Shown one piece after another: positions 1 through 64,000 of a stretch of 64,000 nucleotides of DNA. The notes below the pieces were generated by a model, which saw only the letters and a list, made by a program, of their open reading frames with translations, did no database searches and was not told the DNA's origin. The DNA is from Saccharomonospora viridis DSM 43017 (GTDB taxonomy: Bacteria; Actinomycetota; Actinomycetes; Mycobacteriales; Pseudonocardiaceae), in assembly GCF_000023865.1 (NCBI RefSeq), contig NC_013159.1, positions 3,994,001 through 4,058,000 on the forward strand, written 5' to 3'. Each line of letters starts with the position of its first letter. The first letter of the stretch is position 1. The position numbers and the translations under genes are program-made.

Positions 1-2075
1 ATGGTGGCGAGCGTGCGACGGGACAACCGGATCGCGTCGGCCGCGACCCGGAGATCGCCCCGCACGAGCGTGAGGTCACCGGCCTCGATGGCCACGTCGG
101 TGCCCGTGCCCATCGCCAGGCCCAGGTCGGCCTGGGCCAGCGCGGCGGCGTCGTTGACCCCGTCCCCCACCATCGCGACGACCCTGCCGTCGGTCTGGAA
201 GCGTTTCACGACGTCCACCTTCTGCTGCGGCAGCACCTCGGCGATCACCTCGGTGATGCCGACCTCGGCGGCGACGGACCTGGCGACGGCCTCGTTGTCA
301 CCGGTCAGCAGCACCGGGGTCAACCCCAGCCCACGCAACCGCGCGACCCCCTCGGCGGACGTCGGCTTCACCGTGTCGGCCACGACGAGCACCGCCCTGG
401 CCTTCCCGTCCCAGCCGACGGCGACGGCGGTCTTGCCCTCGGCCTCGGCGTCGGCCTTCGCCCGGGCGAGTTCCGGGGGCAGGTGTTGACTCCACCGGTC
501 CAGCAGCGCGGTGCGCCCGACCAGCACGACGTGCTCGTCCACGATCCCGCGCACACCGAGCCCCTCGACGTTGATGAAGTCCTCGACCGAGCCGAGCGCA
601 CCGACACGTTCGGCCGCGCCCTTCGCGATCGCCCGCGCGATCGGGTGTTCGGACGCGTTCTCCAACGACCCGGCCAGGCGCAGCACCTTGTCGACGTCCT
701 CGCCCTCGGCCACCCGCACGTCGACCAACGTCATCCTGCCGGTCGTGATCGTGCCGGTCTTGTCCAGCACGACCGTGTCCACCCGACGGGTCGACTCCAA
801 CACCTCGGGCCCCTTGATCAGGATGCCCAGCTGGGCTCCCCGACCGGTTCCCACCAGCAGTGCCGTGGGCGTGGCCAACCCCAACGCACACGGACAGGCG
901 ATGATCAGCACCGCGACCGCCGCGGTGAACGCCGCCGCAGCGGCGGCACCGGTGAGCAGCCAGAACCCGAGCGTGCCGAGCGCGAGGACGATGACGATCG
1001 GCACGAACACGCCCGAGACCCGGTCCGCCAGCCGCTGCACGGCGGCCTTACCCGTCTGGGCCTGTTCGACCAGTCGCGCCATCTGCGCGAGCTGGGTGTC
1101 CGAACCCACCCGGGTCGCCCGCACCAGCAGTCGCCCGCCCGAGTTCACCGTGGCCCCGACGACCGTGTCGCCGGGTCCGACCTCGACCGGGACCGACTCG
1201 CCCGTGAGCATGCTGACGTCGACGGCCGAGTTGCCTTCCTCCACGACACCGTCGGTGGCGATCTTGTCTCCCGGTCGGACGACGAACACGTCGCCCACGG
1301 TCAGGGAGTCGACGGGGACACGGTGTTCCTCCCCGTCACGGAGCACGGAGACGTCCTTCGCCCCCAACTCCAACAGCGCCCGCAGCGCGGCACCGGCGCG
1401 CCGTTTGGACCGGGCCTCGAAGTAACGGCCGGCCAGGATGAACGTCGTCACCCCGGCCGCGACCTCGAAGTAGATGTTGCCGTCGCCGCTCGTGCGCTCG
1501 ATCGTCAGCTCGAACGCGTGCGTCATCCCCAAAGTCCCCGCGCTGCCGAACACCAGGGCGTACAGCGACCACGCGAAGGCCGCCACGACCCCCATCGAGA
1601 CCAGCGTGTCCATCGTGGCCGCCCGGTGCCGCAGGTTGGTCCACGCGGCCCGGTGGAACGGCCACGCCGCCCACGTCACCACAGGAGTCGCCAGGACCAG
1701 GGAGACCCACTGCCAGTAGTCGAACTGCAGCGCCGGGATCATGGCCAGCAGGATCACCGGCACCGACAGCACGGCCGCGATGACAAGCCGCCGACGCAAC
1801 GCCCCGGCCGACTCGTCGGCGTCATCCTCGGCCCGCTGTCTCGGCAGCTCGGCGGAGTAGCCCGCGGCCTCCACCGTGCGGACGAGCTCGGCCGGGTCCA
1901 GCGCGGCGGGGAAACTGACCTTCGCCTTCTCGGTGGCGTAGTTCACCGTGGCGCTGACCCCGTCGAGCTTGTTGAGTCTGCGCTCGACACGACGAGCGCA
2001 GGACGCGCACGTCATCCCGCCGATCGCGAGCTCGATGTCACGCTGTGCGGACGAGGAAGCAACGTTGGAACTCAT
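1..2075 (-). CDS. copA: Copper-translocating P1B-type ATPase, C-terminus cut by window edge
   Basis: This is a membrane pump that exports Cu(I) from the cytoplasm using ATP. I translated it from the ATG at 2075 and about 691 residues are visible. An N-terminal heavy-metal domain carries GMTCASC near residue 20. The membrane metal site is [11 protein letters not shown] near residue 393, the phosphorylation motif is DKTGT at residue 438, and GDGVNDAAA follows in the ATP-binding region. The CPC motif and single N-terminal CxxC domain fit the copper P1B-1 class better than zinc or cadmium pumps. The last membrane helices lie beyond the left edge. It begins 22 bases after copZ and reads in the same direction as csoR and copZ, so it is probably the last or a late gene of a copper-responsive operon. 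Confidence 0.95.
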
Positions 2076-2097
2076 TCCCGCTCCGTCCGGGTCACGT

Positions 2098-2304
2098 TCA
2101 GGCGTGCAACGTGTAACCGGCCTCTTCCACCGCGTTACGTACGTCGTCGACCGCGATCTCCGTGTCACTGGTGATGGTGACCTTCCCCGTGGGCACGTCC
2201 ACGGCCACGTCGGTGACGCCGGTGATCTCACCGACCTCCTCGCGCACCGAACGAGCGCAGTGCTCGCAGGTCATGCCGGTCACGGTGTAGGTCTGCTGAA
2301 CCAT
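2098..2304 (-). CDS. copZ: Copper chaperone, heavy-metal-associated domain
   Basis: A 68-residue cytosolic protein made of one heavy-metal-associated domain. The metal-binding motif GMTCEHC lies near residues 9-15, in the usual loop after the first beta strand, and the length is typical of CopZ. It should bind Cu(I) and hand it to the ATPase encoded 22 bases downstream, or to CsoR. It sits between csoR (47 bases upstream) and copA and is probably co-transcribed with both. Confidence 0.95.
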
Positions 2305-2351
2305 GTGTCAGATGTCCTTTCGAAGTCTGTTCGGCACGAACGTCCACGTTT

Positions 2352-2633
2352 TCAGGAACGCACCAAGCGGGCGATGGCGGCACTGGCCTCACGGACCTTC
2401 TCGTCGGCCCTCTCGCCACCCTCGCTGATCGCCTCGGCGACACAGTGCCGGAGATGCTCTTCCAACAGCCCCAGTGACACGGCTTGGAGCGCCTTGGTCG
2501 CCGCGGCGATCTGCGTGAGTACGTCGATGCAGTATTCGTCGTTTTCGACCATCCGCTGAAGCCCTCGGATCTGTCCTTCGATCCGGCGCAGCCGCTTGAG
2601 GTAGGCGTCCTTGTCGGAGGTGTATCCCGGCAT
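2352..2633 (-). CDS. csoR: CsoR-family copper-sensing repressor
   Basis: A 93-residue all-helical repressor of the CsoR/RcnR family (DUF156). The Cu(I) ligands can be read as a Cys in NDEYCIDV near residue 35 and a His and Cys in EEHLRHCV near residues 60-64, which matches the copper type. I chose the ATG at 2633 because GGGAG lies 8 bases upstream and because the longer frame to 2744 would run through the operator. It should repress its own operon and release DNA when Cu(I) binds. The neighbours copZ and copA support this. Confidence 0.93.
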   Translation of the reverse strand: MPGYTSDKDAYLKRLRRIEGQIRGLQRMVENDEYCIDVLTQIAAATKALQAVSLGLLEEHLRHCVAEAISEGGERADEKVREASAAIARLVRS

Positions 2634-2660
2634 CTTCGCTCCCGTTCCGTCCCACCGCCC

Positions 2661-2682
2661 AATATACCCCCCATGGGTATAT
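2661..2682 (-). promoter_or_regulatory. CsoR operator overlapping the csoR-copZ-copA promoter
   Basis: A perfect inverted repeat with 8-base arms, ATATACCC (2662-2669) and GGGTATAT (2675-2682), and a 5-base spacer. G/C tracts flanked by TATA are the known form of actinobacterial CsoR operators. On the minus strand the left part contains TATATT (2666-2661), a good -10 hexamer about 28 bases before the csoR start, so bound repressor would block polymerase directly. Assignment to CsoR is inferred from position and form. Confidence 0.85.
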
Positions 2683-2795
2683 AAGGCTCCATCCGACTCA
2701 GCGGTCTTACCCCACCTACCTGCTGTCTGCGGTTGATCGATCACGCTAAGTTGGTACTGCGTGACAACACCCCAACTTCCTCAAGGAGCTCGCCC

Positions 2796-3056
2796 ATGCC
2801 CGGTGTGGAAGAGATCCGCGCGGGTATCGCCCTCGCGAACGAGAAGGCTTCCGCCAGCATCGCCGCCCTACAACAAGCCGCCCAGGCACTTGAGGAAGCC
2901 CAACAATCGCTGGCCCAGGCCACCTCGGGCAGCACCCAGGAGGAGATCGCCCAGGCGCACGGCCTGCTCGCCGAGGCTCTCCAGGCGGTGACCGGCACGC
3001 AGAGCACCATCATGGCGTGCATCTCGTCCGCCGAGAGCTACTCGGCCCGGCTGTAG
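2796..3056 (+). CDS. Small helical protein, first gene of the FtsK-like ATPase operon
   Basis: An 86-residue protein of unknown function. It is almost entirely predicted alpha helix, rich in Ala, Gln and Glu, with a likely turn at a Gly-Ser rich point (near residue 50), so it may form a helical hairpin. No signal peptide or membrane segment is seen. The ATG at 2796 is preceded by AAGGAG at 2783-2788. It starts a tight rightward operon with a second small helical protein, an FtsK/SpoIIIE-like ATPase and a coiled-coil protein. Its size and fold recall WXG100 proteins of type VII secretion, but I see no WXG motif, so that link is only suggestive. Confidence 0.8.
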   Translation: MPGVEEIRAGIALANEKASASIAALQQAAQALEEAQQSLAQATSGSTQEEIAQAHGLLAEALQAVTGTQSTIMACISSAESYSARL

Positions 3057-3073
3057 CGCAACGGATACGCGAC

Positions 3074-3319
3074 ATGTCACTGGAGCAGTTGCGGCACCTA
3101 CTCGCCGGAACGCTTGACGCCCTTTCCACCGCCAGATCCCACAACGTCAGGGCGCGTGAGCTACTCGACGACTACCGCCGCGTGGTCACCGAGGTGCAGG
3201 CGCAGGCCCAGCCGTGGCTGCCCAGGGAACTGGACAGCGCCGTAGAACAGATCGAGGCCAACGACGCACGGCTCGACACCGTGTACGGCCTGCTCACCAG
3301 CTACGACTCGAGGTTGTGA
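3074..3319 (+). CDS. Small helical protein, second gene of the FtsK-like ATPase operon
   Basis: An 81-residue helical protein of unknown function, with charged heptad-like segments and no membrane segment or signal. The ATG at 3074 follows the previous stop by 17 bases; a longer in-frame start at 3017 would overlap that gene and is less likely. The stop lies 3 bases before the ATPase start, so translation is probably coupled. Pairs of small helical proteins next to an FtsK-type ATPase are a feature of Esx secretion loci. No WXG motif is present, so the role is unknown. Confidence 0.78.
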   Translation: MSLEQLRHLLAGTLDALSTARSHNVRARELLDDYRRVVTEVQAQAQPWLPRELDSAVEQIEANDARLDTVYGLLTSYDSRL

Positions 3320-3322
3320 AGT

Positions 3323-6088
3323 TTGGCGATGCGACGCAAGGTCGTCCAGCAACGTGCCCGCGTGACGAACGCGCTGGAGGCGCTACGCCATCAGATCGGC
3401 CTGGCCCTCGGTGCCGCCCGTAACGCCCACCGGGCCGCCGAGGACGAACTGGCGCGGTTGCGACTGGAACAACTCGTGGTGTCGGTGGGCCTGGAGAACG
3501 CCGCCACCGACCCACAGGTCGCCGAACACCGCAACGATCCGGCCCTGGCCTCGGTGCTGTCGTGGCTGGAGAACGTGAAGAGCAGCTTCTACGCCGACTG
3601 GGCCGACGGGCCGGAACGACTGCGGCAGCTCGTGGCCTCCGCAGCGCCGGGCCCGGCGGGACGTCCCCCGGGGGAGTGGCTGGGCCGACTCGGCACGTTC
3701 GACGGCACGAAGCCGCCGGAGTTGTGGCGCATCGGATCGGCCACCGTGGACGGCACGAGCATCGGACGTCCGTCGACCACGTTGACCTTCGACGTCGCCG
3801 TCCCCCTGCTGGACGAGTCCCACCTGTCGATCACCTCGGTGCCGAAGAGCCGGGCGACCGTGGACGCGCTCGTGGAGAACCTGTTGATGCGGGTGCTCAG
3901 CACGTTCACCCCCGGCGCGGTGAGGGTGCACCTGTGGGACGTCGGTCAACTCACGGCCATCCTGCCGAACTTCTACGCGCTGAGCCGGACCAGCGCGGTC
4001 ACCGTGCACGACCCGACCAGGCTGGTCGACCTACTCGACGAACTCGCCGGTCACATCCGCCGCATCCACGCCCACACGCTGCAGGCCGGGTATCCGTCGC
4101 TGCCCGCCATGCGACGGGCGACGGGCAAACGCGTGGAACCGTGGCGGATCGCCGTGCTGTACGGCAACGGCGAGGATCTCGCCCCCGAACATCTACGGGA
4201 TCTCAAACGCGTGGCCAGCGGTGCCCTGGCCGCGGGGATCTCACTGATCCTCGTGGACGTGCCCACGGTGTTGGGCGGTTCGGTGGAGACCATCAGCCTG
4301 CTCGACGACCGTCGTGCCATCACCTCGATGACCGGGCCGGACGTCGTCGTCGACCTCGACCCACCACTGCCCGCCGGTCAGGTGGCGAGTGCCGCGAGTC
4401 GCCTCGCCGAGGCCATCGTCACCAGGCAGGGCGGTCCTCGGTCGTTCTTCGACCTGCTGCCCACGGAATTCGGGCAGGAATGCTCGGCCCGCGAGCTACG
4501 CGCGCCCGTCGGCTTCCACGAGGGGGAACCCGTGGAGGTCGTGATCGGTGACACCACCCCGCACGCTCTGATCGGGGGGCCGAGCGGTTCGGGCAAGACG
4601 AACTTCCTCTACGCGCTGCTGGGCAGTCTCACCGCCCGGTACTCACCGGACGAACTGGCGCTGTACCTGCTGGACTTCAAGGAGGGCGTCTCCTTCGCCG
4701 GACTGGCCCCCGGCAAGAAGGACGAAAGCTGGCTGCCGCACGCCCGGCTCATCGGGGTGAACGTCAACACCGACAGGGAGTTCGGGTTGGCGCTTCTGCG
4801 GTTCCTGTCCGACGAGATGCGCCGTCGTTCGGCGGCGGCCAAGGAGTTCGAGGTCACCAACATCGCGGAACTGCGCGAACAGGACCCGGACGGACATTGG
4901 CCCCGGATCGTCGCCGTGATCGACGAGTTCCAGTACCTGTTCGCCGAACGGGATTCGGTGACGGCCATGGCGACGGCGCTGTTGGAGGACCTGGCCCGGC
5001 GAGGTCGGTCACAGGGCATCCACCTCATCCTCGCCAGCCAGGACATCGCGGGCATCGAGGCGTTCTGGGGCAAACCCGCCGTGTTCGAACAGTGCACGTT
5101 GCGCATCGCGATGCCCAAGGCTCGCAGGGTGCTGGCGGAGGCGAACCAGGCCGCGGTGGCCGCACCGCGCTGGCACGCCGTCATCAACCACGAGTCGGGG
5201 GTGGCGCACGGGAACCAACTCGCCCACATCCCCGACGCCAGCGCGAAAAACACGTTCCCCGCACTGCAACGCCAACTGTGGCAGCAGTACGCCACGCACG
5301 GCCGGCCACGACTGTTCGACGGTGCCGTCGCGCCCCGGCTGAGCGAGTCGACGGCCTTCGGCACGCTGGCACCGGGCACCGACCGACCCCGCGCTCTGGT
5401 GGGTCAGTCGATCGAGGTCGCCGACAACGCCCACGGCATCGAGCTGCCGACCGCACCGGGCCGGAACCTCGCGGTCCTGGGCAGCAGCAGGACGGAGGCC
5501 TTGTCCGTACTCGACGCGGCGGCCCGGTCGTTGGCCCGACAGTTCGAGGCGGGTACCGCGGAGTTCCTCCTCGGTTGCGCGGTGGACACCTGTCTCGACG
5601 AGGTGGACGCCCTGGCGAACCTCCTGGCCGAGCACGGGCACAAGGCGGCCGTGGTGACGGCGGCGGAACTGCCCGCACTCTTCGCCGACCTCGCCGAGCG
5701 GATGTCCCATTCGGACGGAAGGACGTTCGTGATGCTGTACGGCGTGGACGCGGTGCTCCCCGCGCTCGAACACAAGGAGCTCGGCAAACCCAGCGGACTC
5801 GACCACCTGCGAACGTTGCTCAAGCAGGGGCCCTCGAAGGGGGTACACGTACTGGGCTGGTGGCGTGGGGTGGCCCGGCTGAAGGACACACTCGGCTTCA
5901 ACGGCACGGAGGACATCGGCGCCTGGGTCGCCCTGGACGTGCAGGGAAGCGAACTCGCACCGTTCTGCGCCGGCCAGGTCGTGCACTGGTCACCGAGGCC
6001 GGGTCGGGCGCTGTTCTTCGACCGCGGCACACACGCGAGTCCGGAGGTCACCATCCCGTTCCATCGACCGGAGGCCGACGATGTATGA
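3323..6088 (+). CDS. FtsK/SpoIIIE-like P-loop ATPase
   Basis: A 921-residue multidomain ATPase of the FtsK/SpoIIIE/EccC superfamily. The intact central domain has a Walker A, GGPSGSGKT, near residues 417-425 and a Walker B, VAVIDEFQ, near 530-537, followed by a RGRSQGIHLILASQ segment typical of the family. The regions before and after look like degenerate copies of the same fold: the C-terminal one has GSSRTEA where a P-loop would be and lacks the lysine. No transmembrane segment is obvious, so it may be soluble or recruited to the membrane by partners. The start is the TTG at 3323, 9 bases after AGG; an ATG at 3329 is the alternative. It overlaps the next gene by 8 bases. It could drive DNA or protein translocation; the substrate is unknown. 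Confidence 0.85.
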   Translation: MAMRRKVVQQRARVTNALEALRHQIGLALGAARNAHRAAEDELARLRLEQLVVSVGLENAATDPQVAEHRNDPALASVLSWLENVKSSFYADWADGPERLRQLVASAAPGPAGRPPGEWLGRLGTFDGTKPPELWRIGSATVDGTSIGRPSTTLTFDVAVPLLDESHLSITSVPKSRATVDALVENLLMRVLSTFTPGAVRVHLWDVGQLTAILPNFYALSRTSAVTVHDPTRLVDLLDELAGHIRRIHAHTLQAGYPSLPAMRRATGKRVEPWRIAVLYGNGEDLAPEHLRDLKRVASGALAAGISLILVDVPTVLGGSVETISLLDDRRAITSMTGPDVVVDLDPPLPAGQVASAASRLAEAIVTRQGGPRSFFDLLPTEFGQECSARELRAPVGFHEGEPVEVVIGDTTPHALIGGPSGSGKTNFLYALLGSLTARYSPDELALYLLDFKEGVSFAGLAPGKKDESWLPHARLIGVNVNTDREFGLALLRFLSDEMRRRSAAAKEFEVTNIAELREQDPDGHWPRIVAVIDEFQYLFAERDSVTAMATALLEDLARRGRSQGIHLILASQDIAGIEAFWGKPAVFEQCTLRIAMPKARRVLAEANQAAVAAPRWHAVINHESGVAHGNQLAHIPDASAKNTFPALQRQLWQQYATHGRPRLFDGAVAPRLSESTAFGTLAPGTDRPRALVGQSIEVADNAHGIELPTAPGRNLAVLGSSRTEALSVLDAAARSLARQFEAGTAEFLLGCAVDTCLDEVDALANLLAEHGHKAAVVTAAELPALFADLAERMSHSDGRTFVMLYGVDAVLPALEHKELGKPSGLDHLRTLLKQGPSKGVHVLGWWRGVARLKDTLGFNGTEDIGAWVALDVQGSELAPFCAGQVVHWSPRPGRALFFDRGTHASPEVTIPFHRPEADDV

Positions 6089-6449
6089 CGAGCCCACGGC
6101 CGCCGTGCGTTACAAGGAGATCATGGGCCTGGCCCGCAAGGCGGCCGAGGACCTGCGCGACTGGGAGCGCAAACGCATCGTCGAACTGGAATCGAAGATC
6201 GCCGAGGCCGACCGGCGACTCGACGCCGCGGCCGAACAGGAAACCGCCGTGCAGGAGCGGGCGCTCCGTTGGTGGCGCATGGCCTGCGACAACGTGGACC
6301 GACTGTCGTGGCTGGAGCCGGGCGAACAACCCTCCCCGATCAACTCGGCCAGAGGTGACCAGGTCGACCACTACGTCGACGGCCTTCGCTCCGCCTACCG
6401 GAACCTGACGGAGGCCGTCGCGAACCTCGGCTGGCGAGCCCGTCGCTAG
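6081..6449 (+). CDS. Coiled-coil protein, last gene of the FtsK-like ATPase operon
   Basis: A 122-residue protein of unknown function. Residues about 10-70 form a continuous charged helix with heptad character, and the remainder is also helical, with a WW pair near residue 65 and WLEPG near residue 77. It has no signal or membrane segment. Its ATG overlaps the stop of the ATPase gene by 8 bases, which indicates translational coupling. It may be a structural partner or adaptor of the ATPase. The gene ends 7 bases from the convergent iniC-like gene, with no room for a separate terminator. Confidence 0.82.
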   Translation: MYDEPTAAVRYKEIMGLARKAAEDLRDWERKRIVELESKIAEADRRLDAAAEQETAVQERALRWWRMACDNVDRLSWLEPGEQPSPINSARGDQVDHYVDGLRSAYRNLTEAVANLGWRARR

Positions 6450-6455
6450 GCGGGT

Positions 6456-7718
6456 TCACGCCATCGGTTCGGTGACGAGGGCCTCGCAGGTTCGGACCAC
6501 TGTCGCGGCCGCATGCCGTTCCGCCGAACCCAGCACCGGGTTCTCCATGTACGACCGCCACAGCCGCAGGACGTTCACGGCGACTTGCCGCAGTCCGGGC
6601 TCCCCCCTGCCGACTCCGAGCCTCACCTGTGGGGCGACGCCGTAGCCGCCGATGAGCCGGATGGCCTCGTCGGCGAGTTCCCCGGGAAGACTCACCCGGC
6701 CCGTGCGCAGCGCGGCGAACAACCGCAGTTCCGCGAATTCGTGCGCACCGGTCAGGGTGCGCTCCCATTCGGCGACCAGCGAAGCGGCGGACGGTCGGGG
6801 CTCCCGGCGCAGCACCACACCCAGGCCGAGCAGCGCCGACCGAGCCTTCAACACGGCGGCCCGCTCGGCGAAGTACACCGTCACCGCCTCACCCAACGCG
6901 TCCAGACCGCTGCGTCGACACAGCTCCGCGGACAACGCTCGCGGCGTGTCGGCTCCCCCTCTGAGCAACGTGGTGGCGAGACGGACGCCGAACAACCCGA
7001 ACCGGTCCAACAGCCTGGCCCGCTCCGGATCGCCACCGAACCGGTCGGCCGACAACAGCAGTGGGTCGAGTTCGGACCTCGGCACCGCCGCGAGCGCGGC
7101 CAGCAATTCGAACTCGTCCTCGCGGATCGTCCGGGCCGCGCGCGCGGTCAGCCCCGAGACCGCGACGACGTCCTGGCACGCTTCCGTGGTCACCGGGTTC
7201 CGCGCCCATCGACGAGCGACCTGGCGGGCCGAGATGAGGGCGTCCACCCGCCCTCCGCCCAGCTCGTCCGCACGTGCCAACACCATGAGCGCGTTCACCG
7301 GCGCGATGTGGCTCACGGCACGGTCCTGCGCCGCGCGTAACAAGGTCAGATCGGCGTCGTGCGGATGCCCCGCCAGGTAGAGCACCGCGTCGGCCTCCGC
7401 GCAGATCAGATCGGCGACGCGCGCGGTTCCGTCCTGCTGGGCCTGCGAGGTGTCGAGGACGAGCAGCTCCGGCCACACCTGGTCGCCCGGTACGTGGTGC
7501 CACGACATCGGCGACGTCCGCCGACCCTCGCCGACCTCCCCCACGAGCGCGGAGACCAGGGTCGTCTTCCCCGTTCCCGGCGCGCCCGCCACGGCCACCC
7601 GCAGCGGCTCCTCCATCCGGGCGAGATGTCGTCTCAGCCAATTCGTCGCCCGCGGGCTGTCCGCGTACACCTGTTGCGCACGAGTCAGCAACGACCAAGC
7701 CCGGTCGGCCAGATTCAT
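6456..7718 (-). CDS. iniC: Dynamin-like GTPase, IniC type
   Basis: A 420-residue GTPase of the bacterial dynamin-like family. The P-loop is GAPGTGKTT at residues 45-53 and a G4-like motif, ARADELGGG, lies near residue 150. It is shorter than mycobacterial IniC (about 490 residues) and has no clear membrane helix. The ATG overlaps the stop of the iniA-like gene by 4 bases, the order seen in the mycobacterial iniBAC operon. In mycobacteria IniA and IniC act in the response to cell-wall inhibitors and IniA remodels membranes; the same role here is inferred from order and motifs. The gene symbol rests on synteny, not on an alignment. Confidence 0.82.
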   Translation of the reverse strand: MNLADRAWSLLTRAQQVYADSPRATNWLRRHLARMEEPLRVAVAGAPGTGKTTLVSALVGEVGEGRRTSPMSWHHVPGDQVWPELLVLDTSQAQQDGTARVADLICAEADAVLYLAGHPHDADLTLLRAAQDRAVSHIAPVNALMVLARADELGGGRVDALISARQVARRWARNPVTTEACQDVVAVSGLTARAARTIREDEFELLAALAAVPRSELDPLLLSADRFGGDPERARLLDRFGLFGVRLATTLLRGGADTPRALSAELCRRSGLDALGEAVTVYFAERAAVLKARSALLGLGVVLRREPRPSAASLVAEWERTLTGAHEFAELRLFAALRTGRVSLPGELADEAIRLIGGYGVAPQVRLGVGRGEPGLRQVAVNVLRLWRSYMENPVLGSAERHAAATVVRTCEALVTEPMA

Positions 7719-9589
7719 GCCGTCAGGCCTCGCGGAACCGGCTGGGGAGCCAGCGCGTCGGCCCGCCGACGCAACAGCTCCAGCTCCTCGACACGGGTCG
7801 CCACTTTCCGCACGGCCGTGTTCCGTTCGGCCGCCTCGGCCTCGATAGCCTGTTTCACCCGCTGGGCCGCGTCACTGATCTCCGTGCGCAGTTCGTGCGC
7901 CACGGCCGTGCACCGGTCACGCAGCTCCCGGTGGATCAGCCGTACGGTGTCCTTGCTCTCCTTGCCGTAGGCGAGGAAGAAGTCGTCGACGTATCGCTGG
8001 GCGGCCGTCTTCGCCGCGGCCTGGCGCCGTTTGAGTCGGGTACTGCGTTCGTCCAGGACACTTTTGGCGCCGAACGCCACCCCCGCACCGATCGAGATGG
8101 GGTTGATGAGACTCATCCCGGCCAACGTCGTCGCGAGCCCGAACATCAACAACCCACTGTACGAACCACGCATACCGACGAAGAGTTTCTGCCCGACCGT
8201 GAACCGCTCGACGTTCGGTGCGCCCAGTTTGTCCAACTCCCCGGCCGGTGGGTCGGACAGCACCGAATCCGGCGCGAACACGTCGTCCCGGCGGGGGGAG
8301 ATGGCGTTCGCGAGCTTACGCGTGATCCACTCGAACCTGTCGAGCAACCAACCGGAATTGGCCTCGGCCGCGGCCCGCAGGTTCTCCCGGAGCCATTCCT
8401 CGAATTCCGGCCAGTCCTTGGCGGGGTCGGCGACCTCGAAGTACTCGTCCGCCTCCCGCAGGATGCGACGGGTTCGGTCACGCAGGTCGTAGTCGAGGTC
8501 GGCGGTGAGGTCGGCCACCTCATCGGACAGCATGGTCTGCCACCGCGCCGACTCCCGTTGCAGTTGCTCCAACCGGGACGTCAGGCGACGGTAACGTGCG
8601 ACGAGTCCACCGTCGCCGCCCTGCTTCAGGTCGTTGAGCCGCTCCCGCAGCGGCTCCACCAGGGTGTCCACGGTCAGCCGGGTCAACGCACCCGCGCAAC
8701 GGCGACGCAGCACGTCGGCGTTGCCCATCAACTCGTGGTGCAGGTAGGAGATCAGGGCGGGGAAGCCCGACTCGTCGTTCAGCCCGGTGTCGTTCGTCCG
8801 CGCGGCCAACAACCGCAAGGCCGATGACACCGGAAACACCGTCACGGGCAGCCCCCGACGTTCGAGCCGGGCACGGTTGTGCGCGACCACCCGTTGCCAC
8901 CCCGGCACCAGGTCGGTCTTGGTGAGGACGACGGCCACCGTCGGACACACGGTCAACGCCCGCTCCACGATGTCCAGTTCCGCGGGCGAGAAACTGCGAG
9001 TCGCATCGCTGGCCAGCAGTACGGCGTCGGCCTGCGACACGGTCGACAGCGCGGCCCGGGCGTGGTCGCCGTGGTGGTCGCCGTCCGTGCCGCAGGGTGG
9101 CGTGTCGATCAGGGTCAGTCCACTTTCGAGAAGTTTGCGAGGAAGTCCTATTTCGACCCTCGCTATCCCGTTGCGACGATTCCCCTCCGCCGAGGCCGAC
9201 TCGACCGGAACGGGTTCGCGTTCAGCGCTCGTCAACGCGGGAGTGTCGTGTCCGGACGCCTCGAGCAACAGACTGTCCCGCAGCACCGGTTCCAGCAGTG
9301 GAGCCGGATCACCCGGGACGAGTCTCGCCACGGGCGAGGGCGCGTACTCGACCACGGTGGGTACGGTCGTGGTGAGGTCGTCGCCCACCGCGCACACGGT
9401 GGACCCGAGCAGACCGTTGAGCAACTGGCTCTTGCCCTGTCCCGATCCGCCGAGCACGACGACGCGGATCTTGGGACCCGCCAGCTCGGCACGGCGGGCA
9501 CGCAGGAGCCGTCCGAGGTCGGTGCGGTCGTGCACGGCGCACGACCGGATGGCCTCGTCCAATACGTCGAGCCACGGCGTTGCCTTCAT
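7715..9589 (-). CDS. iniA: Dynamin-like GTPase, IniA type
   Basis: A 624-residue dynamin-like GTPase, close to the 640 residues of mycobacterial IniA. G-motifs are readable: the P-loop GGSGQGKS near residues 47-54, a G3-like segment LIDTPPCG near 167, and the G4 motif TKTD near 225. A hydrophobic segment around residues 450-490 (LLMFGLATTLAGMSL and following) can serve as the membrane paddle. Helical stalk regions flank it. It probably binds the inner face of the cytoplasmic membrane and remodels or repairs it in a GTP-dependent way. It lies 95 bases after the iniB-like gene, with a strong hairpin between, and overlaps the iniC-like gene by 4 bases. Confidence 0.88.
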   Translation of the reverse strand: MKATPWLDVLDEAIRSCAVHDRTDLGRLLRARRAELAGPKIRVVVLGGSGQGKSQLLNGLLGSTVCAVGDDLTTTVPTVVEYAPSPVARLVPGDPAPLLEPVLRDSLLLEASGHDTPALTSAEREPVPVESASAEGNRRNGIARVEIGLPRKLLESGLTLIDTPPCGTDGDHHGDHARAALSTVSQADAVLLASDATRSFSPAELDIVERALTVCPTVAVVLTKTDLVPGWQRVVAHNRARLERRGLPVTVFPVSSALRLLAARTNDTGLNDESGFPALISYLHHELMGNADVLRRRCAGALTRLTVDTLVEPLRERLNDLKQGGDGGLVARYRRLTSRLEQLQRESARWQTMLSDEVADLTADLDYDLRDRTRRILREADEYFEVADPAKDWPEFEEWLRENLRAAAEANSGWLLDRFEWITRKLANAISPRRDDVFAPDSVLSDPPAGELDKLGAPNVERFTVGQKLFVGMRGSYSGLLMFGLATTLAGMSLINPISIGAGVAFGAKSVLDERSTRLKRRQAAAKTAAQRYVDDFFLAYGKESKDTVRLIHRELRDRCTAVAHELRTEISDAAQRVKQAIEAEAAERNTAVRKVATRVEELELLRRRADALAPQPVPRGLTA

Positions 9590-9624
9590 CGCTCGGACAG
9601 TGTGCCTGGTTCCACCTACGCAGT

Positions 9625-9661
9625 ACAGGCCGGGCTCGTAATATCACCGAGCCCGGCCTGT
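9625..9661 (-). terminator. Strong intercistronic hairpin between the iniB- and iniA-like genes
   Basis: A perfect 14-base-pair stem (arms 9625-9638 and 9648-9661) with a 9-base loop, lying between the iniB-like stop and the iniA-like start. No run of T follows on either strand, so it is not a canonical intrinsic terminator. In a leftward operon it could be a partial terminator or RNA stabiliser that makes more of the iniB product than of the two GTPases. Confidence 0.7.
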
Positions 9662-9684
9662 TACTTGATCGATATTACCCGGAG

Positions 9685-10971
9685 TCAGTGTCCGAGGTCG
9701 AAATCGCTGATGCCGGAGCCTCCGGAGAGCAGATCTTCGCCCTTCTCGGCGATGCCTCCCAGGGGGCTGCCACTGACCGTGTCGGCCATGCGCGCGGTCT
9801 CCTCGAAACCGTGCACGACATCCCCCATGGGCTGCGGCAGCGGGTTCGCCACCGGCAGCTCCGGCAGGTCCGCACCGAGCTGATCGGACACCGAGCTCAG
9901 GTTCTCCCGCACGTCGGACGCCAGGTCCTGCACCGCACCGCCCACATTCGACAGACCACCGTCGAGTTCGGTCGTCCGCACCGCCTCATCGACCTGCGGC
10001 AGAGCGCTCGGCTCCTCGGACAGCACCTGCTCGTCCACGGCCGGCACTTCGGCCGGAGCCGGCGCCGTCTGGGCGGGCGCCTCGACGGGGACGTCGGCCG
10101 GCACCTGCGGGACCTCCATGGCCGGCTGTTCGACGGCGGAACGGGCGACCTCGGGCAGAGCGACGCCCTCGGATGCCACGTAGCTGGCGACCGCGCCGGC
10201 CGTGAACTCACTGCTGCGTGTGAGCGTGTCGGCGTCGAGGGTGTCCGCCTGGACACTCACCGGGCCCATCTCGACCTCGTCGAGTGTCGGCGTACCCGAG
10301 AACTCGAAGCCGTAGTTACCGAGCGGCGTCTCGGACGAGCCGCCCAGGACCAGCTTGTCCTCGGACACGGCGGTGGTGGCCTCGGTGCTGATCGAGTCGG
10401 TGCGCAGCCCCACGCCGCCGCTGAAGGCCTCCGTGTTGGCCGTGCCGAGCAGAGCCGCGTCCAGGTGCTCGGATTCGACGAACCCCTTACCGGACGCGAC
10501 GTCGTGGCCGAGGGTGCCGCCGACGGCGACCCCACCGGCCTCCGAGTGCAGACTCGTCATGCCGGTCAGGTCCTGGCCGGTGTCGGCCCTACCGGCGCCC
10601 GCGGACTCGGCCACGCTCTTCAGCCGTTCGATGGCACCCGCCAGGTCGTTGGAAATACCCTGCAGGTCGTCGGAGAGTCCCAGGTCGGTGTTCACCAGGC
10701 CGCCCCTGGACACCACGTGTTCACCGGAGTCCACGGCGAACAGCAACACGTCCTGCACGTCCTCGGCCGTGATGTCGTCCAACCCCGCCGACTCCAACGT
10801 CCCCGCCGGGTCCTGCGCGAAGGCTTCCCGCGCGGACGCGTCGTACAGCAGGTTCAGCACGAAGTCGTGCAGCGTCTGCTCCTGCGGGACGGCGTTCACG
10901 GACTCGGGAACTGCGGGTTCGGAAACGGCGGCCCCGTGCTGCGGCTCCGGCTCCCCCTGTGTGCGCATCAA
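9685..10971 (-). CDS. iniB: IniB-like acidic low-complexity protein
   Basis: A 428-residue acidic protein. Residues about 27-80 (TLHDFVLNLLYD, then AGLDDITAEDVQDVLLF) resemble the short N-terminal domain of mycobacterial IniB. The rest is low-complexity, rich in Ala, Gly, Val, Glu and Pro with degenerate repeats, and ends in ISDFDLGH, like the IniB tail. No signal peptide or membrane helix is seen. The start is TTG at 10971, 8 bases after GGAGG, with an ATG immediately after it. It is the first gene of the leftward iniBAC-type operon. Its molecular function is unknown even in mycobacteria; it may form a scaffold for the dynamin-like partners. Confidence 0.82.
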   Translation of the reverse strand: MMRTQGEPEPQHGAAVSEPAVPESVNAVPQEQTLHDFVLNLLYDASAREAFAQDPAGTLESAGLDDITAEDVQDVLLFAVDSGEHVVSRGGLVNTDLGLSDDLQGISNDLAGAIERLKSVAESAGAGRADTGQDLTGMTSLHSEAGGVAVGGTLGHDVASGKGFVESEHLDAALLGTANTEAFSGGVGLRTDSISTEATTAVSEDKLVLGGSSETPLGNYGFEFSGTPTLDEVEMGPVSVQADTLDADTLTRSSEFTAGAVASYVASEGVALPEVARSAVEQPAMEVPQVPADVPVEAPAQTAPAPAEVPAVDEQVLSEEPSALPQVDEAVRTTELDGGLSNVGGAVQDLASDVRENLSSVSDQLGADLPELPVANPLPQPMGDVVHGFEETARMADTVSGSPLGGIAEKGEDLLSGGSGISDFDLGH

Positions 10972-11069
10972 GGTTCTTCCCTCCAGTCAGGCATACGTCC
11001 GTTGTCGGCATTCATCGCCGCGCGCGACGGCGAGCCCGACGCTAGGGACGACACCGCCGCGTGGGCATC

Positions 11070-11128
11070 GGGGAAGAGCCCGAGTTCTTCCCCACTCAAG
11101 GCGGCGGCCGCGTTAGGGGCTTTAGGGG
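11070..11128. promoter_or_regulatory. Inverted and direct repeats in the ini divergent promoter region
   Basis: The 286-base gap between the iniB-like gene (leftward) and the Hsp70-like gene (rightward) contains a perfect inverted repeat with arms GGGGAAGA (11070-11077) and TCTTCCCC (11086-11093). It also holds a direct repeat TTAGGGG at 11113-11119 and 11122-11128, spaced 9 bases. These are candidate binding sites for the LuxR-type regulator encoded at 12598-15108. The assignment is inference from position. Confidence 0.5.
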
Positions 11129-11257
11129 ATAGGCCGAACAGCCGATTCGGGGATGTCATCCGGACGTATGACTTTGGTACGAAAGGATGCACCGTTTTCG
11201 ACCGGGGCGTTCCGCGCCGGAAGAGATCACCGTGACCGTCGTGAGGAAGCGTTACGT

Positions 11258-12598
11258 ATGCGCTATGTCCTGGGGATACATCTCGGCGCGACCCGCGTGA
11301 CCGCAGCCGTGTGTCGTCATCGCCGAGGCCGGTGGGAACAGGCCGAGGTGGTCCCCCTCGGACCCACCACCCCCTGGACGGACTCCGTGCTGCACGTGTC
11401 CGCCCACGGTGACCTCCTCGTGGGACAAGCCGCGCTGCGACACGCCGCCACAGAACCCGAACGGGTGGCCAGAGCCCCGTTGCACCGTACCGGTGATCCG
11501 GTTCCGTTCGTGCTCGGTGACACGACCTATCCCGCCGAGACGTTGGCCGCCGGGATGATCGGTTGGGTGGCCGACCGCGTCGCCGAGGTCGAGACCGCCC
11601 ACGCCGAACGCATCGTCGTGACACACCCTCCGGGCTGGTCGGCCTACCGCAGAGGACTGCTGCACCAGGCACTCGACGCCGCCGAACTCCCCGGCGTACT
11701 GGCCCTGCCCAGTCCGATCGCGGCCGCCGAGAACCACTTCGCCCGCCAGCAAGTCGAGGACGTCGAACCGGGACGACTGCTGGCGGTGTGCCTCATCGGC
11801 GGCGTGCATGTCGAAACGGCCTTGCTCCGCAGGTCGCCACTCGGTCTCGAGTTGCTGGCACACGAGGGGTCCGACGAACACGAGGCGGGCTGTCGCTTGG
11901 ACGACTTGTTGGTGCGGCACGTCGCGGAACGCACCGAGACGGACACCGGTGATCCTTTCGCGATGAGCCGATTACGCGCGGCGTGTATCGCGGCGAAGGA
12001 ACGGTTGTCGACGACACCGGAGGTGTTCGTCACCGACACCGTGTCGGTGACCCGGCAGGAGTTCGAGGAACTGGCCAGGCCGGTGTTGGAGGTCGCGATC
12101 GGGAGATTGCGCCGGCTGACTTCCCGGGTCCCCTCCGAACAGCTCGCCGCGGCCCTTATGGCCGGAGGAAGCGCACGCATCCCCCTTGTCTCCGCGCTGG
12201 CTCGCACTATGCTCCCGTGCCCCGTCGTGGTCGACGACGACCCGGGCACGGCCCTGTGTCGGGGCGCGGCCTTGTCGGCACGCCCGAGGCCTCGAAACCC
12301 CCGGCCGACCCAGGACTCCAAGTCCAAGATGGACCAAGCGAGCGGGTCGGACATGGCGGACATGATGGACACAATGGACACACTGATCTCGACGGACGCC
12401 GTGAAAGCATGGCCGGCGAAGGAAGCGAACTCACTCGACGTACCCATAGGCTATGGCTCGGACGTCTCCTCGTTCGACGACGAGGAACCACCACCGCAAC
12501 GACCCCCCGTGAAGATCACGCCGTTGCAGCCACCCCGCCGTCGGTTCGCGTTGGCCCGCAAGAGCAACTCGACCGATGACCGAGACGAGGAGCGCTGA
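11258..12598 (+). CDS. Hsp70-like actin-fold ATPase in the ini locus
   Basis: A 446-residue protein with an Hsp70/actin-like nucleotide-binding fold. The phosphate-1 loop reads GIHLGATRV near residue 6 (compare GIDLGTT in DnaK), a phosphate-2 stretch CLIGGVHVE lies near 175, and an adenosine-type motif AGGSARIPLV lies near 305. There is no DnaK substrate-binding domain; instead about 100 C-terminal residues are low-complexity, with several Met-Asp repeats near 365-375 and a Pro-rich basic tail. I chose the ATG at 11258 because GAGGAAG lies 8 bases upstream. Its stop overlaps the regulator's ATG (TGATG). It may act as a nucleotide-dependent sensor or chaperone for the regulator or the ini proteins. 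Confidence 0.8.
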   Translation: MRYVLGIHLGATRVTAAVCRHRRGRWEQAEVVPLGPTTPWTDSVLHVSAHGDLLVGQAALRHAATEPERVARAPLHRTGDPVPFVLGDTTYPAETLAAGMIGWVADRVAEVETAHAERIVVTHPPGWSAYRRGLLHQALDAAELPGVLALPSPIAAAENHFARQQVEDVEPGRLLAVCLIGGVHVETALLRRSPLGLELLAHEGSDEHEAGCRLDDLLVRHVAERTETDTGDPFAMSRLRAACIAAKERLSTTPEVFVTDTVSVTRQEFEELARPVLEVAIGRLRRLTSRVPSEQLAAALMAGGSARIPLVSALARTMLPCPVVVDDDPGTALCRGAALSARPRPRNPRPTQDSKSKMDQASGSDMADMMDTMDTLISTDAVKAWPAKEANSLDVPIGYGSDVSSFDDEEPPPQRPPVKITPLQPPRRRFALARKSNSTDDRDEER

Positions 12599-15108
12599 TG
12601 CCGCGTACGGGCACCGACGCCACCGAGTCACCACGTCCAGCGGCCCCACGTCCCCCGCGACTTTCCTCGACGAGTCCGGAACCGCTTCTCGACGAACCCA
12701 CCCGGGAACTGTGCGCGAACATCGCCCGGGGCACGCTCGCGCCCGCGCGACTGGCCGTCGTCGCCCCCGGCGGGCACGGCAAGACCGCCGTACTGCACCA
12801 CCTCGCACGTCGCTGCGAACGACACGGGACCACCGTGTCGTGGTTCGGCCAGGACGACGATGCCGCGGACCTCGTGCTCGTCGACGACGCCCACACCCTC
12901 CCCGACGCCGCCTTGGCCGAACTGCACGCACTGGCCGAAGACGAGACCAGGGGGCTGGTGGTCGCCGCCCGACCGTGGCCCCGCCCCACGACACTGAACG
13001 CCGTGCTGTCCCGACTGCGGGGACAGGTGGTACTGCGCCCCCTCGACCGCCGCAGGATCGCGGCCCTGCTCGGACGGGAGCGCGCGGCGTTGGCCGAATT
13101 CGTGCACGCCCAGACCCTGGGCATCCCCGGGTTCGCCGTGCGACTCGCCACCGCCTTCGGCAAGGCGGGCGACCCGCCGCGGGATTCGACGGACCTGCCC
13201 GCGTCAGTACTCGCGGAGTTCCGCCCCGACCTCGACGGACTCACCGGGGAGGCGCTGTCACTCCTGCTCGCGGCCGTCTCCGGGGCAGGCCCCGATGTCG
13301 ATCTGCTGGCCGGATTGCTCGACACGGACCGCCACGGTGTCGCGCGCGCCATCGACGCGGTCAGGGCCTGTGGGCTGCTGGACCACGACGGCACCCCGTT
13401 ACCGCTGGTGGCCCACGCGGTGAAGGCCCTGGTGCCCAGCGAACAGCGGTTGGCGGTGTCGCAGCGGCTGGTCCGGCTGCAACTCGACCGCAAGGGACCC
13501 GTGCTCAACCTGGTCCTTCCGCTTCTGGGCAGCGGACTCAGCGGCGCCGAACCGGCCCAGGCGTTCGAGGCCGCCGCCGACGAGGCCGCCGAGTCGGACC
13601 CGGCGCTGGCCGCGAAGTTGTATTCGGCCGCGGCCAGCGCGGGACGGTCGGAACGGGCGCTGGGACGTCGCTGGGCCGAGGCCGCCGCGCGCGCCGGGGA
13701 CCTGGACACCGCTTTGCGTCTGGCCGACCAGGTGCTCACCGACCCCGAGGCCGAGGGACGTGCCGACGCCGCGAGCACCGCCGCCACCGCTTGTGTCTAC
13801 AAAGGTCAGTTGGATCGCGCCGGGGAACTGTACCTGTGGGCGGACACCCAGCCGGCCCGGGTGCATGCCGCCTTGGTGTCGCTCCAGCAGGGAAAGCTCG
13901 ACAAGGCCACGGAACTGTTGGCCGCTCAGCCCTCCGATGCCCCTCCCACGCTGTTCGCCGGTGCGATGTCGGCGCTGGTCCGCGGCGTGATCCAATCGGT
14001 GACCGAGGACCCCACGACCGCTTTGTCCACATTGGCCGATTCTGCCGAAATGCTGGAACCCGTGGGACGCTCGCTGTTCCTTCCCGACACCCCCGCCGCC
14101 GTCGGTGCCTTGGTCGGGATGCACTGCGGTGAGCTGTCCCTCGCCCGGTCGCTGCTGGAACGCGCCGTGGACACCGAGGTCGGAGGTCTGGCCGGACGCA
14201 CCCGGCACCTGCTGCTGTCGGCCTGGATCTCCATGCTGACCGGGGACACGGACACGGCCACACGCACCCTCCAGCGGGCCGGCGACCGACTGAGCCCCCG
14301 GGACGAGCTGTTCGCCATCGCCCTGCGCATCGGGGTGGCCCGCAGGACCGGCGACTCGGCCCGCCTGCGCACGCTGTGGGCCGAGGCACGCGAAACCGTC
14401 ATCCGGCTGCGGGCCGACCTGTTCACGATCATGCCGTTCGGTGAGCTGGCGGTCGTGGCCGCACGAGTCGGAGAGCACGATCGCCTCACCCACCACCTCG
14501 ACCGCGTCCGGAGACTGCTGCACGCGCTCGGCGACCCACCACTGTGGACGGCCATGGCGCACTGGTCCGGCTTGCACGCCGCGATCGCGGCCGACCGGAG
14601 GGACGAGGTGGCCGAACACGCGCGAGCCCTGACCGGCTGGGACGGATACAGCTCCTTCCACAAAGCCATGGCCGAGGCGGCCGCATGCTGGCTCGACACC
14701 CTGAACGGGAACGTCCGGGCCGACCGCGTGGAATCGGCGGCCACCCGACTGCACGCCGTGGGGCTGCGCTGGGACGCCGCGCGGTTGGCGGGTCAGGCCG
14801 CCATCCGCACCACCGACCGGACGGCCATGGTGACGCTGCTGGAACGCGCACGGACGTTGCAAGGCCCCTCCTCCACGAGTGACCAGCGGCAACCGACGGC
14901 CTCACCGGGTGAGGCCGTCCTCAGCGAACGGGAACGCCAGGTGGCCGAATTGGTGGTGTCGGGCCTGACCTACCGACAGATCGGTGACCGGCTGTTCATC
15001 TCCGCCAAAACCGTCGAACACCACATGGCCCGCATGCGGCAGCGGCTCGGCGCCACCAGCCGGCCCGACCTGCTGGCTCGGCTACGCACACTCGTCACGA
15101 CGGGCTGA
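12598..15108 (+). CDS. Large LuxR-type (STAND/AAA+-like) regulator, IniR-like
   Basis: An 836-residue transcription regulator. The N-terminal P-loop domain has a Walker A, APGGHGKTA, near residue 57 and a Walker B, LVLVDDAH, near 93. The middle is a long Ala/Leu-rich helical repeat region (TPR-like) and the last 65 residues are a LuxR-type HTH (LSERERQVAELV, then KTVEHHMARM). This layout and length match the mycobacterial regulator IniR (Rv0339c), which sits beside and controls iniBAC. It probably senses a small molecule or envelope stress and activates the divergent ini promoter. It is translationally coupled to the Hsp70-like gene and overlaps the convergent next gene by 14 bases. Confidence 0.85.
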   Translation: MPRTGTDATESPRPAAPRPPRLSSTSPEPLLDEPTRELCANIARGTLAPARLAVVAPGGHGKTAVLHHLARRCERHGTTVSWFGQDDDAADLVLVDDAHTLPDAALAELHALAEDETRGLVVAARPWPRPTTLNAVLSRLRGQVVLRPLDRRRIAALLGRERAALAEFVHAQTLGIPGFAVRLATAFGKAGDPPRDSTDLPASVLAEFRPDLDGLTGEALSLLLAAVSGAGPDVDLLAGLLDTDRHGVARAIDAVRACGLLDHDGTPLPLVAHAVKALVPSEQRLAVSQRLVRLQLDRKGPVLNLVLPLLGSGLSGAEPAQAFEAAADEAAESDPALAAKLYSAAASAGRSERALGRRWAEAAARAGDLDTALRLADQVLTDPEAEGRADAASTAATACVYKGQLDRAGELYLWADTQPARVHAALVSLQQGKLDKATELLAAQPSDAPPTLFAGAMSALVRGVIQSVTEDPTTALSTLADSAEMLEPVGRSLFLPDTPAAVGALVGMHCGELSLARSLLERAVDTEVGGLAGRTRHLLLSAWISMLTGDTDTATRTLQRAGDRLSPRDELFAIALRIGVARRTGDSARLRTLWAEARETVIRLRADLFTIMPFGELAVVAARVGEHDRLTHHLDRVRRLLHALGDPPLWTAMAHWSGLHAAIAADRRDEVAEHARALTGWDGYSSFHKAMAEAAACWLDTLNGNVRADRVESAATRLHAVGLRWDAARLAGQAAIRTTDRTAMVTLLERARTLQGPSSTSDQRQPTASPGEAVLSERERQVAELVVSGLTYRQIGDRLFISAKTVEHHMARMRQRLGATSRPDLLARLRTLVTTG

Positions 15109-17806
15109 CGCGTCGGTCCACGGTCCGGTCGGTCGCCGCGCGCCACTCGATGTACCCGCCCTGGAAGTCGTTCCTGCGACCGCCGGTCACGGAGTACTCG
15201 CTGGACACCGGGTAGCCGAGATACGAACGCTCCCACCCCAGCGAGGCCCAGTGCCGGCGGATCGCGCCGTAGACGGCGTGCGCCCCGGTCCGTGGCGTCC
15301 AGTAGACGGAGCCACCCTTGCTGAAGTGGTTGTAACGACCGATGCCGTCCGGGGTCCGGCTCTCATCCGTGGTCGGGTAACCCAGCGGTCCGCGCTCCCA
15401 GCGCAGAGCCGCCCAGCGTTTCCGGATCTCACCCCAGACGGCGTGCGCGCCCGTCTCCGGGGTCCAGTACACGGAGACGGCCCGCGTGTAGGGCGTACCG
15501 AGGAAGTGGTTGAACCGGCCCCGGCCGTCGGGGGTCACGGTCTGGTCGGTGGTGGGTGGGCCGAACCTCTTGTGGCCGCCGAGTTCCACGTATTTCTCCG
15601 CGATCGGACCGTGCACCTCGTGCGTCCCCGTCCCGGCCGACCAGTACAACCGCCCGTCGGCGTGTTCGCGGTAGTACACATCACCGTCGATCACCACGGG
15701 GCCGGTCGGTTCGCCCAGGATGTCCCGCAGTCCCGGCTCGTTCGCGTACCGCTGTTCCACGGGCGTGGCGTACAGCGCGGTGAGGGTGAACTCCTCGTCC
15801 GGCATCGTGAACGTGTGCGTACGTTCCGAGGCGCCGTTCTCCCACGCGGAGAACACCGACTCGCCGTCGGCGGCCGTCCCCGCGGCGGCCACACTCACCG
15901 TGGCACCCGCGGTGACCATGGCCGTACCGCCCCTGGTCGAGGTGTCGCCGTCCCCTTCGCTCGCGATCTCCACGGCGGCGGGGACATTGCTCGACAACGT
16001 CAGCCGATGCTCGCGCGGTAACGCCGTGAAGGTGTAGGAACTGGACACTCCTTCGCTGTCCGTGGCCGTGGCCGTCAGTTCCATGTGCGAGTCGGGGTGA
16101 TCGGTGAACGGGACGGAGAACCTCGTGCCCTCACCCGACTCCGAGGGGTGGGAGTGGCAGGTGGCGTCCTCGGGACAGTGCACCACCGTGGCCTGCCAGC
16201 TCACGTCGAGCAAACCGTCCTCGTCGTCCTCGGCCCACACGCTCACCGACACCGTCTCACCCACCGCGTAGGTGCGGTCCTCCTCTGTTCGGGCCCGCAG
16301 CCGCGGGGTGTGGTTACCCGGGACCACGGTGACCTCGGCGGTCCCACTCGCGCCGGCCGCATCGGTGACGGTGAGCGTGGCGGTGAAACGCTCCTCGGAG
16401 GAGTCGTAGACGTGCTCGACCCGCTTACCCGTGTCGGAGGTCCCGTCGCCGAAATCCCAGTGGTAGGTCAACGGGTCGCCGTCGAAGTCGAAGGACTCAC
16501 CCCCGTCGAACGTCACCGTGCGGGTCTCGGGATCGGTCTCCAGGCTCACCTTCGCGACGGGCCGCTGGTTACCGGGTGTGTACGTGAGCCGCTTCAGCTT
16601 CCCCGACCCGATGTCGGCGAACACGATGTCGCCGTTGGCCGCGGTGTCGAACTTCACCGGCCTCCCGATGTGCGTGCCCAGCGGGGGGCTCTCGGGGGAC
16701 CGGACCAGTCTGCCCTGGTCGTCGTAGCGGAGTGACCACAGCTTCTGGTGGGTGTAGTCACCGAAGAAGTACGCACCCCGGTATTCCTCCGGATAACTGG
16801 TGCCCGTGTAGACGACGCCACCGGTGACGCTGTTGGCCGAGTCGACGTCCCGGCCGTGGCGGAACTGCACCAACGGAGCCGTGTTCGGCGCGTCCTCGCA
16901 CTCGGGCAGCTCCCGGTACCCGGGGGTGCCTTCGGTGCCTTCCCAACACGGCCAACCGTAGTCCCGGCCGGGTTGCACGAGGTTGATCTCCTCCCACCGG
17001 TTCCAGCCGACGTCCCCGAGGATCGGCAATCCACTGCGAGGGTCGAGCGACAGCCGGAAGGGGCTGCGGAACCCACTCGCGAAGATCTTGCTGCGGGCGG
17101 AGTCCGGATCGGCCGGATCGTAGAAGGGATTCCCCGGCACACCCCGACCGTCGGCGGTGAGGTGCAGGACCTTGCCTTGGAGCGCGTACGGTTTCTGGGC
17201 CCGCAGGGCACGCGCGTCCACCTCGGTGTAGCTGGCGACGTCACCGATCGACACCCAGATGGTGCCGTCCTCGTCGGCCACGATGCCGGTGATGCCGTGC
17301 ACGTTGGCGTCCCCCGGCAGCCGCAGCAGTTCCGTCTCGTTCGTCAACCCCGTCGGTTCCGGGGAACCCGTGACCTCCCACCGGGCCAGGGTCAGGTCGT
17401 AGGAGCCGCCGCCCGTGGGGACCGACCGTGCGAGGTAGATGTGGCGCGACGTCTCGTAGTCGGAGGCGACGGCGAGGCCGACGAGCCCCATGTCCTGCTG
17501 TGACTCCACGGACAGACTGCGGAGGACGCGGCTGTGTCCGTCGGTCGAGACCCAGGCGACCTTCCCCGTCTTGCCGGTGGTGAGGACGCTGCCGTCCGGC
17601 AGGTACGCGAAATCGGTCAAATCCCCCGGCGACTGTCCACTCGGCGATTCCCGAAGCGCGAATCCCTCGGGTACCCGGGGTTCCTCGGCCAGGGCGGCGC
17701 CGCTGCCCACGGTCGTCGCGAACACGGTGACAAGGCTCGCCGCCAGGGCCGTCGAGGCGACGACGGCCGCCAAACGTGAGAACGGACGGTTTCGACCAGA
17801 ACACAT
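15095..17806 (-). CDS. Secreted sorbosone/glucose dehydrogenase-like protein with PKD and LGFP repeats
   Basis: A 903-residue secreted protein. Residues 1-42 are a signal peptide (basic start, hydrophobic core, AALAEE cleavage region). Residues about 45-400 are a six-bladed propeller of the glucose/sorbosone dehydrogenase type, with propeller segments such as GDVGWNRWEEI and GRDYGWPCWEG. Residues about 405-500 are a PKD domain (YHWDFGDGTSDTG), followed by an Ig-like stretch and, from about 690, at least three LGFP repeats. LGFP repeats are thought to help anchor proteins in the envelope of mycolate bacteria. It probably oxidises a sugar with a PQQ-type cofactor outside the cell; the substrate is unknown. 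The start is rightmost, at 17806. Confidence 0.85.
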   Translation of the reverse strand: MCSGRNRPFSRLAAVVASTALAASLVTVFATTVGSGAALAEEPRVPEGFALRESPSGQSPGDLTDFAYLPDGSVLTTGKTGKVAWVSTDGHSRVLRSLSVESQQDMGLVGLAVASDYETSRHIYLARSVPTGGGSYDLTLARWEVTGSPEPTGLTNETELLRLPGDANVHGITGIVADEDGTIWVSIGDVASYTEVDARALRAQKPYALQGKVLHLTADGRGVPGNPFYDPADPDSARSKIFASGFRSPFRLSLDPRSGLPILGDVGWNRWEEINLVQPGRDYGWPCWEGTEGTPGYRELPECEDAPNTAPLVQFRHGRDVDSANSVTGGVVYTGTSYPEEYRGAYFFGDYTHQKLWSLRYDDQGRLVRSPESPPLGTHIGRPVKFDTAANGDIVFADIGSGKLKRLTYTPGNQRPVAKVSLETDPETRTVTFDGGESFDFDGDPLTYHWDFGDGTSDTGKRVEHVYDSSEERFTATLTVTDAAGASGTAEVTVVPGNHTPRLRARTEEDRTYAVGETVSVSVWAEDDEDGLLDVSWQATVVHCPEDATCHSHPSESGEGTRFSVPFTDHPDSHMELTATATDSEGVSSSYTFTALPREHRLTLSSNVPAAVEIASEGDGDTSTRGGTAMVTAGATVSVAAAGTAADGESVFSAWENGASERTHTFTMPDEEFTLTALYATPVEQRYANEPGLRDILGEPTGPVVIDGDVYYREHADGRLYWSAGTGTHEVHGPIAEKYVELGGHKRFGPPTTDQTVTPDGRGRFNHFLGTPYTRAVSVYWTPETGAHAVWGEIRKRWAALRWERGPLGYPTTDESRTPDGIGRYNHFSKGGSVYWTPRTGAHAVYGAIRRHWASLGWERSYLGYPVSSEYSVTGGRRNDFQGGYIEWRAATDRTVDRRVSPS

Positions 17807-17932
17807 ACCGTCACATTCGACGTCCGAGGCGGGGACGTTTCCGCCGACACACCGATTGAGCTAATTCCGAACCTCTTCGAGGGAAAAGCTGCGCACGTTC
17901 GAGCGAACCCGCTCCCCATCGGGGCAAGACGC

Positions 17933-17968
17933 AAAACGCCGGGCGATCCTGTGCGGATCACCCGGCGT
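17933..17968 (-). terminator. Intrinsic terminator of tRNA-Ser
   Basis: A 14-base stem with one mismatch (arms 17936-17949 and 17955-17968) and a 5-base loop, followed on the minus strand by TTTT (17936-17933). It lies directly after the tRNA 3' end, in the right orientation. Confidence 0.85.
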
Positions 17969-17973
17969 CCTCG

Positions 17974-18061
17974 TGGCGGTAGCGGTGGGATTTGAACCCA
18001 CGGACGGTTGCCCGTCACACGATTTCGAGTCGTGCTCCTTCGGCCGCTCGGACACGCTACC
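17974..18061 (-). tRNA. tRNA-Ser (anticodon CGA)
   Basis: The acceptor stem GGTAGCG pairs with CGCTACC, the anticodon loop is CTCGAAA with anticodon CGA, and a long variable arm typical of class II tRNAs is present. The T arm has TTCAAAT. The discriminator base is G, as in serine tRNAs, and CCA is encoded at 17976-17974. It reads UCG codons. Confidence 0.95.
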
Positions 18062-18133
18062 GCTGGATACGATACTGCATGGCCTCGATGCCTCGACGAC
18101 GGGTCCGCCGATTCGCGTCGATACCCCCGCCCC

Positions 18134-18598
18134 TTAGCGCTGATCAGCGAAGAAGTCGTTCAGCAGCGCCGCACACTCCGACTCCAGCACCCCTCCGACG
18201 ACCTCGGGACGGTGGTTGAGCCTGCGGTCCCGCACCACATCCCACAGCGAACAGACCGCACCCGTCCTCGGCTCCCACGCCCCGAACACCACCCGCGCCA
18301 CCCGGGCCAGCACGAGCGCGCCCGCGCACATCGTGCACGGCTCCACCGTCACCGCCAGCGTGCACCCTTCCAGCCGCCAGCCGTCACCGTGCACGCGCGC
18401 GGCCTCCCGTAGCGCCAGCACCTCGGCGTGCGCGGTGGGGTCCCCCAACCGTTCCCGGGCGTTGTGTGCGCCGGCCAACAGCCTTCCGTCCGGGGAGAAC
18501 ACCGCGGCGCCGATGGGGACGTCCGCCGTCCCGACGGCGCGCTCGGCGAAGCCGAGGGCGACGCGCACCGCGTCCACATCAGTCGGATGAGGTCTCAC
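18134..18598 (-). CDS. tadA: tRNA(adenine34) deaminase
   Basis: A 154-residue zinc deaminase that converts A34 to inosine in tRNA-Arg(ACG), allowing it to read CGU, CGC and CGA. The zinc and catalytic motifs are readable: HAEV near residue 56 and PCTMC near 86-90. I chose the GTG at 18598 because it overlaps the stop of the upstream partner gene (GTGA), and because family members start close to this point; a longer frame to 18640 exists. It sits next to tRNA-Ser, as in many actinobacteria. Confidence 0.92.
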   Translation of the reverse strand: MRPHPTDVDAVRVALGFAERAVGTADVPIGAAVFSPDGRLLAGAHNARERLGDPTAHAEVLALREAARVHGDGWRLEGCTLAVTVEPCTMCAGALVLARVARVVFGAWEPRTGAVCSLWDVVRDRRLNHRPEVVGGVLESECAALLNDFFADQR

Positions 18599-19077
18599 AG
18601 CTCGTCGAGCACCGCCGAATACTGATCGGCGAACCCGCACCGCTGGGCGATCATCTGCAACTGCTCGTCCGGGTAGAGCTCGATCTCGTTGGCGATGACC
18701 TCCAGCTCCGGCGCCGGCATGCCGAGGTCGGACAGGATCTCCAGATCCCCGACCGGCCAGATGACATCGTCGTCGTCATCGGGCGCCTCGGCCCGCAACA
18801 GGTCCAGCACGTCGGCGGCGATGTCGTAGTCCAGTGCCGCGGACGCGTCGGAGAGGAACAACGCCACGCCACTCGGCGCGGGCCGCACGATGACGAAGAA
18901 CTCGTCGTCCACCGCGAGTAGCCCGAACACCGCCCCCGGCGAACGCAGTTTCCGCAGCTCGGTGATGGCGGTGTCCAGCTCGCTCAACACAGCGTCGTCA
19001 AGTCGCTCACAACGCCATCGGCCGTCCTCTCGTACGACGGCCACCGCGAATCCCTCGACCGGCCCCTCCACCGTCAT
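18595..19077 (-). CDS. tRNA adenosine deaminase-associated protein
   Basis: A 160-residue acidic protein found in actinobacteria just before tadA and usually named from that position. Its function is unknown. It begins with a strand-rich segment (GFAVAVVREDGRWRCERL), then helices, and has an Asp run near residue 105. No membrane segment is seen. The ATG at 19077 is chosen over the open frame to 19587, which would overlap the divergent peptidase gene. Its stop overlaps the tadA start by 4 bases, so the two are translationally coupled and may act together. Confidence 0.85.
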   Translation of the reverse strand: MTVEGPVEGFAVAVVREDGRWRCERLDDAVLSELDTAITELRKLRSPGAVFGLLAVDDEFFVIVRPAPSGVALFLSDASAALDYDIAADVLDLLRAEAPDDDDDVIWPVGDLEILSDLGMPAPELEVIANEIELYPDEQLQMIAQRCGFADQYSAVLDEL

Positions 19078-19150
19078 AAGGCCACCGTATACCGACGTGG
19101 CCCCCGATGGCCGACGAGATGTAGTGGTCGAGCATGCCACTATCGACTCC

Positions 19151-20383
19151 ATGACGGGACCCACCGAATTACCTTCCCTACCCGACGCCCGGTTCGCCGG
19201 ACTGCTCAACGAGGCCAAGGCGCTGCAACAGACCACCGTCGCCCTGCGCCGTGCGATCCACCGCCACCCCGAGGTGGGCCTCCAACTGCCTCGGACCCAG
19301 CAGGCGGTGCTCGACGCACTCGACGGATTACCCGTCGAGACCACGCTCGGCACCACGACCACGTCCGTCACCGCCGTACTGCGCGGGGCCAAACCGGGCC
19401 CGGCCGTGCTGCTGCGAGCCGACATGGACGCGCTGCCGATGCCGGAGGACACGGGGTTGGAATTCGCGTCCGAGGTCCCGGGGGTCATGCACGCGTGCGG
19501 CCACGACACCCATGTGGCCATGCTCGTGGGGGCGGCGCGGTTGCTCGCCGACCACGTCGACGAACTCGCCGGTTCGGTCGTCTTCATGTTCCAGCCGGGC
19601 GAGGAGGGCCATCACGGCGCGCGGCACATGATCCACGAGGGGGTGCTGGACGCCGCGGGCATGCGCGTGCAGAAAGCGTTCGCCATCCACACGTTCGCCA
19701 ATCTGCCCACCGGCGTCATCGCCACCAAGTCCGGTCCGGTGCTCGCCTCGGAGGACAGCTTCGCGGTCGAGGTGATCGGTAAGGGCGGACACGCCTCCAT
19801 GCCGCATTCCGCCGTGGACCCGATCCCCGCCGTGGCCGAGATGGTGACGGCCCTGCAGAGCCGGGTGACGCGGACGGTGGACGTGTTCGACCCCGCGGTC
19901 GTCACCGTCACGCGCATCGCGGGCGGCACCACCGACAACGTGATCCCCGAGTCCGCCGAACTGGAGGGCACCATCCGGACGTTGTCGGAGCACACCCGCA
20001 GCTTCCTGCGCACCGAGGTGCCCGACGTCTGCGAGAAGATCGGCGAGGCGCACGGCTGCCGGGTCGTGGCCGACCTCAGGCCCGGTTTCCCCGTCACCGT
20101 CACCGACGAGCTCGAGACCCAACGCGTGCTCGACCTGGCCGCCGAGGTGTTGGGCGCGACGTATTCCCAGCGCATGTCCCACCCGATCATGGGGGCGGAG
20201 GACTTCTCCTACGTCCTGCAGCGGGTGCCGGGAGCGTTCGCCTTCCTCGGTGCGTGCCCACCCGACCTCGCCCCGGAGGAGGCTCCACCCAACCATTCCA
20301 ACCGGGTGCGTTACGACGAGGACGCACTGGCCTACGGCGTCGCCATGTACGCCGCCTACGCGCTGGACACGCTGCGCGGCTGA
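19151..20383 (+). CDS. M20-family amidohydrolase (hippurate hydrolase/aminoacylase type)
   Basis: A 410-residue cytosolic metallohydrolase of the M20D type that cleaves N-acyl amino acids or similar amides. Readable metal ligands include HACGHDTH near residues 115-122 and PGEEGHHG near 149, with a late His in NHSNR near 382. A dimerisation domain (KGGHASMPH near 215) interrupts the catalytic domain. The ATG at 19151 is preceded by a divergent promoter gap of about 70 bases shared with the tadA partner gene. The substrate cannot be told from sequence. Confidence 0.9.
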   Translation: MTGPTELPSLPDARFAGLLNEAKALQQTTVALRRAIHRHPEVGLQLPRTQQAVLDALDGLPVETTLGTTTTSVTAVLRGAKPGPAVLLRADMDALPMPEDTGLEFASEVPGVMHACGHDTHVAMLVGAARLLADHVDELAGSVVFMFQPGEEGHHGARHMIHEGVLDAAGMRVQKAFAIHTFANLPTGVIATKSGPVLASEDSFAVEVIGKGGHASMPHSAVDPIPAVAEMVTALQSRVTRTVDVFDPAVVTVTRIAGGTTDNVIPESAELEGTIRTLSEHTRSFLRTEVPDVCEKIGEAHGCRVVADLRPGFPVTVTDELETQRVLDLAAEVLGATYSQRMSHPIMGAEDFSYVLQRVPGAFAFLGACPPDLAPEEAPPNHSNRVRYDEDALAYGVAMYAAYALDTLRG

Positions 20384-20401
20384 TCCGGGGAGTCAGGCAG
20401 G

Positions 20402-21379
20402 ATGGGCGCTGTGCGGGACGTGTGTGTGATCGGACTCGGGCTGATCGGTGGTTCGGTGCTGCGGGCCGCCGCGAGAGCGGGCCGGACGGTGTGGGGTGCG
20501 ACGGCATCCACATCGGACGCCGAAGCGGCGGTGGCCGACGGCTTCGACGCGTCCACCGACGTGGCCGGGGCATTGCGCAAGGCGGCGGCCACCGACGCCC
20601 TCGTGGTACTCGCCGTGCCGCTCACCGCGCTGCGATCGGTCCTCACCGCCGTGGCCGAACACGCGCCCGACTGCCTGCTCACCGATGTCACCAGCGTGAA
20701 AGTCCCCGTACGTGACTCGGTGCGCGCCACGGCACCGTCGGTGACGTTCGTGGGCGGCCACCCGATGGCCGGCAGCGCCGAGTCCGGTTGGGCGGCGTCG
20801 ACGTCCGGGTTGTTCGACGGCGCCGCGTGGGTGCTCACGGTGGAATCGGACACCGACCTCGCCGCCTGGCGCGAGGTGGCGACGTTGGCGCTCGACTGTG
20901 GGGCACACGTGGTGCCTTTGGACGCCGAGGTCCACGACGAGACAGCGGCGCGCATCTCGCACCTGCCGCACCTGCTGGCGGCGGTGCTCGCCTCCATCGG
21001 CGCTGCCGGCGGACCGGTCGCCGCGGCACTCGCGGCCGGTTCGTTCACCGACGGTACCCGTGTGGCGGGTACGAGGCCGGAGCTCGTGCGCGCGATGACC
21101 GAGGGGAACCGGGCCGCGCTGCTGCCCGTTCTCGACGAGGCGTTGGGGGCGCTCGGGGCGGCGCGGGGTTCGCTCGCGTCGACCGGCGGCCTCGCCGCCA
21201 CCATCGACGCCGGGCACACGGCCGCACGCCGGGTGGCCGAACACCGTCGTGCGAACCGAACGAGCAGGTCCGTGCGACTATCGGCTTCCGATGCCCGACA
21301 GGCTCTGCTCGCCGTCGGTGACCGAGGAGGTCGGATCACCGCGTTCGACGGCGACGTCGCTCTTGCCGAGGTCCCCTGA
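20402..21379 (+). CDS. tyrA: Prephenate dehydrogenase
   Basis: A 325-residue NAD(P)-dependent enzyme that oxidatively decarboxylates prephenate to 4-hydroxyphenylpyruvate in tyrosine synthesis. The N-terminal Rossmann motif is IGLGLIGGS near residues 10-18. The GGHPMAGSAESG segment near 118-129 carries the catalytic His region of the family. The C-terminal half is helical and ends without an ACT domain. It starts 18 bases after the amidohydrolase gene and may share its transcript. Confidence 0.92.
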   Translation: MGAVRDVCVIGLGLIGGSVLRAAARAGRTVWGATASTSDAEAAVADGFDASTDVAGALRKAAATDALVVLAVPLTALRSVLTAVAEHAPDCLLTDVTSVKVPVRDSVRATAPSVTFVGGHPMAGSAESGWAASTSGLFDGAAWVLTVESDTDLAAWREVATLALDCGAHVVPLDAEVHDETAARISHLPHLLAAVLASIGAAGGPVAAALAAGSFTDGTRVAGTRPELVRAMTEGNRAALLPVLDEALGALGAARGSLASTGGLAATIDAGHTAARRVAEHRRANRTSRSVRLSASDARQALLAVGDRGGRITAFDGDVALAEVP

Positions 21380-21483
21380 CGGAAGAGGCCCTCCTTTCTC
21401 CGGCAGCGTGCTCACGAACCGCGTTCACAGGCCACGACAACCACGGCCACTACGACCACGCGTTCGCGGTCACGGCCGCGGGA

Positions 21484-21699
21484 CTACCGCCCCGACTGTC
21501 CGGGCCGACCGTTTCCCCTCGCGTTCTTCTGCAGGAAGGACTTCGCCTTCCTCGTCGCCGTGTCGATCTTGTCCGACTGCTTGCCGAACCGCGATTTGGC
21601 CATGCTGCTCGCCTTGTCGAGGCCCTGTTCGATCTTGTCGCTGTTCTTGCTCAGCATGTCCTGAGCCATGGTCTTGAGCTGGTGAAGGTTGATAGCCAT
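21484..21699 (-). CDS. MT0933-type antitoxin-like small protein
   Basis: A 71-residue basic helical protein. Residues about 8-50 (AQDMLSKNSDKIEQGLDKAS and following) resemble the MT0933/Rv0909 antitoxin family of actinobacteria. No partner toxin gene is next to it, so it is either an orphan antitoxin or a general small protein of that fold. The start at 21699 gives the full family length. It lies between convergent tyrA and the FUSC gene. Confidence 0.75.
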   Translation of the reverse strand: MAINLHQLKTMAQDMLSKNSDKIEQGLDKASSMAKSRFGKQSDKIDTATRKAKSFLQKNARGNGRPGQSGR

Positions 21700-21756
21700 A
21701 CCTCCAATGCACCAGCATCGGCGACATCGTGCAACGCGAGTGTCACCCCGATCCGC

Positions 21757-23772
21757 TCAATGTACGTGTCGGAACGTGTGCAGATCCGGCCCGGTGATCA
21801 CGTCCAGGGCCATCGCGAGTTGGCTCCTCACCCCCGCGAGCTGATCGCCTTGGGGTAGGTCTACAGGAGGCGGTTCGATGCCGGTGCGTACCGCGAGGGA
21901 GAACTCCGCCAGCGCCGCGCGGACCTTACGGACCTCGCTCTCCTCGGGTGGTTCGAGCACGTTCCGATCGAGGGAGACGGCTACCGCGGTGATGGCGTCG
22001 ACGAGCTGTTCGAGGGCCACGATGCCGGGCCACCACGCCACCGCCTGCCGTCCCGCGGCGGAGGGTTCCACCACGTTCTGCAGGAACGCCGTCCGCACGT
22101 CGGACAGCTCCCGGTAGGCCTTGCGTCGTCGCCGGGACCGTTCGTTACGCCTCTGCGCGTCCTTCGCGGGCCGGAGCGCGTACTCGCTGTAGGAGGAGAT
22201 CGCCTCCGCCACATCGGCGAGTCTTCTCCCGAGCACGGGCCTGCGGCTTCCGGGCCACAGCAGGTACCCGAACACCAGCACGAGCGCGCACCCCACCATG
22301 GTGTCCACCACCCTTTCCGGAGCGGCCTCGTAGTCTCCGGAGGACAGTGCCATCTGGATGAGGACCAGCGGTGTCGCGAACGCGCTCAGCAGTCCGTAGT
22401 GTCGCCCCTTGCCGAAGGCGAGCCCCACACCGAACAGGGCGACCAGGGGTATGAACAGCGCCGCGTGCGGCGTCAACGCCAAAGCCGCTCCCCCGACGCC
22501 GGCACCGACGACGGTGCCGACCCCGCGCAGAACGGCTCTGCCGAACACGGAACCGAAGTCCGGTTTGAGCACCAGGCCCACGGTGAGCGTGATCCAGTAC
22601 GACCGGTCGTTGGGCACGTAGAAACGCGTGAGCTCGGCCAGGGTCACGCACACGGTCAGTCGGGCGGCCGCCAACCAGGTCAACGGACCGGAGGACAACG
22701 ACAGCAACCATTCCCACACCCGCCGCCACGCGGCCGGACGGGCCCGTCGTAGCTGTTCCTTCTCCGCGTCGAGGTCCCGTAACGCCGCGTACAGCGCCGC
22801 CACCGCCGGCGGCTGCTCCGGACGATCGTCCGGCGGGGACGGCGGCGTGGGCAACGGGGCACCGGACAGCACGGCCGTCGAAAGATCGGTGAGGTGTGCG
22901 ATCACCTCACGCGGCGGCCGGACCCCCTCGTTGACGGCGGCCACCGCGGCCTCGACGAGGGGTGTGCTGGCGACGAGTCGGTTGAGCAGCTTCCGGTAGG
23001 TGTCGTCACGCCCCGGCAACCACGACCGCGCACTCAACAACCGGTCGTAGGCGGTGTTCAGGGCCTGGGTGAGCCGATACCTGGCGTCGAGCGCGGTCTC
23101 GTCGTCATCCGCGGCCGCGGCCGACAGCATCGTCGCGAGTTCGAGGTACACCTGGGCCACGGCACTGCGTTCCGGGACCGTGGCCCGGGTGGTCCAACCC
23201 ACCAACGCGGCGAACAGTCCCCACGCGGCGCCCACGGCGAAGCAGGTGAGCGAGATGCCCGCCGGAACGCCCGCGGTCGACTGCCCGGTGCCCAGCACGG
23301 TGAAGACGAAAAGCTGGAGTCCGGCGATGGAGGCGTTACTACCCGCGTCGCTGATCAGCGCCGAGACGGCGGCGATCCCGATGACGACGAGCGCGGACAG
23401 AACCGCATCGGCCCCGGTGAGGACTCCGAGCGCGAAGCCGAACACGGCGGCGCCCAATGCCCCGGACAACCGTTTCGCCCGGGAGCGATACGCACCGACG
23501 ACGTCCGCCGTGATCGACGGCAAGGCACCGGCCGACACCAATGCCCCGTAGCCGATGTGGTCGACCAGATAACCCACCGCGATCGGCGCCGACAGCACCA
23601 CGGCGGCACGCACCAGCTGCGACCAGTGGATCGGCACGGGTTTGGTCCGCAACAGGTGCACAAGCCACCGTGGGATGACTCTGCCTGCACGGTCGTCGGA
23701 CGGGTCCACGTGGCCATCTTGACGCACCGCTGCCGCCGCAGCTCGCTCGCGAGAACCCCCGAAGATCGTCAT
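21757..23772 (-). CDS. FUSC-family inner-membrane exporter
   Basis: A 671-residue membrane protein of the FUSC/aromatic acid exporter type. Two similar membrane halves are visible, each with several helices (residues about 50-205 and 365-515), separated and followed by cytosolic helical regions. The repeat of two halves is typical of YccS/FUSC proteins, thought to export aromatic acids or related compounds. No periplasmic adaptor gene is nearby, as expected in a monoderm-like actinobacterium. The start at 23772 has about 30 polar residues before the first membrane region and could be shorter. Confidence 0.85.
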   Translation of the reverse strand: MTIFGGSRERAAAAAVRQDGHVDPSDDRAGRVIPRWLVHLLRTKPVPIHWSQLVRAAVVLSAPIAVGYLVDHIGYGALVSAGALPSITADVVGAYRSRAKRLSGALGAAVFGFALGVLTGADAVLSALVVIGIAAVSALISDAGSNASIAGLQLFVFTVLGTGQSTAGVPAGISLTCFAVGAAWGLFAALVGWTTRATVPERSAVAQVYLELATMLSAAAADDDETALDARYRLTQALNTAYDRLLSARSWLPGRDDTYRKLLNRLVASTPLVEAAVAAVNEGVRPPREVIAHLTDLSTAVLSGAPLPTPPSPPDDRPEQPPAVAALYAALRDLDAEKEQLRRARPAAWRRVWEWLLSLSSGPLTWLAAARLTVCVTLAELTRFYVPNDRSYWITLTVGLVLKPDFGSVFGRAVLRGVGTVVGAGVGGAALALTPHAALFIPLVALFGVGLAFGKGRHYGLLSAFATPLVLIQMALSSGDYEAAPERVVDTMVGCALVLVFGYLLWPGSRRPVLGRRLADVAEAISSYSEYALRPAKDAQRRNERSRRRRKAYRELSDVRTAFLQNVVEPSAAGRQAVAWWPGIVALEQLVDAITAVAVSLDRNVLEPPEESEVRKVRAALAEFSLAVRTGIEPPPVDLPQGDQLAGVRSQLAMALDVITGPDLHTFRHVH

Positions 23773-23833
23773 GTCCCTCGGGTCGGCGAGGCGGGCGGCA
23801 GCCGACGGCCCGTCCAGCCGCTTCCGCGTGTCG

Positions 23834-24343
23834 TCAGGTGTGTGCGCGTCGCGCGCGTTCCCGGTGCCAACGGTCGAACAACACCGGGATCTCCGCGAGG
23901 AGGAAATCCAGGAAATCGGCCATCTCGGTCAGCCGCCGCCCCGCGGGGGTGTCGGGGCCGACCGCGTCGACCCCCTCGACCGTCACGTCACGCCACATGC
24001 GCAGCGTCCGGTCGTGTTTGAAGAACGAGGCGAACCACAGATCGTCGTAGAGCCGGTAGTGATCACGCCGCTCGCCCGGCTTGCGTTCCTTGGAGACCAG
24101 CCCGAGCTGCTCCAGGTACCGCACCGCACCGGAGACCGCGGCCGGACTGATGGACAGGGTGCCGGCGAGTTCGGCGGCGGTCATGGTGCCGCTGTCGGAC
24201 ACGGTCAGCGCGGCGAAGACCCTCGCTGCAGTGCGCTGTATGCCCATCTCGGTCAGTGTCAGCGCGAGTTTCTCGATGTAGACACGCACTGCCTCGTCCG
24301 TGGTCTCGCCCGGTTCCCGCGGCGACTGCGGCCTGGCGGACAT
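23834..24343 (-). CDS. GbsR/MarR-like transcription regulator
   Basis: A 169-residue winged-helix regulator. The HTH region is around residues 45-100 (AARVFAALTV, then LAGTLSISPAAVSGAVRYLEQLGL), followed by a wing with KPGERRDHYRL and a helical C-terminal part. The ATG at 24343 has AAGGAG 9 bases upstream, so it is preferred over the ATG at 24370. It is divergent from an ABC exporter operon and the shared gap holds a nested palindrome, so it probably represses that operon and itself in response to an exported compound. Confidence 0.88.
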   Translation of the reverse strand: MSARPQSPREPGETTDEAVRVYIEKLALTLTEMGIQRTAARVFAALTVSDSGTMTAAELAGTLSISPAAVSGAVRYLEQLGLVSKERKPGERRDHYRLYDDLWFASFFKHDRTLRMWRDVTVEGVDAVGPDTPAGRRLTEMADFLDFLLAEIPVLFDRWHRERARRAHT

Positions 24344-24384
24344 GTGATCACACTCCTTTCGACCCGACATTACTCAGGCCGAAA

Positions 24385-24424
24385 AATTTCAGAACATTCT
24401 GAGTCTTCAGAATTTTGTGAAATT
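24385..24424. promoter_or_regulatory. Nested palindromes in the MarR/ABC exporter promoter
   Basis: In the 98-base divergent gap there is an outer inverted repeat AATTTCA (24385-24391) and TGAAATT (24418-24424). Inside it is a tighter one, TCAGAA CA TTCTGA (24389-24402). The area is AT-rich against the GC-rich background. It is the likely operator of the regulator at 23834-24343. Confidence 0.7.
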
Positions 24425-24441
24425 AGTGTAACTTCTCGGAC

Positions 24442-25350
24442 ATGGACCACTGCATCTCGATCTCCGGGCTACGCAAGTCGTTCGGACCCACCGTCGCTCT
24501 GGACGGCCTCGACCTCTCCGTGGCCACGGGCGAGGTGCACGGTTTCCTCGGCCCCAACGGCTCCGGCAAGTCCACCACCATCCGGATCCTGCTGGGTCTG
24601 CTGCGCGCCGACGGCGGATCGGTGGCGTTGCTCGGCGGCGATCCGTGGCGGGACGCCACCCGCCTGCACCGCCGTCTCGCCTACGTACCCGGCGACGTGG
24701 CCCTGTGGCCCACCCTCAGCGGTGGCGAGGTCATCGACCTGCTCGGCAGGCTCCGGGGCGGCCTCGATCCGCGCAGACGGGCCGAACTCATCGAACGTTT
24801 CGACCTCGACCCCACCAAGAAGGGGCGTGCGTACTCGAAGGGCAACCGGCAGAAGGTGGCGCTCGTGGCCGCGCTCGCCTCGGACGTGGAACTGCTGATC
24901 CTCGACGAACCGACCTCCGGACTCGACCCGCTGATGGAAGCCGTGTTCCGGGAGGAGATCAGGCAGGAACGGGACCGGGGACGCACGGTGCTGCTGTCGA
25001 GCCACATCCTGTCCGAGGTCGAGGACCTGTGCGATCGCGTGAGCATCATCAGAGCGGGCAGGACCGTCGAGTCCGGCACGCTCGCGCAGCTGCGGCACCT
25101 CACCCGCACCACCGTCACCGCCGATCTGGCGGGACCGCCCGACGGCCTCACCCGGCTCGAGGGCGTGCACGACCTTCGGATCGAAGGGCGCCGGGTGCGC
25201 TTCGCCGTCGAAACGGACGCTTTGAACGAGGCACTGCGCGCTCTGGCCGCCATCGGCGTGCACAGCCTCACCAGTCAACCACCGACGCTGGAGGAGCTGT
25301 TCCTGCGTCACTACACCGACGGACCCGGCGACGAGGCGAGGGCGTCATGA
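24442..25350 (+). CDS. ABC exporter, ATP-binding subunit
   Basis: A 302-residue ATPase of the CcmA/drug-exporter type. The Walker A is GPNGSGKST at residues 37-45, the signature is the degenerate YSKGNRQK near 132, and the Walker B is [12 protein letters not shown] near 153. The C-terminal 90 residues are the extra regulatory domain seen in exporters of this type. It is translationally coupled (ATGA) to the permease and divergent from a MarR-like regulator. It probably powers export of a drug or polyketide-like compound. Confidence 0.93.
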
Positions 25351-27032
25351 CCGGTGACGACGCGCGTACCCCGGCCGACTCCGGAACACTTCGGAGTCCG
25401 AAATCGACCGGGGAACCGTCCGAAACGACCCCAACAGCGGGCAACCTCAGCGGTACCGGACAGCTCATTCGCCTCGCACTGCGTCGCGATCGCCTGGTGC
25501 TGCCGCTGTGGATCGTCGTGGTGGTGCTGCTGACCACCGCCGGCGCGGGCGCCTACGAACAGCTGTACCCGGACCCGGCCGAGCGCGCCGCGCTGACGGC
25601 GAGCATGGCGAACAACCCCTCCATCACCCTGCTGCTCGGCCCCGCCTACGACCTGTCCACGGCGGGTGGCTTCACCGCCTGGCGTTTCGGCACGATGCTG
25701 TCACTGCTCCTCGCGCTGGTCTGTGTCTTCACCATGACCAGACACACGCGGCAGGAGGAGGAGACGGGCAGGTACGAACTGCTGTCGTCCACCGTCGTCG
25801 GCCGCTACGCCTTCCTCGCCGCGTCGTCGGTGGTGTGCGCGGCGTTCGCGGCGCTCACGGGACTGGCCACGGCGGCGGCGTTGATCGCGGCGGGTACGTC
25901 GGCATCCGGCGCGTTCGCGTTCGGTCTCGGATTGACGTCGGTGGCGTGGGTGTTCACCGGTGTCGCGGCCGTCACCGCACAGCTGGCCGAGTACTCCAGG
26001 ACCGCCAACGGCCTGGCCGGAGCGGTGCTGGGTATCGCGTTCGCGGTGCGGGCCGTCGGCGACTCGTCGGCGGAGGCCTCGTGGTTGTCGTGGTTGTCGC
26101 CGCTCGGCTGGGCCACCCGGGTGCGCCCGTTCGCCGGGGACCGGTTCTGGGTGTTGCTCATCCCCGTGGTCGTGACCGCCGCCCTTGCCGTCACCGCCTA
26201 CCTGTTACAACGCCGAAGGGATGTCGGGTTCGGACTGCTGCCCACCCCGCTCGGCCCGGCCACCGCCGCACCCCGACTGCGGACGCCGTTCGCCCTCGCC
26301 GTCCGTCTGCACAGGGGGACACTGCTGGGCTGGGTCGCCGGTTTCGCGGTCCTGAGTGTGCTGTTCGGTTGGCTGGCCTCCGATATCGGCGACATCGTCG
26401 GTGACAACGAGCGGATGCGCGACATGCTGGCCGAGCTGGGCGGCGGACGAGGCATGGTCGACGCCTACTTGGCCGCCACGGCGGACATCTTCGGCATGGT
26501 GGCCGCGCTCTTCGTGGTCCAGGCGACGGTGCGGATACGCACGGAGGAGACCGCGCTACGGGCCGAGCCGCTGCTGACCACCGGTGTGTCCCGCTTGCGG
26601 TGGGTCACCGGTCATCTCGTGCTCGTCTTCGCGGGTGGGGCCGCGCTGTTGCTGGCGGCGGGTCTCGGTATGGGATTCGCGCACGGCGTGCGGGTGGGTG
26701 ACGTCGGGGCACAGACGCCCGACGTGCTGCTGGCCTGTCTGTCGCAGATCCCCGCCGTGTTCGTCGTCGGCGGCGTGGCCGTGGTGCTGTTCGGGCTCCT
26801 TCCCGCCCACACCGTTGGAGCGTGGGCGGTCGCCGCCGCGTTCCTCCTGCTCAGCCTGTTCGGCCCGGTGTTGCAGTTGGACCAGGCGGTGTTGAACGCC
26901 TCGCCGTTCCAACATGTGCCACAGCTGCCGAGCGAGGACTTCACCGCGGCCCCGATGCTGTGGTTGACGCTGGTGGCGGCCGGGCTGGTCACGGCGGGGG
27001 TCGTCGGGTTCCGACGTCGCGACCTCGGGTAG
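25347..27032 (+). CDS. ABC exporter permease (polyketide-antibiotic exporter type)
   Basis: A 561-residue membrane protein with about 12 predicted helices in two similar halves, each starting with a helix and a large extracytoplasmic loop. This arrangement is known from actinobacterial ABC transporters annotated as exporters of polyketide antibiotics. The N-terminal 40 residues are polar and Thr/Ser/Pro-rich. The ATG overlaps the ATPase stop by 4 bases. It ends 2 bases from the convergent lipoprotein gene. Confidence 0.88.
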
Positions 27033-27033
27033 T

Positions 27034-27540
27034 TCACCCGCGTGGGGTCACGCTGCCGTCGGCGGCCACGTCGAGGCGCAGTTGCGGACCGGCCGAGTCA
27101 CCGTCGAACCCGTTCGGATGCACCGGCTGTGGGGTGCTCTCCACCGTGTGGTGTACGAGCTTCTCACCCGCCTCGTCGAAGACGGTGAGGGTCACCCGTA
27201 CCGGTTCCTCGGGGAGTTCGGGAAGCTCCGTGAAACCGTGGAAACCACCCGTTTCGCGCACCTGGGCCGAGCAGACGTCGTCCGGGTCGGTGCCCTCGCA
27301 CGGGGACGGGTCCACCGTCGTGGCCGGGTGGAGTTCGACGTCGACCGGGTGGCACCGCCCGTCCCAGCACACCTCCAACGCCACGGACCCGGCGTCCAAC
27401 CCGGGCGCGATGTCCACACTCACCCCGGCGGGCGCGTAGACCTCCGCTCGGGGGCCATCCTGTGGGGAATGTCGTTCCTCGCCCCCTGGAACAGCACATC
27501 CGGCGAGGAGCAGCAGGACGAGGACGGTAAGAGCACGCAT
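27034..27540 (-). CDS. Putative secreted lipoprotein
   Basis: A 168-residue protein with a short lipoprotein signal (MRALTVLVLLLLAGC; the lipobox Cys is residue 15). The mature part is strand-rich with Cys residues near 58, 63, 80 and 90 that may form disulfides. I do not recognise a family. It is probably anchored to the outer face of the membrane. It is convergent with the ABC exporter and its start is 76 bases from the divergent gabD gene. Confidence 0.78.
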   Translation of the reverse strand: MRALTVLVLLLLAGCAVPGGEERHSPQDGPRAEVYAPAGVSVDIAPGLDAGSVALEVCWDGRCHPVDVELHPATTVDPSPCEGTDPDDVCSAQVRETGGFHGFTELPELPEEPVRVTLTVFDEAGEKLVHHTVESTPQPVHPNGFDGDSAGPQLRLDVAADGSVTPRG

Positions 27541-27616
27541 GCCGGTTCAGACGGGACGAACCCGTCACCGGGTTGCATCGGGTGTCACCTCCACAAGTCA
27601 CGGGTAGTCCCGCGGT

Positions 27617-29071
27617 ATGGACGAACGCGAGGTCATCGAGCGGGTTCCGAAACAGTTGTTCATCGGAGGTACCTGGCGTGATTCCGACGACGGCGTGTTC
27701 GAGGTGTACGACCCCGGCAACGGTTCCCGGCTGTGCGAGGTCGCCGACGGACGGGGGACCGACGCGGAGGCCGCCGTCGAGGCCGCCGTCGCGGCGCAGG
27801 ACACCTGGGCCGCCACGCCGCCCAGGGAACGCGGGGAGATCCTGCGCCGCGCCTGGCGACTGATGATCGACCGGGCCGACGACCTCGCGTTGCTCATGAC
27901 GTTGGAGATGGGCAAGAGCCTCACCGAGTCCCGCGCCGAGGTCGTCTACGCCGCCGAGTTCTTCCGGTGGTTCTCCGAGGAGGCGGTGCGCATCGACGGC
28001 GTCTACAAACGCGCTCCGGACGGTGGCGGGCGCATGATCGTCACCCGCCAACCCGTCGGTCCCTGTCTGTTGATCACACCGTGGAACTTCCCGCTCGCCA
28101 TGGGCACCCGCAAGATCGGCCCCGCGGTCGCGGCGGGCTGCACGATGATCGTCAAACCGGCGCAGCTCACGCCGCTGTCGATGCTCGCCCTGGCCGACCT
28201 GCTCGTCGAGGCGGGACTGCCCGGCGGTGTGCTGAACGTCGTACCGAGCACCTCGGCCAGCAGCATCACAAGCCCCGTACTCGCCGACCCCCGCGTGCGG
28301 AAACTGTCGTTCACCGGGTCCACAGAGGTCGGTCGCAAGCTCGTGGCACAGTGCGCACCGAATCTCCAGCGCATGTCCATGGAACTCGGCGGGAACGCTG
28401 CTTTCCTCGTCTTCGACGACGCCGACCTCGACACCGCCGTGGCCGGGGCGGTGACCGCGAAGATGCGCAACAACGGCGAATCCTGCGTGGCGGCCAACCG
28501 CTTCCTCGTGCAGTCCTCGATCGCCGAGGAGTTCACCGAACGGCTCACCGAACGGATGGCGGGGTTGCACATGGGGCACGGCACGGAACCGAACGTCACC
28601 GTCGGACCGCTCATCGACGAGACGCAACGGGACAAGGTGTCCGAACTGGTCACGGACGCGGTCGGACGTGGCGCACGGGCGACCACAGGGGGAGGTCCCG
28701 CGGAACGGGACGGGTACTTCTACCACCCCACGGTGCTCGCCGACGTGCCCGTGGACGCCCGCATCCTGGAGGAGGTCTTCGGACCGGTGGCCCCGGTGAC
28801 GACGTTCGACACCGAGGAGGAGGCACTCCGCAAAGCCAACGACACCGAGCACGGGCTGGTGGGTTACGTGTTCACCCGCGACCTGGATCGCGCGGTGCGG
28901 GTGGGGGAAGGGCTGGCCACCGGCATGGTCGGTCTCAACACCGGACTGGTGTCCAACGCGGCGGCCCCGTTCGGCGGGGTGAAGGCGTCCGGCTTCGGTC
29001 GCGAGGGCGGCGACGAGGGCATCGAGGAATACCTCGACACGAAGTACCTGGCCTTGGCCCTGAGCTCATGA
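27617..29071 (+). CDS. gabD: NAD(P)-dependent succinate-semialdehyde dehydrogenase-type aldehyde dehydrogenase
   Basis: A 484-residue aldehyde dehydrogenase. The cofactor region has ITPWNFPLAM near residue 152, the general base lies in MELGGNAA near 256, and the catalytic Cys in NNGESCVAANR near 294. The length, the GESC catalytic context and the C-terminal GREGGDEGIEEYLDTKY signature are typical of GabD, which oxidises succinate semialdehyde to succinate in GABA breakdown. No GABA aminotransferase gene is nearby, so the substrate is inferred from sequence type only. Confidence 0.88.
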   Translation: MDEREVIERVPKQLFIGGTWRDSDDGVFEVYDPGNGSRLCEVADGRGTDAEAAVEAAVAAQDTWAATPPRERGEILRRAWRLMIDRADDLALLMTLEMGKSLTESRAEVVYAAEFFRWFSEEAVRIDGVYKRAPDGGGRMIVTRQPVGPCLLITPWNFPLAMGTRKIGPAVAAGCTMIVKPAQLTPLSMLALADLLVEAGLPGGVLNVVPSTSASSITSPVLADPRVRKLSFTGSTEVGRKLVAQCAPNLQRMSMELGGNAAFLVFDDADLDTAVAGAVTAKMRNNGESCVAANRFLVQSSIAEEFTERLTERMAGLHMGHGTEPNVTVGPLIDETQRDKVSELVTDAVGRGARATTGGGPAERDGYFYHPTVLADVPVDARILEEVFGPVAPVTTFDTEEEALRKANDTEHGLVGYVFTRDLDRAVRVGEGLATGMVGLNTGLVSNAAAPFGGVKASGFGREGGDEGIEEYLDTKYLALALSS

Positions 29072-29089
29072 CCGAGGCTCGTGGCCGCC

Positions 29090-29830
29090 TCAACGCGTGT
29101 ACCGGCGCACCTCCTGATCCGCCGCTTCCAACGCGGCCCTGGCCGCCTCGGTGCGGCGACGCGCCTTGGCCTCCTCCCGCTCGGCGATACGAAGTTCCCT
29201 ACGCGCGTCGTCTCGGGCCTGCCGGGCCCGTGCCTCCGCGTCGCGGCGGGCCCGCTGTCGTTCCTGTCGTTCCTGCTGCTCGGAGAGTCGAGGCGTGGTC
29301 GGTGCACGCTTCGGTTCGGTCCCGGACCCGCCCGTGAGTAAGGCGGACTCGAACACGTCCCGTGGGGACAGTGCGGTGGTCAGTCGGCCTTCGAGCACGG
29401 CGTGGGCGGATTCCCCGTCGTTCACCGCCGCCTCCAACGTCGCCTCGATCTCGCGTCGCACCGGCTCGCCGACCCTTCCTTGGGACAGCGCCTGCGCCCG
29501 GTCGAGCAGGGCGTGGACCCGCTCGTTGCGTTCGTGGGTCAGTTCCCGGAGCCGTCCCCCGGCGAGGTCGCGATGGGCCCGGCGCAGCCGTTGTCCGAGC
29601 TTGACCAACGAGGCGAGCTCGTCGGTGTGTTTTCGGGCCAACCGGTTCACCAGTGCGGCGGCGGTGGTGGGTTTGCGGAGCCGGTGGATGCGCTCGGCGA
29701 GATCTTTCTCACCCTCACGCCGGGCTTGGGCCTCGTATCGCTTCCGAAGTGACACGAATTCGCCGGGCTCCACGCCGTAGAGTTCGTCGACCACGGCGTC
29801 GAAATACTTGGTCGCAGGCTTCTCGGACAT
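29090..29830 (-). CDS. Coiled-coil protein of unknown function
   Basis: A 246-residue highly charged protein. The first 150 residues are helical with a conserved-looking start (YFDAVVDELYGVEPGEF). The last 90 residues are an Arg/Glu/Ala-rich coiled coil. No catalytic motif, signal or membrane segment is visible. I chose the ATG at 29830 because the open frame to 29866 adds residues that do not resemble the rest. Similar proteins occur widely in actinobacteria without a known role. Confidence 0.8.
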   Translation of the reverse strand: MSEKPATKYFDAVVDELYGVEPGEFVSLRKRYEAQARREGEKDLAERIHRLRKPTTAAALVNRLARKHTDELASLVKLGQRLRRAHRDLAGGRLRELTHERNERVHALLDRAQALSQGRVGEPVRREIEATLEAAVNDGESAHAVLEGRLTTALSPRDVFESALLTGGSGTEPKRAPTTPRLSEQQERQERQRARRDAEARARQARDDARRELRIAEREEAKARRRTEAARAALEAADQEVRRYTR

Positions 29831-29906
29831 GGTCACAGGTTTCCCCAGGGCGGGCGAAGGGACCATGTCCTGTCATGGTTACGGTGTCGGGGAGGGAGGA
29901 GAAATC

Positions 29907-30209
29907 TTGGCTATCGACGAGATCGAGTTCTATTGGCGTCCGGGTTGCCCGTTCTGCGCGATCCTGCGTGGCCGGCTGCGGGAAAGCGGCCTGCCGGTGC
30001 GGGAGATCAACATTTGGGAGGACTCCGAGGCCGCCGCGCGCGTGCGTTCGGTGACCGGTGGCGACGAGACCGTTCCCACGGTGTTCGTCGGACAGCGGGC
30101 GTTGGTCAATCCGAACATGGACGAACTCGCCGAGGTGGTGCGGCGGGAAGCTCCGCACCTGTTCGATCTCGCCCAGCCCGCCGTCCAGGGGTACGGCTCG
30201 CGGCACTGA
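29907..30209 (+). CDS. Glutaredoxin/mycoredoxin-like thiol oxidoreductase
   Basis: A 100-residue thioredoxin-fold protein. The active-site motif CPFC is at residues 13-16 (YWRPGCPFC) and the cis-Pro segment TVPTVFVG is near 54. The length fits actinobacterial mycoredoxins, though those usually have CGYC. It probably reduces mixed disulfides with mycothiol or a similar thiol in the cytosol. I chose the TTG at 29907, which lies 6 bases after GGAGGGAGGA. A longer ATG start at 29808 would overlap the neighbouring gene on the other strand. Confidence 0.88.
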   Translation: MAIDEIEFYWRPGCPFCAILRGRLRESGLPVREINIWEDSEAAARVRSVTGGDETVPTVFVGQRALVNPNMDELAEVVRREAPHLFDLAQPAVQGYGSRH

Positions 30210-30282
30210 ACTTTCGAGCCGACACCGCTTCAGCCTGAGCCCGTTCCGGTTCCCGCCACACCGGTTCGTCGGTCGGTGCCGG

Positions 30283-30744
30283 TCATTCGTCGGTGCCGGG
30301 GACGATCCGGAACACGGGGTGTCTCGTCGCGGCCCGACGGAGGACGTCGTCGGGTGAGTCGGCGGTGACGTCCCCGAAGAACGCACCGACCTCCCAACCC
30401 CATCGGCGCAGGTACGAACGGAGCACGGCCACTCGAACGGCATCGTCCGTCACCTCGACGCCCTCGAACGGCTCGACCCGACGCCCCACGGTGAGACGGC
30501 CGCGGCCGACCGCTCGGAGGTTACGTACCCATTGCGTGTTGCCACGCGCCGAGACGAGGTATCGCTCGCCGTCGAGTGTCAGCACGTTGACGGGCGTGGA
30601 CCTCCATTCTCCGGACTTACGTCCTCTCACGGAGAGCACTCGGCTTCCCCACAGGCTCACCCCGATTCGGGTGAGGGCCTGCACGACGTGGTTGAGCAAC
30701 CTCGTCGGACGCCCGGGGGCGAGGTACCACGTGGAAGCGGCCAT
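30283..30744 (-). CDS. Ddn-like F420-dependent nitroreductase-family protein
   Basis: A 153-residue split-barrel protein of the deazaflavin-dependent nitroreductase family (DUF385). The motif LSVRGRKSGEWRSTPVN near residues 37-53 and the segment YLVSARGNTQWVRNLRA near 62-78 are characteristic of Ddn-type proteins that bind F420. It probably reduces quinones or other electrophiles at the membrane. It is divergent from a TetR-type regulator and palindromes fill the shared gap, so it is a likely target. Confidence 0.88.
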   Translation of the reverse strand: MAASTWYLAPGRPTRLLNHVVQALTRIGVSLWGSRVLSVRGRKSGEWRSTPVNVLTLDGERYLVSARGNTQWVRNLRAVGRGRLTVGRRVEPFEGVEVTDDAVRVAVLRSYLRRWGWEVGAFFGDVTADSPDDVLRRAATRHPVFRIVPGTDE

Positions 30745-30791
30745 GAGGTCCGTCCTTTCCGTAGCGAGGACTCATCGGAAGGGCCCAAAGA

Positions 30792-30877
30792 AGAGCGCTG
30801 CTCTCCTTTGAGAGCAGTGAACACCACTCACCGTCGAATGACCAGAGCAGTGCTCTCGTTTCGGATCAGCGCTCTCG
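30792..30877. promoter_or_regulatory. Repeated palindromic operator between the Ddn-like and TetR genes
   Basis: Two near-identical palindromes, AGAGCGCTGCTCT (30792-30804) and AGAGCAGTGCTCT (30844-30856), lie 52 bases apart. Further half-sites are GAGAGCAGTG (30810-30819) and AGCGCTCTCG (30868-30877). They lie in the 163-base divergent gap and probably bind the TetR regulator encoded at 30908. Confidence 0.78.
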
Positions 30878-30907
30878 TCTGAGCGTGGCCGTGACAGACT
30901 GGACGCC

Positions 30908-31786
30908 ATGCCCACGAAACCCCCGGGGCCTCAGGAACCGACGCCTTCGCAGCCGGTGCATCGCACGACCAGGGAACGCGCTCGCGCGGAGATCACACTC
31001 GCGATCAAGGACGAAGCCCGCCGACAACTGGGACGCGTCGGTGCGCAAGCACTGTCCTTGCGCGCGGTCGCCCGGGAGCTGGGCATGGTGTCGTCCGCGT
31101 TGTACCGCTACTTCCCCAACCGGGACGCCCTGTTGACCGCGCTCATCGTGGACGCCTACAACGGACTGGGCGAAGCGACCGAAAACGCCCGTGATCCCGC
31201 GAGGCGGCCACGCGACCAGTGGATCACCGTCTGCCACGCCGTCCGCGACTGGGCGCGGCACCATCCCCACGAGTACATGTTGCTCTACGGCACCCCGGTC
31301 CCCGGCTACCGCGCCCCGCAGGACACGATCCCGCCCGCGAGCCGCGTGCCTCGTGTCCTCGCCACCGTGCTCGCCGACGGCGCGCGGCGCGGCGAACTGG
31401 TGCGACACCCCGACGACCCCGAACCGGTCGATTCGCTGCGCACCCAACTCGCCACCGTGGCGGCGACGCTCGGCGACGGTGTACCCGCCGCCACCCTGGC
31501 GAGAGGGCTCGCCGCATGGACCCAACTGTTCGGCATGATCGGCTTCGAACTGACGGGACAGTTCGCGAGAACCCTCGATCCGGTCGACGCGTTCTTCCAC
31601 CACACGATCGAACGAGCGGCTGATTTCGTCGGCCTCGTGGCCACCCGCACGAATGGCGACCACCCCGTACCGGCGGGACCATGGAACGGCGAGGACGGCG
31701 AAGGCACGGACGATCCGCCGTCGAAGGAGCCGAAGGAGCAGACATGGCCACACGCGATGCGACCACTCACTGGACCGGTGGACTGA
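30908..31786 (+). CDS. TetR/AcrR-type regulator with WHG-type C-terminal domain
   Basis: A 292-residue repressor. The TetR HTH is at residues about 25-75 (ALSLRAVARELGMVSSALYRYFPNRDALLTAL). The ligand domain from about 95 to 235 has the WARHHPHEYMLLYG region seen in the WHG-type C-terminal family. The C-terminal 45 residues are an acidic and Pro-rich tail that overlaps the OsmC gene by 43 bases. The ligand is unknown. Palindromes just upstream suggest self-regulation and control of the divergent Ddn-like gene, and probably of osmC by read-through. Confidence 0.88.
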   Translation: MPTKPPGPQEPTPSQPVHRTTRERARAEITLAIKDEARRQLGRVGAQALSLRAVARELGMVSSALYRYFPNRDALLTALIVDAYNGLGEATENARDPARRPRDQWITVCHAVRDWARHHPHEYMLLYGTPVPGYRAPQDTIPPASRVPRVLATVLADGARRGELVRHPDDPEPVDSLRTQLATVAATLGDGVPAATLARGLAAWTQLFGMIGFELTGQFARTLDPVDAFFHHTIERAADFVGLVATRTNGDHPVPAGPWNGEDGEGTDDPPSKEPKEQTWPHAMRPLTGPVD

Positions 31787-32175
31787 ACTCCGGCACGGGC
31801 ACGTTGACACTCGACTCGTCCAACTCGGCACGGTTCACGGTCTCCTTCCCCCGTCGAATCGGCGAGCCCGAAGGGACCACCAGTCCCGAGGAGCTGATCG
31901 CCGCGGCCCAGGCGTCCTGCCTGGCGATGAATCTCGCGGGCACTTTGGAGAAGGAGGGACTGACCGCCAACTCCATCGACGCGAACGCCTCGGTGACCGT
32001 CGAGCCCAGCAACGGTGGACTGAGCATCAACAACGTCGACGTCACCCTGCGCGCCTCGGTGGACGGCATCGACGAGGAGCGGTTCAGCACGATCGCCCAG
32101 AAGGCCAAGGACACGTGCCCGGTGAGTCGTGCGCTCGCCGGCACCACGATCACCCTCCACGCGTCCTTGGCCTGA
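31744..32175 (+). CDS. osmC: OsmC/Ohr-family peroxiredoxin
   Basis: A 143-residue thiol peroxidase that reduces organic hydroperoxides. The first catalytic Cys lies in AAQASCLAMNLA near residue 60 and the second in DTCPVSRAL near residue 125, the spacing of the OsmC family. The ATG at 31744 follows AAGGAG by 6 bases and lies inside the end of the TetR gene, so the two are translationally linked. Confidence 0.92.
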   Translation: MATRDATTHWTGGLNSGTGTLTLDSSNSARFTVSFPRRIGEPEGTTSPEELIAAAQASCLAMNLAGTLEKEGLTANSIDANASVTVEPSNGGLSINNVDVTLRASVDGIDEERFSTIAQKAKDTCPVSRALAGTTITLHASLA

Positions 32176-32205
32176 CCTGCGGTTCACCGGCGAAGCACGG
32201 CCCGA

Positions 32206-33435
32206 TCACTCGGGCGGGGCGAGGACGACGGCCGAGTTGTGGCCGCCCATGCCCAACGACGACTTCAGGGTGAGTCGGTCGTCGATGTCCACCACGCCGT
32301 TACGCAACTTCGGGTGGGCCCGGGCCACCCGGGGCGGTGCGGGGACGTAACCGTACTCGTAACCCAATGCGGTGACCGCCAACTCAACGGCCGCCGCCGC
32401 GCCCTGACAGTGCCCCACCAGTGGTTTGACCGAGTACATCCCCGTATCGGCTCCGAACAGTTCGTCGGCGAGGGTCGATTCCGCCGCGTCACACTGTCGG
32501 GTGCCGGGTCCGTGCGTGTTGAGGTATCCGATGTCACCCGCCGACACACCCGCGTCGTCGAGCGCCTCCGTGAGGCACCGCCGCACCTGCGACAGTTCGG
32601 GATCGATCGACGTCACGTGGTAGGCGTCGTGGGTCATGGCACCACCCAACACCGTGGCGTACCCGGCATGTGTGTTCCGGGACAGCACGAACGCCACGGA
32701 CGCCTCACCCATCACGAATCCGCGGCTGCCCTCTTGGAACGGTCGACATCCGTCGAGGGGCTCGGCGTCCACCACCGTGACCCCCAGGCGCACGAAATGG
32801 CGGACGTTCTCCGGGGTGAGTGACAGGTCGGTGGCCACGAACACCACGTCGTCGACGATCCCCGCGTCCAACCACAGTTTGGCGGTGAGCAGGCCCGCGT
32901 TGCCCGAAGCGCACATGGCGGAGACGTTCATGGCAGGCCCGTGGAAGCCGTACTCCTGCATCAAAGTGGACACCGGCGTCGAGGGCATCAACGCCAGGTA
33001 CTCCCTGGCTTTGAGATCGCCGCGTTCTGCGAGGTAGAAGTCCTTCCACAGGTCGACCTCGCCGAGCACGACGGCATGGAGCAGACCCACGCGACGCCCG
33101 CGGCACCAGCCGCGCCGCAGCGCATCCTCAATGGCCTCTCGGGCCGCCGCTCGCATGGCACGGGCGAATCGTCCTCTACCGTCCGCGGAATCGCCTCCGT
33201 GCGGCACCCGAGCGACCCAACCGCAGTTCTCTCCCGAGACTGTACTGTTGTCGCTACTGTTGTCGCTTTTGCCACTTTCGACATCGGCGTCGTCGAAGTG
33301 GTCAAAACCGTAACCACGGGTGAGTGTCGCCGCCGGTTTCGCCGACCGCAAACCCTCCCACAGCGCTCTCCGACCCCAACCGTAGCCGGTGACCGCTCCG
33401 ACTCCACAGATTTCGATTCCGCCTCGTGGGCTCAC
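32206..33435 (-). CDS. Orphan beta-ketoacyl synthase
   Basis: A 409-residue stand-alone ketosynthase of the KAS II/FabF fold. The catalytic triad is readable: the Cys in NVSAMCASGNAG near residue 175, the first His in NTHGPGT near 310 and the second in KPLVGHCQGAA near 345. A Ser/Asn/Asp-rich insert lies at residues about 52-68. No acyl carrier protein, malonyltransferase or reductase genes are next to it, so it is not part of a fatty-acid or polyketide cluster here. Its substrate is unknown; it could make a special lipid with distant partners. Confidence 0.85.
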   Translation of the reverse strand: MSPRGGIEICGVGAVTGYGWGRRALWEGLRSAKPAATLTRGYGFDHFDDADVESGKSDNSSDNSTVSGENCGWVARVPHGGDSADGRGRFARAMRAAAREAIEDALRRGWCRGRRVGLLHAVVLGEVDLWKDFYLAERGDLKAREYLALMPSTPVSTLMQEYGFHGPAMNVSAMCASGNAGLLTAKLWLDAGIVDDVVFVATDLSLTPENVRHFVRLGVTVVDAEPLDGCRPFQEGSRGFVMGEASVAFVLSRNTHAGYATVLGGAMTHDAYHVTSIDPELSQVRRCLTEALDDAGVSAGDIGYLNTHGPGTRQCDAAESTLADELFGADTGMYSVKPLVGHCQGAAAAVELAVTALGYEYGYVPAPPRVARAHPKLRNGVVDIDDRLTLKSSLGMGGHNSAVVLAPPE

Positions 33436-33645
33436 GATACCCCCTCACTTTTGTCCGGTTTCCTGACATAGGCGGCTCCGAACCACCAAACGAACCGGTC
33501 CGAAACAACCGCCTACTTGGGTGATGGCCGCAGGAGGGGGCTCAAGATGCACGCGTCGACAACTGCGAGACAATTCCTCCTATTCGCCCAGTGGTGATTT
33601 CATGCTGTAATCAACACCTGGAAACGCGCGGCGGATGGACTAAGC

Positions 33646-36405
33646 ATGGAGGCACACATCCACGGGGAGTTGTCCACCTGGGCGTCATGCGACCGGGAGG
33701 ACATCACCGACCTTGCGCTCGCCGCCAGCACCGCGAGTGCGTGGTCGGTGGATCTCCTCGACTACGACGTTACGTGGAGCCCCCGGCTGGCCGAGATTCT
33801 CGGAGTGGACACCCAGAACGCGGACGCCGTCCGGCAACGCCTACTGGATTTGCTCGAGCCGTTGACTGTCGCAGCGAGAAATTATCCGGTGTGGCACAAT
33901 TTCGATCTTGAGCAATGTCACACGACACCTGGCGGTGAAACCCGATGGACGCGCTTTCTCGCCCGCGCTCAAGGCAATGCCGCAACGGGAAAGGTCGAAC
34001 GGCTCGTGGGAATCGCCACGGACGTGACTGAACGGTTCAACAACACACGGGAACTGGACGATCTCGCCGATCGCTACCGCCTGCTGGTGGAACTCAGTCC
34101 CGAGGGAATCTGTGTACACCAGGACGGAAAACTGGTGTACATCAATCCGGCCGCGGCCCGATTCGTCAAGGCCGCCAGCCCCACGCAGTTATTGGGCCGA
34201 CCGATCACGGATTTCGTACGCCCCGCCGCGGTGCCGGAACTGCTGCGCCGGATTTCGTCGCTGCGGGAACCCGGTGAGGCCACGGAGCCCACCGAGGTGC
34301 GACTGCGCACACTCGACGGTGGTTCGCTGTGCATCGAGTCGGTGTCGGTGCGCATCACGTGGCGGGGCAAACCCGCCTACCAGGTGATCATGCGGGACAT
34401 CACCGCCCAGAAGGCCGCTCAAGCCGCACTGCGTTACCAGGCGGCGTTGGTCCGCCATGCCAGTGACGCCATCATCGCGACGACGTCGGACGGCATGGTG
34501 ACGAGCTGGAACCCGGCGGCCGAAACCGTCTACGGCCACAGCGAGGACCAGGCACTGGGCAGGCCGGTGAGCGAACTCGTCGGCGTGACACTCGATCCGG
34601 CGACCATCGTGGCCGAGGGTGGGGTCGTCGAGGCGGAACACCGCAAAGCCGACGGTTCCGCGTTGACGGTGCGCGTGTCGGCCTCTCCCATGGACGACGG
34701 CTACGTGCTGATGTGCGCGGACGAAACGGCACGTCGGACGGTCGAGCGCCGCTACCGCACGGTGGTGACGGCACTCGACGAGGGTGTCGTGGTGATCGAC
34801 GAAAACGAACTCGTGGGATCGGCGAATCCGGCGGCGGGTCGCATCCTCGGTCTGCCCGTCGAGGCCATGATCGGCTGCTCGCCGGCCCTGTTCCCGCTGT
34901 ACGACGAGTCCGGCGCTCGGGTCCCGCCCAGCGAATACCCGTCGGCGCTGACGAGGCGCACCGGCCACGCGTCACACGGCCGTGTGCTGCGGGCCCGACG
35001 CCCCGATGGCCAGTGGGTGTGGCTGTCGATGAGCTGCCGACCGTTGGACTCGGACAAGACGCCACCTCACGAGGTCGTGGTCTCGTTCACCGACATCACC
35101 GAACGGCGGGCCATCGGCGAACGACTCGAACACGACGCCACCCACGATCCGCTCACCAACCTGGCGAACCGGACGTTGATCCTCCAACGGCTGGAGGAGA
35201 TGCTGCGGCGTTCTGGGGGACGCCCGGTGTGCGTGCTTTTCATCGACCTGGACAAGTTCAAGGTCATCAACGACTCGCTGGGGCACGGCATCGGCGACGA
35301 GGTGCTGCGTATCGCGGGCGAACGGCTGAAGAACTGTGTACGACAGGGCGACCTGGTCGGCAGGCTCGGAGGTGACGAGTTCGCCATCGTGGCGTCCGAT
35401 ATGGCACACGACAGCCAGATCCAGGCCCTGATCGGCCGCATTCGACGGGCACTGACGGAACCCGTCGTCGTGGAGGGTCGTCGACTGCGGATCGACGCCA
35501 GCATCGGCGTGGTCACGACACACGCGGACGACGAACGCTCGGCCGAGGACCTGTTGCGGGACGCCGACGTGGCCATGTACCAGGCGAAGACCCGGGGCCG
35601 GGGCAGGTACGAGTTCTTCGACGTCGAGTTGCGGGAACGCGTACAACGGCAACTGCGTCTGGAGCAGGACCTGCGGGAGTCCGTACGCGGCGGTCAACTG
35701 TGGGTGGCCTACCAGCCCGTGGTGGATCTGCGCACCCAGCAGCGGGTGGCCGTCGAGGGGCTGCTGCGCTGGGACCATCCCGTGCACGGTCGGATCTCCC
35801 CGGGCGAGTTCATCCCGCTGGCGGAGGAAAGCGACCTGATCAACCTGATCGGCGGGCACATGCTGCGCACCGCGACCCGGGAACTGGCTTCCCGGCGCAG
35901 GCACAGCGGTGTGCGCACTCAACTCGCCGTGAACGTGTCGGCGCGACAACTCGACGACGGTTCGGTGGTGTCCGCCGTGAACGAGGCCCTCCGCGCGACG
36001 GGCCTACCGCCGGGTGAGCTGTGCCTGGAGATCACCGAGAGCGCTTTGATGCAGGAGCCCGAAGCCGCGGCCGATGTGCTCACCGCGCTACGGGACCTCG
36101 GTGTCAGACTGGCGATCGACGACTTCGGTACGGGGTATTCGTCGCTGGCGCAGCTGTGGAAGTTACCGCTGGACACACTGAAGATCGACCGCTCGTTCGT
36201 GGCCGGGCTCGACGGGCCCAACCATCCCGACGCCGAGGCGATCATCAAGGGGATCATCACGATGGCTCATTCGATGGGGCTCACGGTGGTCGCCGAGGGG
36301 ACGGAGAACGAACGCCAGATCGCCATCCTGCGTGAACTCGGCTGCGACCAGGCGCAGGGCTTCCACCTCGGCAAACCGGCCCCCGCGCACGAGGTGTTCG
36401 GCTAG
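33646..36405 (+). CDS. PAS-sensor GGDEF-EAL protein (c-di-GMP turnover)
   Basis: A 919-residue cytosolic sensor. About four PAS-like domains fill residues 15-490, followed by GGDEF (about 490-655) and EAL (about 670-915). The GGDEF site RLGGDEF is intact and preceded five residues earlier by RQGD, a good inhibitory I-site. In the EAL domain the signature reads EGL in place of EAL, but the other catalytic segments (LEITES, DDFGTGYSS, KIDRSF, AEGTEN, QGFHLGKP) are present. Both synthesis and breakdown of c-di-GMP are possible. No membrane segment is seen, and the gene stands alone. Confidence 0.92.
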   Translation: MEAHIHGELSTWASCDREDITDLALAASTASAWSVDLLDYDVTWSPRLAEILGVDTQNADAVRQRLLDLLEPLTVAARNYPVWHNFDLEQCHTTPGGETRWTRFLARAQGNAATGKVERLVGIATDVTERFNNTRELDDLADRYRLLVELSPEGICVHQDGKLVYINPAAARFVKAASPTQLLGRPITDFVRPAAVPELLRRISSLREPGEATEPTEVRLRTLDGGSLCIESVSVRITWRGKPAYQVIMRDITAQKAAQAALRYQAALVRHASDAIIATTSDGMVTSWNPAAETVYGHSEDQALGRPVSELVGVTLDPATIVAEGGVVEAEHRKADGSALTVRVSASPMDDGYVLMCADETARRTVERRYRTVVTALDEGVVVIDENELVGSANPAAGRILGLPVEAMIGCSPALFPLYDESGARVPPSEYPSALTRRTGHASHGRVLRARRPDGQWVWLSMSCRPLDSDKTPPHEVVVSFTDITERRAIGERLEHDATHDPLTNLANRTLILQRLEEMLRRSGGRPVCVLFIDLDKFKVINDSLGHGIGDEVLRIAGERLKNCVRQGDLVGRLGGDEFAIVASDMAHDSQIQALIGRIRRALTEPVVVEGRRLRIDASIGVVTTHADDERSAEDLLRDADVAMYQAKTRGRGRYEFFDVELRERVQRQLRLEQDLRESVRGGQLWVAYQPVVDLRTQQRVAVEGLLRWDHPVHGRISPGEFIPLAEESDLINLIGGHMLRTATRELASRRRHSGVRTQLAVNVSARQLDDGSVVSAVNEALRATGLPPGELCLEITESALMQEPEAAADVLTALRDLGVRLAIDDFGTGYSSLAQLWKLPLDTLKIDRSFVAGLDGPNHPDAEAIIKGIITMAHSMGLTVVAEGTENERQIAILRELGCDQAQGFHLGKPAPAHEVFG

Positions 36406-36472
36406 CGGCGGAGGATTCCCCTGACTGGGGTGGTCCCAGCGGGATCACCCCGGTCGGACATCTTCTCGGCAG

Positions 36473-36517
36473 TGGCTTTCCGGACCCTGGCTTTCCGGAC
36501 CCTGGCTTTCCGGACCC
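36473..36517. repeat. Three tandem copies of a 15-bp unit
   Basis: The unit TGGCTTTCCGGACCC is repeated three times without change at 36473-36487, 36488-36502 and 36503-36517. It lies between the GGDEF-EAL gene and the convergent lutC gene, just after both stops. A 15-base unit would keep any reading frame, but no convincing gene crosses it. Confidence 0.9.
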
Positions 36518-36546
36518 TTCACCGCACGGCCCGAGACGGCGGGCCG

Positions 36547-37158
36547 TCAGTCGTCGACCACCAGCACCTCGAGCGTTCGGGGTCCGTGTACGCCTTCCAC
36601 CCGGTCGAGCTCGATGTCGCTGGTGGCCGAGGGGCCGCTGACGAAGGTCAGCGGACGTTCGGGGTCCAGCCTCCGCAGGGCCTCCGGAACACTCACCTCG
36701 ATCTGCTCGGCACGCACCACGCACAGGTGGTAGTCCGGCACCAGGGTGAGCATGCGCCTGCCCTGTGCCACACCCGCGTCGAGCACGATGGTCCCGGTTT
36801 CGGCGATGGCGACGGCGCACCCGGTCAACACCCCGTCAACGGCATCTACTTCAGACAATTCCAGGGGCGGGTCGTCCGCAAGCCACCGCACTCCGTCCAC
36901 CCGCCAACCCGGGGGCAGGTCGACGGGAACCACCATCGTCTCCACTCCTCGCTCGGTCAGGCATGTCCGAATCCGCGTGGAAAGTCCCTCGGTGTCCACC
37001 CGGTGGACGGTGGCCTTGTAGTGGGCCACGCGTTCGACGAACAGCCCCACGGGGTCGACCACGGCGCGGGTCTGCTCGTAGTCCCTCGGCACCGGCGACG
37101 GTTCGGGCCGTGACACCGCGCGGATCCGCGCCAGGATCTCCTCTTTCGCACTAGCCAC
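36547..37158 (-). CDS. lutC: Lactate utilisation protein C (LUD domain)
   Basis: A 203-residue LUD-domain protein. LutABC together oxidise L-lactate to pyruvate independently of flavin dehydrogenases; LutC is a subunit without iron-sulfur motifs. The segment CAVAIAETGTIVLD near residue 114 is the conserved LUD core and is shared with LutB. I chose the GTG at 37158, which overlaps the lutB stop by 8 bases. The longer frame to 37347 would lie within lutB. Confidence 0.9.
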   Translation of the reverse strand: MASAKEEILARIRAVSRPEPSPVPRDYEQTRAVVDPVGLFVERVAHYKATVHRVDTEGLSTRIRTCLTERGVETMVVPVDLPPGWRVDGVRWLADDPPLELSEVDAVDGVLTGCAVAIAETGTIVLDAGVAQGRRMLTLVPDYHLCVVRAEQIEVSVPEALRRLDPERPLTFVSGPSATSDIELDRVEGVHGPRTLEVLVVDD

Positions 37159-38563
37159 GATGGCGCCTCCACCACGCGCGGAACGATTCCCTCGGGACCT
37201 CCGGGACGTCCCGACTGTCCGTCCACTTCGAACCAGGCCACGGCAACCGCTTGATCCTGCCGTCGCCTCCGGTGAAAAACCGTGCCAGCGCACCGATCCG
37301 CTGAGCCGTCTCATATCGTTGTGGATCGCGGAACATCCACGCGGCACCCGCCATGGCCAACGCCTCGGGGTTCCGTTTCGACCTCGCCCGCACCGCCTGC
37401 GCCCGCAGGTGCGTCAGTACCTCGGGGATGTCGATGCGCACGGGACACACCTCGTAGCAGGCACCGCACAGCGACGACGCGTACGGCAACGACGCGGCCT
37501 GCTCGTCGCCCATGTCCCCGACGAGCTGAGGCGTGAGGATCGCCCCTATCGGACCCGGATACACCGATCCATAGGCTTGGCCGCCCGTGCGCTCGTAAAC
37601 GGGACACACGTTGAGGCACGCCGAGCAGCGGATGCACCGCAACGCCTGTCTACCCACCTCGTCGGCCAGCGCGGCGGTGCGCCCGTTGTCCAACAACACG
37701 AGGTGGAACTCGTCCGGCCCGTCCCCCGGCGTCACACCGGACCAGACCGACGTGTACGGATTCATGCGTTCGGCCGTCGAGGAACGTGGCAGTAGTTGCA
37801 GGAAGACCTCCAGATCCCGCCACGTCGGCACGAGCTTCTCGATCCCCATCACGGTGATCAGCGTCTCGGGCAGGGTCAGGCACATCCGCCCGTTGCCCTC
37901 CGACTCGACGACGACGATCGAACCGGTCTCCGCGACGGCGAAGTTGGCACCCGAGATCGCGACCTTGGCGGAGAGGAACTTACGCCGCAGGTGCTTGCGT
38001 GCGGCCTCGGCCAGTTCCCGCGGATCGTCCGAGGAGGGCACCTCCGACATCCCGCGCGCGAAGATCTCCCTGATCTCGGCGCGGTTGCGGTGGATGGCGG
38101 GCACGAGGATGTGTGACGGCCGGTCGTTCCCGAGTTGCACGATGAGTTCGGCGAGATCGGTCTCGACGGGCCGAACACCGGCCGCCTCCAGGTAGGGGTT
38201 CAAACCGATCTCGGCGGTGACCATGGACTTGACCTTGACGACCTCGTCGACCCCTTTGGCACGCACGAGGTCGAGCACGATGCGGTTGGCCTCCTCGGCG
38301 TCGCGCGCCCAATGCACCACGCCGCCACGGGCGGTCACGGCCTCCTCCAGCCGCACCAGGTAGGTGTCGAGGTGGGCGAGCACGTCGTCCTTGATGGTCT
38401 GCCCCGCCTTGCGCAACCGCTCCCAGTCGGGCAGCTCCGCGACGGCCTCCGCACGTTTGGCCCGGATCGTGGTCGTCGCCTTGCGTAGGTTGGTGCGCAG
38501 CTGCGTGTCACCGAGCGCGGTGTGCGCCGCGCGGGGGAACGTCGGACTGCCGAGCCACGTCAC
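37151..38563 (-). CDS. lutB: Lactate utilisation iron-sulfur protein B
   Basis: A 470-residue protein with an N-terminal LUD domain (GANFAVAETGSIVVVESEG near residue 200) and two 4Fe-4S motifs, CIRCSACLNVCP near 312 and CGACYEVCP near 362. It is the electron-carrying core of the LutABC lactate oxidation complex in the cytosol. I chose the GTG at 38563 because it overlaps the lutA stop (GTGA); the open frame extends to 39163 but lies inside lutA. Confidence 0.93.
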   Translation of the reverse strand: MTWLGSPTFPRAAHTALGDTQLRTNLRKATTTIRAKRAEAVAELPDWERLRKAGQTIKDDVLAHLDTYLVRLEEAVTARGGVVHWARDAEEANRIVLDLVRAKGVDEVVKVKSMVTAEIGLNPYLEAAGVRPVETDLAELIVQLGNDRPSHILVPAIHRNRAEIREIFARGMSEVPSSDDPRELAEAARKHLRRKFLSAKVAISGANFAVAETGSIVVVESEGNGRMCLTLPETLITVMGIEKLVPTWRDLEVFLQLLPRSSTAERMNPYTSVWSGVTPGDGPDEFHLVLLDNGRTAALADEVGRQALRCIRCSACLNVCPVYERTGGQAYGSVYPGPIGAILTPQLVGDMGDEQAASLPYASSLCGACYEVCPVRIDIPEVLTHLRAQAVRARSKRNPEALAMAGAAWMFRDPQRYETAQRIGALARFFTGGDGRIKRLPWPGSKWTDSRDVPEVPRESFRAWWRRHRG

Positions 38564-39291
38564 GGGGTTGCGACCCACGGCTGCTCCTCCGTACTCGCCA
38601 GGATCTCCGCCAGGTGCACGCTTCGCACGCCGGTGCGCAGTCGGGACAGACCACCACCAATGTGCATCAGACACGAGTTGTCGCCCGCGGTGAGCACCTG
38701 TGCGCCCGTGTCCTGCACGCAGCGCATCTTGTCGGCCAGCATGGCGGTGGACGTCTCCGCGTTCTTCAACGCGAACGTGCCGCCGAAACCGCAGCACTGT
38801 TCCGCCTGCGGTAACTCGACCAGCTGGAGACCCTTCACCTCGCGCAGCAGGCGCAACGGCTTGTCGCCCACGCCGAGCAGGCGAAGCGAGTGGCAGGTGG
38901 GGTGGTAGGTCACCCGGTGCGGAAAGTACGCACCGACGTCGGTGACCCCGAGGATGTCCACAATGAACTCGCTGAGTTCGTAGGTGCGTTCGACGGCGGG
39001 ACTGGTCCCGCACAGACCGGGATGGAACTCGCGGACCATGCCCACGCACGAACCGGAGGGGGCCACCACGTAGTCGTAGCCGTCGAACACCTCCGCGTAG
39101 CGGCGGGCCAGCGGTGCGGCCTCGTCGTGGTAACCGGTGTTGTAGTGCATCTGCCCGCAGCACGTCTGGCCCAGCGGGAAATCGACCTCGCAGCCGAGCC
39201 GTTCAAGCAGCCGGACCACGGCTTTGGCGGTGTCGGGATACAGCGTGTCGGTGAGGCAGGTCGCGAACAGCGCCACGCGCGGTGTGGTCAC
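38560..39291 (-). CDS. lutA: Lactate utilisation protein A (CCG domains)
   Basis: A 243-residue protein with two cysteine-rich CCG domains: TCCGQMHYNTG near residue 46 and QCCGFGG near 165. It resembles the glycolate oxidase iron-sulfur subunit GlcF and the heterodisulfide reductase D subunit, and acts with LutB and LutC in lactate oxidation. The GTG at 39291 is preferred over ATG at 39384, because the family starts close to TPRVALFATC. It is the first gene of the lut operon; no GntR-type regulator gene is adjacent. Confidence 0.9.
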   Translation of the reverse strand: MTTPRVALFATCLTDTLYPDTAKAVVRLLERLGCEVDFPLGQTCCGQMHYNTGYHDEAAPLARRYAEVFDGYDYVVAPSGSCVGMVREFHPGLCGTSPAVERTYELSEFIVDILGVTDVGAYFPHRVTYHPTCHSLRLLGVGDKPLRLLREVKGLQLVELPQAEQCCGFGGTFALKNAETSTAMLADKMRCVQDTGAQVLTAGDNSCLMHIGGGLSRLRTGVRSVHLAEILASTEEQPWVATP

Positions 39292-39570
39292 GCGTGCTTC
39301 ACCCGCACATCGTGAGACTGCGTACCCGTCACTTCGACCTCCGATGGGGACGTCGGTCCTCTCCTCATCCGGGACAGCACGCATCGAGGGTAATGTCGTG
39401 CTCCCCTTCCCACCAAGCGTGAGAAGTGGAATCGGGTCGGCTCACGCCTCGGCGAACACGGTCCGCCACCGACGCGGGTGAGGTTCGCCGGATCGGACCA
39501 TGCGTCTCCACGTCGGATTTGGGCGCGGTGACCATGTCACCCGGCACACCCGATGCGGTTGAATACGATC

Positions 39571-40089
39571 ATGACATCGGGGCAGCCGGACCTTATCGCG
39601 ACATCTCCTCGGCCGGGGCATTACGAGATCGACCCCGCAGGGTCCACGGTCGCGTTCCGGACGACCCACCTGTTCGGACTGCTCCCGGTGCGTGGGACGT
39701 TCACCGTCTCCCGCGGGACCGTCGAGGTCGCCGAGTCGATCACCGAGTCCACGGTCCACGCGGAGATCGACATGGCCAGCTTCCGCACCCTCACCCCGCT
39801 GCGGGACACGGTCGTGCGCTCACGGCTGTACCTCGACACCGATCGGTATCCGACGAGCACCTTCGCATCGCAACGGTGGGACGGCGAGACCCTCACGGGC
39901 ACGCTGACGGTACGGGACATCGCCAAACCGGCCACGCTCGTCGTGGGGCGATCCGTCGTGGACGGTGATTCCTTCACCGTCCACGCCACGGCGAGCGTCG
40001 ACCGCACCGATTTCGGGGTGACCGCGACCCCGGGCATGCTCGGGCGGTTCCTTTCCTTCTTTCTGACCGTACGGTGTGTGCGGAAATGA
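39571..40089 (+). CDS. YceI-family lipid-binding protein
   Basis: A 172-residue YceI lipocalin-like protein. It begins with GHYEIDPAGSTVAFRTTHLFG, typical of the family, and continues as an extended beta barrel that binds polyisoprenoid-like lipids. No signal peptide is seen, as in many actinobacterial cytosolic YceI proteins. I chose the ATG at 39571. It is divergent from lutA over about 280 bases with no other gene. Confidence 0.88.
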   Translation: MTSGQPDLIATSPRPGHYEIDPAGSTVAFRTTHLFGLLPVRGTFTVSRGTVEVAESITESTVHAEIDMASFRTLTPLRDTVVRSRLYLDTDRYPTSTFASQRWDGETLTGTLTVRDIAKPATLVVGRSVVDGDSFTVHATASVDRTDFGVTATPGMLGRFLSFFLTVRCVRK

Positions 40090-40212
40090 CCCGCTTTCGC
40101 GGACGCGATACCAACGATCCCTTCGGTGGCCGCGTCCGTGCCCGCAACACGTGACACCCCGAGGGTCCGCGACGGCCTCCGCACACGTGGTGTCACGTCC
40201 GCGGACAGTGCT

Positions 40213-40638
40213 TCACGAGTGGGTTCGCCGCCTCGCGTTGTCGTACTTGCGGACGGCGAACGCGGCCGCCTCGTCCAGCAGTCCACGGACCACCGGCCAG
40301 GTCTGCCGTGGATTGAGCACGCATACCCAGTGCTGCCCGGCATAGACCGGGTGGGGTAACAGGACGTCGAGGGCCGTCATGTCGTACTCGTGTGCCGGGT
40401 CGATCAGTTCCTGGAACCGAGCCCGCGGCAATCCGAGGTTCAGCCTGAACACCCCGGGCCTGTCGAGCCGGGAAGCCGTGTCGTAGGTATCGGAGGTGAC
40501 GATGGTGGCCCAAGGCAGCTGTCGCTGCGGAGGGAGATCACCGTAGGGGTCGTACACGGCGAAGACATCGCCGTTCGCTTCGAGGAGTCGAGTGCCGGCA
40601 TGAGCGGCGAGCGCATCGCGAATCTGATCGATATCCAC
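40213..40638 (-). CDS. Conserved actinobacterial protein (DUF6194-like)
   Basis: A 141-residue protein. The segments VFAVYDPYGDLPPQRQLPWATIV near residues 25-47 (read in parts) and RLDRPGVFRLNLG near 57-69 recall a conserved actinobacterial family that I believe is DUF6194. Its function is unknown; the pattern suggests a small cytosolic alpha/beta domain. The start is the GTG at 40638. Confidence 0.8.
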   Translation of the reverse strand: MDIDQIRDALAAHAGTRLLEANGDVFAVYDPYGDLPPQRQLPWATIVTSDTYDTASRLDRPGVFRLNLGLPRARFQELIDPAHEYDMTALDVLLPHPVYAGQHWVCVLNPRQTWPVVRGLLDEAAAFAVRKYDNARRRTHS

Positions 40639-40899
40639 CGCCCCAGTGGAGCAATTTATCGATCATCGAGGCGCAAGACAAGTGTCGCAAATCACAAAAA
40701 TCAATACTTCGTGGCTATTCGGCCGGCTTCATCGTGCCTTCCCGAGCAGCCGAAGCCGATCACCGATTCGGACAACGCTCAAAAACCGGGATCTCGAACG
40801 GTCGCCAGGACGAGCGGCCACCGCTCGAACAATGCGAACGATCGACGACAACCCCTCTTGCGATTGCCTCCGGCACCACCCGCGACCGCTTCGGGGCAC

Positions 40900-40932
40900 A
40901 AAAAAATCGCCCCGACCGAGGCCGGAACGATT
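40900..40932 (-). terminator. Terminator of the tRNA-Glu-Asp-Phe unit
   Basis: A hairpin with outer stem AATCG/CGATT and a GC-rich inner stem (40905-40932), followed on the minus strand by seven T (40906-40900). It lies just after tRNA-Phe. The rest of 40639-40899 shows no gene. Confidence 0.85.
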
Positions 40933-40942
40933 CTCCTGGAGG

Positions 40943-41015
40943 TGGCCAGGGCCGGGGTCGAACCGGCGACCTTCCGCTTTTCAGGCGGACGCTCTACCAA
41001 CTGAGCTACCTGGCC
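40943..41015 (-). tRNA. tRNA-Phe (anticodon GAA)
   Basis: The acceptor stem GGCCAGG pairs with CCTGGCC, the anticodon loop is CTGAAAA with anticodon GAA, and the T loop is TTCGACC. The discriminator is A. CCA is not encoded (CCT follows). It is the last of three tRNAs read leftwards. Confidence 0.96.
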
Positions 41016-41046
41016 AGGACGCCGGTCCACCACCGGAACGCCGTTG

Positions 41047-41120
41047 CGACCCTGACGGGACTCGAACCCGCGACCTTCGCCGTGACAGGGCGACGCGCTA
41101 ACCAACTGCGCCACAGGGCC
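41047..41120 (-). tRNA. tRNA-Asp (anticodon GTC)
   Basis: The acceptor stem GGCCCTG pairs with CAGGGTC (one G-U), the anticodon loop is CTGTCAC with anticodon GTC, and the discriminator is G as in aspartate tRNAs. CCA is not encoded. Confidence 0.96.
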
Positions 41121-41143
41121 ATGTCGGTATTCAGTTATACCAG

Positions 41144-41216
41144 TGCTCCCAACGGGATTCGAACCCGCGTTGCCGCCTTGAAAGGGCGGAGTCCTAGGCC
41201 GCTAGACGATGGGAGC
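41144..41216 (-). tRNA. tRNA-Glu (anticodon TTC)
   Basis: The acceptor stem GCTCCCA pairs with TGGGAGC, the anticodon loop is CTTTCAA with anticodon TTC, and the T loop is TTCGAAT. CCA is not encoded. It is the first tRNA of the leftward Glu-Asp-Phe unit. Confidence 0.96.
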
Positions 41217-41827
41217 CCGATCGGTTCGGCGGACCGACCGACCGCGCTCTCAGGTCCCCCTGGGAGCGAGCACCAGTTTACACACCCCGAAACCCCCCTC
41301 CGCAGGGGGGTACCCAAGCCTCGAACGATACCGCTGACCGGCGAAGACTCGATCCAGCCGCCGGTCGGCCGCGGAATCGACCGCGATGCCGCCCGCCATG
41401 CGGCGACCACACCTCGACAACTCGACAACGCCCGTTCGATCGCCGAGTCGCGACCGGAGCGCCGAACGCCCGGCGACCACGTTCGGATCGAGGCCACGTC
41501 ATCCGCTTCCCCACCTTCGCTTCCGCGATGTGGAAATTTTCCGCCGTTCCGGCGTCAAAAACGATGATTGATTGCCTACAGGCGCGTATAACCACTAACT
41601 TGACGGCCGGGTTGCCCAGATGCACGACAGGGGGTGTGCATCTTGGCAACCGCACTCTCGGAGCGGCACCTCACCGCACACGGCGCCACCGGCACGACAC
41701 CGTGGCGCCATCAACCTCAAAGCCCTACCGCGACATCGCCGGCGCCGACAGCGTCTTCGGGCCCGTTCCGGGACTTGTCCAGGACTGTTCGGGCCAGCGC
41801 TGTCCAGGCACCACCTCAGCGCTGACG
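41217..41827. other. Gene-free stretch with two stem-loops
   Basis: No convincing coding frame is seen in these 611 bases; the open frames present are Arg-rich shadows. The right end of the region upstream of tRNA-Glu should hold its promoter. A hairpin with arms of six C and six G lies at 41293-41310. A second, stronger stem-loop lies at 41611-41650. Confidence 0.6.
41611..41650. ncRNA. Long stem-loop in a gene-free region, possible small RNA
   Basis: The arms GTTGCCCAGATGCAC (41611-41625) and GTGCATCTTGGCAAC (41636-41650) pair over 15 bases with one mismatch around a 10-base loop. A TATAAC hexamer lies about 19 bases upstream on the plus strand. No coding frame uses this sequence. It may be a small RNA, a leader element or a mobile-element remnant. 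Confidence 0.35.
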
Positions 41828-42073
41828 TCAGCGTTGCACCGGAGGACATCCACTCTCGTCCGGTGTCAACCCGAGCATGTCCAACAGGCGCGCACAGTCC
41901 TCCACCCCCGTCGCCCCGTGCGCCACGGCGAGCCGGGCCCTACGCACCTGATCGTCCGAGATCCGTGGAGTCTCCTGGCCGACCCGCTGCGTGGGCACAC
42001 CCCCGTAGCGGATGCCGCGTTCCTCTCCCTCGTATCGAAGGAGGAACTGCCGTACCTCAACCGACCCGCTCAT
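41828..42073 (-). CDS. Small protein of unknown function
   Basis: An 81-residue protein starting at an ATG with a strong GGAGGAG 5 bases upstream. It begins with a strand (VEVRQFLLRYEG), then a helical second half (QVRRARLAVAHGATGVEDCARLLDMLGL). No signal or membrane segment is seen. Length, ribosome site and codon use support a real gene. It has no obvious operon partner. Confidence 0.7.
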   Translation of the reverse strand: MSGSVEVRQFLLRYEGEERGIRYGGVPTQRVGQETPRISDDQVRRARLAVAHGATGVEDCARLLDMLGLTPDESGCPPVQR

Positions 42074-42298
42074 GACTCCTCCAAAGCTCGAAGTTGTGGC
42101 CGCGAGGCTAGCGACGCGCACGAATCACCCGCAGCCCCCCGGAGAGTGAACTATTGAACACGGAGAGTGCACAAAAGTGCCTGCGCGAGCGGCTGAGACC
42201 GGCGAATCCCACGCGGTGGACAGGTCACGGGCTGGAGGTCTTTTTCGTTCCAGCTTCGTTCCAGCACTCGCGATCGTGCTGAATGTCGTGTAACAATC

Positions 42299-42388
42299 GA
42301 GGTGCTGACACACCCCCGGTCAGCGCCTGTGGAGATCCCCTCCGGCCCCCGCGTTCCTCCCCCTGGCGCGGGGGCCTTCTCCTTCTCC
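42299..42388 (+). ncRNA. 6C small RNA
   Basis: Two adjacent hairpins with C-rich loops, the hallmark of the actinobacterial 6C RNA. Hairpin 1 has arms GGTGCTGA and TCAGCGCC around a loop with five C (42301-42327). Hairpin 2 has perfect 10-base arms GGCCCCCGCG (42344-42353) and CGCGGGGGCC (42367-42376) around a loop with five C, followed by a pyrimidine-rich tail, so it also works as a terminator. The linker CTGTGGAGATCCCCTCC agrees with the 6C consensus as I recall it. A -10-like TAACAAT lies just upstream. The rest of 42074-42549 shows no gene. 6C RNAs (B11 in mycobacteria) act in trans through their C-rich loops. Confidence 0.82.
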
Positions 42389-42549
42389 GTACGTCGCCAC
42401 GCTTCCCGCGGGTGTTACACCACCACCCGGACCACCCGGTCCAACGTGGCCGACCGCCTTCACGCCACACGAATCCCACCTTCGCGGCCTTGGGGCGGGA
42501 TGTGCGTCGAACCACACGCGGGCGATCTTCGAGATACAACCGTTATCGT

Positions 42550-43035
42550 ATGGCCGTGCCTCTTCCCTCATTCGGACGCAGCCGAAACAACAAGGCCGCG
42601 GGCCCAACACGTCGCCGTGACCGATCCGCGCCCGCAGTCGACGATTCGGCCGGCGAAGACCCCGAGCTCTCCAGCTACCTGGCGGCGCTCGCCCCCGAAA
42701 GCGACGCTGAAAGCACCGGCTCCGGACGACGGTTCGGGGAGGCCCAGGTGTACCAGCTGCGACTGAGCCACGCGGCCGGACAACAGCTCAAGGAGCTCGC
42801 CGCCGCACTCGGAACCTCACCCCAAGCCCTGGCCCAGGAATGGGTGCTGGAACGTCTGGCGAGCGAAACCGGAAACCGCCCCGAGGAACCGGCCCGCCAC
42901 CTGCCACCGGAGCCCCCAGCGGAACCGCACCCGCCGGCGGACGACCTCTGGCCCACCGACGAACCCGCCACAGAAGAACTCTTCCTGAACCAGCACCAGT
43001 GGCCGGAGGAGTCCATGCCCGGCCGACCCCACTGA
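42550..43035 (+). CDS. Actinobacterial protein with a helix-rich core and Pro-rich tail
   Basis: A 161-residue protein of unknown function. A basic, Ser-rich N-terminus precedes a core around residues 60-105 (VYQLRLSHAAGQQLKELAAALGTSPQALAQEWVLERL, read in parts) that resembles ribbon-helix-helix or CopG-like DNA-binding proteins. The last 50 residues are Pro/Glu-rich. I chose the ATG at 42550; the frame is open further upstream through the 6C RNA, which is not coding. It ends 28 bases before a bidirectional terminator. Confidence 0.7.
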   Translation: MAVPLPSFGRSRNNKAAGPTRRRDRSAPAVDDSAGEDPELSSYLAALAPESDAESTGSGRRFGEAQVYQLRLSHAAGQQLKELAAALGTSPQALAQEWVLERLASETGNRPEEPARHLPPEPPAEPHPPADDLWPTDEPATEELFLNQHQWPEESMPGRPH

Positions 43036-43062
43036 CCGCGCATCCGTCCCCGAACTCGAAAG

Positions 43063-43108
43063 AAAAAGCGGGTCTCCGGCGACCAACAGCGCCGGAGACC
43101 CGCTTTTT
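43063..43108. terminator. Bidirectional intrinsic terminator
   Basis: A perfect 19-base stem (43063-43081 with 43090-43108) and an 8-base loop; the outer five pairs are A-T, so both strands end in a T run after a GC stem. It serves the convergent gene at 42550-43035 and the cold-shock gene. Confidence 0.95.
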
Positions 43109-43134
43109 GAGCGAGGCTTATTCGTCAGAGCCCG

Positions 43135-43338
43135 TCAGAGAGCACGAACCCTCTGCGCCTGCGGGCCCTTCTGGCCCTGTCCCACCTCGAACTCGACACG
43201 CTGGTTCTCCTCCAGCGTGCGGAAGCCACGGCCTTCGATCTCCGAGTAGTGGACGAACACGTCGCCCTCGCCACCGTCCTGGGCGATGAAGCCGAAGCCC
43301 TTCTCGGCGTTGAACCACTTCACAGTGCCTTGCGCCAC
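43135..43338 (-). CDS. cspA: Cold-shock protein
   Basis: A 67-residue single-domain cold-shock protein that binds single-stranded RNA and DNA. The RNP1 motif is KGFGFIAQ and the RNP2 motif is VFVHYSEI. It starts at a GTG with GAGGAG 8 bases upstream. The 449-base gap to the L,D-transpeptidase gene (43339-43787) shows no other gene and probably holds a long structured cold-shock leader on the minus strand. A strong shared terminator follows the gene. Confidence 0.95.
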
Positions 43339-43787
43339 CGTTGTACTCCTCGTTGCTGTTCCGCATGGACGTTCGCCGGAGCGTCTGTCCTGGCCGTCCC
43401 GGGCGGTTCCAACGAGACGAGCACGTAAGCGTGTTCGGCTAACGGCCCGCGTCAGAAGTTCCGCGAGTGTGAAGCCACTAACACGCAAAACGACGGCCAC
43501 TATGAAGCCTACCGGCATTCGGCGGATTGCAAACCCCCTCATGCCGGTGTTGGTCCGTCCGGGCGGATCATTGACCGAAGAGTTGCGCGAAGAGCCGCTC
43601 TCCACGATCACACCCAGGGACCGCGTTTCACGCTTGTCCCTCCACCGCGGGGAACACGGAGGGGCCTCACAAACGTCATCAATACGAGTGACCAATCACG
43701 AACGTGTGAGTGTGATCACTTTTTTCCGGGGGCAACGAACACGTATCCCGGCACGTCAGCCTGGTGAAGCGGGGGAAGGGGCACACC

Positions 43788-44978
43788 TTGACAGATTCGA
43801 CACCGACAGCCGCCAGAAGACCGATCACGATCCTGGCTGCCGTCCTGGCAATCATCCTCGGCCTTGCCGCATGTACCGGATCCGCAAGCGACGGCAACAG
43901 CGCGCAGGGGGCGCAGGAGGCGGACTCGCCTGCCGAGGTCGTCCTCGAGCCGAAGGCCGGCGCCGACGACGTCGCCCCACGTGATCCGGTATCGGTGACG
44001 GTCTCCGGGGGCACCATCACCGATGTCGAGCTCACCAACCCCGAGGGCAAGAAGGTCAAGGGTGAGCTGTCGGAGGACAGGACGACGTGGCAGGTCGCCG
44101 AGCCGCTCGGCTACGGCAAGACCTACACGTGGTCCGGCAGCGCCGTGGGCGGCGACGGCGAGACGGTGCCGATCGAGGGTTCGTTCACCACGGTCAACCC
44201 GGCCTCCACGAACAACGTGAAGTCGAACGTGGGCGACGACAAGACCTACGGCGTCGCCATGCCCGTCTCCCTCACGTTCGACGCACCGGTGAAGGACAAG
44301 GCCGCCGTCGAGAAGGCCCTGCGCATCGAGACGACCCCGGAGACCGAGGGCTCGTGGGCGTGGCTGGAGAACGACACCTCGGTGCATTGGCGGCCGAAGG
44401 AGTACTGGAAGCCGGGCACCAAGGTGAAAGTCCGCGCCGACCTCTACGGCATCCACATGGGCGGAGGCGTCTACGGCGCCAACGACCTCGAGGTGGACTT
44501 CAAGATCGGGCGTGAGCAGATCGTGAAGGCCGACACCCAGAAACACCGCATGGTGGTCTACCGCGACGGCAAGAAGGTGGCCGACTATCCGGCCAGCTTC
44601 GGACTCGAATCCGATCCCGGCCGGGTCACCCGCAGCGGCATCCACGTCGTGATGAGCAAGCACCCCACGTACTTCATGAACAACCCCGGCTACGGCTACG
44701 AGGACTTCGAGGTGCAGTGGGCGGTGCGGGTCTCCAACAACGGCGAGTTCGTCCACTCCGCGCCGTGGTCGGTGGGTGATCAGGGCAAACGCAACGTCTC
44801 CCACGGCTGCATCAACCTGGCACCGGCGAACGCCAAGGAGTACTACGACAGCGCGCTGATCGGCGACCCGATGGAGATCACGGGCAGCACGCAGGAACTC
44901 GGGCCCCAGGACGGCATGTACTACGACTGGACCTACTCCTGGGAGGAGTGGAAGTCCCTGTCGGCCCTCAACAGCTGA
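43788..44978 (+). CDS. L,D-transpeptidase lipoprotein
   Basis: A 396-residue exported enzyme that makes 3-3 cross-links in peptidoglycan. The N-terminal lipoprotein signal ends in LGLAAC near residue 29. Two Ig-like domains follow (about 50-240), then a YkuD catalytic domain with HSAPWSVGDQGKRNVSHGC near residue 325 and the catalytic Cys in SHGCINL. The architecture is that of mycobacterial LdtMt2. I chose the TTG at 43788 because AAGGGG lies about 7 bases upstream; GTG at 43764 lacks a ribosome site. Confidence 0.92.
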   Translation: MTDSTPTAARRPITILAAVLAIILGLAACTGSASDGNSAQGAQEADSPAEVVLEPKAGADDVAPRDPVSVTVSGGTITDVELTNPEGKKVKGELSEDRTTWQVAEPLGYGKTYTWSGSAVGGDGETVPIEGSFTTVNPASTNNVKSNVGDDKTYGVAMPVSLTFDAPVKDKAAVEKALRIETTPETEGSWAWLENDTSVHWRPKEYWKPGTKVKVRADLYGIHMGGGVYGANDLEVDFKIGREQIVKADTQKHRMVVYRDGKKVADYPASFGLESDPGRVTRSGIHVVMSKHPTYFMNNPGYGYEDFEVQWAVRVSNNGEFVHSAPWSVGDQGKRNVSHGCINLAPANAKEYYDSALIGDPMEITGSTQELGPQDGMYYDWTYSWEEWKSLSALNS

Positions 44979-45011
44979 GTCGTCGGAACACGACGTGATC
45001 CGACGTTCCGA

Positions 45012-45045
45012 TGTGGCGGTGGCCGCTTTGTGCGCCACCGCCACA
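45012..45045 (+). terminator. GC-rich hairpin after the L,D-transpeptidase gene
   Basis: A perfect 12-base stem (45012-45023 with 45034-45045) and a 10-base loop, 33 bases after the stop. There is no T run, as in many actinobacterial terminators, so termination is probable but not certain. Confidence 0.6.
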
Positions 45046-45079
45046 CGTCGGTGTTCGGCGAAGTCGTTAGCGTGATGCT

Positions 45080-45646
45080 GTGAGCACCACCGCACAGAAC
45101 TGGCCGCCCGTCGAGGTGGAACCGCCGAAGCCACATCCCGACGCGCCCTCACCCGGCACCGCGCTGGAGCAACACTTCCACCACTGCTTCGGCTGCGGCG
45201 ACGAGGTCGAGTCGGGCCTGCGCCTCCGGTCGACCGTCGCGGACGACAACGTCGTGGTGACGACGTTCGCCGTCACCAAGGCTCACCAGGGCTCCCCGGG
45301 GATCGCTCACGGTGGGTTGCTGTCGTGCGCGCTCGACGAGGCACTGGGCGCCACCGCCGGTAGGTTGCTCCAGATCCCTGTCGTGACCGCGCGACTGGAG
45401 ACCGACTTCCGGCACCCCGTACCGGTGGACTCGACGCTCTACATCGTGTCCAGGATCGACGGCGTGGCCGGGCGCAAGGTCTACGTCAGTGGCGAGGGCA
45501 GGATCGACGCGACCGACGGCCAGCTGGCCATCGAGGGCCGCGGACTGTTCATCACCGTGGGCGTGGAGCACTTCCTCAAGCACGGGGACGCCGAACAGGT
45601 TCAGCGGCTGCGTGAGCGCTACGCGAGCTGGAACATCAACTTCTGA
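45080..45646 (+). CDS. PaaI-type acyl-CoA thioesterase
   Basis: A 188-residue hotdog-fold protein. The segment HGGLLSCALDEALG near residue 76 is the family's active region with the HGG motif. An N-terminal extension contains HHCFGCGDEVESG, a Cys-rich segment common in actinobacterial members. It probably hydrolyses a medium or aromatic acyl-CoA. The start is the GTG at 45080. Its stop overlaps the next ATG (TGATG). Confidence 0.87.
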   Translation: MSTTAQNWPPVEVEPPKPHPDAPSPGTALEQHFHHCFGCGDEVESGLRLRSTVADDNVVVTTFAVTKAHQGSPGIAHGGLLSCALDEALGATAGRLLQIPVVTARLETDFRHPVPVDSTLYIVSRIDGVAGRKVYVSGEGRIDATDGQLAIEGRGLFITVGVEHFLKHGDAEQVQRLRERYASWNINF

Positions 45647-46932
45647 TGTTCTTCGCCGTCCTCAGCCTCCTGATCGCGGTCGTCCACCTGTACCTGTGGA
45701 AGCGGCTGGTAGCCGACACGACGCCGCCGAGGAGCCGTTCCCGCCGGGTGGGCACGGCCGTGCTCGTGACCTTCCTGATGCTGATGATGGCGGCGTTGTC
45801 GCTGGGGACGAGTGTTCCACCGGACATCGCCCGATGGTTCGCCTGGCCGGGGTACCTGTGGTTGGCGGTGTTCTTCTACCTGCTGCTGACCCTGCTCGTG
45901 TTGGAACTGCCCCGGCTGGTGCTGCGGCGCTGGCTGCGTGGCGGGCGGGACGAACCCGGGGAGAGCGGGACGAGTCGGAGGCGGCGGGGAGCCGGAAAGC
46001 GCGCGGGGCACGGTGCCTGTGTGGGCGAAACGAGCGACGAACCGAGCGGCGGTACCCGACTGGACTCGCCCGCCGCGGCGAACATCGGTTCCGGCACCGA
46101 GATCTCCCGCCGAACGGCGTTGGCCCGTGGTTCGGCGCTGGTCGCGAGCGCGGTGGCGGTGGGCTTGACCGGCTACGGCGTGAGCGTCGCCATGGGACCG
46201 CCGACCGTCACCCGGGTACCGATCACCCTGCGCCGGCTGGACCCCCGCGTCGAGGGCTGCCGCATCGCCCTCATCAGCGACGTACATCTGGGACCGATCA
46301 TCGGCAGATCGTTCACCCAACGCATCGTCGACCTGGTCAACGTCGAACGGGTGGACGCCGTGGCCATCGCGGGTGACTTGGTGGACGGCGACGTCGCCGA
46401 TCTGGCCGACGCGGCCGCCCCGCTCGCAAAACTGCGCAGCACCCACGGCACCTACTACGTCACCGGTAACCACGAGTACTACTCCGGGTACCGACAGTGG
46501 ATCGAGTACCTGCCCACCCTGGGGGTCCGCCCCCTGCGCAACGAACGGGTGGAGATCCACCACAACGGCGGCGTGTTCGACCTCGCGGGCATCAACGACG
46601 CCACCGGGTACCAATGGCAGGACCCGGGAGACGTCGAACAGGCCCTCGCCGGTCGTGACCCTGCACGAGCCGTGGTGCTGCTCGCCCACCAGCCCGTGGA
46701 CTTCACCCAGGCCGTCGACCACGACGTGGACCTGCTGTTGGCCGGACACACGCACGGTGGTCAGCTGACGCCCTTCGAAGTGGCCGTGCAGGTGCAGCAG
46801 GGCGCGGTGGCCGGCCTCTACCAACGCGGGAACACGAAGATGTACGTCACGCGCGGTGCGGGCTTCTGGGGCCCACCCGTGCGGGTGGGCGCTCCCCCGG
46901 ACATCACCGTCGTGGAACTACGTCGCGGCTGA
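45646..46932 (+). CDS. Membrane-anchored metallophosphoesterase
   Basis: A 428-residue protein. About four hydrophobic segments lie in the first 200 residues, separated by a Ser/Arg-rich linker (about 105-145), followed by a calcineurin-like phosphoesterase domain. Metal ligands are readable: DVHLG near residue 210, GDLVDGD near 246, GNHEYY near 277 and HTHGG near 369. Such YkuE-like proteins hydrolyse UDP- or lipid-linked phosphates. It is translationally coupled to the thioesterase. Confidence 0.88.
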   Translation: MFFAVLSLLIAVVHLYLWKRLVADTTPPRSRSRRVGTAVLVTFLMLMMAALSLGTSVPPDIARWFAWPGYLWLAVFFYLLLTLLVLELPRLVLRRWLRGGRDEPGESGTSRRRRGAGKRAGHGACVGETSDEPSGGTRLDSPAAANIGSGTEISRRTALARGSALVASAVAVGLTGYGVSVAMGPPTVTRVPITLRRLDPRVEGCRIALISDVHLGPIIGRSFTQRIVDLVNVERVDAVAIAGDLVDGDVADLADAAAPLAKLRSTHGTYYVTGNHEYYSGYRQWIEYLPTLGVRPLRNERVEIHHNGGVFDLAGINDATGYQWQDPGDVEQALAGRDPARAVVLLAHQPVDFTQAVDHDVDLLLAGHTHGGQLTPFEVAVQVQQGAVAGLYQRGNTKMYVTRGAGFWGPPVRVGAPPDITVVELRRG

Positions 46933-46939
46933 ACACATA

Positions 46940-49585
46940 TCAGGTGAGGGTGCGGGGCCGGACGGCGTTGGCCCGGTCCACCAGGTCGATCCGGGCCTGC
47001 GCGTCGCCGGCCAACCTGGCGAGCGTGCGGTAACACTCCTCCAAGCCGAAACGCAGATCCCGTTCGACCATCCTCCGGCCGAGGATCGTGATGTCGGGGC
47101 GCGGCTGTCGACCCGCGCGCAGCCAGTCGAACGCCGCCTCCAACACCTCCGCCTTCAGCCGGGTCTTGCGTTCGTCGTGCAGGGAGAGTCGGTCGACCTG
47201 CTCGGCGGCCCGCACCAGGTCCTCCTCGGTCACCTGACGCATGTCCTCGACGAACCGAGTCTTGATCTTCACCGCGGCTATCTGCGCCGCCACATGGTGG
47301 GTGGACGAGGAGGGGACCGATTCCAACACCTCGATCGCACTCTGCCGACCGCCCTGGGCTAGGTACACCCGGGCGAGCCCGAACGCCGCGCTGACGTAGG
47401 ACCGGTCGGTGCGCCACACGAGTTCGTACAGGCGTGCGGCCTTGAAGTAGTCACCCACCGCCTCGGCGCTCACCGCCAGGGCCAACTTGGGGGCGATCTC
47501 ACCCGGCAGTTCGTCGTACACCTCGTCGAACGCCACGTGGGCCACCCGGGGCCGGCCACCCGCGAGCTCGATCAGTCCCTTGTACCAGTCCACCCGCCAG
47601 TCGTGCGGGAAACCCGATTTGATCGCCAGGTACTGCGCCGCCTGCAGCTGCCGGTTCGCTTCCGTCAACTCACCGAGTTCGATGCGCGCCCGGACGATAC
47701 GCAACCGGACCTCGATGGACTCCCGGGGCGCGTTCGCCAACGCCCTGATCGCCGTCTGCGGGTCGGCCGACAACAACGTGGCCAACACACCCGCGCCCGG
47801 GTCGTCGGTGTCCACCTGTGGGATCGGCAGGCCGGCGACGACCTCGTGCGGGTCCGGCAGCGACACCTGCCCGCCGCGTTCCGGCACCACCAGATCCACC
47901 CCGAAGGTGTTGGTCTCCGGACCGAACACCGTGGACACCCCCGGCCTGGGCTTGCCCGTGCCGAGCGCCATGATCTCGCGCAACACACCCGTGAGCTGGT
48001 CGGCCATGTCCTCGGCCGAGATGAACCGGCGGTCCGGGTCGACGTGGGTGGCCTTGCGCAGGAAGCGGTAGTAGCTGTCGAACAGTTTGAACAGCGGGAC
48101 TTCGTCCCTGCTGGGCAACGTGGTCTTGTACTTGCTGGTGTAGCCGGTGAACTCGAAGCTCAGCACGGCCAGCGTGCGTCCGACCGTGAACAGGTCCGAC
48201 GCCACCGACGCGCCGTGGGTCGGCAGTTCCGGCGCGCTGTAGCCGGTGGTGAAAAACAGCGGGCTCTCGTAGTCGTCCATGCGGCGCACGGCGCCGAGGT
48301 CGATGAGTTTTAGCTGCTCGTGGGTCTGGATGACGTTGTCGGGCTTCAGGTCGCAGTAGAGCAGGCCCTGGTTGTGCAGATACCCCAGCGCGGGAAGGAT
48401 CTCCAGCCCGTAGGCGATGACCTGCCCGATCGGCAACGGCTCCGCGCGCCCGCTGGCCCGGTGGTGGGCCAGCGCCAATTGACGCAACGACTGCCCGCCC
48501 ACGTACTCCATGACGATGTAACCGACGGGGTTACCGGTGTCGGGGTCGGGATGCTGGACGAAGTTGTAGATCTTGACGATGTTCGGGTGCTCGACCTCGG
48601 CGAGGAATTTCATCTCGTTCATCGCCGCGGTCACGGCGGTGGAGTCACCGGTGTTGATGAGGCCCTTGAGCACCACCCAGCGGCCACTGACGTTGTGGTC
48701 CTTGGCGAGATAGATCCAGCCGAGACCACCGTAGGCGAGCGCGCCCATCACCTCGTACTGCCCGGCGACCATCTCGTGTGGACGCAGTTTCGGGACGAAC
48801 GAGTAGGGCGTGCCGCATTCGTGACAGGTGCCCTGCGGACTACCGGGCTCGCCGTCCCGGCTCCGACCGACCTTCGCCCTGCAGTTGCCGCAGTACCGCT
48901 TCTCCTCGGCGACGACGGGGTTCTCCAGCACCGCCTCGGTCGGGTCACGATACGGCACCTGCGGCACCTCGACCAGACCGGCGCCGAGGCGTCCCCGCCG
49001 CGACTTGCGCGACGACGTCCGGCGTGGTCTGCCCAAGTAGCTACCCGTCCCGGTGCCGGTCCCGGTGCCGGTTCCCGTGCCCGTTCCGGTGCCCGTTCCG
49101 GTGCCGGTTCCCGTGCCCGTTCCGGTGCCGGTCCCGGTCCCCGTACCGGTGCCCGTCCCGAGCGGAAGCGATCCGCTGGTGCTGGGCGGCAGCACGCTTT
49201 CGGTACCCGGGTCGGGCAGTTCCCGGGGGCCGCTGGGCTCGGCGGGAGGTGTCGGTGGCCTGATGAACGTCGTCGCGGGGGCCTTACCGGCCAACACGCT
49301 CGTGGGCATCGGTTCCTGCGCCGGCCCTCGGCCTGTCCCCTGTCCCGCTTCCTGGGCCGCCGACTGCCACATCGGACGGACGACCTGCGTGCGCGGCGCG
49401 ACCATGTGCTCCGGTGCGTCGGTCCCACCGGACTGCACCCCTGGGGACCGCTGAGCCGCCTGTGGGGGTTGCGCCTGCGGTTGCCGCTCCGACTGCTGGG
49501 CCCCCGAGAACGGGTCAGGCCGCCCGATCGGACCGGAGCTCTCGTCGGGCGCCGCATGCCGAGGGCTGCGTGGCTCATCCGACAC
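46940..49585 (-). CDS. pknG: Serine/threonine protein kinase G
   Basis: An 881-residue soluble kinase that controls glutamate and central nitrogen metabolism in actinobacteria by phosphorylating FHA proteins such as GarA. A long disordered N-terminus contains a (Gly-Thr)n tract at residues 143-181. Next come a rubredoxin-like CGNC...CHEC site (about 228-250), a kinase domain (about 265-535) with VVLKG, YCDLKPDN and a DLG in place of DFG, as in PknG, and a C-terminal TPR domain. It starts at a GTG with GGGAGG upstream, 18 bases after glnH. Order and distance match the mycobacterial glnX-glnH-pknG operon. Confidence 0.95.
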   Translation of the reverse strand: MSDEPRSPRHAAPDESSGPIGRPDPFSGAQQSERQPQAQPPQAAQRSPGVQSGGTDAPEHMVAPRTQVVRPMWQSAAQEAGQGTGRGPAQEPMPTSVLAGKAPATTFIRPPTPPAEPSGPRELPDPGTESVLPPSTSGSLPLGTGTGTGTGTGTGTGTGTGTGTGTGTGTGTGTGTGTGTGSYLGRPRRTSSRKSRRGRLGAGLVEVPQVPYRDPTEAVLENPVVAEEKRYCGNCRAKVGRSRDGEPGSPQGTCHECGTPYSFVPKLRPHEMVAGQYEVMGALAYGGLGWIYLAKDHNVSGRWVVLKGLINTGDSTAVTAAMNEMKFLAEVEHPNIVKIYNFVQHPDPDTGNPVGYIVMEYVGGQSLRQLALAHHRASGRAEPLPIGQVIAYGLEILPALGYLHNQGLLYCDLKPDNVIQTHEQLKLIDLGAVRRMDDYESPLFFTTGYSAPELPTHGASVASDLFTVGRTLAVLSFEFTGYTSKYKTTLPSRDEVPLFKLFDSYYRFLRKATHVDPDRRFISAEDMADQLTGVLREIMALGTGKPRPGVSTVFGPETNTFGVDLVVPERGGQVSLPDPHEVVAGLPIPQVDTDDPGAGVLATLLSADPQTAIRALANAPRESIEVRLRIVRARIELGELTEANRQLQAAQYLAIKSGFPHDWRVDWYKGLIELAGGRPRVAHVAFDEVYDELPGEIAPKLALAVSAEAVGDYFKAARLYELVWRTDRSYVSAAFGLARVYLAQGGRQSAIEVLESVPSSSTHHVAAQIAAVKIKTRFVEDMRQVTEEDLVRAAEQVDRLSLHDERKTRLKAEVLEAAFDWLRAGRQPRPDITILGRRMVERDLRFGLEECYRTLARLAGDAQARIDLVDRANAVRPRTLT
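49043..49159 (-). repeat. Coding hexanucleotide repeat giving a 39-residue Gly-Thr tract in PknG
   Basis: A run of 6-base units of the form GG(N)AC(N) encodes alternating Gly and Thr for 39 residues, 20 Gly and 19 Thr. The third codon positions vary between units, but the two-residue pattern never breaks. It lies in the disordered N-terminus before the rubredoxin site. Confidence 0.95.
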
Positions 49586-49603
49586 TGCTACCTCCCAAGG
49601 GTC

Positions 49604-50578
49604 TCACCGGTACTCGGGTTTGGGTGGTGAGGCAGGACCGAGGTGCTCCCGCAACCACCGGTCGTAGCTGGCCTGCCACGCGCCGCCGCGGATATTCTCC
49701 AGCACGGCGTTCACGAACCGCACCATGTCCTCGTTCTCCTTGGGGATGCCGATCCCGTAGTACTCCTTGGTGAACGGCTCCCCGACGATCTTGGTGCCCG
49801 TCCGATCCTGTGCCCGCAGACCCGCGAGGATGGTGTCGTCGGTGGAGATCGCATCCACCTGACCCTGCTGGAGCAACACCAGGCAGTCGGACCAGTCGTC
49901 CACCGCCACCGGGATCGGCCTCGGCCTGCTGGCGGCGATGTTGCGCAACGACGTCGAGTCCTTCGCCGCGCACACCCGCTTATCGCCCAGGTCGGACAGC
50001 CCTCGCGCCGTCGAACCGACCGGTACCAGGACGCGTTGACCCGCCACGTAGTACACCGTCGAGAAGTTGATGTCCTCGAGCCGGTCGCAGGTGATCGAGA
50101 ACGTGCGCACGACGATGTCGACATCGCCGTTGCGCAACGCGTCGATACGTTCGGCGGAGGAGATGGCCTTGAAATGGACGGCGTCGGCGTTGCCCAGCAG
50201 CGCCTCCGCGATCTTCCTCGCGATGTCGATGTCGAACCCGCTCAGCTTCCCGGTCTCGGGGTCGGGGAAGCCGAACAGATAGGTGTTCTGGTCCACCCCG
50301 ACGATGAGGTGACCACGCTCCTTGATCTTCGCCATCGTGGACCCCGGCGGGACCGAGGAGTTCGGACGCAGGCTCGCCGTGGGGTCGCAGTCCTCCTCGG
50401 ACCCGCCGCCCGAACCCAGTTCCGGGTCGATCTCCGTACCGGCGGGGAACGGACGCTGCACCTCCCCCACGGGCGCGGGGTCGATCGGCTGCGCACCGGA
50501 GGAACAACCCGCGAGTGCGACGGCGAACAGGGACACGAACAGACCGAGCCGTGTGCGGATCCTCAATCGGGTCGTCAT
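49604..50578 (-). CDS. glnH: Glutamate/aspartate-binding lipoprotein of the PknG pathway
   Basis: A 324-residue solute-binding lipoprotein. The signal ends in ALAGCSS with the lipid-bearing Cys near residue 25. The mature part is a type II amino-acid-binding domain (IVGVDQNTYLFGF, GFDIDIARKIAEALLG, then DIVVRTFSITCDR). In mycobacteria GlnH senses extracellular amino-donor amino acids and signals through GlnX to PknG rather than serving a transporter. No ABC permease gene is present here, which agrees. Its ATG overlaps the glnX stop (TGATG). Confidence 0.93.
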   Translation of the reverse strand: MTTRLRIRTRLGLFVSLFAVALAGCSSGAQPIDPAPVGEVQRPFPAGTEIDPELGSGGGSEEDCDPTASLRPNSSVPPGSTMAKIKERGHLIVGVDQNTYLFGFPDPETGKLSGFDIDIARKIAEALLGNADAVHFKAISSAERIDALRNGDVDIVVRTFSITCDRLEDINFSTVYYVAGQRVLVPVGSTARGLSDLGDKRVCAAKDSTSLRNIAASRPRPIPVAVDDWSDCLVLLQQGQVDAISTDDTILAGLRAQDRTGTKIVGEPFTKEYYGIGIPKENEDMVRFVNAVLENIRGGAWQASYDRWLREHLGPASPPKPEYR

Positions 50579-51987
50579 CAGCGATACTCCCGCAGCCGCT
50601 CGCGGATACCTATCGTGGCGCCGAGTGCGGCGATCACCGACAGCACGGCGAAACCGGGGGCCAACAGGGTCAGCGCGCTGGATGCGGCGGAGGTGTCGTC
50701 CACGAAGTTCTGCCGGGAGGCGTCGATGGCCGTCACCAATTCCTCGTCGAGCTTGGTGAAGGCCATGGCCGGACCGCGTTCGTCCTCGCTGTCGCTGGCG
50801 AGCAGCACGGCCTTCCGGTGTTCACCGCTGTCGTCGAACTCCCGCACGTTCGCGTGGGCGTCGAGCCAGGCTGCCGCGTAGTCGGTGGCCGCGCGCAGCG
50901 ACGCGGCCGTGGCACCGTCGGCCTTCGCCACGGCCTCGCTCAACAGGCCGCCCCGGCCGTCCTGTCCGGCGAAGTGTTGGAACCGCTCGACGAAACTCTC
51001 CTCGTACTCCCCGCCTCCGCCCCTGGCGACGAGCGTGAGGGTCTCATCGGCACGGGCCTGCAGCGCGGCGATACGCACCTGCACCAGCCGGTCGGCCTGT
51101 TCCGTGCCGTCCTCCCGGCCGCTGCCCACCAATACGCCTTGGACGACGAGGGCGATCGTCATCCACAGCACCAGCAACGCCACGGCACCCGAGGACACCA
51201 ACAGGCCGATGTTGAAGACCCGGTTGGTCTTGCGTCTCAAGTAGAGCTGGGTGTAGACGAGGGCGGCGATCAAGCCGAGCAGCAGTATCGCCGTCAGCCA
51301 CGGAAAGCTCGTGACGCTGTCCTGTTCGTCCACGAGCCGAGCGGTGTTGATCTCGTACAACCGCTCGGCCGCGGGCAGGATCTCCGACCGCAGCAATTCG
51401 GAGGCCTCACGCAGGTAGGCCGCGCCCACGGGATAACCCTGGTTGTCGTTCACCTGCGCCGTGGCCACCAGTTCGGTGTAGACCGGCAACTGCTGGCTGA
51501 TGATGCCGATCTGTCCCTCCGCCTCGGGAATCCCCCGCGAGTCGGAGGCCGCCTTCGCCAGCGCCGCCCCAGCCTTGGCGATGGCCTCGTCGTAACGGTC
51601 CCGCAGTTCGAGCGGCTCGGAGCCCGAGATCAAGAACACGGTCGCCGCGGTGGCGTCGGCGTCGGACAACGACCGGTACAGCTCCTGCGCCGCGGCGGCG
51701 AGTGGCTCCCGATGTCCGATCAGCGCGTCGATCCGGTCGTCGCGATCCTGCATCGCCAGCGTGCCCACCAGGCCCACGAGCAGAGACAACGCGACGAGTC
51801 CCGCACCGATGAAGGACAGTCGCCCCGGCGTCGTGGCCGCCGTCCGCATCAGGCCACGCAACATCTCGGCCGGAAGGTCGAGCAGCCCGGCCAGACCGGA
51901 TCTCTGCCCACGGCTTGGCACCGGCGGTTGCGAGCCGACGGGCGGCCCGGCGGTCCCGGAACCGTGCCGTGGCACGGTGCTCGTCAT
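50578..51987 (-). CDS. glnX: Transmembrane signal transducer of the PknG pathway
   Basis: A 469-residue membrane protein. It has helices near residues 55-75, 228-250 and 265-285 and a last one near 445-465, with a large helical extracytoplasmic domain (about 80-225) that resembles sensor domains of chemoreceptors. It is thought to pass the GlnH-amino-acid signal across the membrane to PknG. I chose the ATG at 51987, 5 bases after GGAGGAAC. It is the first gene of the glnX-glnH-pknG operon. Confidence 0.9.
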   Translation of the reverse strand: MTSTVPRHGSGTAGPPVGSQPPVPSRGQRSGLAGLLDLPAEMLRGLMRTAATTPGRLSFIGAGLVALSLLVGLVGTLAMQDRDDRIDALIGHREPLAAAAQELYRSLSDADATAATVFLISGSEPLELRDRYDEAIAKAGAALAKAASDSRGIPEAEGQIGIISQQLPVYTELVATAQVNDNQGYPVGAAYLREASELLRSEILPAAERLYEINTARLVDEQDSVTSFPWLTAILLLGLIAALVYTQLYLRRKTNRVFNIGLLVSSGAVALLVLWMTIALVVQGVLVGSGREDGTEQADRLVQVRIAALQARADETLTLVARGGGGEYEESFVERFQHFAGQDGRGGLLSEAVAKADGATAASLRAATDYAAAWLDAHANVREFDDSGEHRKAVLLASDSEDERGPAMAFTKLDEELVTAIDASRQNFVDDTSAASSALTLLAPGFAVLSVIAALGATIGIRERLREYR

Positions 51988-52167
51988 CGCGTTCCTCCAC
52001 CCAGTCTTGGCACGCGCATGACCGTATCCGAGTCGGGACGAGCGCGAGTGGGAAGTCCGGCAAGTGCTTGCGGATCGTATCGGTGTCGTGATCGACGCTC
52101 GTTCCCCGGCGGACAATGTGCCGCTTCTTACTCGCCTCGGACGCCGTGATCATGAGAGTCTCGTGCG

Positions 52168-52578
52168 GTGAGCTACGCACATTGGGAGATCGTGCCGACC
52201 CGGTGGAAGGACAACGACGTCTACGGGCACGTCAACAACGTCGTCCATTACGCGTTCATGGACACCGTGATCAACAGCTGGTTGATCGACAAAGGCGGCC
52301 TCGACATCCACGAGGGCCAGGTCATCGGTTTGTGCGTCGAATCGCACTGCAACTACCACGCCTCGGTGTCGTATCCGGAGAAGCTGTCGGTCGGGCTTCG
52401 TGTCGGCCATCTCGGGCGGTCGAGTGTGCGCTACGAGATCGGCATGCACCGCGAGGACCGCTCGGAACTCATCGCGCAGGGACATTTCGTGCACGTCTTC
52501 GTCGACCGGACCAGCCGACGCCCCGTGGAGATCCCCGGCCCGCTGCGGGAGGCGCTGCAGACTCTGATGGTCAGCTGA
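52168..52578 (+). CDS. YbgC/FadM-type acyl-CoA thioesterase
   Basis: A 136-residue hotdog-fold thioesterase. The catalytic region is TRWKDNDVYGHVNNVVHYAF near residues 11-30, with Asp and His of the 4-hydroxybenzoyl-CoA thioesterase class. It starts at GTG 52168 with a short leader. It probably hydrolyses a fatty acyl-CoA. It may share a promoter region with the divergent glnX operon. Confidence 0.9.
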   Translation: MSYAHWEIVPTRWKDNDVYGHVNNVVHYAFMDTVINSWLIDKGGLDIHEGQVIGLCVESHCNYHASVSYPEKLSVGLRVGHLGRSSVRYEIGMHREDRSELIAQGHFVHVFVDRTSRRPVEIPGPLREALQTLMVS

Positions 52579-52603
52579 CGGTATCGCCGGGGCTCCCCGT
52601 ATC

Positions 52604-52619
52604 CTACGACTGGTCGTAG
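52604..52619. promoter_or_regulatory. Inverted repeat upstream of the small membrane-protein genes
   Basis: Perfect arms CTACGAC (52604-52610) and GTCGTAG (52613-52619) with a 2-base spacer, 15 bases before the GTG at 52635. Its form resembles the TACTAC/GTAGTA element near the BlaI-type regulator, so it may be a second BlaI-like site. Confidence 0.5.
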
Positions 52620-52634
52620 ATATCGGGAGGGCCA

Positions 52635-53000
52635 GTGATCAGTGGGTACGCCGTCGCCGTCGCGATCTGCGCGCTCGCGCTCGCGGTGTGGAGCTTCGTG
52701 CTCGTAGCCGTGAACCGGCCGCCCACGCAGCCGCTGCTGTACGGGCTCATGGGCGTCGAGGCGCTACTGCTCGTCCAGGTGGTGATCTCGGTCGTACTGC
52801 TGATCTCGGGGGAGCGCCCGGGCAGCATCATCACGTTCCTCATCTACCTGATCGTCGCCCTGCTCGTCCTCCCGCTGGGCACCGTGTGGGCGCTGGCCGA
52901 GCGCACCCGGGCGAGCACGGCGGTACTCGGCGTCGCCTGCATCACCGTGCCCGTATTGATCATGCGGATGTACCAGGTGTGGGAGGGTGCCAGTGCCTGA
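52635..53000 (+). CDS. Small integral membrane protein
   Basis: A 121-residue protein with four predicted membrane helices and almost no loops. I do not recognise a functional family. It starts at GTG 52635, and its end overlaps the next membrane-protein gene by 8 bases, so the two are probably co-expressed and may form a complex. A palindrome sits at the promoter. Confidence 0.8.
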   Translation: MISGYAVAVAICALALAVWSFVLVAVNRPPTQPLLYGLMGVEALLLVQVVISVVLLISGERPGSIITFLIYLIVALLVLPLGTVWALAERTRASTAVLGVACITVPVLIMRMYQVWEGASA

Positions 53001-53430
53001 GCGGCGATCCGGAACGTCCGTGACCTCTTCCGAGCAGCCCGCCACGGCGAGCGGACCGGGCCGGGTGCTGATCGCCATCTACGCGATCTTCGCGATCGGC
53101 GCCACCTCCCGGGCGCTGGTGCAGATCGCGACGCGGTTCGACGAAGCACCCGTACCCTACGCACTCTCGGCGCTCGCCGCCGTCGTGTACGTGCTCGCGA
53201 CCGTGGCGTTGGCGAGGCGCGGTGTGACGTGGTGGCGGGTGGCCATGGCCGCGTGCACCTTCGAGATGGTCGGTGTGCTCGTGATCGGCACCGTCAGCCT
53301 CGCCCTCCCCGACGCCTTCCCCGACGCCACGGTGTGGTCGAACTACGGGATGGGATATCTGTTCATCCCGCTCGTACTACCGGTGTTCGGGCTGCTCTGG
53401 CTGCGGCGGACCGCGCCGCGACGCCGGTAG
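52993..53430 (+). CDS. Small integral membrane protein
   Basis: A 145-residue protein with a polar N-terminus of about 20 residues and four predicted helices, ending in a basic Arg-rich tail. I chose the GTG at 52993, which has GGAGG 6 bases upstream; a GTG at 52987 is the alternative. It is coupled to the previous gene and convergent with the next. No functional family is recognised. Confidence 0.8.
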   Translation: MPERRSGTSVTSSEQPATASGPGRVLIAIYAIFAIGATSRALVQIATRFDEAPVPYALSALAAVVYVLATVALARRGVTWWRVAMAACTFEMVGVLVIGTVSLALPDAFPDATVWSNYGMGYLFIPLVLPVFGLLWLRRTAPRRR

Positions 53431-53439
53431 CCCGGTCCG

Positions 53440-53787
53440 TCACCAGAACACCGCGACGCCGACGTTGAGCACGGTCAACCCGGCGATCGCGTAGAACAGC
53501 CCGGGACCCGCCTGCGGCCTGCGCCAGAGCACATGGGCCAGTACCAGCACGATGACGGCGATGCCCAACTTCACGGCGATCTTGGTGTTGTTGACCTCGT
53601 TGTCCACGAGCCCCGCCGAGGCGATGCCGGTGAGGGCGGCCCCGGTGAGCACCTGAGCACCGGCGCCGGACAGCATCACCATCGCGTTGGGCGAGGAGGG
53701 CGCCAACAGCCGCAGCGCCACGCCGGCGATGATGGCCGCCATGCCCAGCAGATGCAGGAAGACGAGGAGGTTGTAAACGATTTCCAT
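53440..53787 (-). CDS. Small integral membrane protein behind a BlaI-type operator
   Basis: A 115-residue protein with four predicted helices. It begins with VYNLLVFLHLLGMAAIIAG. A BlaI-type palindrome lies 11 bases upstream of the start, so it is a likely target of the BlaI/MecI-type repressor encoded at 54709-55092. Its role is unknown; a part in envelope-stress or antibiotic response is inferred from that link only. Confidence 0.8.
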   Translation of the reverse strand: MEIVYNLLVFLHLLGMAAIIAGVALRLLAPSSPNAMVMLSGAGAQVLTGAALTGIASAGLVDNEVNNTKIAVKLGIAVIVLVLAHVLWRRPQAGPGLFYAIAGLTVLNVGVAVFW

Positions 53788-53797
53788 GCCGGCAAGA

Positions 53798-53814
53798 TAC
53801 TACAGGCGGTAGTA
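53798..53814 (-). promoter_or_regulatory. BlaI-type operator
   Basis: A perfect inverted repeat TACTAC (53798-53803) and GTAGTA (53809-53814) with a 5-base spacer. TACTAC/GTAGTA-type arms are known for BlaI/MecI repressors of actinobacteria. It lies between the M56 gene and the small membrane-protein gene and probably controls the latter. Confidence 0.8.
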
Positions 53815-53818
53815 AATG

Positions 53819-54712
53819 TTAGAGAGGCATGGCGAAGACACCCACCGACGTGCCGAACGCCGTCAACAACAGCCCACACGCCAGCGGCCAGATCAGCGGG
53901 AACCCTCCCTGCTGCGGCTGCCGCAATCGCTGGATCCGCGCCCGCACGGCCTCGTCGGCGCCCACCACGGCGAGCGCGCCCACCGGGATACCACCCGCCC
54001 CGTTGGCGTGGAACCGCTCCAGCGCACGCGCCAACGGCTCCCTGCCGTGCTGGCGGGCCGCCTTGTCGTCGGCGCACATCTCGACCAACAGCTCGATGAC
54101 CGAACACACCCGCGTCAACACGCCACTGCGCGGGAAGAGCCGCCGCAGTGCCTGGAACGGGGCCACCACCAGGTCGTGCCGTTCATGGGCATGTGCGCGT
54201 TCGTGCGCGAGGACGGCGTCGAGTTCCGTCTCGCTGAGCAGCTTGCGCGCTCCCGCACTCACCACGATGCGCGGACGCCTGCCCGGCACGCAGTAGGCCA
54301 CCGCCGCCGGATGATCGACCACGAACGCGTCGGAGTTCGGCTGCGCCACCAACTGCAACAGCAATCGGTGTCGCGCCCTGGCCCGTGCCGTGTCCAGCAG
54401 ACAGAGGATCTGGTTCAGCACCAGCCAGGCACCCAACACCAGCCCCGCGACCACCGCCGCGAAATGCCAAAGATCCAGCTCGGCCCACCGCGTGGGCAGG
54501 TCGAACAACGCGGGCAGAAAGCCCCGGCGAAACGGCGCGAGCCCGAAACCGAGCAGCACCCCGACCACGGAGATCACGAAGGTCAGGCCACTGATCTGCC
54601 ACAACACCAGAGCCGGTCGCGGATGGGCATGGGTCCAACGGCTACGCAACAACCACACCATCACCAGCACGGCGACGGCCCCGGCCGCGACCTGATGCCC
54701 GACGAGGATCAC
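53819..54712 (-). CDS. M56-family membrane metallopeptidase (BlaR1-like)
   Basis: A 297-residue membrane protease. Membrane helices lie near residues 5-25, 38-60, 88-112 and at the C-terminus (275-295). The zinc site is HERAH near residue 186 and the third ligand is in EMCADD near 235. In BlaR1/MecR1 systems such a protease senses beta-lactams and leads to cleavage of the BlaI repressor. No penicillin-sensing domain is present, so the signal is unknown. The ATG overlaps the BlaI-type gene's stop by 4 bases. Confidence 0.9.
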   Translation of the reverse strand: MILVGHQVAAGAVAVLVMVWLLRSRWTHAHPRPALVLWQISGLTFVISVVGVLLGFGLAPFRRGFLPALFDLPTRWAELDLWHFAAVVAGLVLGAWLVLNQILCLLDTARARARHRLLLQLVAQPNSDAFVVDHPAAVAYCVPGRRPRIVVSAGARKLLSETELDAVLAHERAHAHERHDLVVAPFQALRRLFPRSGVLTRVCSVIELLVEMCADDKAARQHGREPLARALERFHANGAGGIPVGALAVVGADEAVRARIQRLRQPQQGGFPLIWPLACGLLLTAFGTSVGVFAMPL

Positions 54713-55092
54713 GTCTGCTTACCCTGTTGCTCCGGCTGATGACCCTGCTGCAGCGCCTGTCGCAGCGCGTCGGCCTCGTCGCTGGTCACCGACTTCGCGA
54801 AGTGCACCAGCGCCGAACCGCGGTCCCCGCTGAGCTCCAGGGCCTCGAGCATCAGCTCCGCGACGTACGCCTCACGCGCCGCCGCGGGCCGGTACAACCA
54901 CGCCCGACCCTCCCGGCTGCGCCGGACCAGTCCTTTGCCCGCCAACCGGGTCAGCACTGTCATCACGGTGGTGTAGGCGAGCCCGCGATCACCCAGAGCG
55001 GCATGTACCGCGCGCACACTGACGGGTTCGTCGCGCGCCCAGAGCACCTCCATCACCGCGCGCTCCAGTTCTCCGAGCCTAGCCACATCCAC
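54709..55092 (-). CDS. BlaI/MecI-family repressor
   Basis: A 127-residue winged-helix repressor. The HTH is at residues about 10-70 (GELERAVMEVLWARDEPVSVRAV, then YTTVMTVLTRLAGKGLV, read in parts). The C-terminal helices are the dimerisation part, cleaved by the partner protease in known systems. It is the first gene of the blaI-M56 pair. A matching operator lies at 53798. Confidence 0.93.
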   Translation of the reverse strand: MDVARLGELERAVMEVLWARDEPVSVRAVHAALGDRGLAYTTVMTVLTRLAGKGLVRRSREGRAWLYRPAAAREAYVAELMLEALELSGDRGSALVHFAKSVTSDEADALRQALQQGHQPEQQGKQT

Positions 55093-55254
55093 CCCTTCAC
55101 TGATCGGTCCGCCACAAATTCAACCACGAACCGTCGAAAAGTCTGCCGCGACCAGCACACCTACGACGCCGAGGTGACATCGGGACACGGAGCCACGCCG
55201 TATCACCGCCCGCCGCGGACGACCCGTCAGCCCTCCGTGGCATGGTGCTGCACC

Positions 55255-56106
55255 ATGTGGCGCCTTGATCGACAACGGGAGCGGCTGAACAGGATGTTCG
55301 GCCGGGTATTCGACATCACGACGGTCGACCGCGTCACCGGACTGATTCGCCCGGGACTGCGCCTGGTGACCGGTGAGGACATCGCCGTGGGTCGCTCCCA
55401 CCTCGGAGGACTGCCGCGGCTGGACGGTACGGCGCCGTGGCCCACCCACTTCGAGACCCCCCTCGACCTGTTGGCCGTCATCGACGTCGCCGAACTCGGA
55501 CCTTGCGACCTTCCCGGGCTGCCCGCCGGCACCCGTTTCCCCAACTTCTTCTTCCTCGCCGACCGACCGGAGCTGCTGTGGACGAGCGACGAGCCCGCCT
55601 CCACCTGGCGGGTCGTGCCCGCCGGTCCTGATGCGAAGGAACGCACGGCCCCCGTCGAAAGACTCGTCCGGCCGGCGCGACCAGTGGGTTTCGTACCGGT
55701 CCTGACGTTGCCGACGTGGGAGGACGAGGTGGTGGCGCGAACCCTCGGTGTCGCCGAGGGCCCGTATCCGCCGAGTCCCCGGTACCACCTGATCGAACGC
55801 TACTCGGCCGTCACCGCGGCGTGGAACGAACTGGTGCGGGACCACCTGGGCGCCGTCGAGAACCGGATCGGTGGTTGGCCGGCCCCACTACAAGCCCCGG
55901 TCTTCCACCGCGCGGAAAGGGATTCCGCGTCACACCGCTCGTCCCCGGCGGACGGCGGCCCGTGGCGGCTGCTGTTGCAACTCGACACGAACGACGATTC
56001 GGGTTGGAGCTGGGGCGACGGCGGACGACTGTACTTCGTGATCACCGAATCCCGACTGCGGGCAGGAGAGCTCACCGCCGCCTGGCTGGAGCTGCAGAGT
56101 TCCTGA
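55255..56106 (+). CDS. DUF1963 (YwqG-like) protein
   Basis: A 283-residue protein of the YwqG/DUF1963 family. Family features are the GGLPRLDGTAPWP segment near residue 50, the FFFLADRPEL segment near 100, and the C-terminal LLQLDTNDDSGWSWGDGGRLYFVI, read in parts, near 240-265. Function is unknown; the family is soluble and strand-rich. I chose the ATG at 55255; the upstream frame to 54727 runs antisense to the BlaI gene. It ends 21 bases before an IS element. Confidence 0.88.
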   Translation: MWRLDRQRERLNRMFGRVFDITTVDRVTGLIRPGLRLVTGEDIAVGRSHLGGLPRLDGTAPWPTHFETPLDLLAVIDVAELGPCDLPGLPAGTRFPNFFFLADRPELLWTSDEPASTWRVVPAGPDAKERTAPVERLVRPARPVGFVPVLTLPTWEDEVVARTLGVAEGPYPPSPRYHLIERYSAVTAAWNELVRDHLGAVENRIGGWPAPLQAPVFHRAERDSASHRSSPADGGPWRLLLQLDTNDDSGWSWGDGGRLYFVITESRLRAGELTAAWLELQSS

Positions 56107-56140
56107 CGTCATGGCCGGGGACCCGGGCTAGGTCGTGTCC

Positions 56141-56539
56141 TCAAAGCCAGATGAGGAGGGTGGCCAGGTCGATCATGCCTTGGTAGGAGATGGCGGTTTT
56201 GTCGAATCTGGTGGCGATCGCGCGGTACTGCTTGAGTCGGTTGAAGCAGCGTTCGACGATGTTGCGGCGCTTGTAGGCGAGGGGGTCGAAGGCTGGTGGA
56301 CGGCCGCCGGACTTGCCGCGCCGACGTCGGTTGGCTCGCTGGTCGCGCCGTTGGGGGATGGTGGCCGAGATGTGCCGCCGGCGGAGTTCAGCGCGGATGG
56401 CCTGGGTGGAATAGCCTTTGTCGGCGATCACCCGGCTGGGCGTGGTCGCTGGGCGTCCGGGACCCGGCCGCCGGAACCGGATGCCTGCCAGGACCTGGCC
56501 GAACATGGTGCAGTCGTTGACGTTGCCACCGGTCAGCAC
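56141..56539 (-). CDS. IS5-family transposase, C-terminal part (OrfB)
   Basis: The frame carries the C-terminal half of a DDE transposase: GGNVNDCTMF with the second Asp region, VIADKGYST, and RRNIVERCFNRLKQ with the catalytic Glu. A GTG at 56539 opens the frame, but the coding frame reaches further upstream into sequence that continues OrfA's domain (EPDDHAIGRSRGG). It is expressed only if a ribosome shifts frame from OrfA. Confidence 0.88.
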   Translation of the reverse strand: MLTGGNVNDCTMFGQVLAGIRFRRPGPGRPATTPSRVIADKGYSTQAIRAELRRRHISATIPQRRDQRANRRRRGKSGGRPPAFDPLAYKRRNIVERCFNRLKQYRAIATRFDKTAISYQGMIDLATLLIWL

Positions 56540-56621
56540 GACCGACAGCGGCCTGCCGTGGCCGTCGCAAGCCAGATGGATTTTGGTGGTGGGTCCGCCA
56601 CGGGAGCGGCCGATGGCATGA

Positions 56622-57023
56622 TCATCTGGTTCGGTGTGCCCGCCACACGATCCGCTCGCCCCCTGTGTGGTCGGCCAGGTTTCGGCGGGCCCCGGCAGCG
56701 TGCTGATGCGCCCGCACGATCGAGGAGTCGATAGCGACCTCGCGGTCGAGTTCGTCGATCGCCTCGGCGAACACCCGTACCTGCGACACCAGCGTGGTCA
56801 ACGTGCCGTTACGCGACCAGCGCCAGAACCGGTTGTAGACCGTCTTCCATGGCCCGTACCGTTCGGGCAAACCCCGCCAGGCCACCCCGGTTTTGGCCTT
56901 GAACAACATCCCGTTGATGACCCGACGGTCGTCCACCCGCGGACGCCCCTTCACCCCCGACGCCGGTAACAACGGCTCGATCACCCGCCACTGGCCATCG
57001 GTCAACTCATGCCTACGCACCAC
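56622..57023 (-). CDS. IS5-family transposase, N-terminal part (OrfA)
   Basis: A 133-residue protein with the N-terminal DUF4096-like region (RHELTDGQWRVIEPLLPASG, read as the family start) and the first catalytic Asp in VAIDSSIVRAHQHA. It ends in the other frame soon after ADHTGGERIV. The GTG at 57023 is inside the element; the ATG at 57098 lies outside the right end. The frame relation to OrfB is +1 (see findings). Confidence 0.85.
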   Translation of the reverse strand: MVRRHELTDGQWRVIEPLLPASGVKGRPRVDDRRVINGMLFKAKTGVAWRGLPERYGPWKTVYNRFWRWSRNGTLTTLVSQVRVFAEAIDELDREVAIDSSIVRAHQHAAGARRNLADHTGGERIVWRAHRTR

Positions 57024-57219
57024 AACCCAACCAAGATCAAAGCAGACCAACCAAGCCCCTTTGAGGACAGGCCCTAGGGCTTCACGCCGCCCGCCCACCG
57101 ACCCTCCCGTTCAGCGGTCACACCTTTCGCCGATGAGCGTCCGTCGTCGGTAGCCGCCGCTTTCCCCGGGTAGTCCCACCACGCCGATACGTCGACGACA
57201 GCGTGGGAAAGCAGCAGCC

Positions 57220-57852
57220 GTGAATCGTGACATCACCACTGCACCGCGGAACGGCCTCGGTATCGCCGGGATCGTGCTGGGCCTGGCGGGCCTGGTGTTC
57301 GCGTTCATCTCCTCAGCCGCGGCGGTGGCCTGGCCGCTGGTGATCATCGGCTTGTCGTTCTCCCTCATCGGCATCGTCAGGCCCCGAAGGACGCGAGCGG
57401 ACAAGAGACTCGCCGTCGCGGGGGCCGCTCTTTCGGCCACGGGTCTGCTCGCCTGCACCGTGGTCAGCGTGGCGGTCGGCGCGACCGGCGATAAGACACA
57501 GGCCGGGGCGACACAACACCGTGGACCGAGGGCCGAAAGAGCGAACCCGCCGGCTGTGTCCCAACAGCACACCGCCGTCTTCGAACTCACCACGTTCCAG
57601 GCGGTGGACATCCGCTACGGCGATATCGACGACCAGCGGACGATCACGGTGGGCCCGGCCGAGCAATGGCGGCAGGAGATCGGTTTCGAAGAAGGCCCCC
57701 GTCGTCTCACCCTGTCCGCGACCCCGACCGACGGCGGCGATTCCGGCGGTTTCGACGGCACAATCACCTGTTCGATCACCGTCGACGGGACGACGGTCGT
57801 GCGGCGGTCGAGCTCATTCGGCGTGTGGTGCAACGCCAGCGTCGACGGGTGA
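57220..57852 (+). CDS. Membrane protein with an MmpS-like C-terminal domain
   Basis: A 210-residue protein. Three to four helices lie in the first 90 residues, followed by a polar linker and a C-terminal beta domain (about 120-210) with VDIRYGDIDDQRTITVG and WRQEIGF, read in parts, and CSITVDGTTV. This pattern is that of MmpS-type accessory domains in actinobacteria, which pair with MmpL exporters; an MMPL gene lies at 58543 on the other strand. The start is GTG 57220. Confidence 0.75.
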   Translation: MNRDITTAPRNGLGIAGIVLGLAGLVFAFISSAAAVAWPLVIIGLSFSLIGIVRPRRTRADKRLAVAGAALSATGLLACTVVSVAVGATGDKTQAGATQHRGPRAERANPPAVSQQHTAVFELTTFQAVDIRYGDIDDQRTITVGPAEQWRQEIGFEEGPRRLTLSATPTDGGDSGGFDGTITCSITVDGTTVVRRSSSFGVWCNASVDG

Positions 57853-58054
57853 ACACCTCGAGGCCGGCACGTCGACGGTGTCGTCACGTCGAATCCACTC
57901 GACGCGATCGGCTCCGTGTCCGCTCGAACCGGACGGCACCCAAGCGGTGACGTTTCCGCGCTGCGCTGAGATCCTCCGGAAACGTCACCGCCGTCGGTCA
58001 GACGTCGAACCCGCACGGCGACGGGAGCTCTACGGGGAGAGCTGCCTGACTTGC

Positions 58055-58201
58055 GGACACGGTGACGGGAACTGAGGACACGACTACGGGAACTGAGGAC
58101 ACGACTACGGGAACTGAGGACACGACTACGGGAACTGAGGACACAGCGACATGAGCTGCGGACACGGCGACGCAGCCTGCGGACACGACTACGCAGGCTG
58201 C
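58055..58201. repeat. Seven-copy 21-bp tandem repeat
   Basis: The core GGACAC recurs at exact 21-base steps: 58055, 58076, 58097, 58118, 58139, 58160 and 58181. The middle units are nearly identical (GGACACGACTACGGGAACTGA), while the last two diverge (GAGCTGC, GCAGCCTGC). It lies in the 362-base space between the MmpS-like gene and the Cys-rich protein gene. Apart from this array, 57853-58214 shows no gene. There are no spacers, so it is not a CRISPR array. Confidence 0.95.
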
Positions 58202-58214
58202 GCCGCCGTGGGAG

Positions 58215-58469
58215 TTACGAGGTGGCGCCGACGGCGTCCCGAGCTTGGTGGCCCTGTTCGCTGACCTGGCGCGCGCAGTGGGCACAACAGAAGAACCGGC
58301 CCTCCACCTGCACACCGTGACCGATGACCCGGCACCCACAGTGCTCGCAGATCGGTGCGAGCCGGTGGATGGCGCACTCGAACGAGTCGAACGTGTGCAC
58401 CCCGCCACCCTGGGTGTTGATCTCGAAAGTCATCTCGTACTCATTGCCGCAGACCTCGCACATGGCCAT
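58215..58469 (-). CDS. Cys-rich zinc-binding protein
   Basis: An 84-residue protein with CEVCG near the start, CEHCGCR in the middle and FFCCAHC further on, a pattern of paired CxxC sites that should bind zinc as ribbons. Similar proteins occur across actinobacteria as 'hypothetical' or metallothionein-like. I chose the ATG at 58469 because a full GGAGGTGA lies 8 bases upstream. Its end is adjacent to the 21-bp repeat array. Confidence 0.82.
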   Translation of the reverse strand: MAMCEVCGNEYEMTFEINTQGGGVHTFDSFECAIHRLAPICEHCGCRVIGHGVQVEGRFFCCAHCARQVSEQGHQARDAVGATS

Positions 58470-58542
58470 GCCGCGGGTCACCTCCGTCATCGGACACGAA
58501 CCTGTGGAGGGGGCATTCCCGAACAGCGGGCCGGGAAAACGC

Positions 58543-60642
58543 CTACTCCACCGGCTTCCCCCCGTCCGGCTGGGATGACTCCTTTCGCGACCCCCGTCCC
58601 GACTCGACCGGTTCCTCATCCCGGGCCAGCCGCGACGGCCACCAGACGCGCTTGCCGATGTCGATGGTCAGCGCCGGGACCAGCAGCGAACGCACCACGA
58701 GGGTGTCGAGCAGCACGCCGAAGGCCACGATGAACGCCAACTGCGCCAGGAACAGGATCGGCAGCACCGCCAGCGCGGAGAACGTCGCCGCCAACACGAC
58801 ACCCGCCGACGTGATCACCCCACCGGTGACGGTGAGCCCACGCAACGTGCCCTGTCGAGTGCCGACCGACAACGACTCCTCGCGCACCCGGGTCATCAGG
58901 AAGATGTTGTAGTCGATCCCCAACGCCACCAGGAACACGAAGGCGAACAGCGGCACGGCCGGATCGGCACCGGGGAAGTCGAAGACGTGGTTGAACACCA
59001 GCGCCGACACGCCCATCGTGGTGGCGAAGGACAACACCACGGTGGCGATCAACACCAGCGGTGCCACCACCGCCCGCAACAGCAGCGCGAGCACCGCGAA
59101 CACCACCACGAGCACGATCGGGATGATCACCGTACGGTCGCGTTCGGAGGTCTTCCTCGTGTCCAACTGCTCGGCCGTGACGCCGCCCACTTTGGCGTCC
59201 GCGCCCTCGACGCCGTGCACCGATGCGCGCAGCCGTTCCACCGTGGCGATCGCCGCCTCCGAGTCGGCGGCGTCGGCGAGCACGGCCTCGATCCGCACCA
59301 GGCCGTCCGCGGTCCCGGTGATCTCGGCGCCGGCTACTCCGTCCACCTTGCTCGCGGCGAGCACCTCCTCGGCCCTGGACTCGTCGGTGATCACCACCGC
59401 GGGCGCACCGGAACCACCGGGGAAGTGCCGCGACAACACCTCCTGCCCGGCCACGGACTCGACGGGATTGAGGAAGATGTCTGAATCGGACGTTCCGCTC
59501 GCCTTCAACTGCGGGACGAACGCCACCCCCACCAGCAGGACCATCGAGGTGACCACCCACACGGCCCGCGGACTGCGGTCCACCCGCTTGGCGATCCTGC
59601 CCCAGACACCACCCGACTCCGGCGGCGTCGAACCGTACCGGGGGCGGAACGGCCAGTACGCGGCCCTGCCGAACACGGCGAGCACCGAGGGCAGGAACGT
59701 CACCGACGCCAACACCGACGCGGCGATGCCGATGGCCGCCACCGGTCCGAGCCCCTGGTTGGAGGCCAGGTCGCTGAACAACAGGCACAGCACCCCGAGG
59801 ATCACCGTGCCCGCCGAGGCCACGATGGGCTCGATCGTGGCCCGCCACGCGGTGCGCATGGCCGTGAACCGGTCGGCCGTCGTCTGCAGCTCCTCGCGGT
59901 ACCGCGCGACCAGCAGCAGCGCGTAGTCGGTGGCGGCGCCGAACACGAGGATGAACAGGATGCCCTGGCTCTGCCCGTCGAGGCTGATGGCACCGGCGTC
60001 GGCGAGGACGTAGACGAGCACGCTGGCCAAGGCCAGGGCGAACACCGACGACAACAGCACCAACAGGGGCAACAGCGGGCTGCGGTAGACGATCACGAGG
60101 ATCACGGCGACCACGGAGGCCGCCACGATCAACAGCAGGCCGTCGATGCCACCGAACGCCTCCGACAGGTCGGCGACCTGCGCGGCGGGACCGGTGACAT
60201 AGACGTCCAGTCCGTCGGGACGACCCTCACCGAGCGCCTGTCGCATCTGGTCGACGACGTCGCGGGGGTCATCGGTCAGCGGGACGATCAGTTCGAGCGC
60301 CTCACCGTCCTGCGACGGGATCGGGGGCGGTCCCGGCGCCGTCGTGTCCCAATCGGCGAACTGTTGCCCTTTCTCGGCGAGGAACCGCTGGTCGGCTTCG
60401 GTGATCCCGGCCCCGCGTTCGGCGACCACGATGGCGGGGATCGCGTCCATGGCGGAGAACTCGCGCTCCAGTTCCGACACCGCCGTCGACTCGGCCGACG
60501 AGGGCAGGAAGGCGGAGCTGTCGTTCTCCGCGACGTTACTCAGTTTGCCCGCGAACGGTCCACCGACGGAACCGAGGGCGAGCCAGGCCACGATGAGCAG
60601 AGCGGGGACCAGCCAACGAACCGTGCGCAACGAGAAACCCAA
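58543..60642 (-). CDS. MMPL-family (RND-type) exporter
   Basis: A protein of about 699 residues with 11-12 predicted membrane helices in the MmpL/RND arrangement: helix 1, a large periplasmic domain, five or six helices, a second periplasmic domain and a final set of helices. FGAATDYALLLVARYREEL and VALGIDYNIFLMTRVREE carry the Asp-Tyr pairs for proton relay seen in MmpL. It probably exports a lipid, peptide or drug. The divergent MarR-type gene is the likely regulator. The start is uncertain: the frame stays open to 61005 but overlaps the MarR gene; TTG 60642 is my choice, since LGFSLRTVRWLVPALL precedes helix 1. Confidence 0.88.
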   Translation of the reverse strand: MGFSLRTVRWLVPALLIVAWLALGSVGGPFAGKLSNVAENDSSAFLPSSAESTAVSELEREFSAMDAIPAIVVAERGAGITEADQRFLAEKGQQFADWDTTAPGPPPIPSQDGEALELIVPLTDDPRDVVDQMRQALGEGRPDGLDVYVTGPAAQVADLSEAFGGIDGLLLIVAASVVAVILVIVYRSPLLPLLVLLSSVFALALASVLVYVLADAGAISLDGQSQGILFILVFGAATDYALLLVARYREELQTTADRFTAMRTAWRATIEPIVASAGTVILGVLCLLFSDLASNQGLGPVAAIGIAASVLASVTFLPSVLAVFGRAAYWPFRPRYGSTPPESGGVWGRIAKRVDRSPRAVWVVTSMVLLVGVAFVPQLKASGTSDSDIFLNPVESVAGQEVLSRHFPGGSGAPAVVITDESRAEEVLAASKVDGVAGAEITGTADGLVRIEAVLADAADSEAAIATVERLRASVHGVEGADAKVGGVTAEQLDTRKTSERDRTVIIPIVLVVVFAVLALLLRAVVAPLVLIATVVLSFATTMGVSALVFNHVFDFPGADPAVPLFAFVFLVALGIDYNIFLMTRVREESLSVGTRQGTLRGLTVTGGVITSAGVVLAATFSALAVLPILFLAQLAFIVAFGVLLDTLVVRSLLVPALTIDIGKRVWWPSRLARDEEPVESGRGSRKESSQPDGGKPVE

Positions 60643-60645
60643 TCT

Positions 60646-60692
60646 TTCGATGATCGAACGATCTTCCCGTTGACATACTAAGTTGGAGGATC
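60646..60692. promoter_or_regulatory. Divergent MMPL/MarR promoter region with an inverted repeat
   Basis: An inverted repeat TTCGA (60646-60650) TGA TCGAA (60654-60658) sits beside an AT-rich stretch with TTGACA at 60670-60675 and the 7-base palindromic core ACTAAGT at 60677-60683. This is the likely MarR control region for both genes. I cannot place the -10 elements with certainty. Confidence 0.45.
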
Positions 60693-60742
60693 GGGACCCG
60701 ACATTTCGGTCCCGTACACGCTGCCGACGAGAGAGGGGGCCG

Positions 60743-61339
60743 GTGGAGGACCCGCACGGCCGGGCGGCCGAGAACACCGCGAACACCGAGGAAACCGGGG
60801 CCGCCGAAGGCGGTATGACCGACACCGGCGAGACCACATCCACCACGGCCGCCGAGACCGTGGCCCCGGACGAGCCGGACGTCGACGACTGGACCCTCGT
60901 CCGATACATCCGCAGGCTCACCATGGAGGCCGACCGGTTCCTCCAGGCGTTGAGCGACCTGCACGACCTGCACCGGACCGACCTCGCCGCGCTCTCGGCG
61001 ATCATGGACGCCGCCGACGAGGGACGGCTGCTGAGTCAGGGCGACCTCGCCGCGACACTGAATCTGAGCGCCTCGGCGACGACCTCCGTCCTCGACCGCC
61101 TTCAAACCGCGGGATACATCGAACGGCGCAGGGACACCGCCGACCGCAGAAAGCTCGTACTGCACCTGCACGAATCGGCGTTGACGCTGGGCGACCAACT
61201 GTTCATCCCGCTCGGCGAGGCGTACTTCACGGTGTGGCGAGAGTTCGACCGCGAACAGCGACGCACCATCGTCAGGTTCCTCGCGGCCACCCTCGCCGCC
61301 ACCGCGCGCACCAGCGCCGCACTGCCCCGCAAGGGCTGA
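60743..61339 (+). CDS. MarR-family regulator
   Basis: A 198-residue winged-helix regulator. After a disordered acidic N-terminus of about 45 residues, the MarR domain runs from about 55 to 175, with LSQGDLAATLNLSASATTSVLDRLQTAGYIERRRDTADRRK (read in parts) as recognition helix and wing. I chose the GTG at 60743 with GAGAGGG about 5 bases upstream. An ATG at 60815 is possible. It is divergent from the MMPL exporter and probably represses it. Confidence 0.88.
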   Translation: MEDPHGRAAENTANTEETGAAEGGMTDTGETTSTTAAETVAPDEPDVDDWTLVRYIRRLTMEADRFLQALSDLHDLHRTDLAALSAIMDAADEGRLLSQGDLAATLNLSASATTSVLDRLQTAGYIERRRDTADRRKLVLHLHESALTLGDQLFIPLGEAYFTVWREFDREQRRTIVRFLAATLAATARTSAALPRKG

Positions 61340-61364
61340 CACACCATCGGCCCGCGCTCCTACA

Positions 61365-62261
61365 GTGGGAGGTGTGATCCCGTTCGACGGCTCGGCACCC
61401 CTGGTGAGCGACGGCGGACTGGCGACCGAACTGGAGGCACGCGGACACGACCTCGGTGACGCGCTCTGGTCGGCCCGGCTGCTGCTCGACGCGCCCGACG
61501 AGATCGTCGCCGTCCACCGCGCGTTCTACGAGGCGGGTGCCGTCATCGCGACCACAGCCAGCTACCAGGCGTCGTTCTCCGGATTCGCCGAACGCGGCAT
61601 CGACCGGGACACGGCCACCACACTGCTCCGCCGCAGCGTCGAACTCGCCCGCCGGGCCCGTGACGAGGCCCCCGACGACGGGAGACGCCGGTTCGTGGCC
61701 GCGTCCGTGGGCCCCTACGGCGCCGCGCTCGCGGACGGTTCGGAGTACCGCGGTCGATACGGGCTCTCCGTGGCACGACTACGGCGGTGGCACCGCCCCC
61801 GGTTGGAGGTGCTGGCCGAGACCTCCCCCGACATCCTCGCCCTGGAGACCGTGCCGGACATCGACGAGGCCGAAGCGCTGGTCGAGGCCGTGGCCGGGCT
61901 GGGTGTGCCCGCATGGCTCACCTACACCGTCGACGGCGAGCGGACCCGGGCCGGACAACCACTCACCGAAGCCTTCGCCGTCGCGCAGTCCTCGCCCGAC
62001 ATCGTGGCGGTGGGGGTCAACTGCTGCACCCCCGACGATGTTTCGACCGCTCTGGCCCTCGCCCGCGAGGTGACGACCAAACCCCTGGTGGTCTACCCGA
62101 ACAGCGGCGAGAACTGGGACCCCGTGCGGCGCACCTGGTGGGGACCGTCACGCTACTCGCCGGAACTCGCCCGGCGCTGGACCGCCGAAGGGGCCCACGT
62201 CGTCGGCGGCTGCTGTCGAGTGGGTCCCGCCGATATCGCTCGCGTCGCCGACGTGCTGTAG
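61365..62261 (+). CDS. mmuM: Homocysteine S-methyltransferase
   Basis: A 298-residue zinc enzyme that transfers the methyl group of S-methylmethionine (or SAM) to homocysteine. The zinc Cys ligands are in VGVNCCTP near residue 226 and in GGCCRVGP near 285. DGGLATELE near residue 15 is the typical N-terminus. The start is GTG 61365 or 61374. It follows the MarR gene by 25 bases, but is functionally unrelated. Confidence 0.88.
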   Translation: MGGVIPFDGSAPLVSDGGLATELEARGHDLGDALWSARLLLDAPDEIVAVHRAFYEAGAVIATTASYQASFSGFAERGIDRDTATTLLRRSVELARRARDEAPDDGRRRFVAASVGPYGAALADGSEYRGRYGLSVARLRRWHRPRLEVLAETSPDILALETVPDIDEAEALVEAVAGLGVPAWLTYTVDGERTRAGQPLTEAFAVAQSSPDIVAVGVNCCTPDDVSTALALAREVTTKPLVVYPNSGENWDPVRRTWWGPSRYSPELARRWTAEGAHVVGGCCRVGPADIARVADVL

Positions 62262-62265
62262 CCGC

Positions 62266-63288
62266 TCAGCGCAGGGGGATAGCGGCGGCGTACTGGGGTG
62301 TCAACTCCGCACCCAGCGAGGTTTTGACCTGGATCATCTTCTTGCCCAGCACCACGCCGCGTTTGCCCTCGGAGATCGCCCACCGCACCAGTTCGCCGTA
62401 CATGTGGAAGTACAGGTCCGGCCTGCCGCCGTCCTCGACCTCGACCGCCGACCACGACCGCGCCAAGGGCCACTGTGGATGGTCGTACACCGTTGTCGCG
62501 CCGAGGAGTCGCCGTGTTTCGACGTCACGATAGGACAGCACGAACACGTCGGGCTGTGCCAGCAGTCGGCGCAGATACCCCACGAACTGCGGTAGGGGCA
62601 CGATCGGCACGTCACGGTGTTTGACCTCGTTGATGCGCAGCAGCTCCGCCACCTCGACGGCGTCCGCCTGCTCACCCCGGAGGAACTCCACAGCGAGCCC
62701 CTCATCGCCTTCCACCTGCGCGAACACCTTGCGCAAATGCGCCCGACGCCTCCGGGACACCGTCTCCAGCCAGTCGTCCCGGCAACCGAACGCCTCGGTG
62801 TCGATCCGCGCGATCGGCTCGGTCTCGCGCACCCACCGCCAGCGTCCGGCCACCGCCGGCACGGCGGCCTCGGGGAGCTGTCGGATCAACGCGCCTTTCA
62901 ACCCCGGACCGAACAGCCGTCGCATGGCCGGCAGGTATTCGGACAGCAGCCGTCGAACGCCCCCGTCGGTTCCCGCGTCGGCGAACCACCAGGAGGGGAA
63001 CGAGCTACTCCCGGGCGCTCGCAGGTCGAGACCGCCGATGCCCCCACCCCGCCGGGAGACGACGAACCGATGCCGTCGGGTCCGGGAGCCGACCCACGCC
63101 GCACCGACCATGCCCCGCGGTCGCGAACCGTCCAACAACACGGCAAGAGCCCACGGCGTTCGCGCGCACCACGCCTGCTGGCGCAGCACCTCCCACGCCC
63201 AGTCGGCACGCAGTCCCGCACGGGCCCGAAGCTCACGCCAGTACGGTGGTTCCGCGTCGAACCGCGGGTCCAGCACCTCGATGCTCAT
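62266..63288 (-). CDS. GNAT/FemAB-like acyltransferase
   Basis: A 340-residue protein with the double-GNAT fold of BioF2-like/FemAB acyltransferases. The second half has RRRRAHLRKVF near residue 180, LLRINEVKHRD near 220, and the C-terminal GKKMIQVKTSLGAE near 315. It probably transfers an acyl or aminoacyl group to a sugar or peptide; the substrate is unknown. Its ATG overlaps the stop of a paralogous gene by 4 bases. Confidence 0.8.
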   Translation of the reverse strand: MSIEVLDPRFDAEPPYWRELRARAGLRADWAWEVLRQQAWCARTPWALAVLLDGSRPRGMVGAAWVGSRTRRHRFVVSRRGGGIGGLDLRAPGSSSFPSWWFADAGTDGGVRRLLSEYLPAMRRLFGPGLKGALIRQLPEAAVPAVAGRWRWVRETEPIARIDTEAFGCRDDWLETVSRRRRAHLRKVFAQVEGDEGLAVEFLRGEQADAVEVAELLRINEVKHRDVPIVPLPQFVGYLRRLLAQPDVFVLSYRDVETRRLLGATTVYDHPQWPLARSWSAVEVEDGGRPDLYFHMYGELVRWAISEGKRGVVLGKKMIQVKTSLGAELTPQYAAAIPLR

Positions 63289-64000
63289 CCCGCCACCGGC
63301 CTCGGCACCGCGGCGGCCCACCGCCTTCGGGGCTGCAATCCCAACGACTGTTTGAGGTCCAACTTGCCTCGTCCGGCCGACAACCCCGGACGACCGTGCG
63401 CCACGACGTGTCCCATCATGCGGGCGTAGGAGTCGAAGTACAGGTGCTGCTTACCGCCTTCCTCCCTGCTCAACGCGGACCAGTGCTGGTAGAGCGGCAC
63501 GACGGGATGGTCGAGCAGGTTGGCGAAGGCCAACAACCGGCCCGAGCCGTCGTGGTAGGTCAACGACACCACGTCGTCCCGGCGGACGAGTTCGTGCAGG
63601 TATTCGGCCGCTATCGGGCCACGGTTGTCGAGCAGGGGCGGTTTGCCGAACCGCATCCGGTGTCCGTTCACCAATCGGGCCAGCTCGGCGCCGTCGAGAT
63701 CATCACGGGCGGCGGCGAAACGCACCACGATGTCCGGGTCCCGCTCGATCTTGCGTCGCTGGCCGCGAAGACTGTGCCGGCGACTGCGCGCCAAGGAGGA
63801 GATCCACTCGTCCACCGTGTCGAACCGGTTGTCCAGCACGGCCGTGCCCACCGATTCCCGCACCAGCCGCCCGAATCCGGAAACCAGCGACGCGTCCTCG
63901 TCGGACAGGTACCGGTAGAACAGGCCCGTGCACCCCACACCGGCGAATCGGCACAGCTCCCGTTCCATCCTCCGCAGCAGCAGCCTCCTACCCCGGTGGC
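63285..64000 (-). CDS. GNAT/FemAB-like acyltransferase, N-terminus beyond the window edge
   Basis: At least 238 residues of a protein parallel to the previous one: both have an Arg-rich helix (RRHSLRGQRRKIERD), then LARLVNGHRMRFG, and end in GKLDLKQSLGLQPRRRW, the counterpart of GKKMIQVKTSLG. The frame has an ATG at 63968 but stays open to the edge, and the first half of the fold is missing, so the gene probably starts beyond 64000. The tandem pair is translationally coupled and may act on related substrates. Confidence 0.8.
   Translation of the reverse strand, partial: HRGRRLLLRRMERELCRFAGVGCTGLFYRYLSDEDASLVSGFGRLVRESVGTAVLDNRFDTVDEWISSLARSRRHSLRGQRRKIERDPDIVVRFAAARDDLDGAELARLVNGHRMRFGKPPLLDNRGPIAAEYLHELVRRDDVVSLTYHDGSGRLLAFANLLDHPVVPLYQHWSALSREEGGKQHLYFDSYARMMGHVVAHGRPGLSAGRGKLDLKQSLGLQPRRRWAAAVPRPVAG

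Follow-up and report, generated by a model that had tools for sequence, protein, structure and literature searches.

The closest described counterpart of this locus is the mycobacterial iniBAC operon with its regulator IniR. By ChIP-seq and RNA-seq, IniR was shown to bind upstream of iniBAC and to have this operon as its sole regulatory target; trehalose activates iniBAC, and whether IniR binds trehalose was left to future work (Boot et al. 2017, PMC5760070). The portion of that report available to us concerns what IniR does in M. tuberculosis and M. marinum; it gives no operator sequence, and a single sentence, for M. smegmatis only, records a dnaK-like gene adjoining iniR. Hsp70-domain-only proteins have also been described in actinobacterial GTPase-centred systems (Kaur et al. 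2020, PMC7159879, in its available part). They differ from the ini dynamin loci as described: their neighbourhoods are defined by GAP1-N2 together with other domains and were proposed to be conflict systems, and the main text of the paper does not contain the word 'dynamin'.

All nine genes reported by a first-pass annotation were located in the window, i.e. the whole 64,000-nucleotide stretch of Saccharomonospora viridis DNA analyzed here (Table 1), with the identities of the ini genes provided by profile or structure matches and, for IniC, by weak hits and context. The window shares with the mycobacterial system the iniB-iniA-iniC order with an IniA-family dynamin, a divergent MalT-like IniR, and the IniA fold, residues 8-600 of its IniA matching the solved M. 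smegmatis structure. IniC was identified from weak P-loop matches, its position next to IniA and its clustering among IniA proteins; an IniC-type gene adjoins IniA in 94 of the 97 IniA loci examined, one of the three exceptions being cut by a contig end. The window differs from the mycobacterial system in that an Hsp70-like gene lies directly ahead of iniR, the two sharing 1 nt, and in that the regulator falls below the curated IniR cut-off of 750 bits and is therefore filed as IniR-like. Tail to tail with the iniBAC block, with 6 bp separating the stop codons, lies a four-gene FtsK-like operon, the last product of which gave no match in a Pfam search. On balance, we favour the reading that these genes constitute two adjoining, independent modules: a five-gene envelope-stress module, ini, with a predicted IniR operator and a proposed pseudo-ATPase partner, and a separate FtsK/EccC-like operon.

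Table 1. Genes and sequence elements of the ini locus and the adjoining FtsK-like operon (window coordinates)
Feature	Position	Strand	Evidence or remark
Small helical protein A	2796-3056	+	First gene of FtsK-like operon (2796..6449)
Small helical protein B	3074-3319	+	Second gene of FtsK-like operon
EccC-like FtsK/SpoIIIE ATPase	3329-6088	+	PF01580 6.4e-23
Coiled-coil protein	6081-6449	+	Coiled coil judged by eye
iniC-like dynamin-type GTPase, 420 aa	6456..7718	-	Weak P-loop matches; 4-nt overlap with iniA
iniA-like dynamin, 624 aa	7715..9589	-	PF00350 1.2e-11; PDB 6j72 (IniA) 9.1e-101
iniB-like protein, 428 aa	9685..10971	-	IniB N-terminal domain, NF038175 59.7 bits (cut-off 40)
Conserved element GGGCATCGGGGA	11063..11074	+	Identical in 5 aligned Saccharomonospora loci
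Direct repeat TTAGGGGCTTTAGGGGAT, predicted IniR operator	11113..11130	+	TTAGGGG repeats
Imperfect palindrome CTTTGGTACGAAAG	11172..11185	+	One match in window, 0 expected
Hsp70-like pseudo-ATPase (putative), 446 aa	11258..12598	+	PF00012 9.6e-14; nucleotide-binding domain only, tail mostly disordered; ATG at 11258, analyses used 11261, one codon in
C-terminal motif RPPVKITPLQPP of Hsp70-like protein	12500..12535	+	Motif family in 36/84 tails
iniR-like STAND/LuxR regulator, 836 aa	12598..15108	+	NF038181 427 bits across whole model

As judged from gene content, the five-gene ini module is conserved in Pseudonocardiaceae, Micromonospora and mycobacteria. Of 63 named loci whose sequence extends far enough in both directions, 61 have IniA, IniC, IniB and IniR around the Hsp70-like gene; these loci were found by an Hsp70 query, and the figure is silent on how often ini lacks the Hsp70-like gene. 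In a survey that started from IniA, 86 of 95 genomes had such a gene no more than 8 kb away. Across 28 genomes, distances between IniA proteins are strongly correlated with those between the Hsp70-like proteins (r=0.92, and 0.78 after removing the FtsK distance), as are Hsp70 with IniC distances (0.86); the values for IniR with IniA and with Hsp70 are 0.55 and 0.59, two of the IniR sequences compared containing Ns. The proposal that the Hsp70-like/IniR pair belongs with iniBAC is supported. The complete set was recovered at all four Micromonosporaceae (f15) loci and at five of ten loci of family f8, which we take to be mycobacterial because the L077 IniA matches that of M. smegmatis with 1039 bits; the Hsp70-like gene was absent or not found at four of these ten. 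With half of the f8 loci incomplete and the dnaK-like gene recorded for M. smegmatis only, the gene may be dispensable. When the candidate iniR start closest to the Hsp70-like stop is taken, a choice that favours overlap, the two genes share 4 or 1 nt at 29 of 47 loci.

While the dnaK-like gene beside M. smegmatis iniR was already known (PMC5760070, available part), the degeneration and domain loss of its product are new here: by its sequence, the ini Hsp70-like protein is without a substrate-binding domain, and its ATPase residues are largely lost. A literature search, conducted mostly at the level of titles and the beginnings of abstracts, found no publication on this protein beyond Boot et al. 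2017. The window protein contains a clear Hsp70 nucleotide-binding domain (PF00012 at 50.9 bits, cut-off 20.6), which in the AF2 model has a pLDDT mostly of 93-98 and the predicted fold of DnaK (Foldseek 1.5e-24). In contrast to Hsp70/DnaK, no substrate-binding domain was found, the profile match stopping at 372 of 599, and the tail, with a pLDDT mostly below 60 and an RPPVxITPL motif, lies outside that match. Positions D10, K71, E175 and D199, which we take to be the catalytic residues in Hsp70 numbering, are replaced by H, L, S and L. The idea of an ATP-driven actin-fold sensor calls for revision, the tested catalytic residues being lost in the window's clade; residue loss does not, however, prove lost hydrolysis.

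The loss of K71 tends to follow the position of the regulator. Among 62 Hsp70-like proteins encoded next to iniR, K71 is lost in 59 and retained in three (L069, L130 and L131), whereas among 15 others with a regulator match, classed as uncoupled, it is lost in four; eight loci with an Hsp70-like gene and no regulator match (four intact, four not), several of which run to a stretch or contig end, were excluded from this count. The 15 uncoupled loci are heterogeneous: the regulator is clear on the iniC side in ten, nine of which keep K71; in L121 it lies beyond the Hsp70-like gene on the opposite strand; in L116, L119 and L135 it scores weakly; and L027 (K71 lost) is classed as uncoupled only since the fetched stretch ends inside its regulator. 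L064 and L135 are uncoupled and yet have lost K71, and in L119 (lost) and L116 (kept) the regulator next to the Hsp70-like gene scores only weakly. Coupling and K71 loss each change four times on the tree, so their association lacks phylogenetic independence. Independent-pairs tests did not reach significance, the one on the related IniR/K71 traits offering only 2-3 pairs. An alternative formulation, in which Hsp70 stays intact where IniR is missing, was rejected, as most intact loci carry an IniR-like gene within the stretch; it was recast in terms of coupled and uncoupled regulator position.

The C-terminal tails of the Hsp70-like proteins tend to carry either a predicted transmembrane helix or an RPPV motif: of 84 tails, 47 have only the helix, 33 only the motif, 3 both and 1 neither. 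The helix is predicted in all 18 catalytically intact forms, and the window's clade has the conserved RPPVxITPL motif in its place; the columns of RPPVKITPLQPP are conserved in a 27-row alignment that includes TM-tailed forms as well. The ancestor was probably an Hsp70 domain competent as an ATPase, anchored in the membrane and bearing an extracytoplasmic tail. Paralogous dynamin loci, which usually have the regulator at their opposite end, would still encode this type; the tail motif appears to have taken the place of the anchor in the window's clade.

The region shared by the two divergent arms contains TTAGGGG direct repeats that we predict to be the IniR operator. The tight pattern TTAGGGGN(0-3)TTAGGGG occurs once in the 4.3-Mb S. 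viridis genome, at ini, and across 120 genomes 34 of its 41 matches lie at ini loci. Of 85 divergent regions, 53 carry TAGGGG direct repeats, where shuffling gives a mean of 0.1; all five coupled f8 loci are among the 53. Counting against this reading, 32 of the 85 regions are without a TAGGGG pair as defined here, the tight form is found at ini in only 34 of 95 IniA-bearing genomes, and HpoR has been reported on the BCG iniBAC promoter at a different palindrome (PMC13413693, available part). Two further elements lie nearby: similar versions of GGGCATCGGGGA are present in the related divergent regions inspected, and the palindrome is exact in three of five aligned Saccharomonospora loci, a relaxed form occurring in 11 of 62 coupled loci. 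The TTAGGGG repeats offer a testable candidate operator for IniR.

Under the two-module reading, the MalT-like IniR would bind these repeats and fire both divergent arms, iniBAC and Hsp70-like/iniR, and the ini locus would thereby control itself. The Hsp70-like protein would be a nucleotide-binding pseudo-ATPase rather than a chaperone, and a partner of IniR, which it might hold or license, of the dynamin pair, or of both. That it acts on the dynamins and not on IniR, as an actin-fold scaffold or clamp setting the membrane assembly of IniA/IniC, is a possibility to be taken seriously, if an unlikely one. Its distances follow IniA and IniC better than IniR, and with IniR correlations that are no more than moderate, IniR is not preferred to the dynamins as its direct partner; some loci hold the dynamin pair and an intact Hsp70, with the regulator elsewhere or without a match in the stretch; a membrane anchor is predicted for the intact form; and the scission activity of IniA in vitro is low, with help from IniC suspected (PMC6715688, available part). 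Against it, the Hsp70-like gene is in line with iniR and not with iniAC, its stop codon usually overlaps a candidate iniR start, and catalytic loss accompanies coupling to iniR. The most specific version of the ini module, in which an anchored Hsp70 ATPase with an extracytoplasmic tail became a soluble pseudo-ATPase serving as the sensor subunit of IniR, an actin-fold stress receptor, not a chaperone, wired to a dynamin response through a dedicated TTAGGGG operator, is offered tentatively and is, taken as a whole, rather doubtful. A conserved, catalytically degraded Hsp70 domain coupled to iniR is a concrete candidate for the missing envelope-damage input to IniR, and, like the repeats, it is open to study in harmless actinomycetes.

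The FtsK-like operon encodes an ATPase whose DUF-like, FtsK motor and C-terminal ATPase-like domains, as modelled, match EccC structures, the motor domain aligning with 4nh0 in Foldseek (7.5e-32). EccC proteins have three ATPase-type domains after the DUF. The window protein differs in having two, and in scoring far below the EccC cut-off (TIGR03924, 87.8 bits against 509). No N-terminal transmembrane helices were detected in it, the N terminus being a predicted long helical region; the top 19-residue hydropathy, 1.81 at residue 299, falls where the model places a helix and a strand in the DUF-like domain. Two helical proteins of about 85 aa are encoded upstream of this ATPase.

The first-pass annotation had united all nine genes in one envelope-stress machine, with the FtsK-like motor working with the dynamins and the Hsp70-like protein, a reading that we now regard as highly improbable and reject for the FtsK arm on distribution, distance and operator tests. 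Presence of the operon and of ini in 120 genomes is not associated (76 both, 18 FtsK only, 19 ini only, 7 neither; Fisher p=0.42, odds ratio 1.56). Of the 76 genomes with both, 26 have the operon no more than 20 kb from iniA; in the other 50 the distance is roughly 81 kb or greater (22) or the two lie on different contigs (28), some of which could hide proximity at contig ends. It was not found in any of 11 f8 genomes bearing IniA (E threshold 1e-40), its usual neighbours elsewhere are other genes, and in 9 of 10 fetched tail-to-tail relatives called genes intervene between the two blocks. The TTAGGGG element was found in none of the 47 regions inspected upstream of the FtsK operon, of which 17 lie near ini. 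In favour of a link, distant FtsK relatives adjoin Hsp70 genes of their own; these, however, keep all four catalytic residues (5/5) and group with DnaK, away from the degenerate ini forms. Only 2 of the 63 named Hsp70 loci include FtsK, a figure that carries no weight because the 8-kb flanks are too short.

The annotation had itself allowed that the link would be chance were the adjacency confined to one lineage. This is largely what was found, except that proximity occurs in two clades of the FtsK tree, tail to tail in 11 rows and co-directionally in 6. For a landing zone of 16 kb on either side in a 7-Mb genome, we estimate random adjacency at about 0.5% per move, which makes two origins unusual under uniform placement; in several genera, however, no more than about 80-420 kb separates the two loci, and with such spacing the adjacency may have arisen by chance. 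The survey thus argues against counting the FtsK-like operon as part of ini. PADLOC gave only generic ATPase/GTPase matches (LeoBC to IniA, 2.9e-13; SspH to FtsK, 2.9e-18), which we do not take as evidence of a defence system. Least credible of all is that the Hsp70-like gene is a functionless, decaying remnant of an ancestral chaperone gene: for all the repeated loss of catalytic residues and membrane anchor, and its apparent absence from some f8 loci, it is retained near iniA in most genomes, its tail motif is conserved, and its dN/dS of 0.25-0.30 in four within-genus pairs, akin to that of IniC (0.22-0.32), indicates that it remains under selection.

The region is best described as two modules, and the finding worth following is a five-gene ini module with a degenerate Hsp70 partner and a predicted operator. 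All nine genes proposed in the first-pass annotation were recovered where it had placed them (see the table). The identity of IniA is solid (match to PDB 6j72 at 9.1e-101), and the N-terminal domain of IniB passes its cut-off. The LuxR protein covers the full IniR model, but its 427 bits fall short of the 750-bit cut-off.

Features of the region (window positions)
Feature	Position	Strand	Remark
CsoR-like gene	2352-2744	-	called by eye; divergent from FtsK operon
ATATACCC...GGGTATAT	about 2663-2683		palindrome-like; upstream of CsoR-like gene
FtsK operon	2796-6449	+
iniC	6456-7718	-
iniA	7715-9589	-
iniB	9685-10971	-
GGGCATCGGGGA	11063-11074		divergent region; conserved in 5/5 aligned Saccharomonospora loci
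TTAGGGG direct repeats	11113-11130		divergent region; conserved in 5/5 aligned Saccharomonospora loci
CTTTGGTACGAAAG	11172-11185		divergent region; exact in 3/5 aligned Saccharomonospora loci
Hsp70-like gene	11258-12598	+
iniR-like gene	12598-15108	+
Dehydrogenase/PKD/LGFP gene	15095-17806	-	convergent with iniR

IniC adjoins IniA in 94 of the 97 IniA loci fetched, which were chosen rather than sampled at random, and a divergent Hsp70-like gene was found in 85. The complete five-gene set occurs in 4/4 loci of family f15 (Micromonospora) and in 5/10 of family f8, taken to be mycobacterial since the L077 IniA scores 1039 bits against that of M. smegmatis. An Hsp70 alignment yielded 80 named loci, of which 63 extend far enough on either side; 61 of the 63 have IniA, IniC, IniB and IniR. 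Across 28 genomes of the window's family, pairwise distances correlate at 0.92 for both IniA-IniC and IniA-Hsp70, 0.80 for IniA-FtsK, 0.59 for Hsp70-IniR and 0.55 for IniA-IniR; the IniA-Hsp70 value is still 0.78 with FtsK distance held constant. In 29 of 47 loci the Hsp70-like stop and the nearest candidate iniR start share 4 or 1 nt (1 nt in the window).

The pattern TTAGGGGN(0-3)TTAGGGG occurs once in the S. viridis genome and 41 times across 120 genomes, as against 15 matches for a reversed control; 34 of the 41 fall at ini loci, the other 7 elsewhere. A looser test (two TAGGGG at most 30 nt apart) was positive for 53 of the 85 ini regions, against a mean of 0.1 and a maximum of 1 after shuffling. 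The positives include 5/5 f8 loci in which the Hsp70-like gene adjoins iniR; within the window's own family, such coupled loci gave 38/52 versus 5/15 for uncoupled ones. We infer that IniR binds the TTAGGGG direct repeats. ChIP-seq in M. tuberculosis locates IniR upstream of iniBAC (PMC5760070), and a separate study reports HpoR acting at a different site within the iniBAC promoter (PMC13413693).

The Hsp70-like protein has the nucleotide-binding domain of an Hsp70 (AF2 pLDDT mostly 93-98; nearest structure DnaK) and lacks a substrate-binding domain. In the window protein, the residues aligned with Hsc70 D10, K71, E175 and D199 are H, L, S and L. K71 is kept in 3/62 proteins whose gene adjoins iniR and in 11/15 of the remaining proteins with a regulator hit, among them 9 of the 10 from loci where a clear regulator lies on the iniC side; its alignment column is the least certain, though the surrounding sequence can be read in nearly every row. 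The rows behind these and the following residue, helix and motif counts lack phylogenetic independence. The glycine of the adenosine motif is conserved in 37/37 family rows. By a simple hydropathy cut of 1.6, rather than a trained predictor, every one of the 18 proteins that retain the four residues has a transmembrane helix predicted beyond the domain (hydropathy 1.94-2.91 over 19 residues), in most cases followed by a P/T- or G-rich tail. The window's clade lacks this helix and conserves an RPPVxITPL motif, and the two are near-exclusive among 84 tails (47 helix, 33 motif, 3 both, 1 neither). The motif stretch (model residues 411-420) has raised AF2 confidence (block pLDDT 79), the rest of the tail being mostly disordered. 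On one tree five intact ini Hsp70s group with DnaK and FtsK-linked Hsp70s, and K71 loss takes four changes on a larger tree. In four within-genus pairs dN/dS is 0.25-0.30 for the Hsp70-like gene, 0.17-0.22 for IniA and 0.13-0.16 for FtsK. At the mycobacterial loci L077, L080 and L094 iniR is flanked on both sides by degenerate Hsp70-like genes, two per locus; the stretches of L077, L081, L082 and L094 also hold a DnaK-like Hsp70 with all four residues.

The FtsK operon abuts the ini block in the window, with 6 bp between stops; of the 10 fetched relatives that share this tail-to-tail layout, 9 have called genes separating the blocks, and FtsK and IniA lie 4 to 11 kb apart in this arrangement. 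In a single set of 120 family genomes common to all queries, IniA-like (E below about 1e-40) and FtsK-like (E up to 1e-40) proteins occur in 95 and 94, respectively: 76 genomes have both, 18 FtsK only, 19 ini only and 7 neither, which amounts to no association (odds ratio 1.56, Fisher p=0.42). Together with 0/47 regions upstream of the FtsK operon positive in the looser TAGGGG test, this leaves the earlier proposal that the nine genes constitute one machine unsupported. The neighbourhood survey upheld only the Hsp70 part of that proposal: an Hsp70-like gene lies within 8 kb of iniA in at least 86/95 genomes (and G015, G050 and G100, among 9 misses, have one on closer look), whereas FtsK lies within 20 kb of IniA in just 26/76. 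The two are 81 kb to 5.6 Mb apart on one contig in 22/76 and on separate contigs, some of which could hide proximity, in 28/76. Adjacency requires two changes on the FtsK tree (47 rows). In the first clade (Saccharomonospora, Prauserella, Qaidamihabitans and Amycolatopsis arida) ini lies downstream, tail to tail; in the second it lies upstream, co-directional and 8.5-16 kb off. Genera g33, g16 and g26 keep same-context genes (protein clusters f14, f23 and f30, with f20 in two genera) beside FtsK with no ini between, as though the ini block had moved in. Across 150 genomes of the order, FtsK-like proteins occur in 45 and IniA in 39; none of the 11 f8 genomes carrying IniA yielded an FtsK-like protein, and f15 has up to three copies at places other than ini.

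The FtsK-like model has a mean pLDDT of 84.8 and a pTM of 0.59, the latter leaving the placement of its domains uncertain. Three domains accompany a helical N-terminal region: one resembling the EccC DUF (8rin_B: Z 15.6, 4.3 A over 230 aligned positions), an FtsK/EccC motor (2iut_A: Z 28.3, 2.7 A over 273) and a further ATPase-like domain (6j19_A: Z 21.2, 3.1 A over 229). Taken whole, the model superposes loosely on EccC 4nh0_A (Z 24.7, 8.3 A over 715). The protein resembles type VII EccC but is without N-terminal membrane helices, and might conceivably be a protein-handling ATPase. In three other families (L106-L110, around 4000-15000 each) a distant FtsK/EccC-like relative adjoins a catalytically intact Hsp70, possibly an undescribed Hsp70-FtsK system. 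Beside that relative L106 has a TPR protein, L110 having only a weak TPR match, and both have helical-looking proteins of ~85 aa nearby.

A second dynamin pair in the S. viridis genome (L112, about 4.232-4.236 Mb), possibly of the DynA/DynB kind, is distant from IniA/IniC and has no Hsp70-like or iniR hit within its 20-kb stretch. A conserved protein (cluster f8, distinct from the family; 17 members, L026-L055) is often encoded directly upstream of the FtsK operon, the single member tested giving no Pfam hit. The cluster of the CsoR-like protein has one other member among fetched loci, and that of the glucose/sorbosone dehydrogenase protein, which also carries PKD and LGFP repeats, has five among compared loci.
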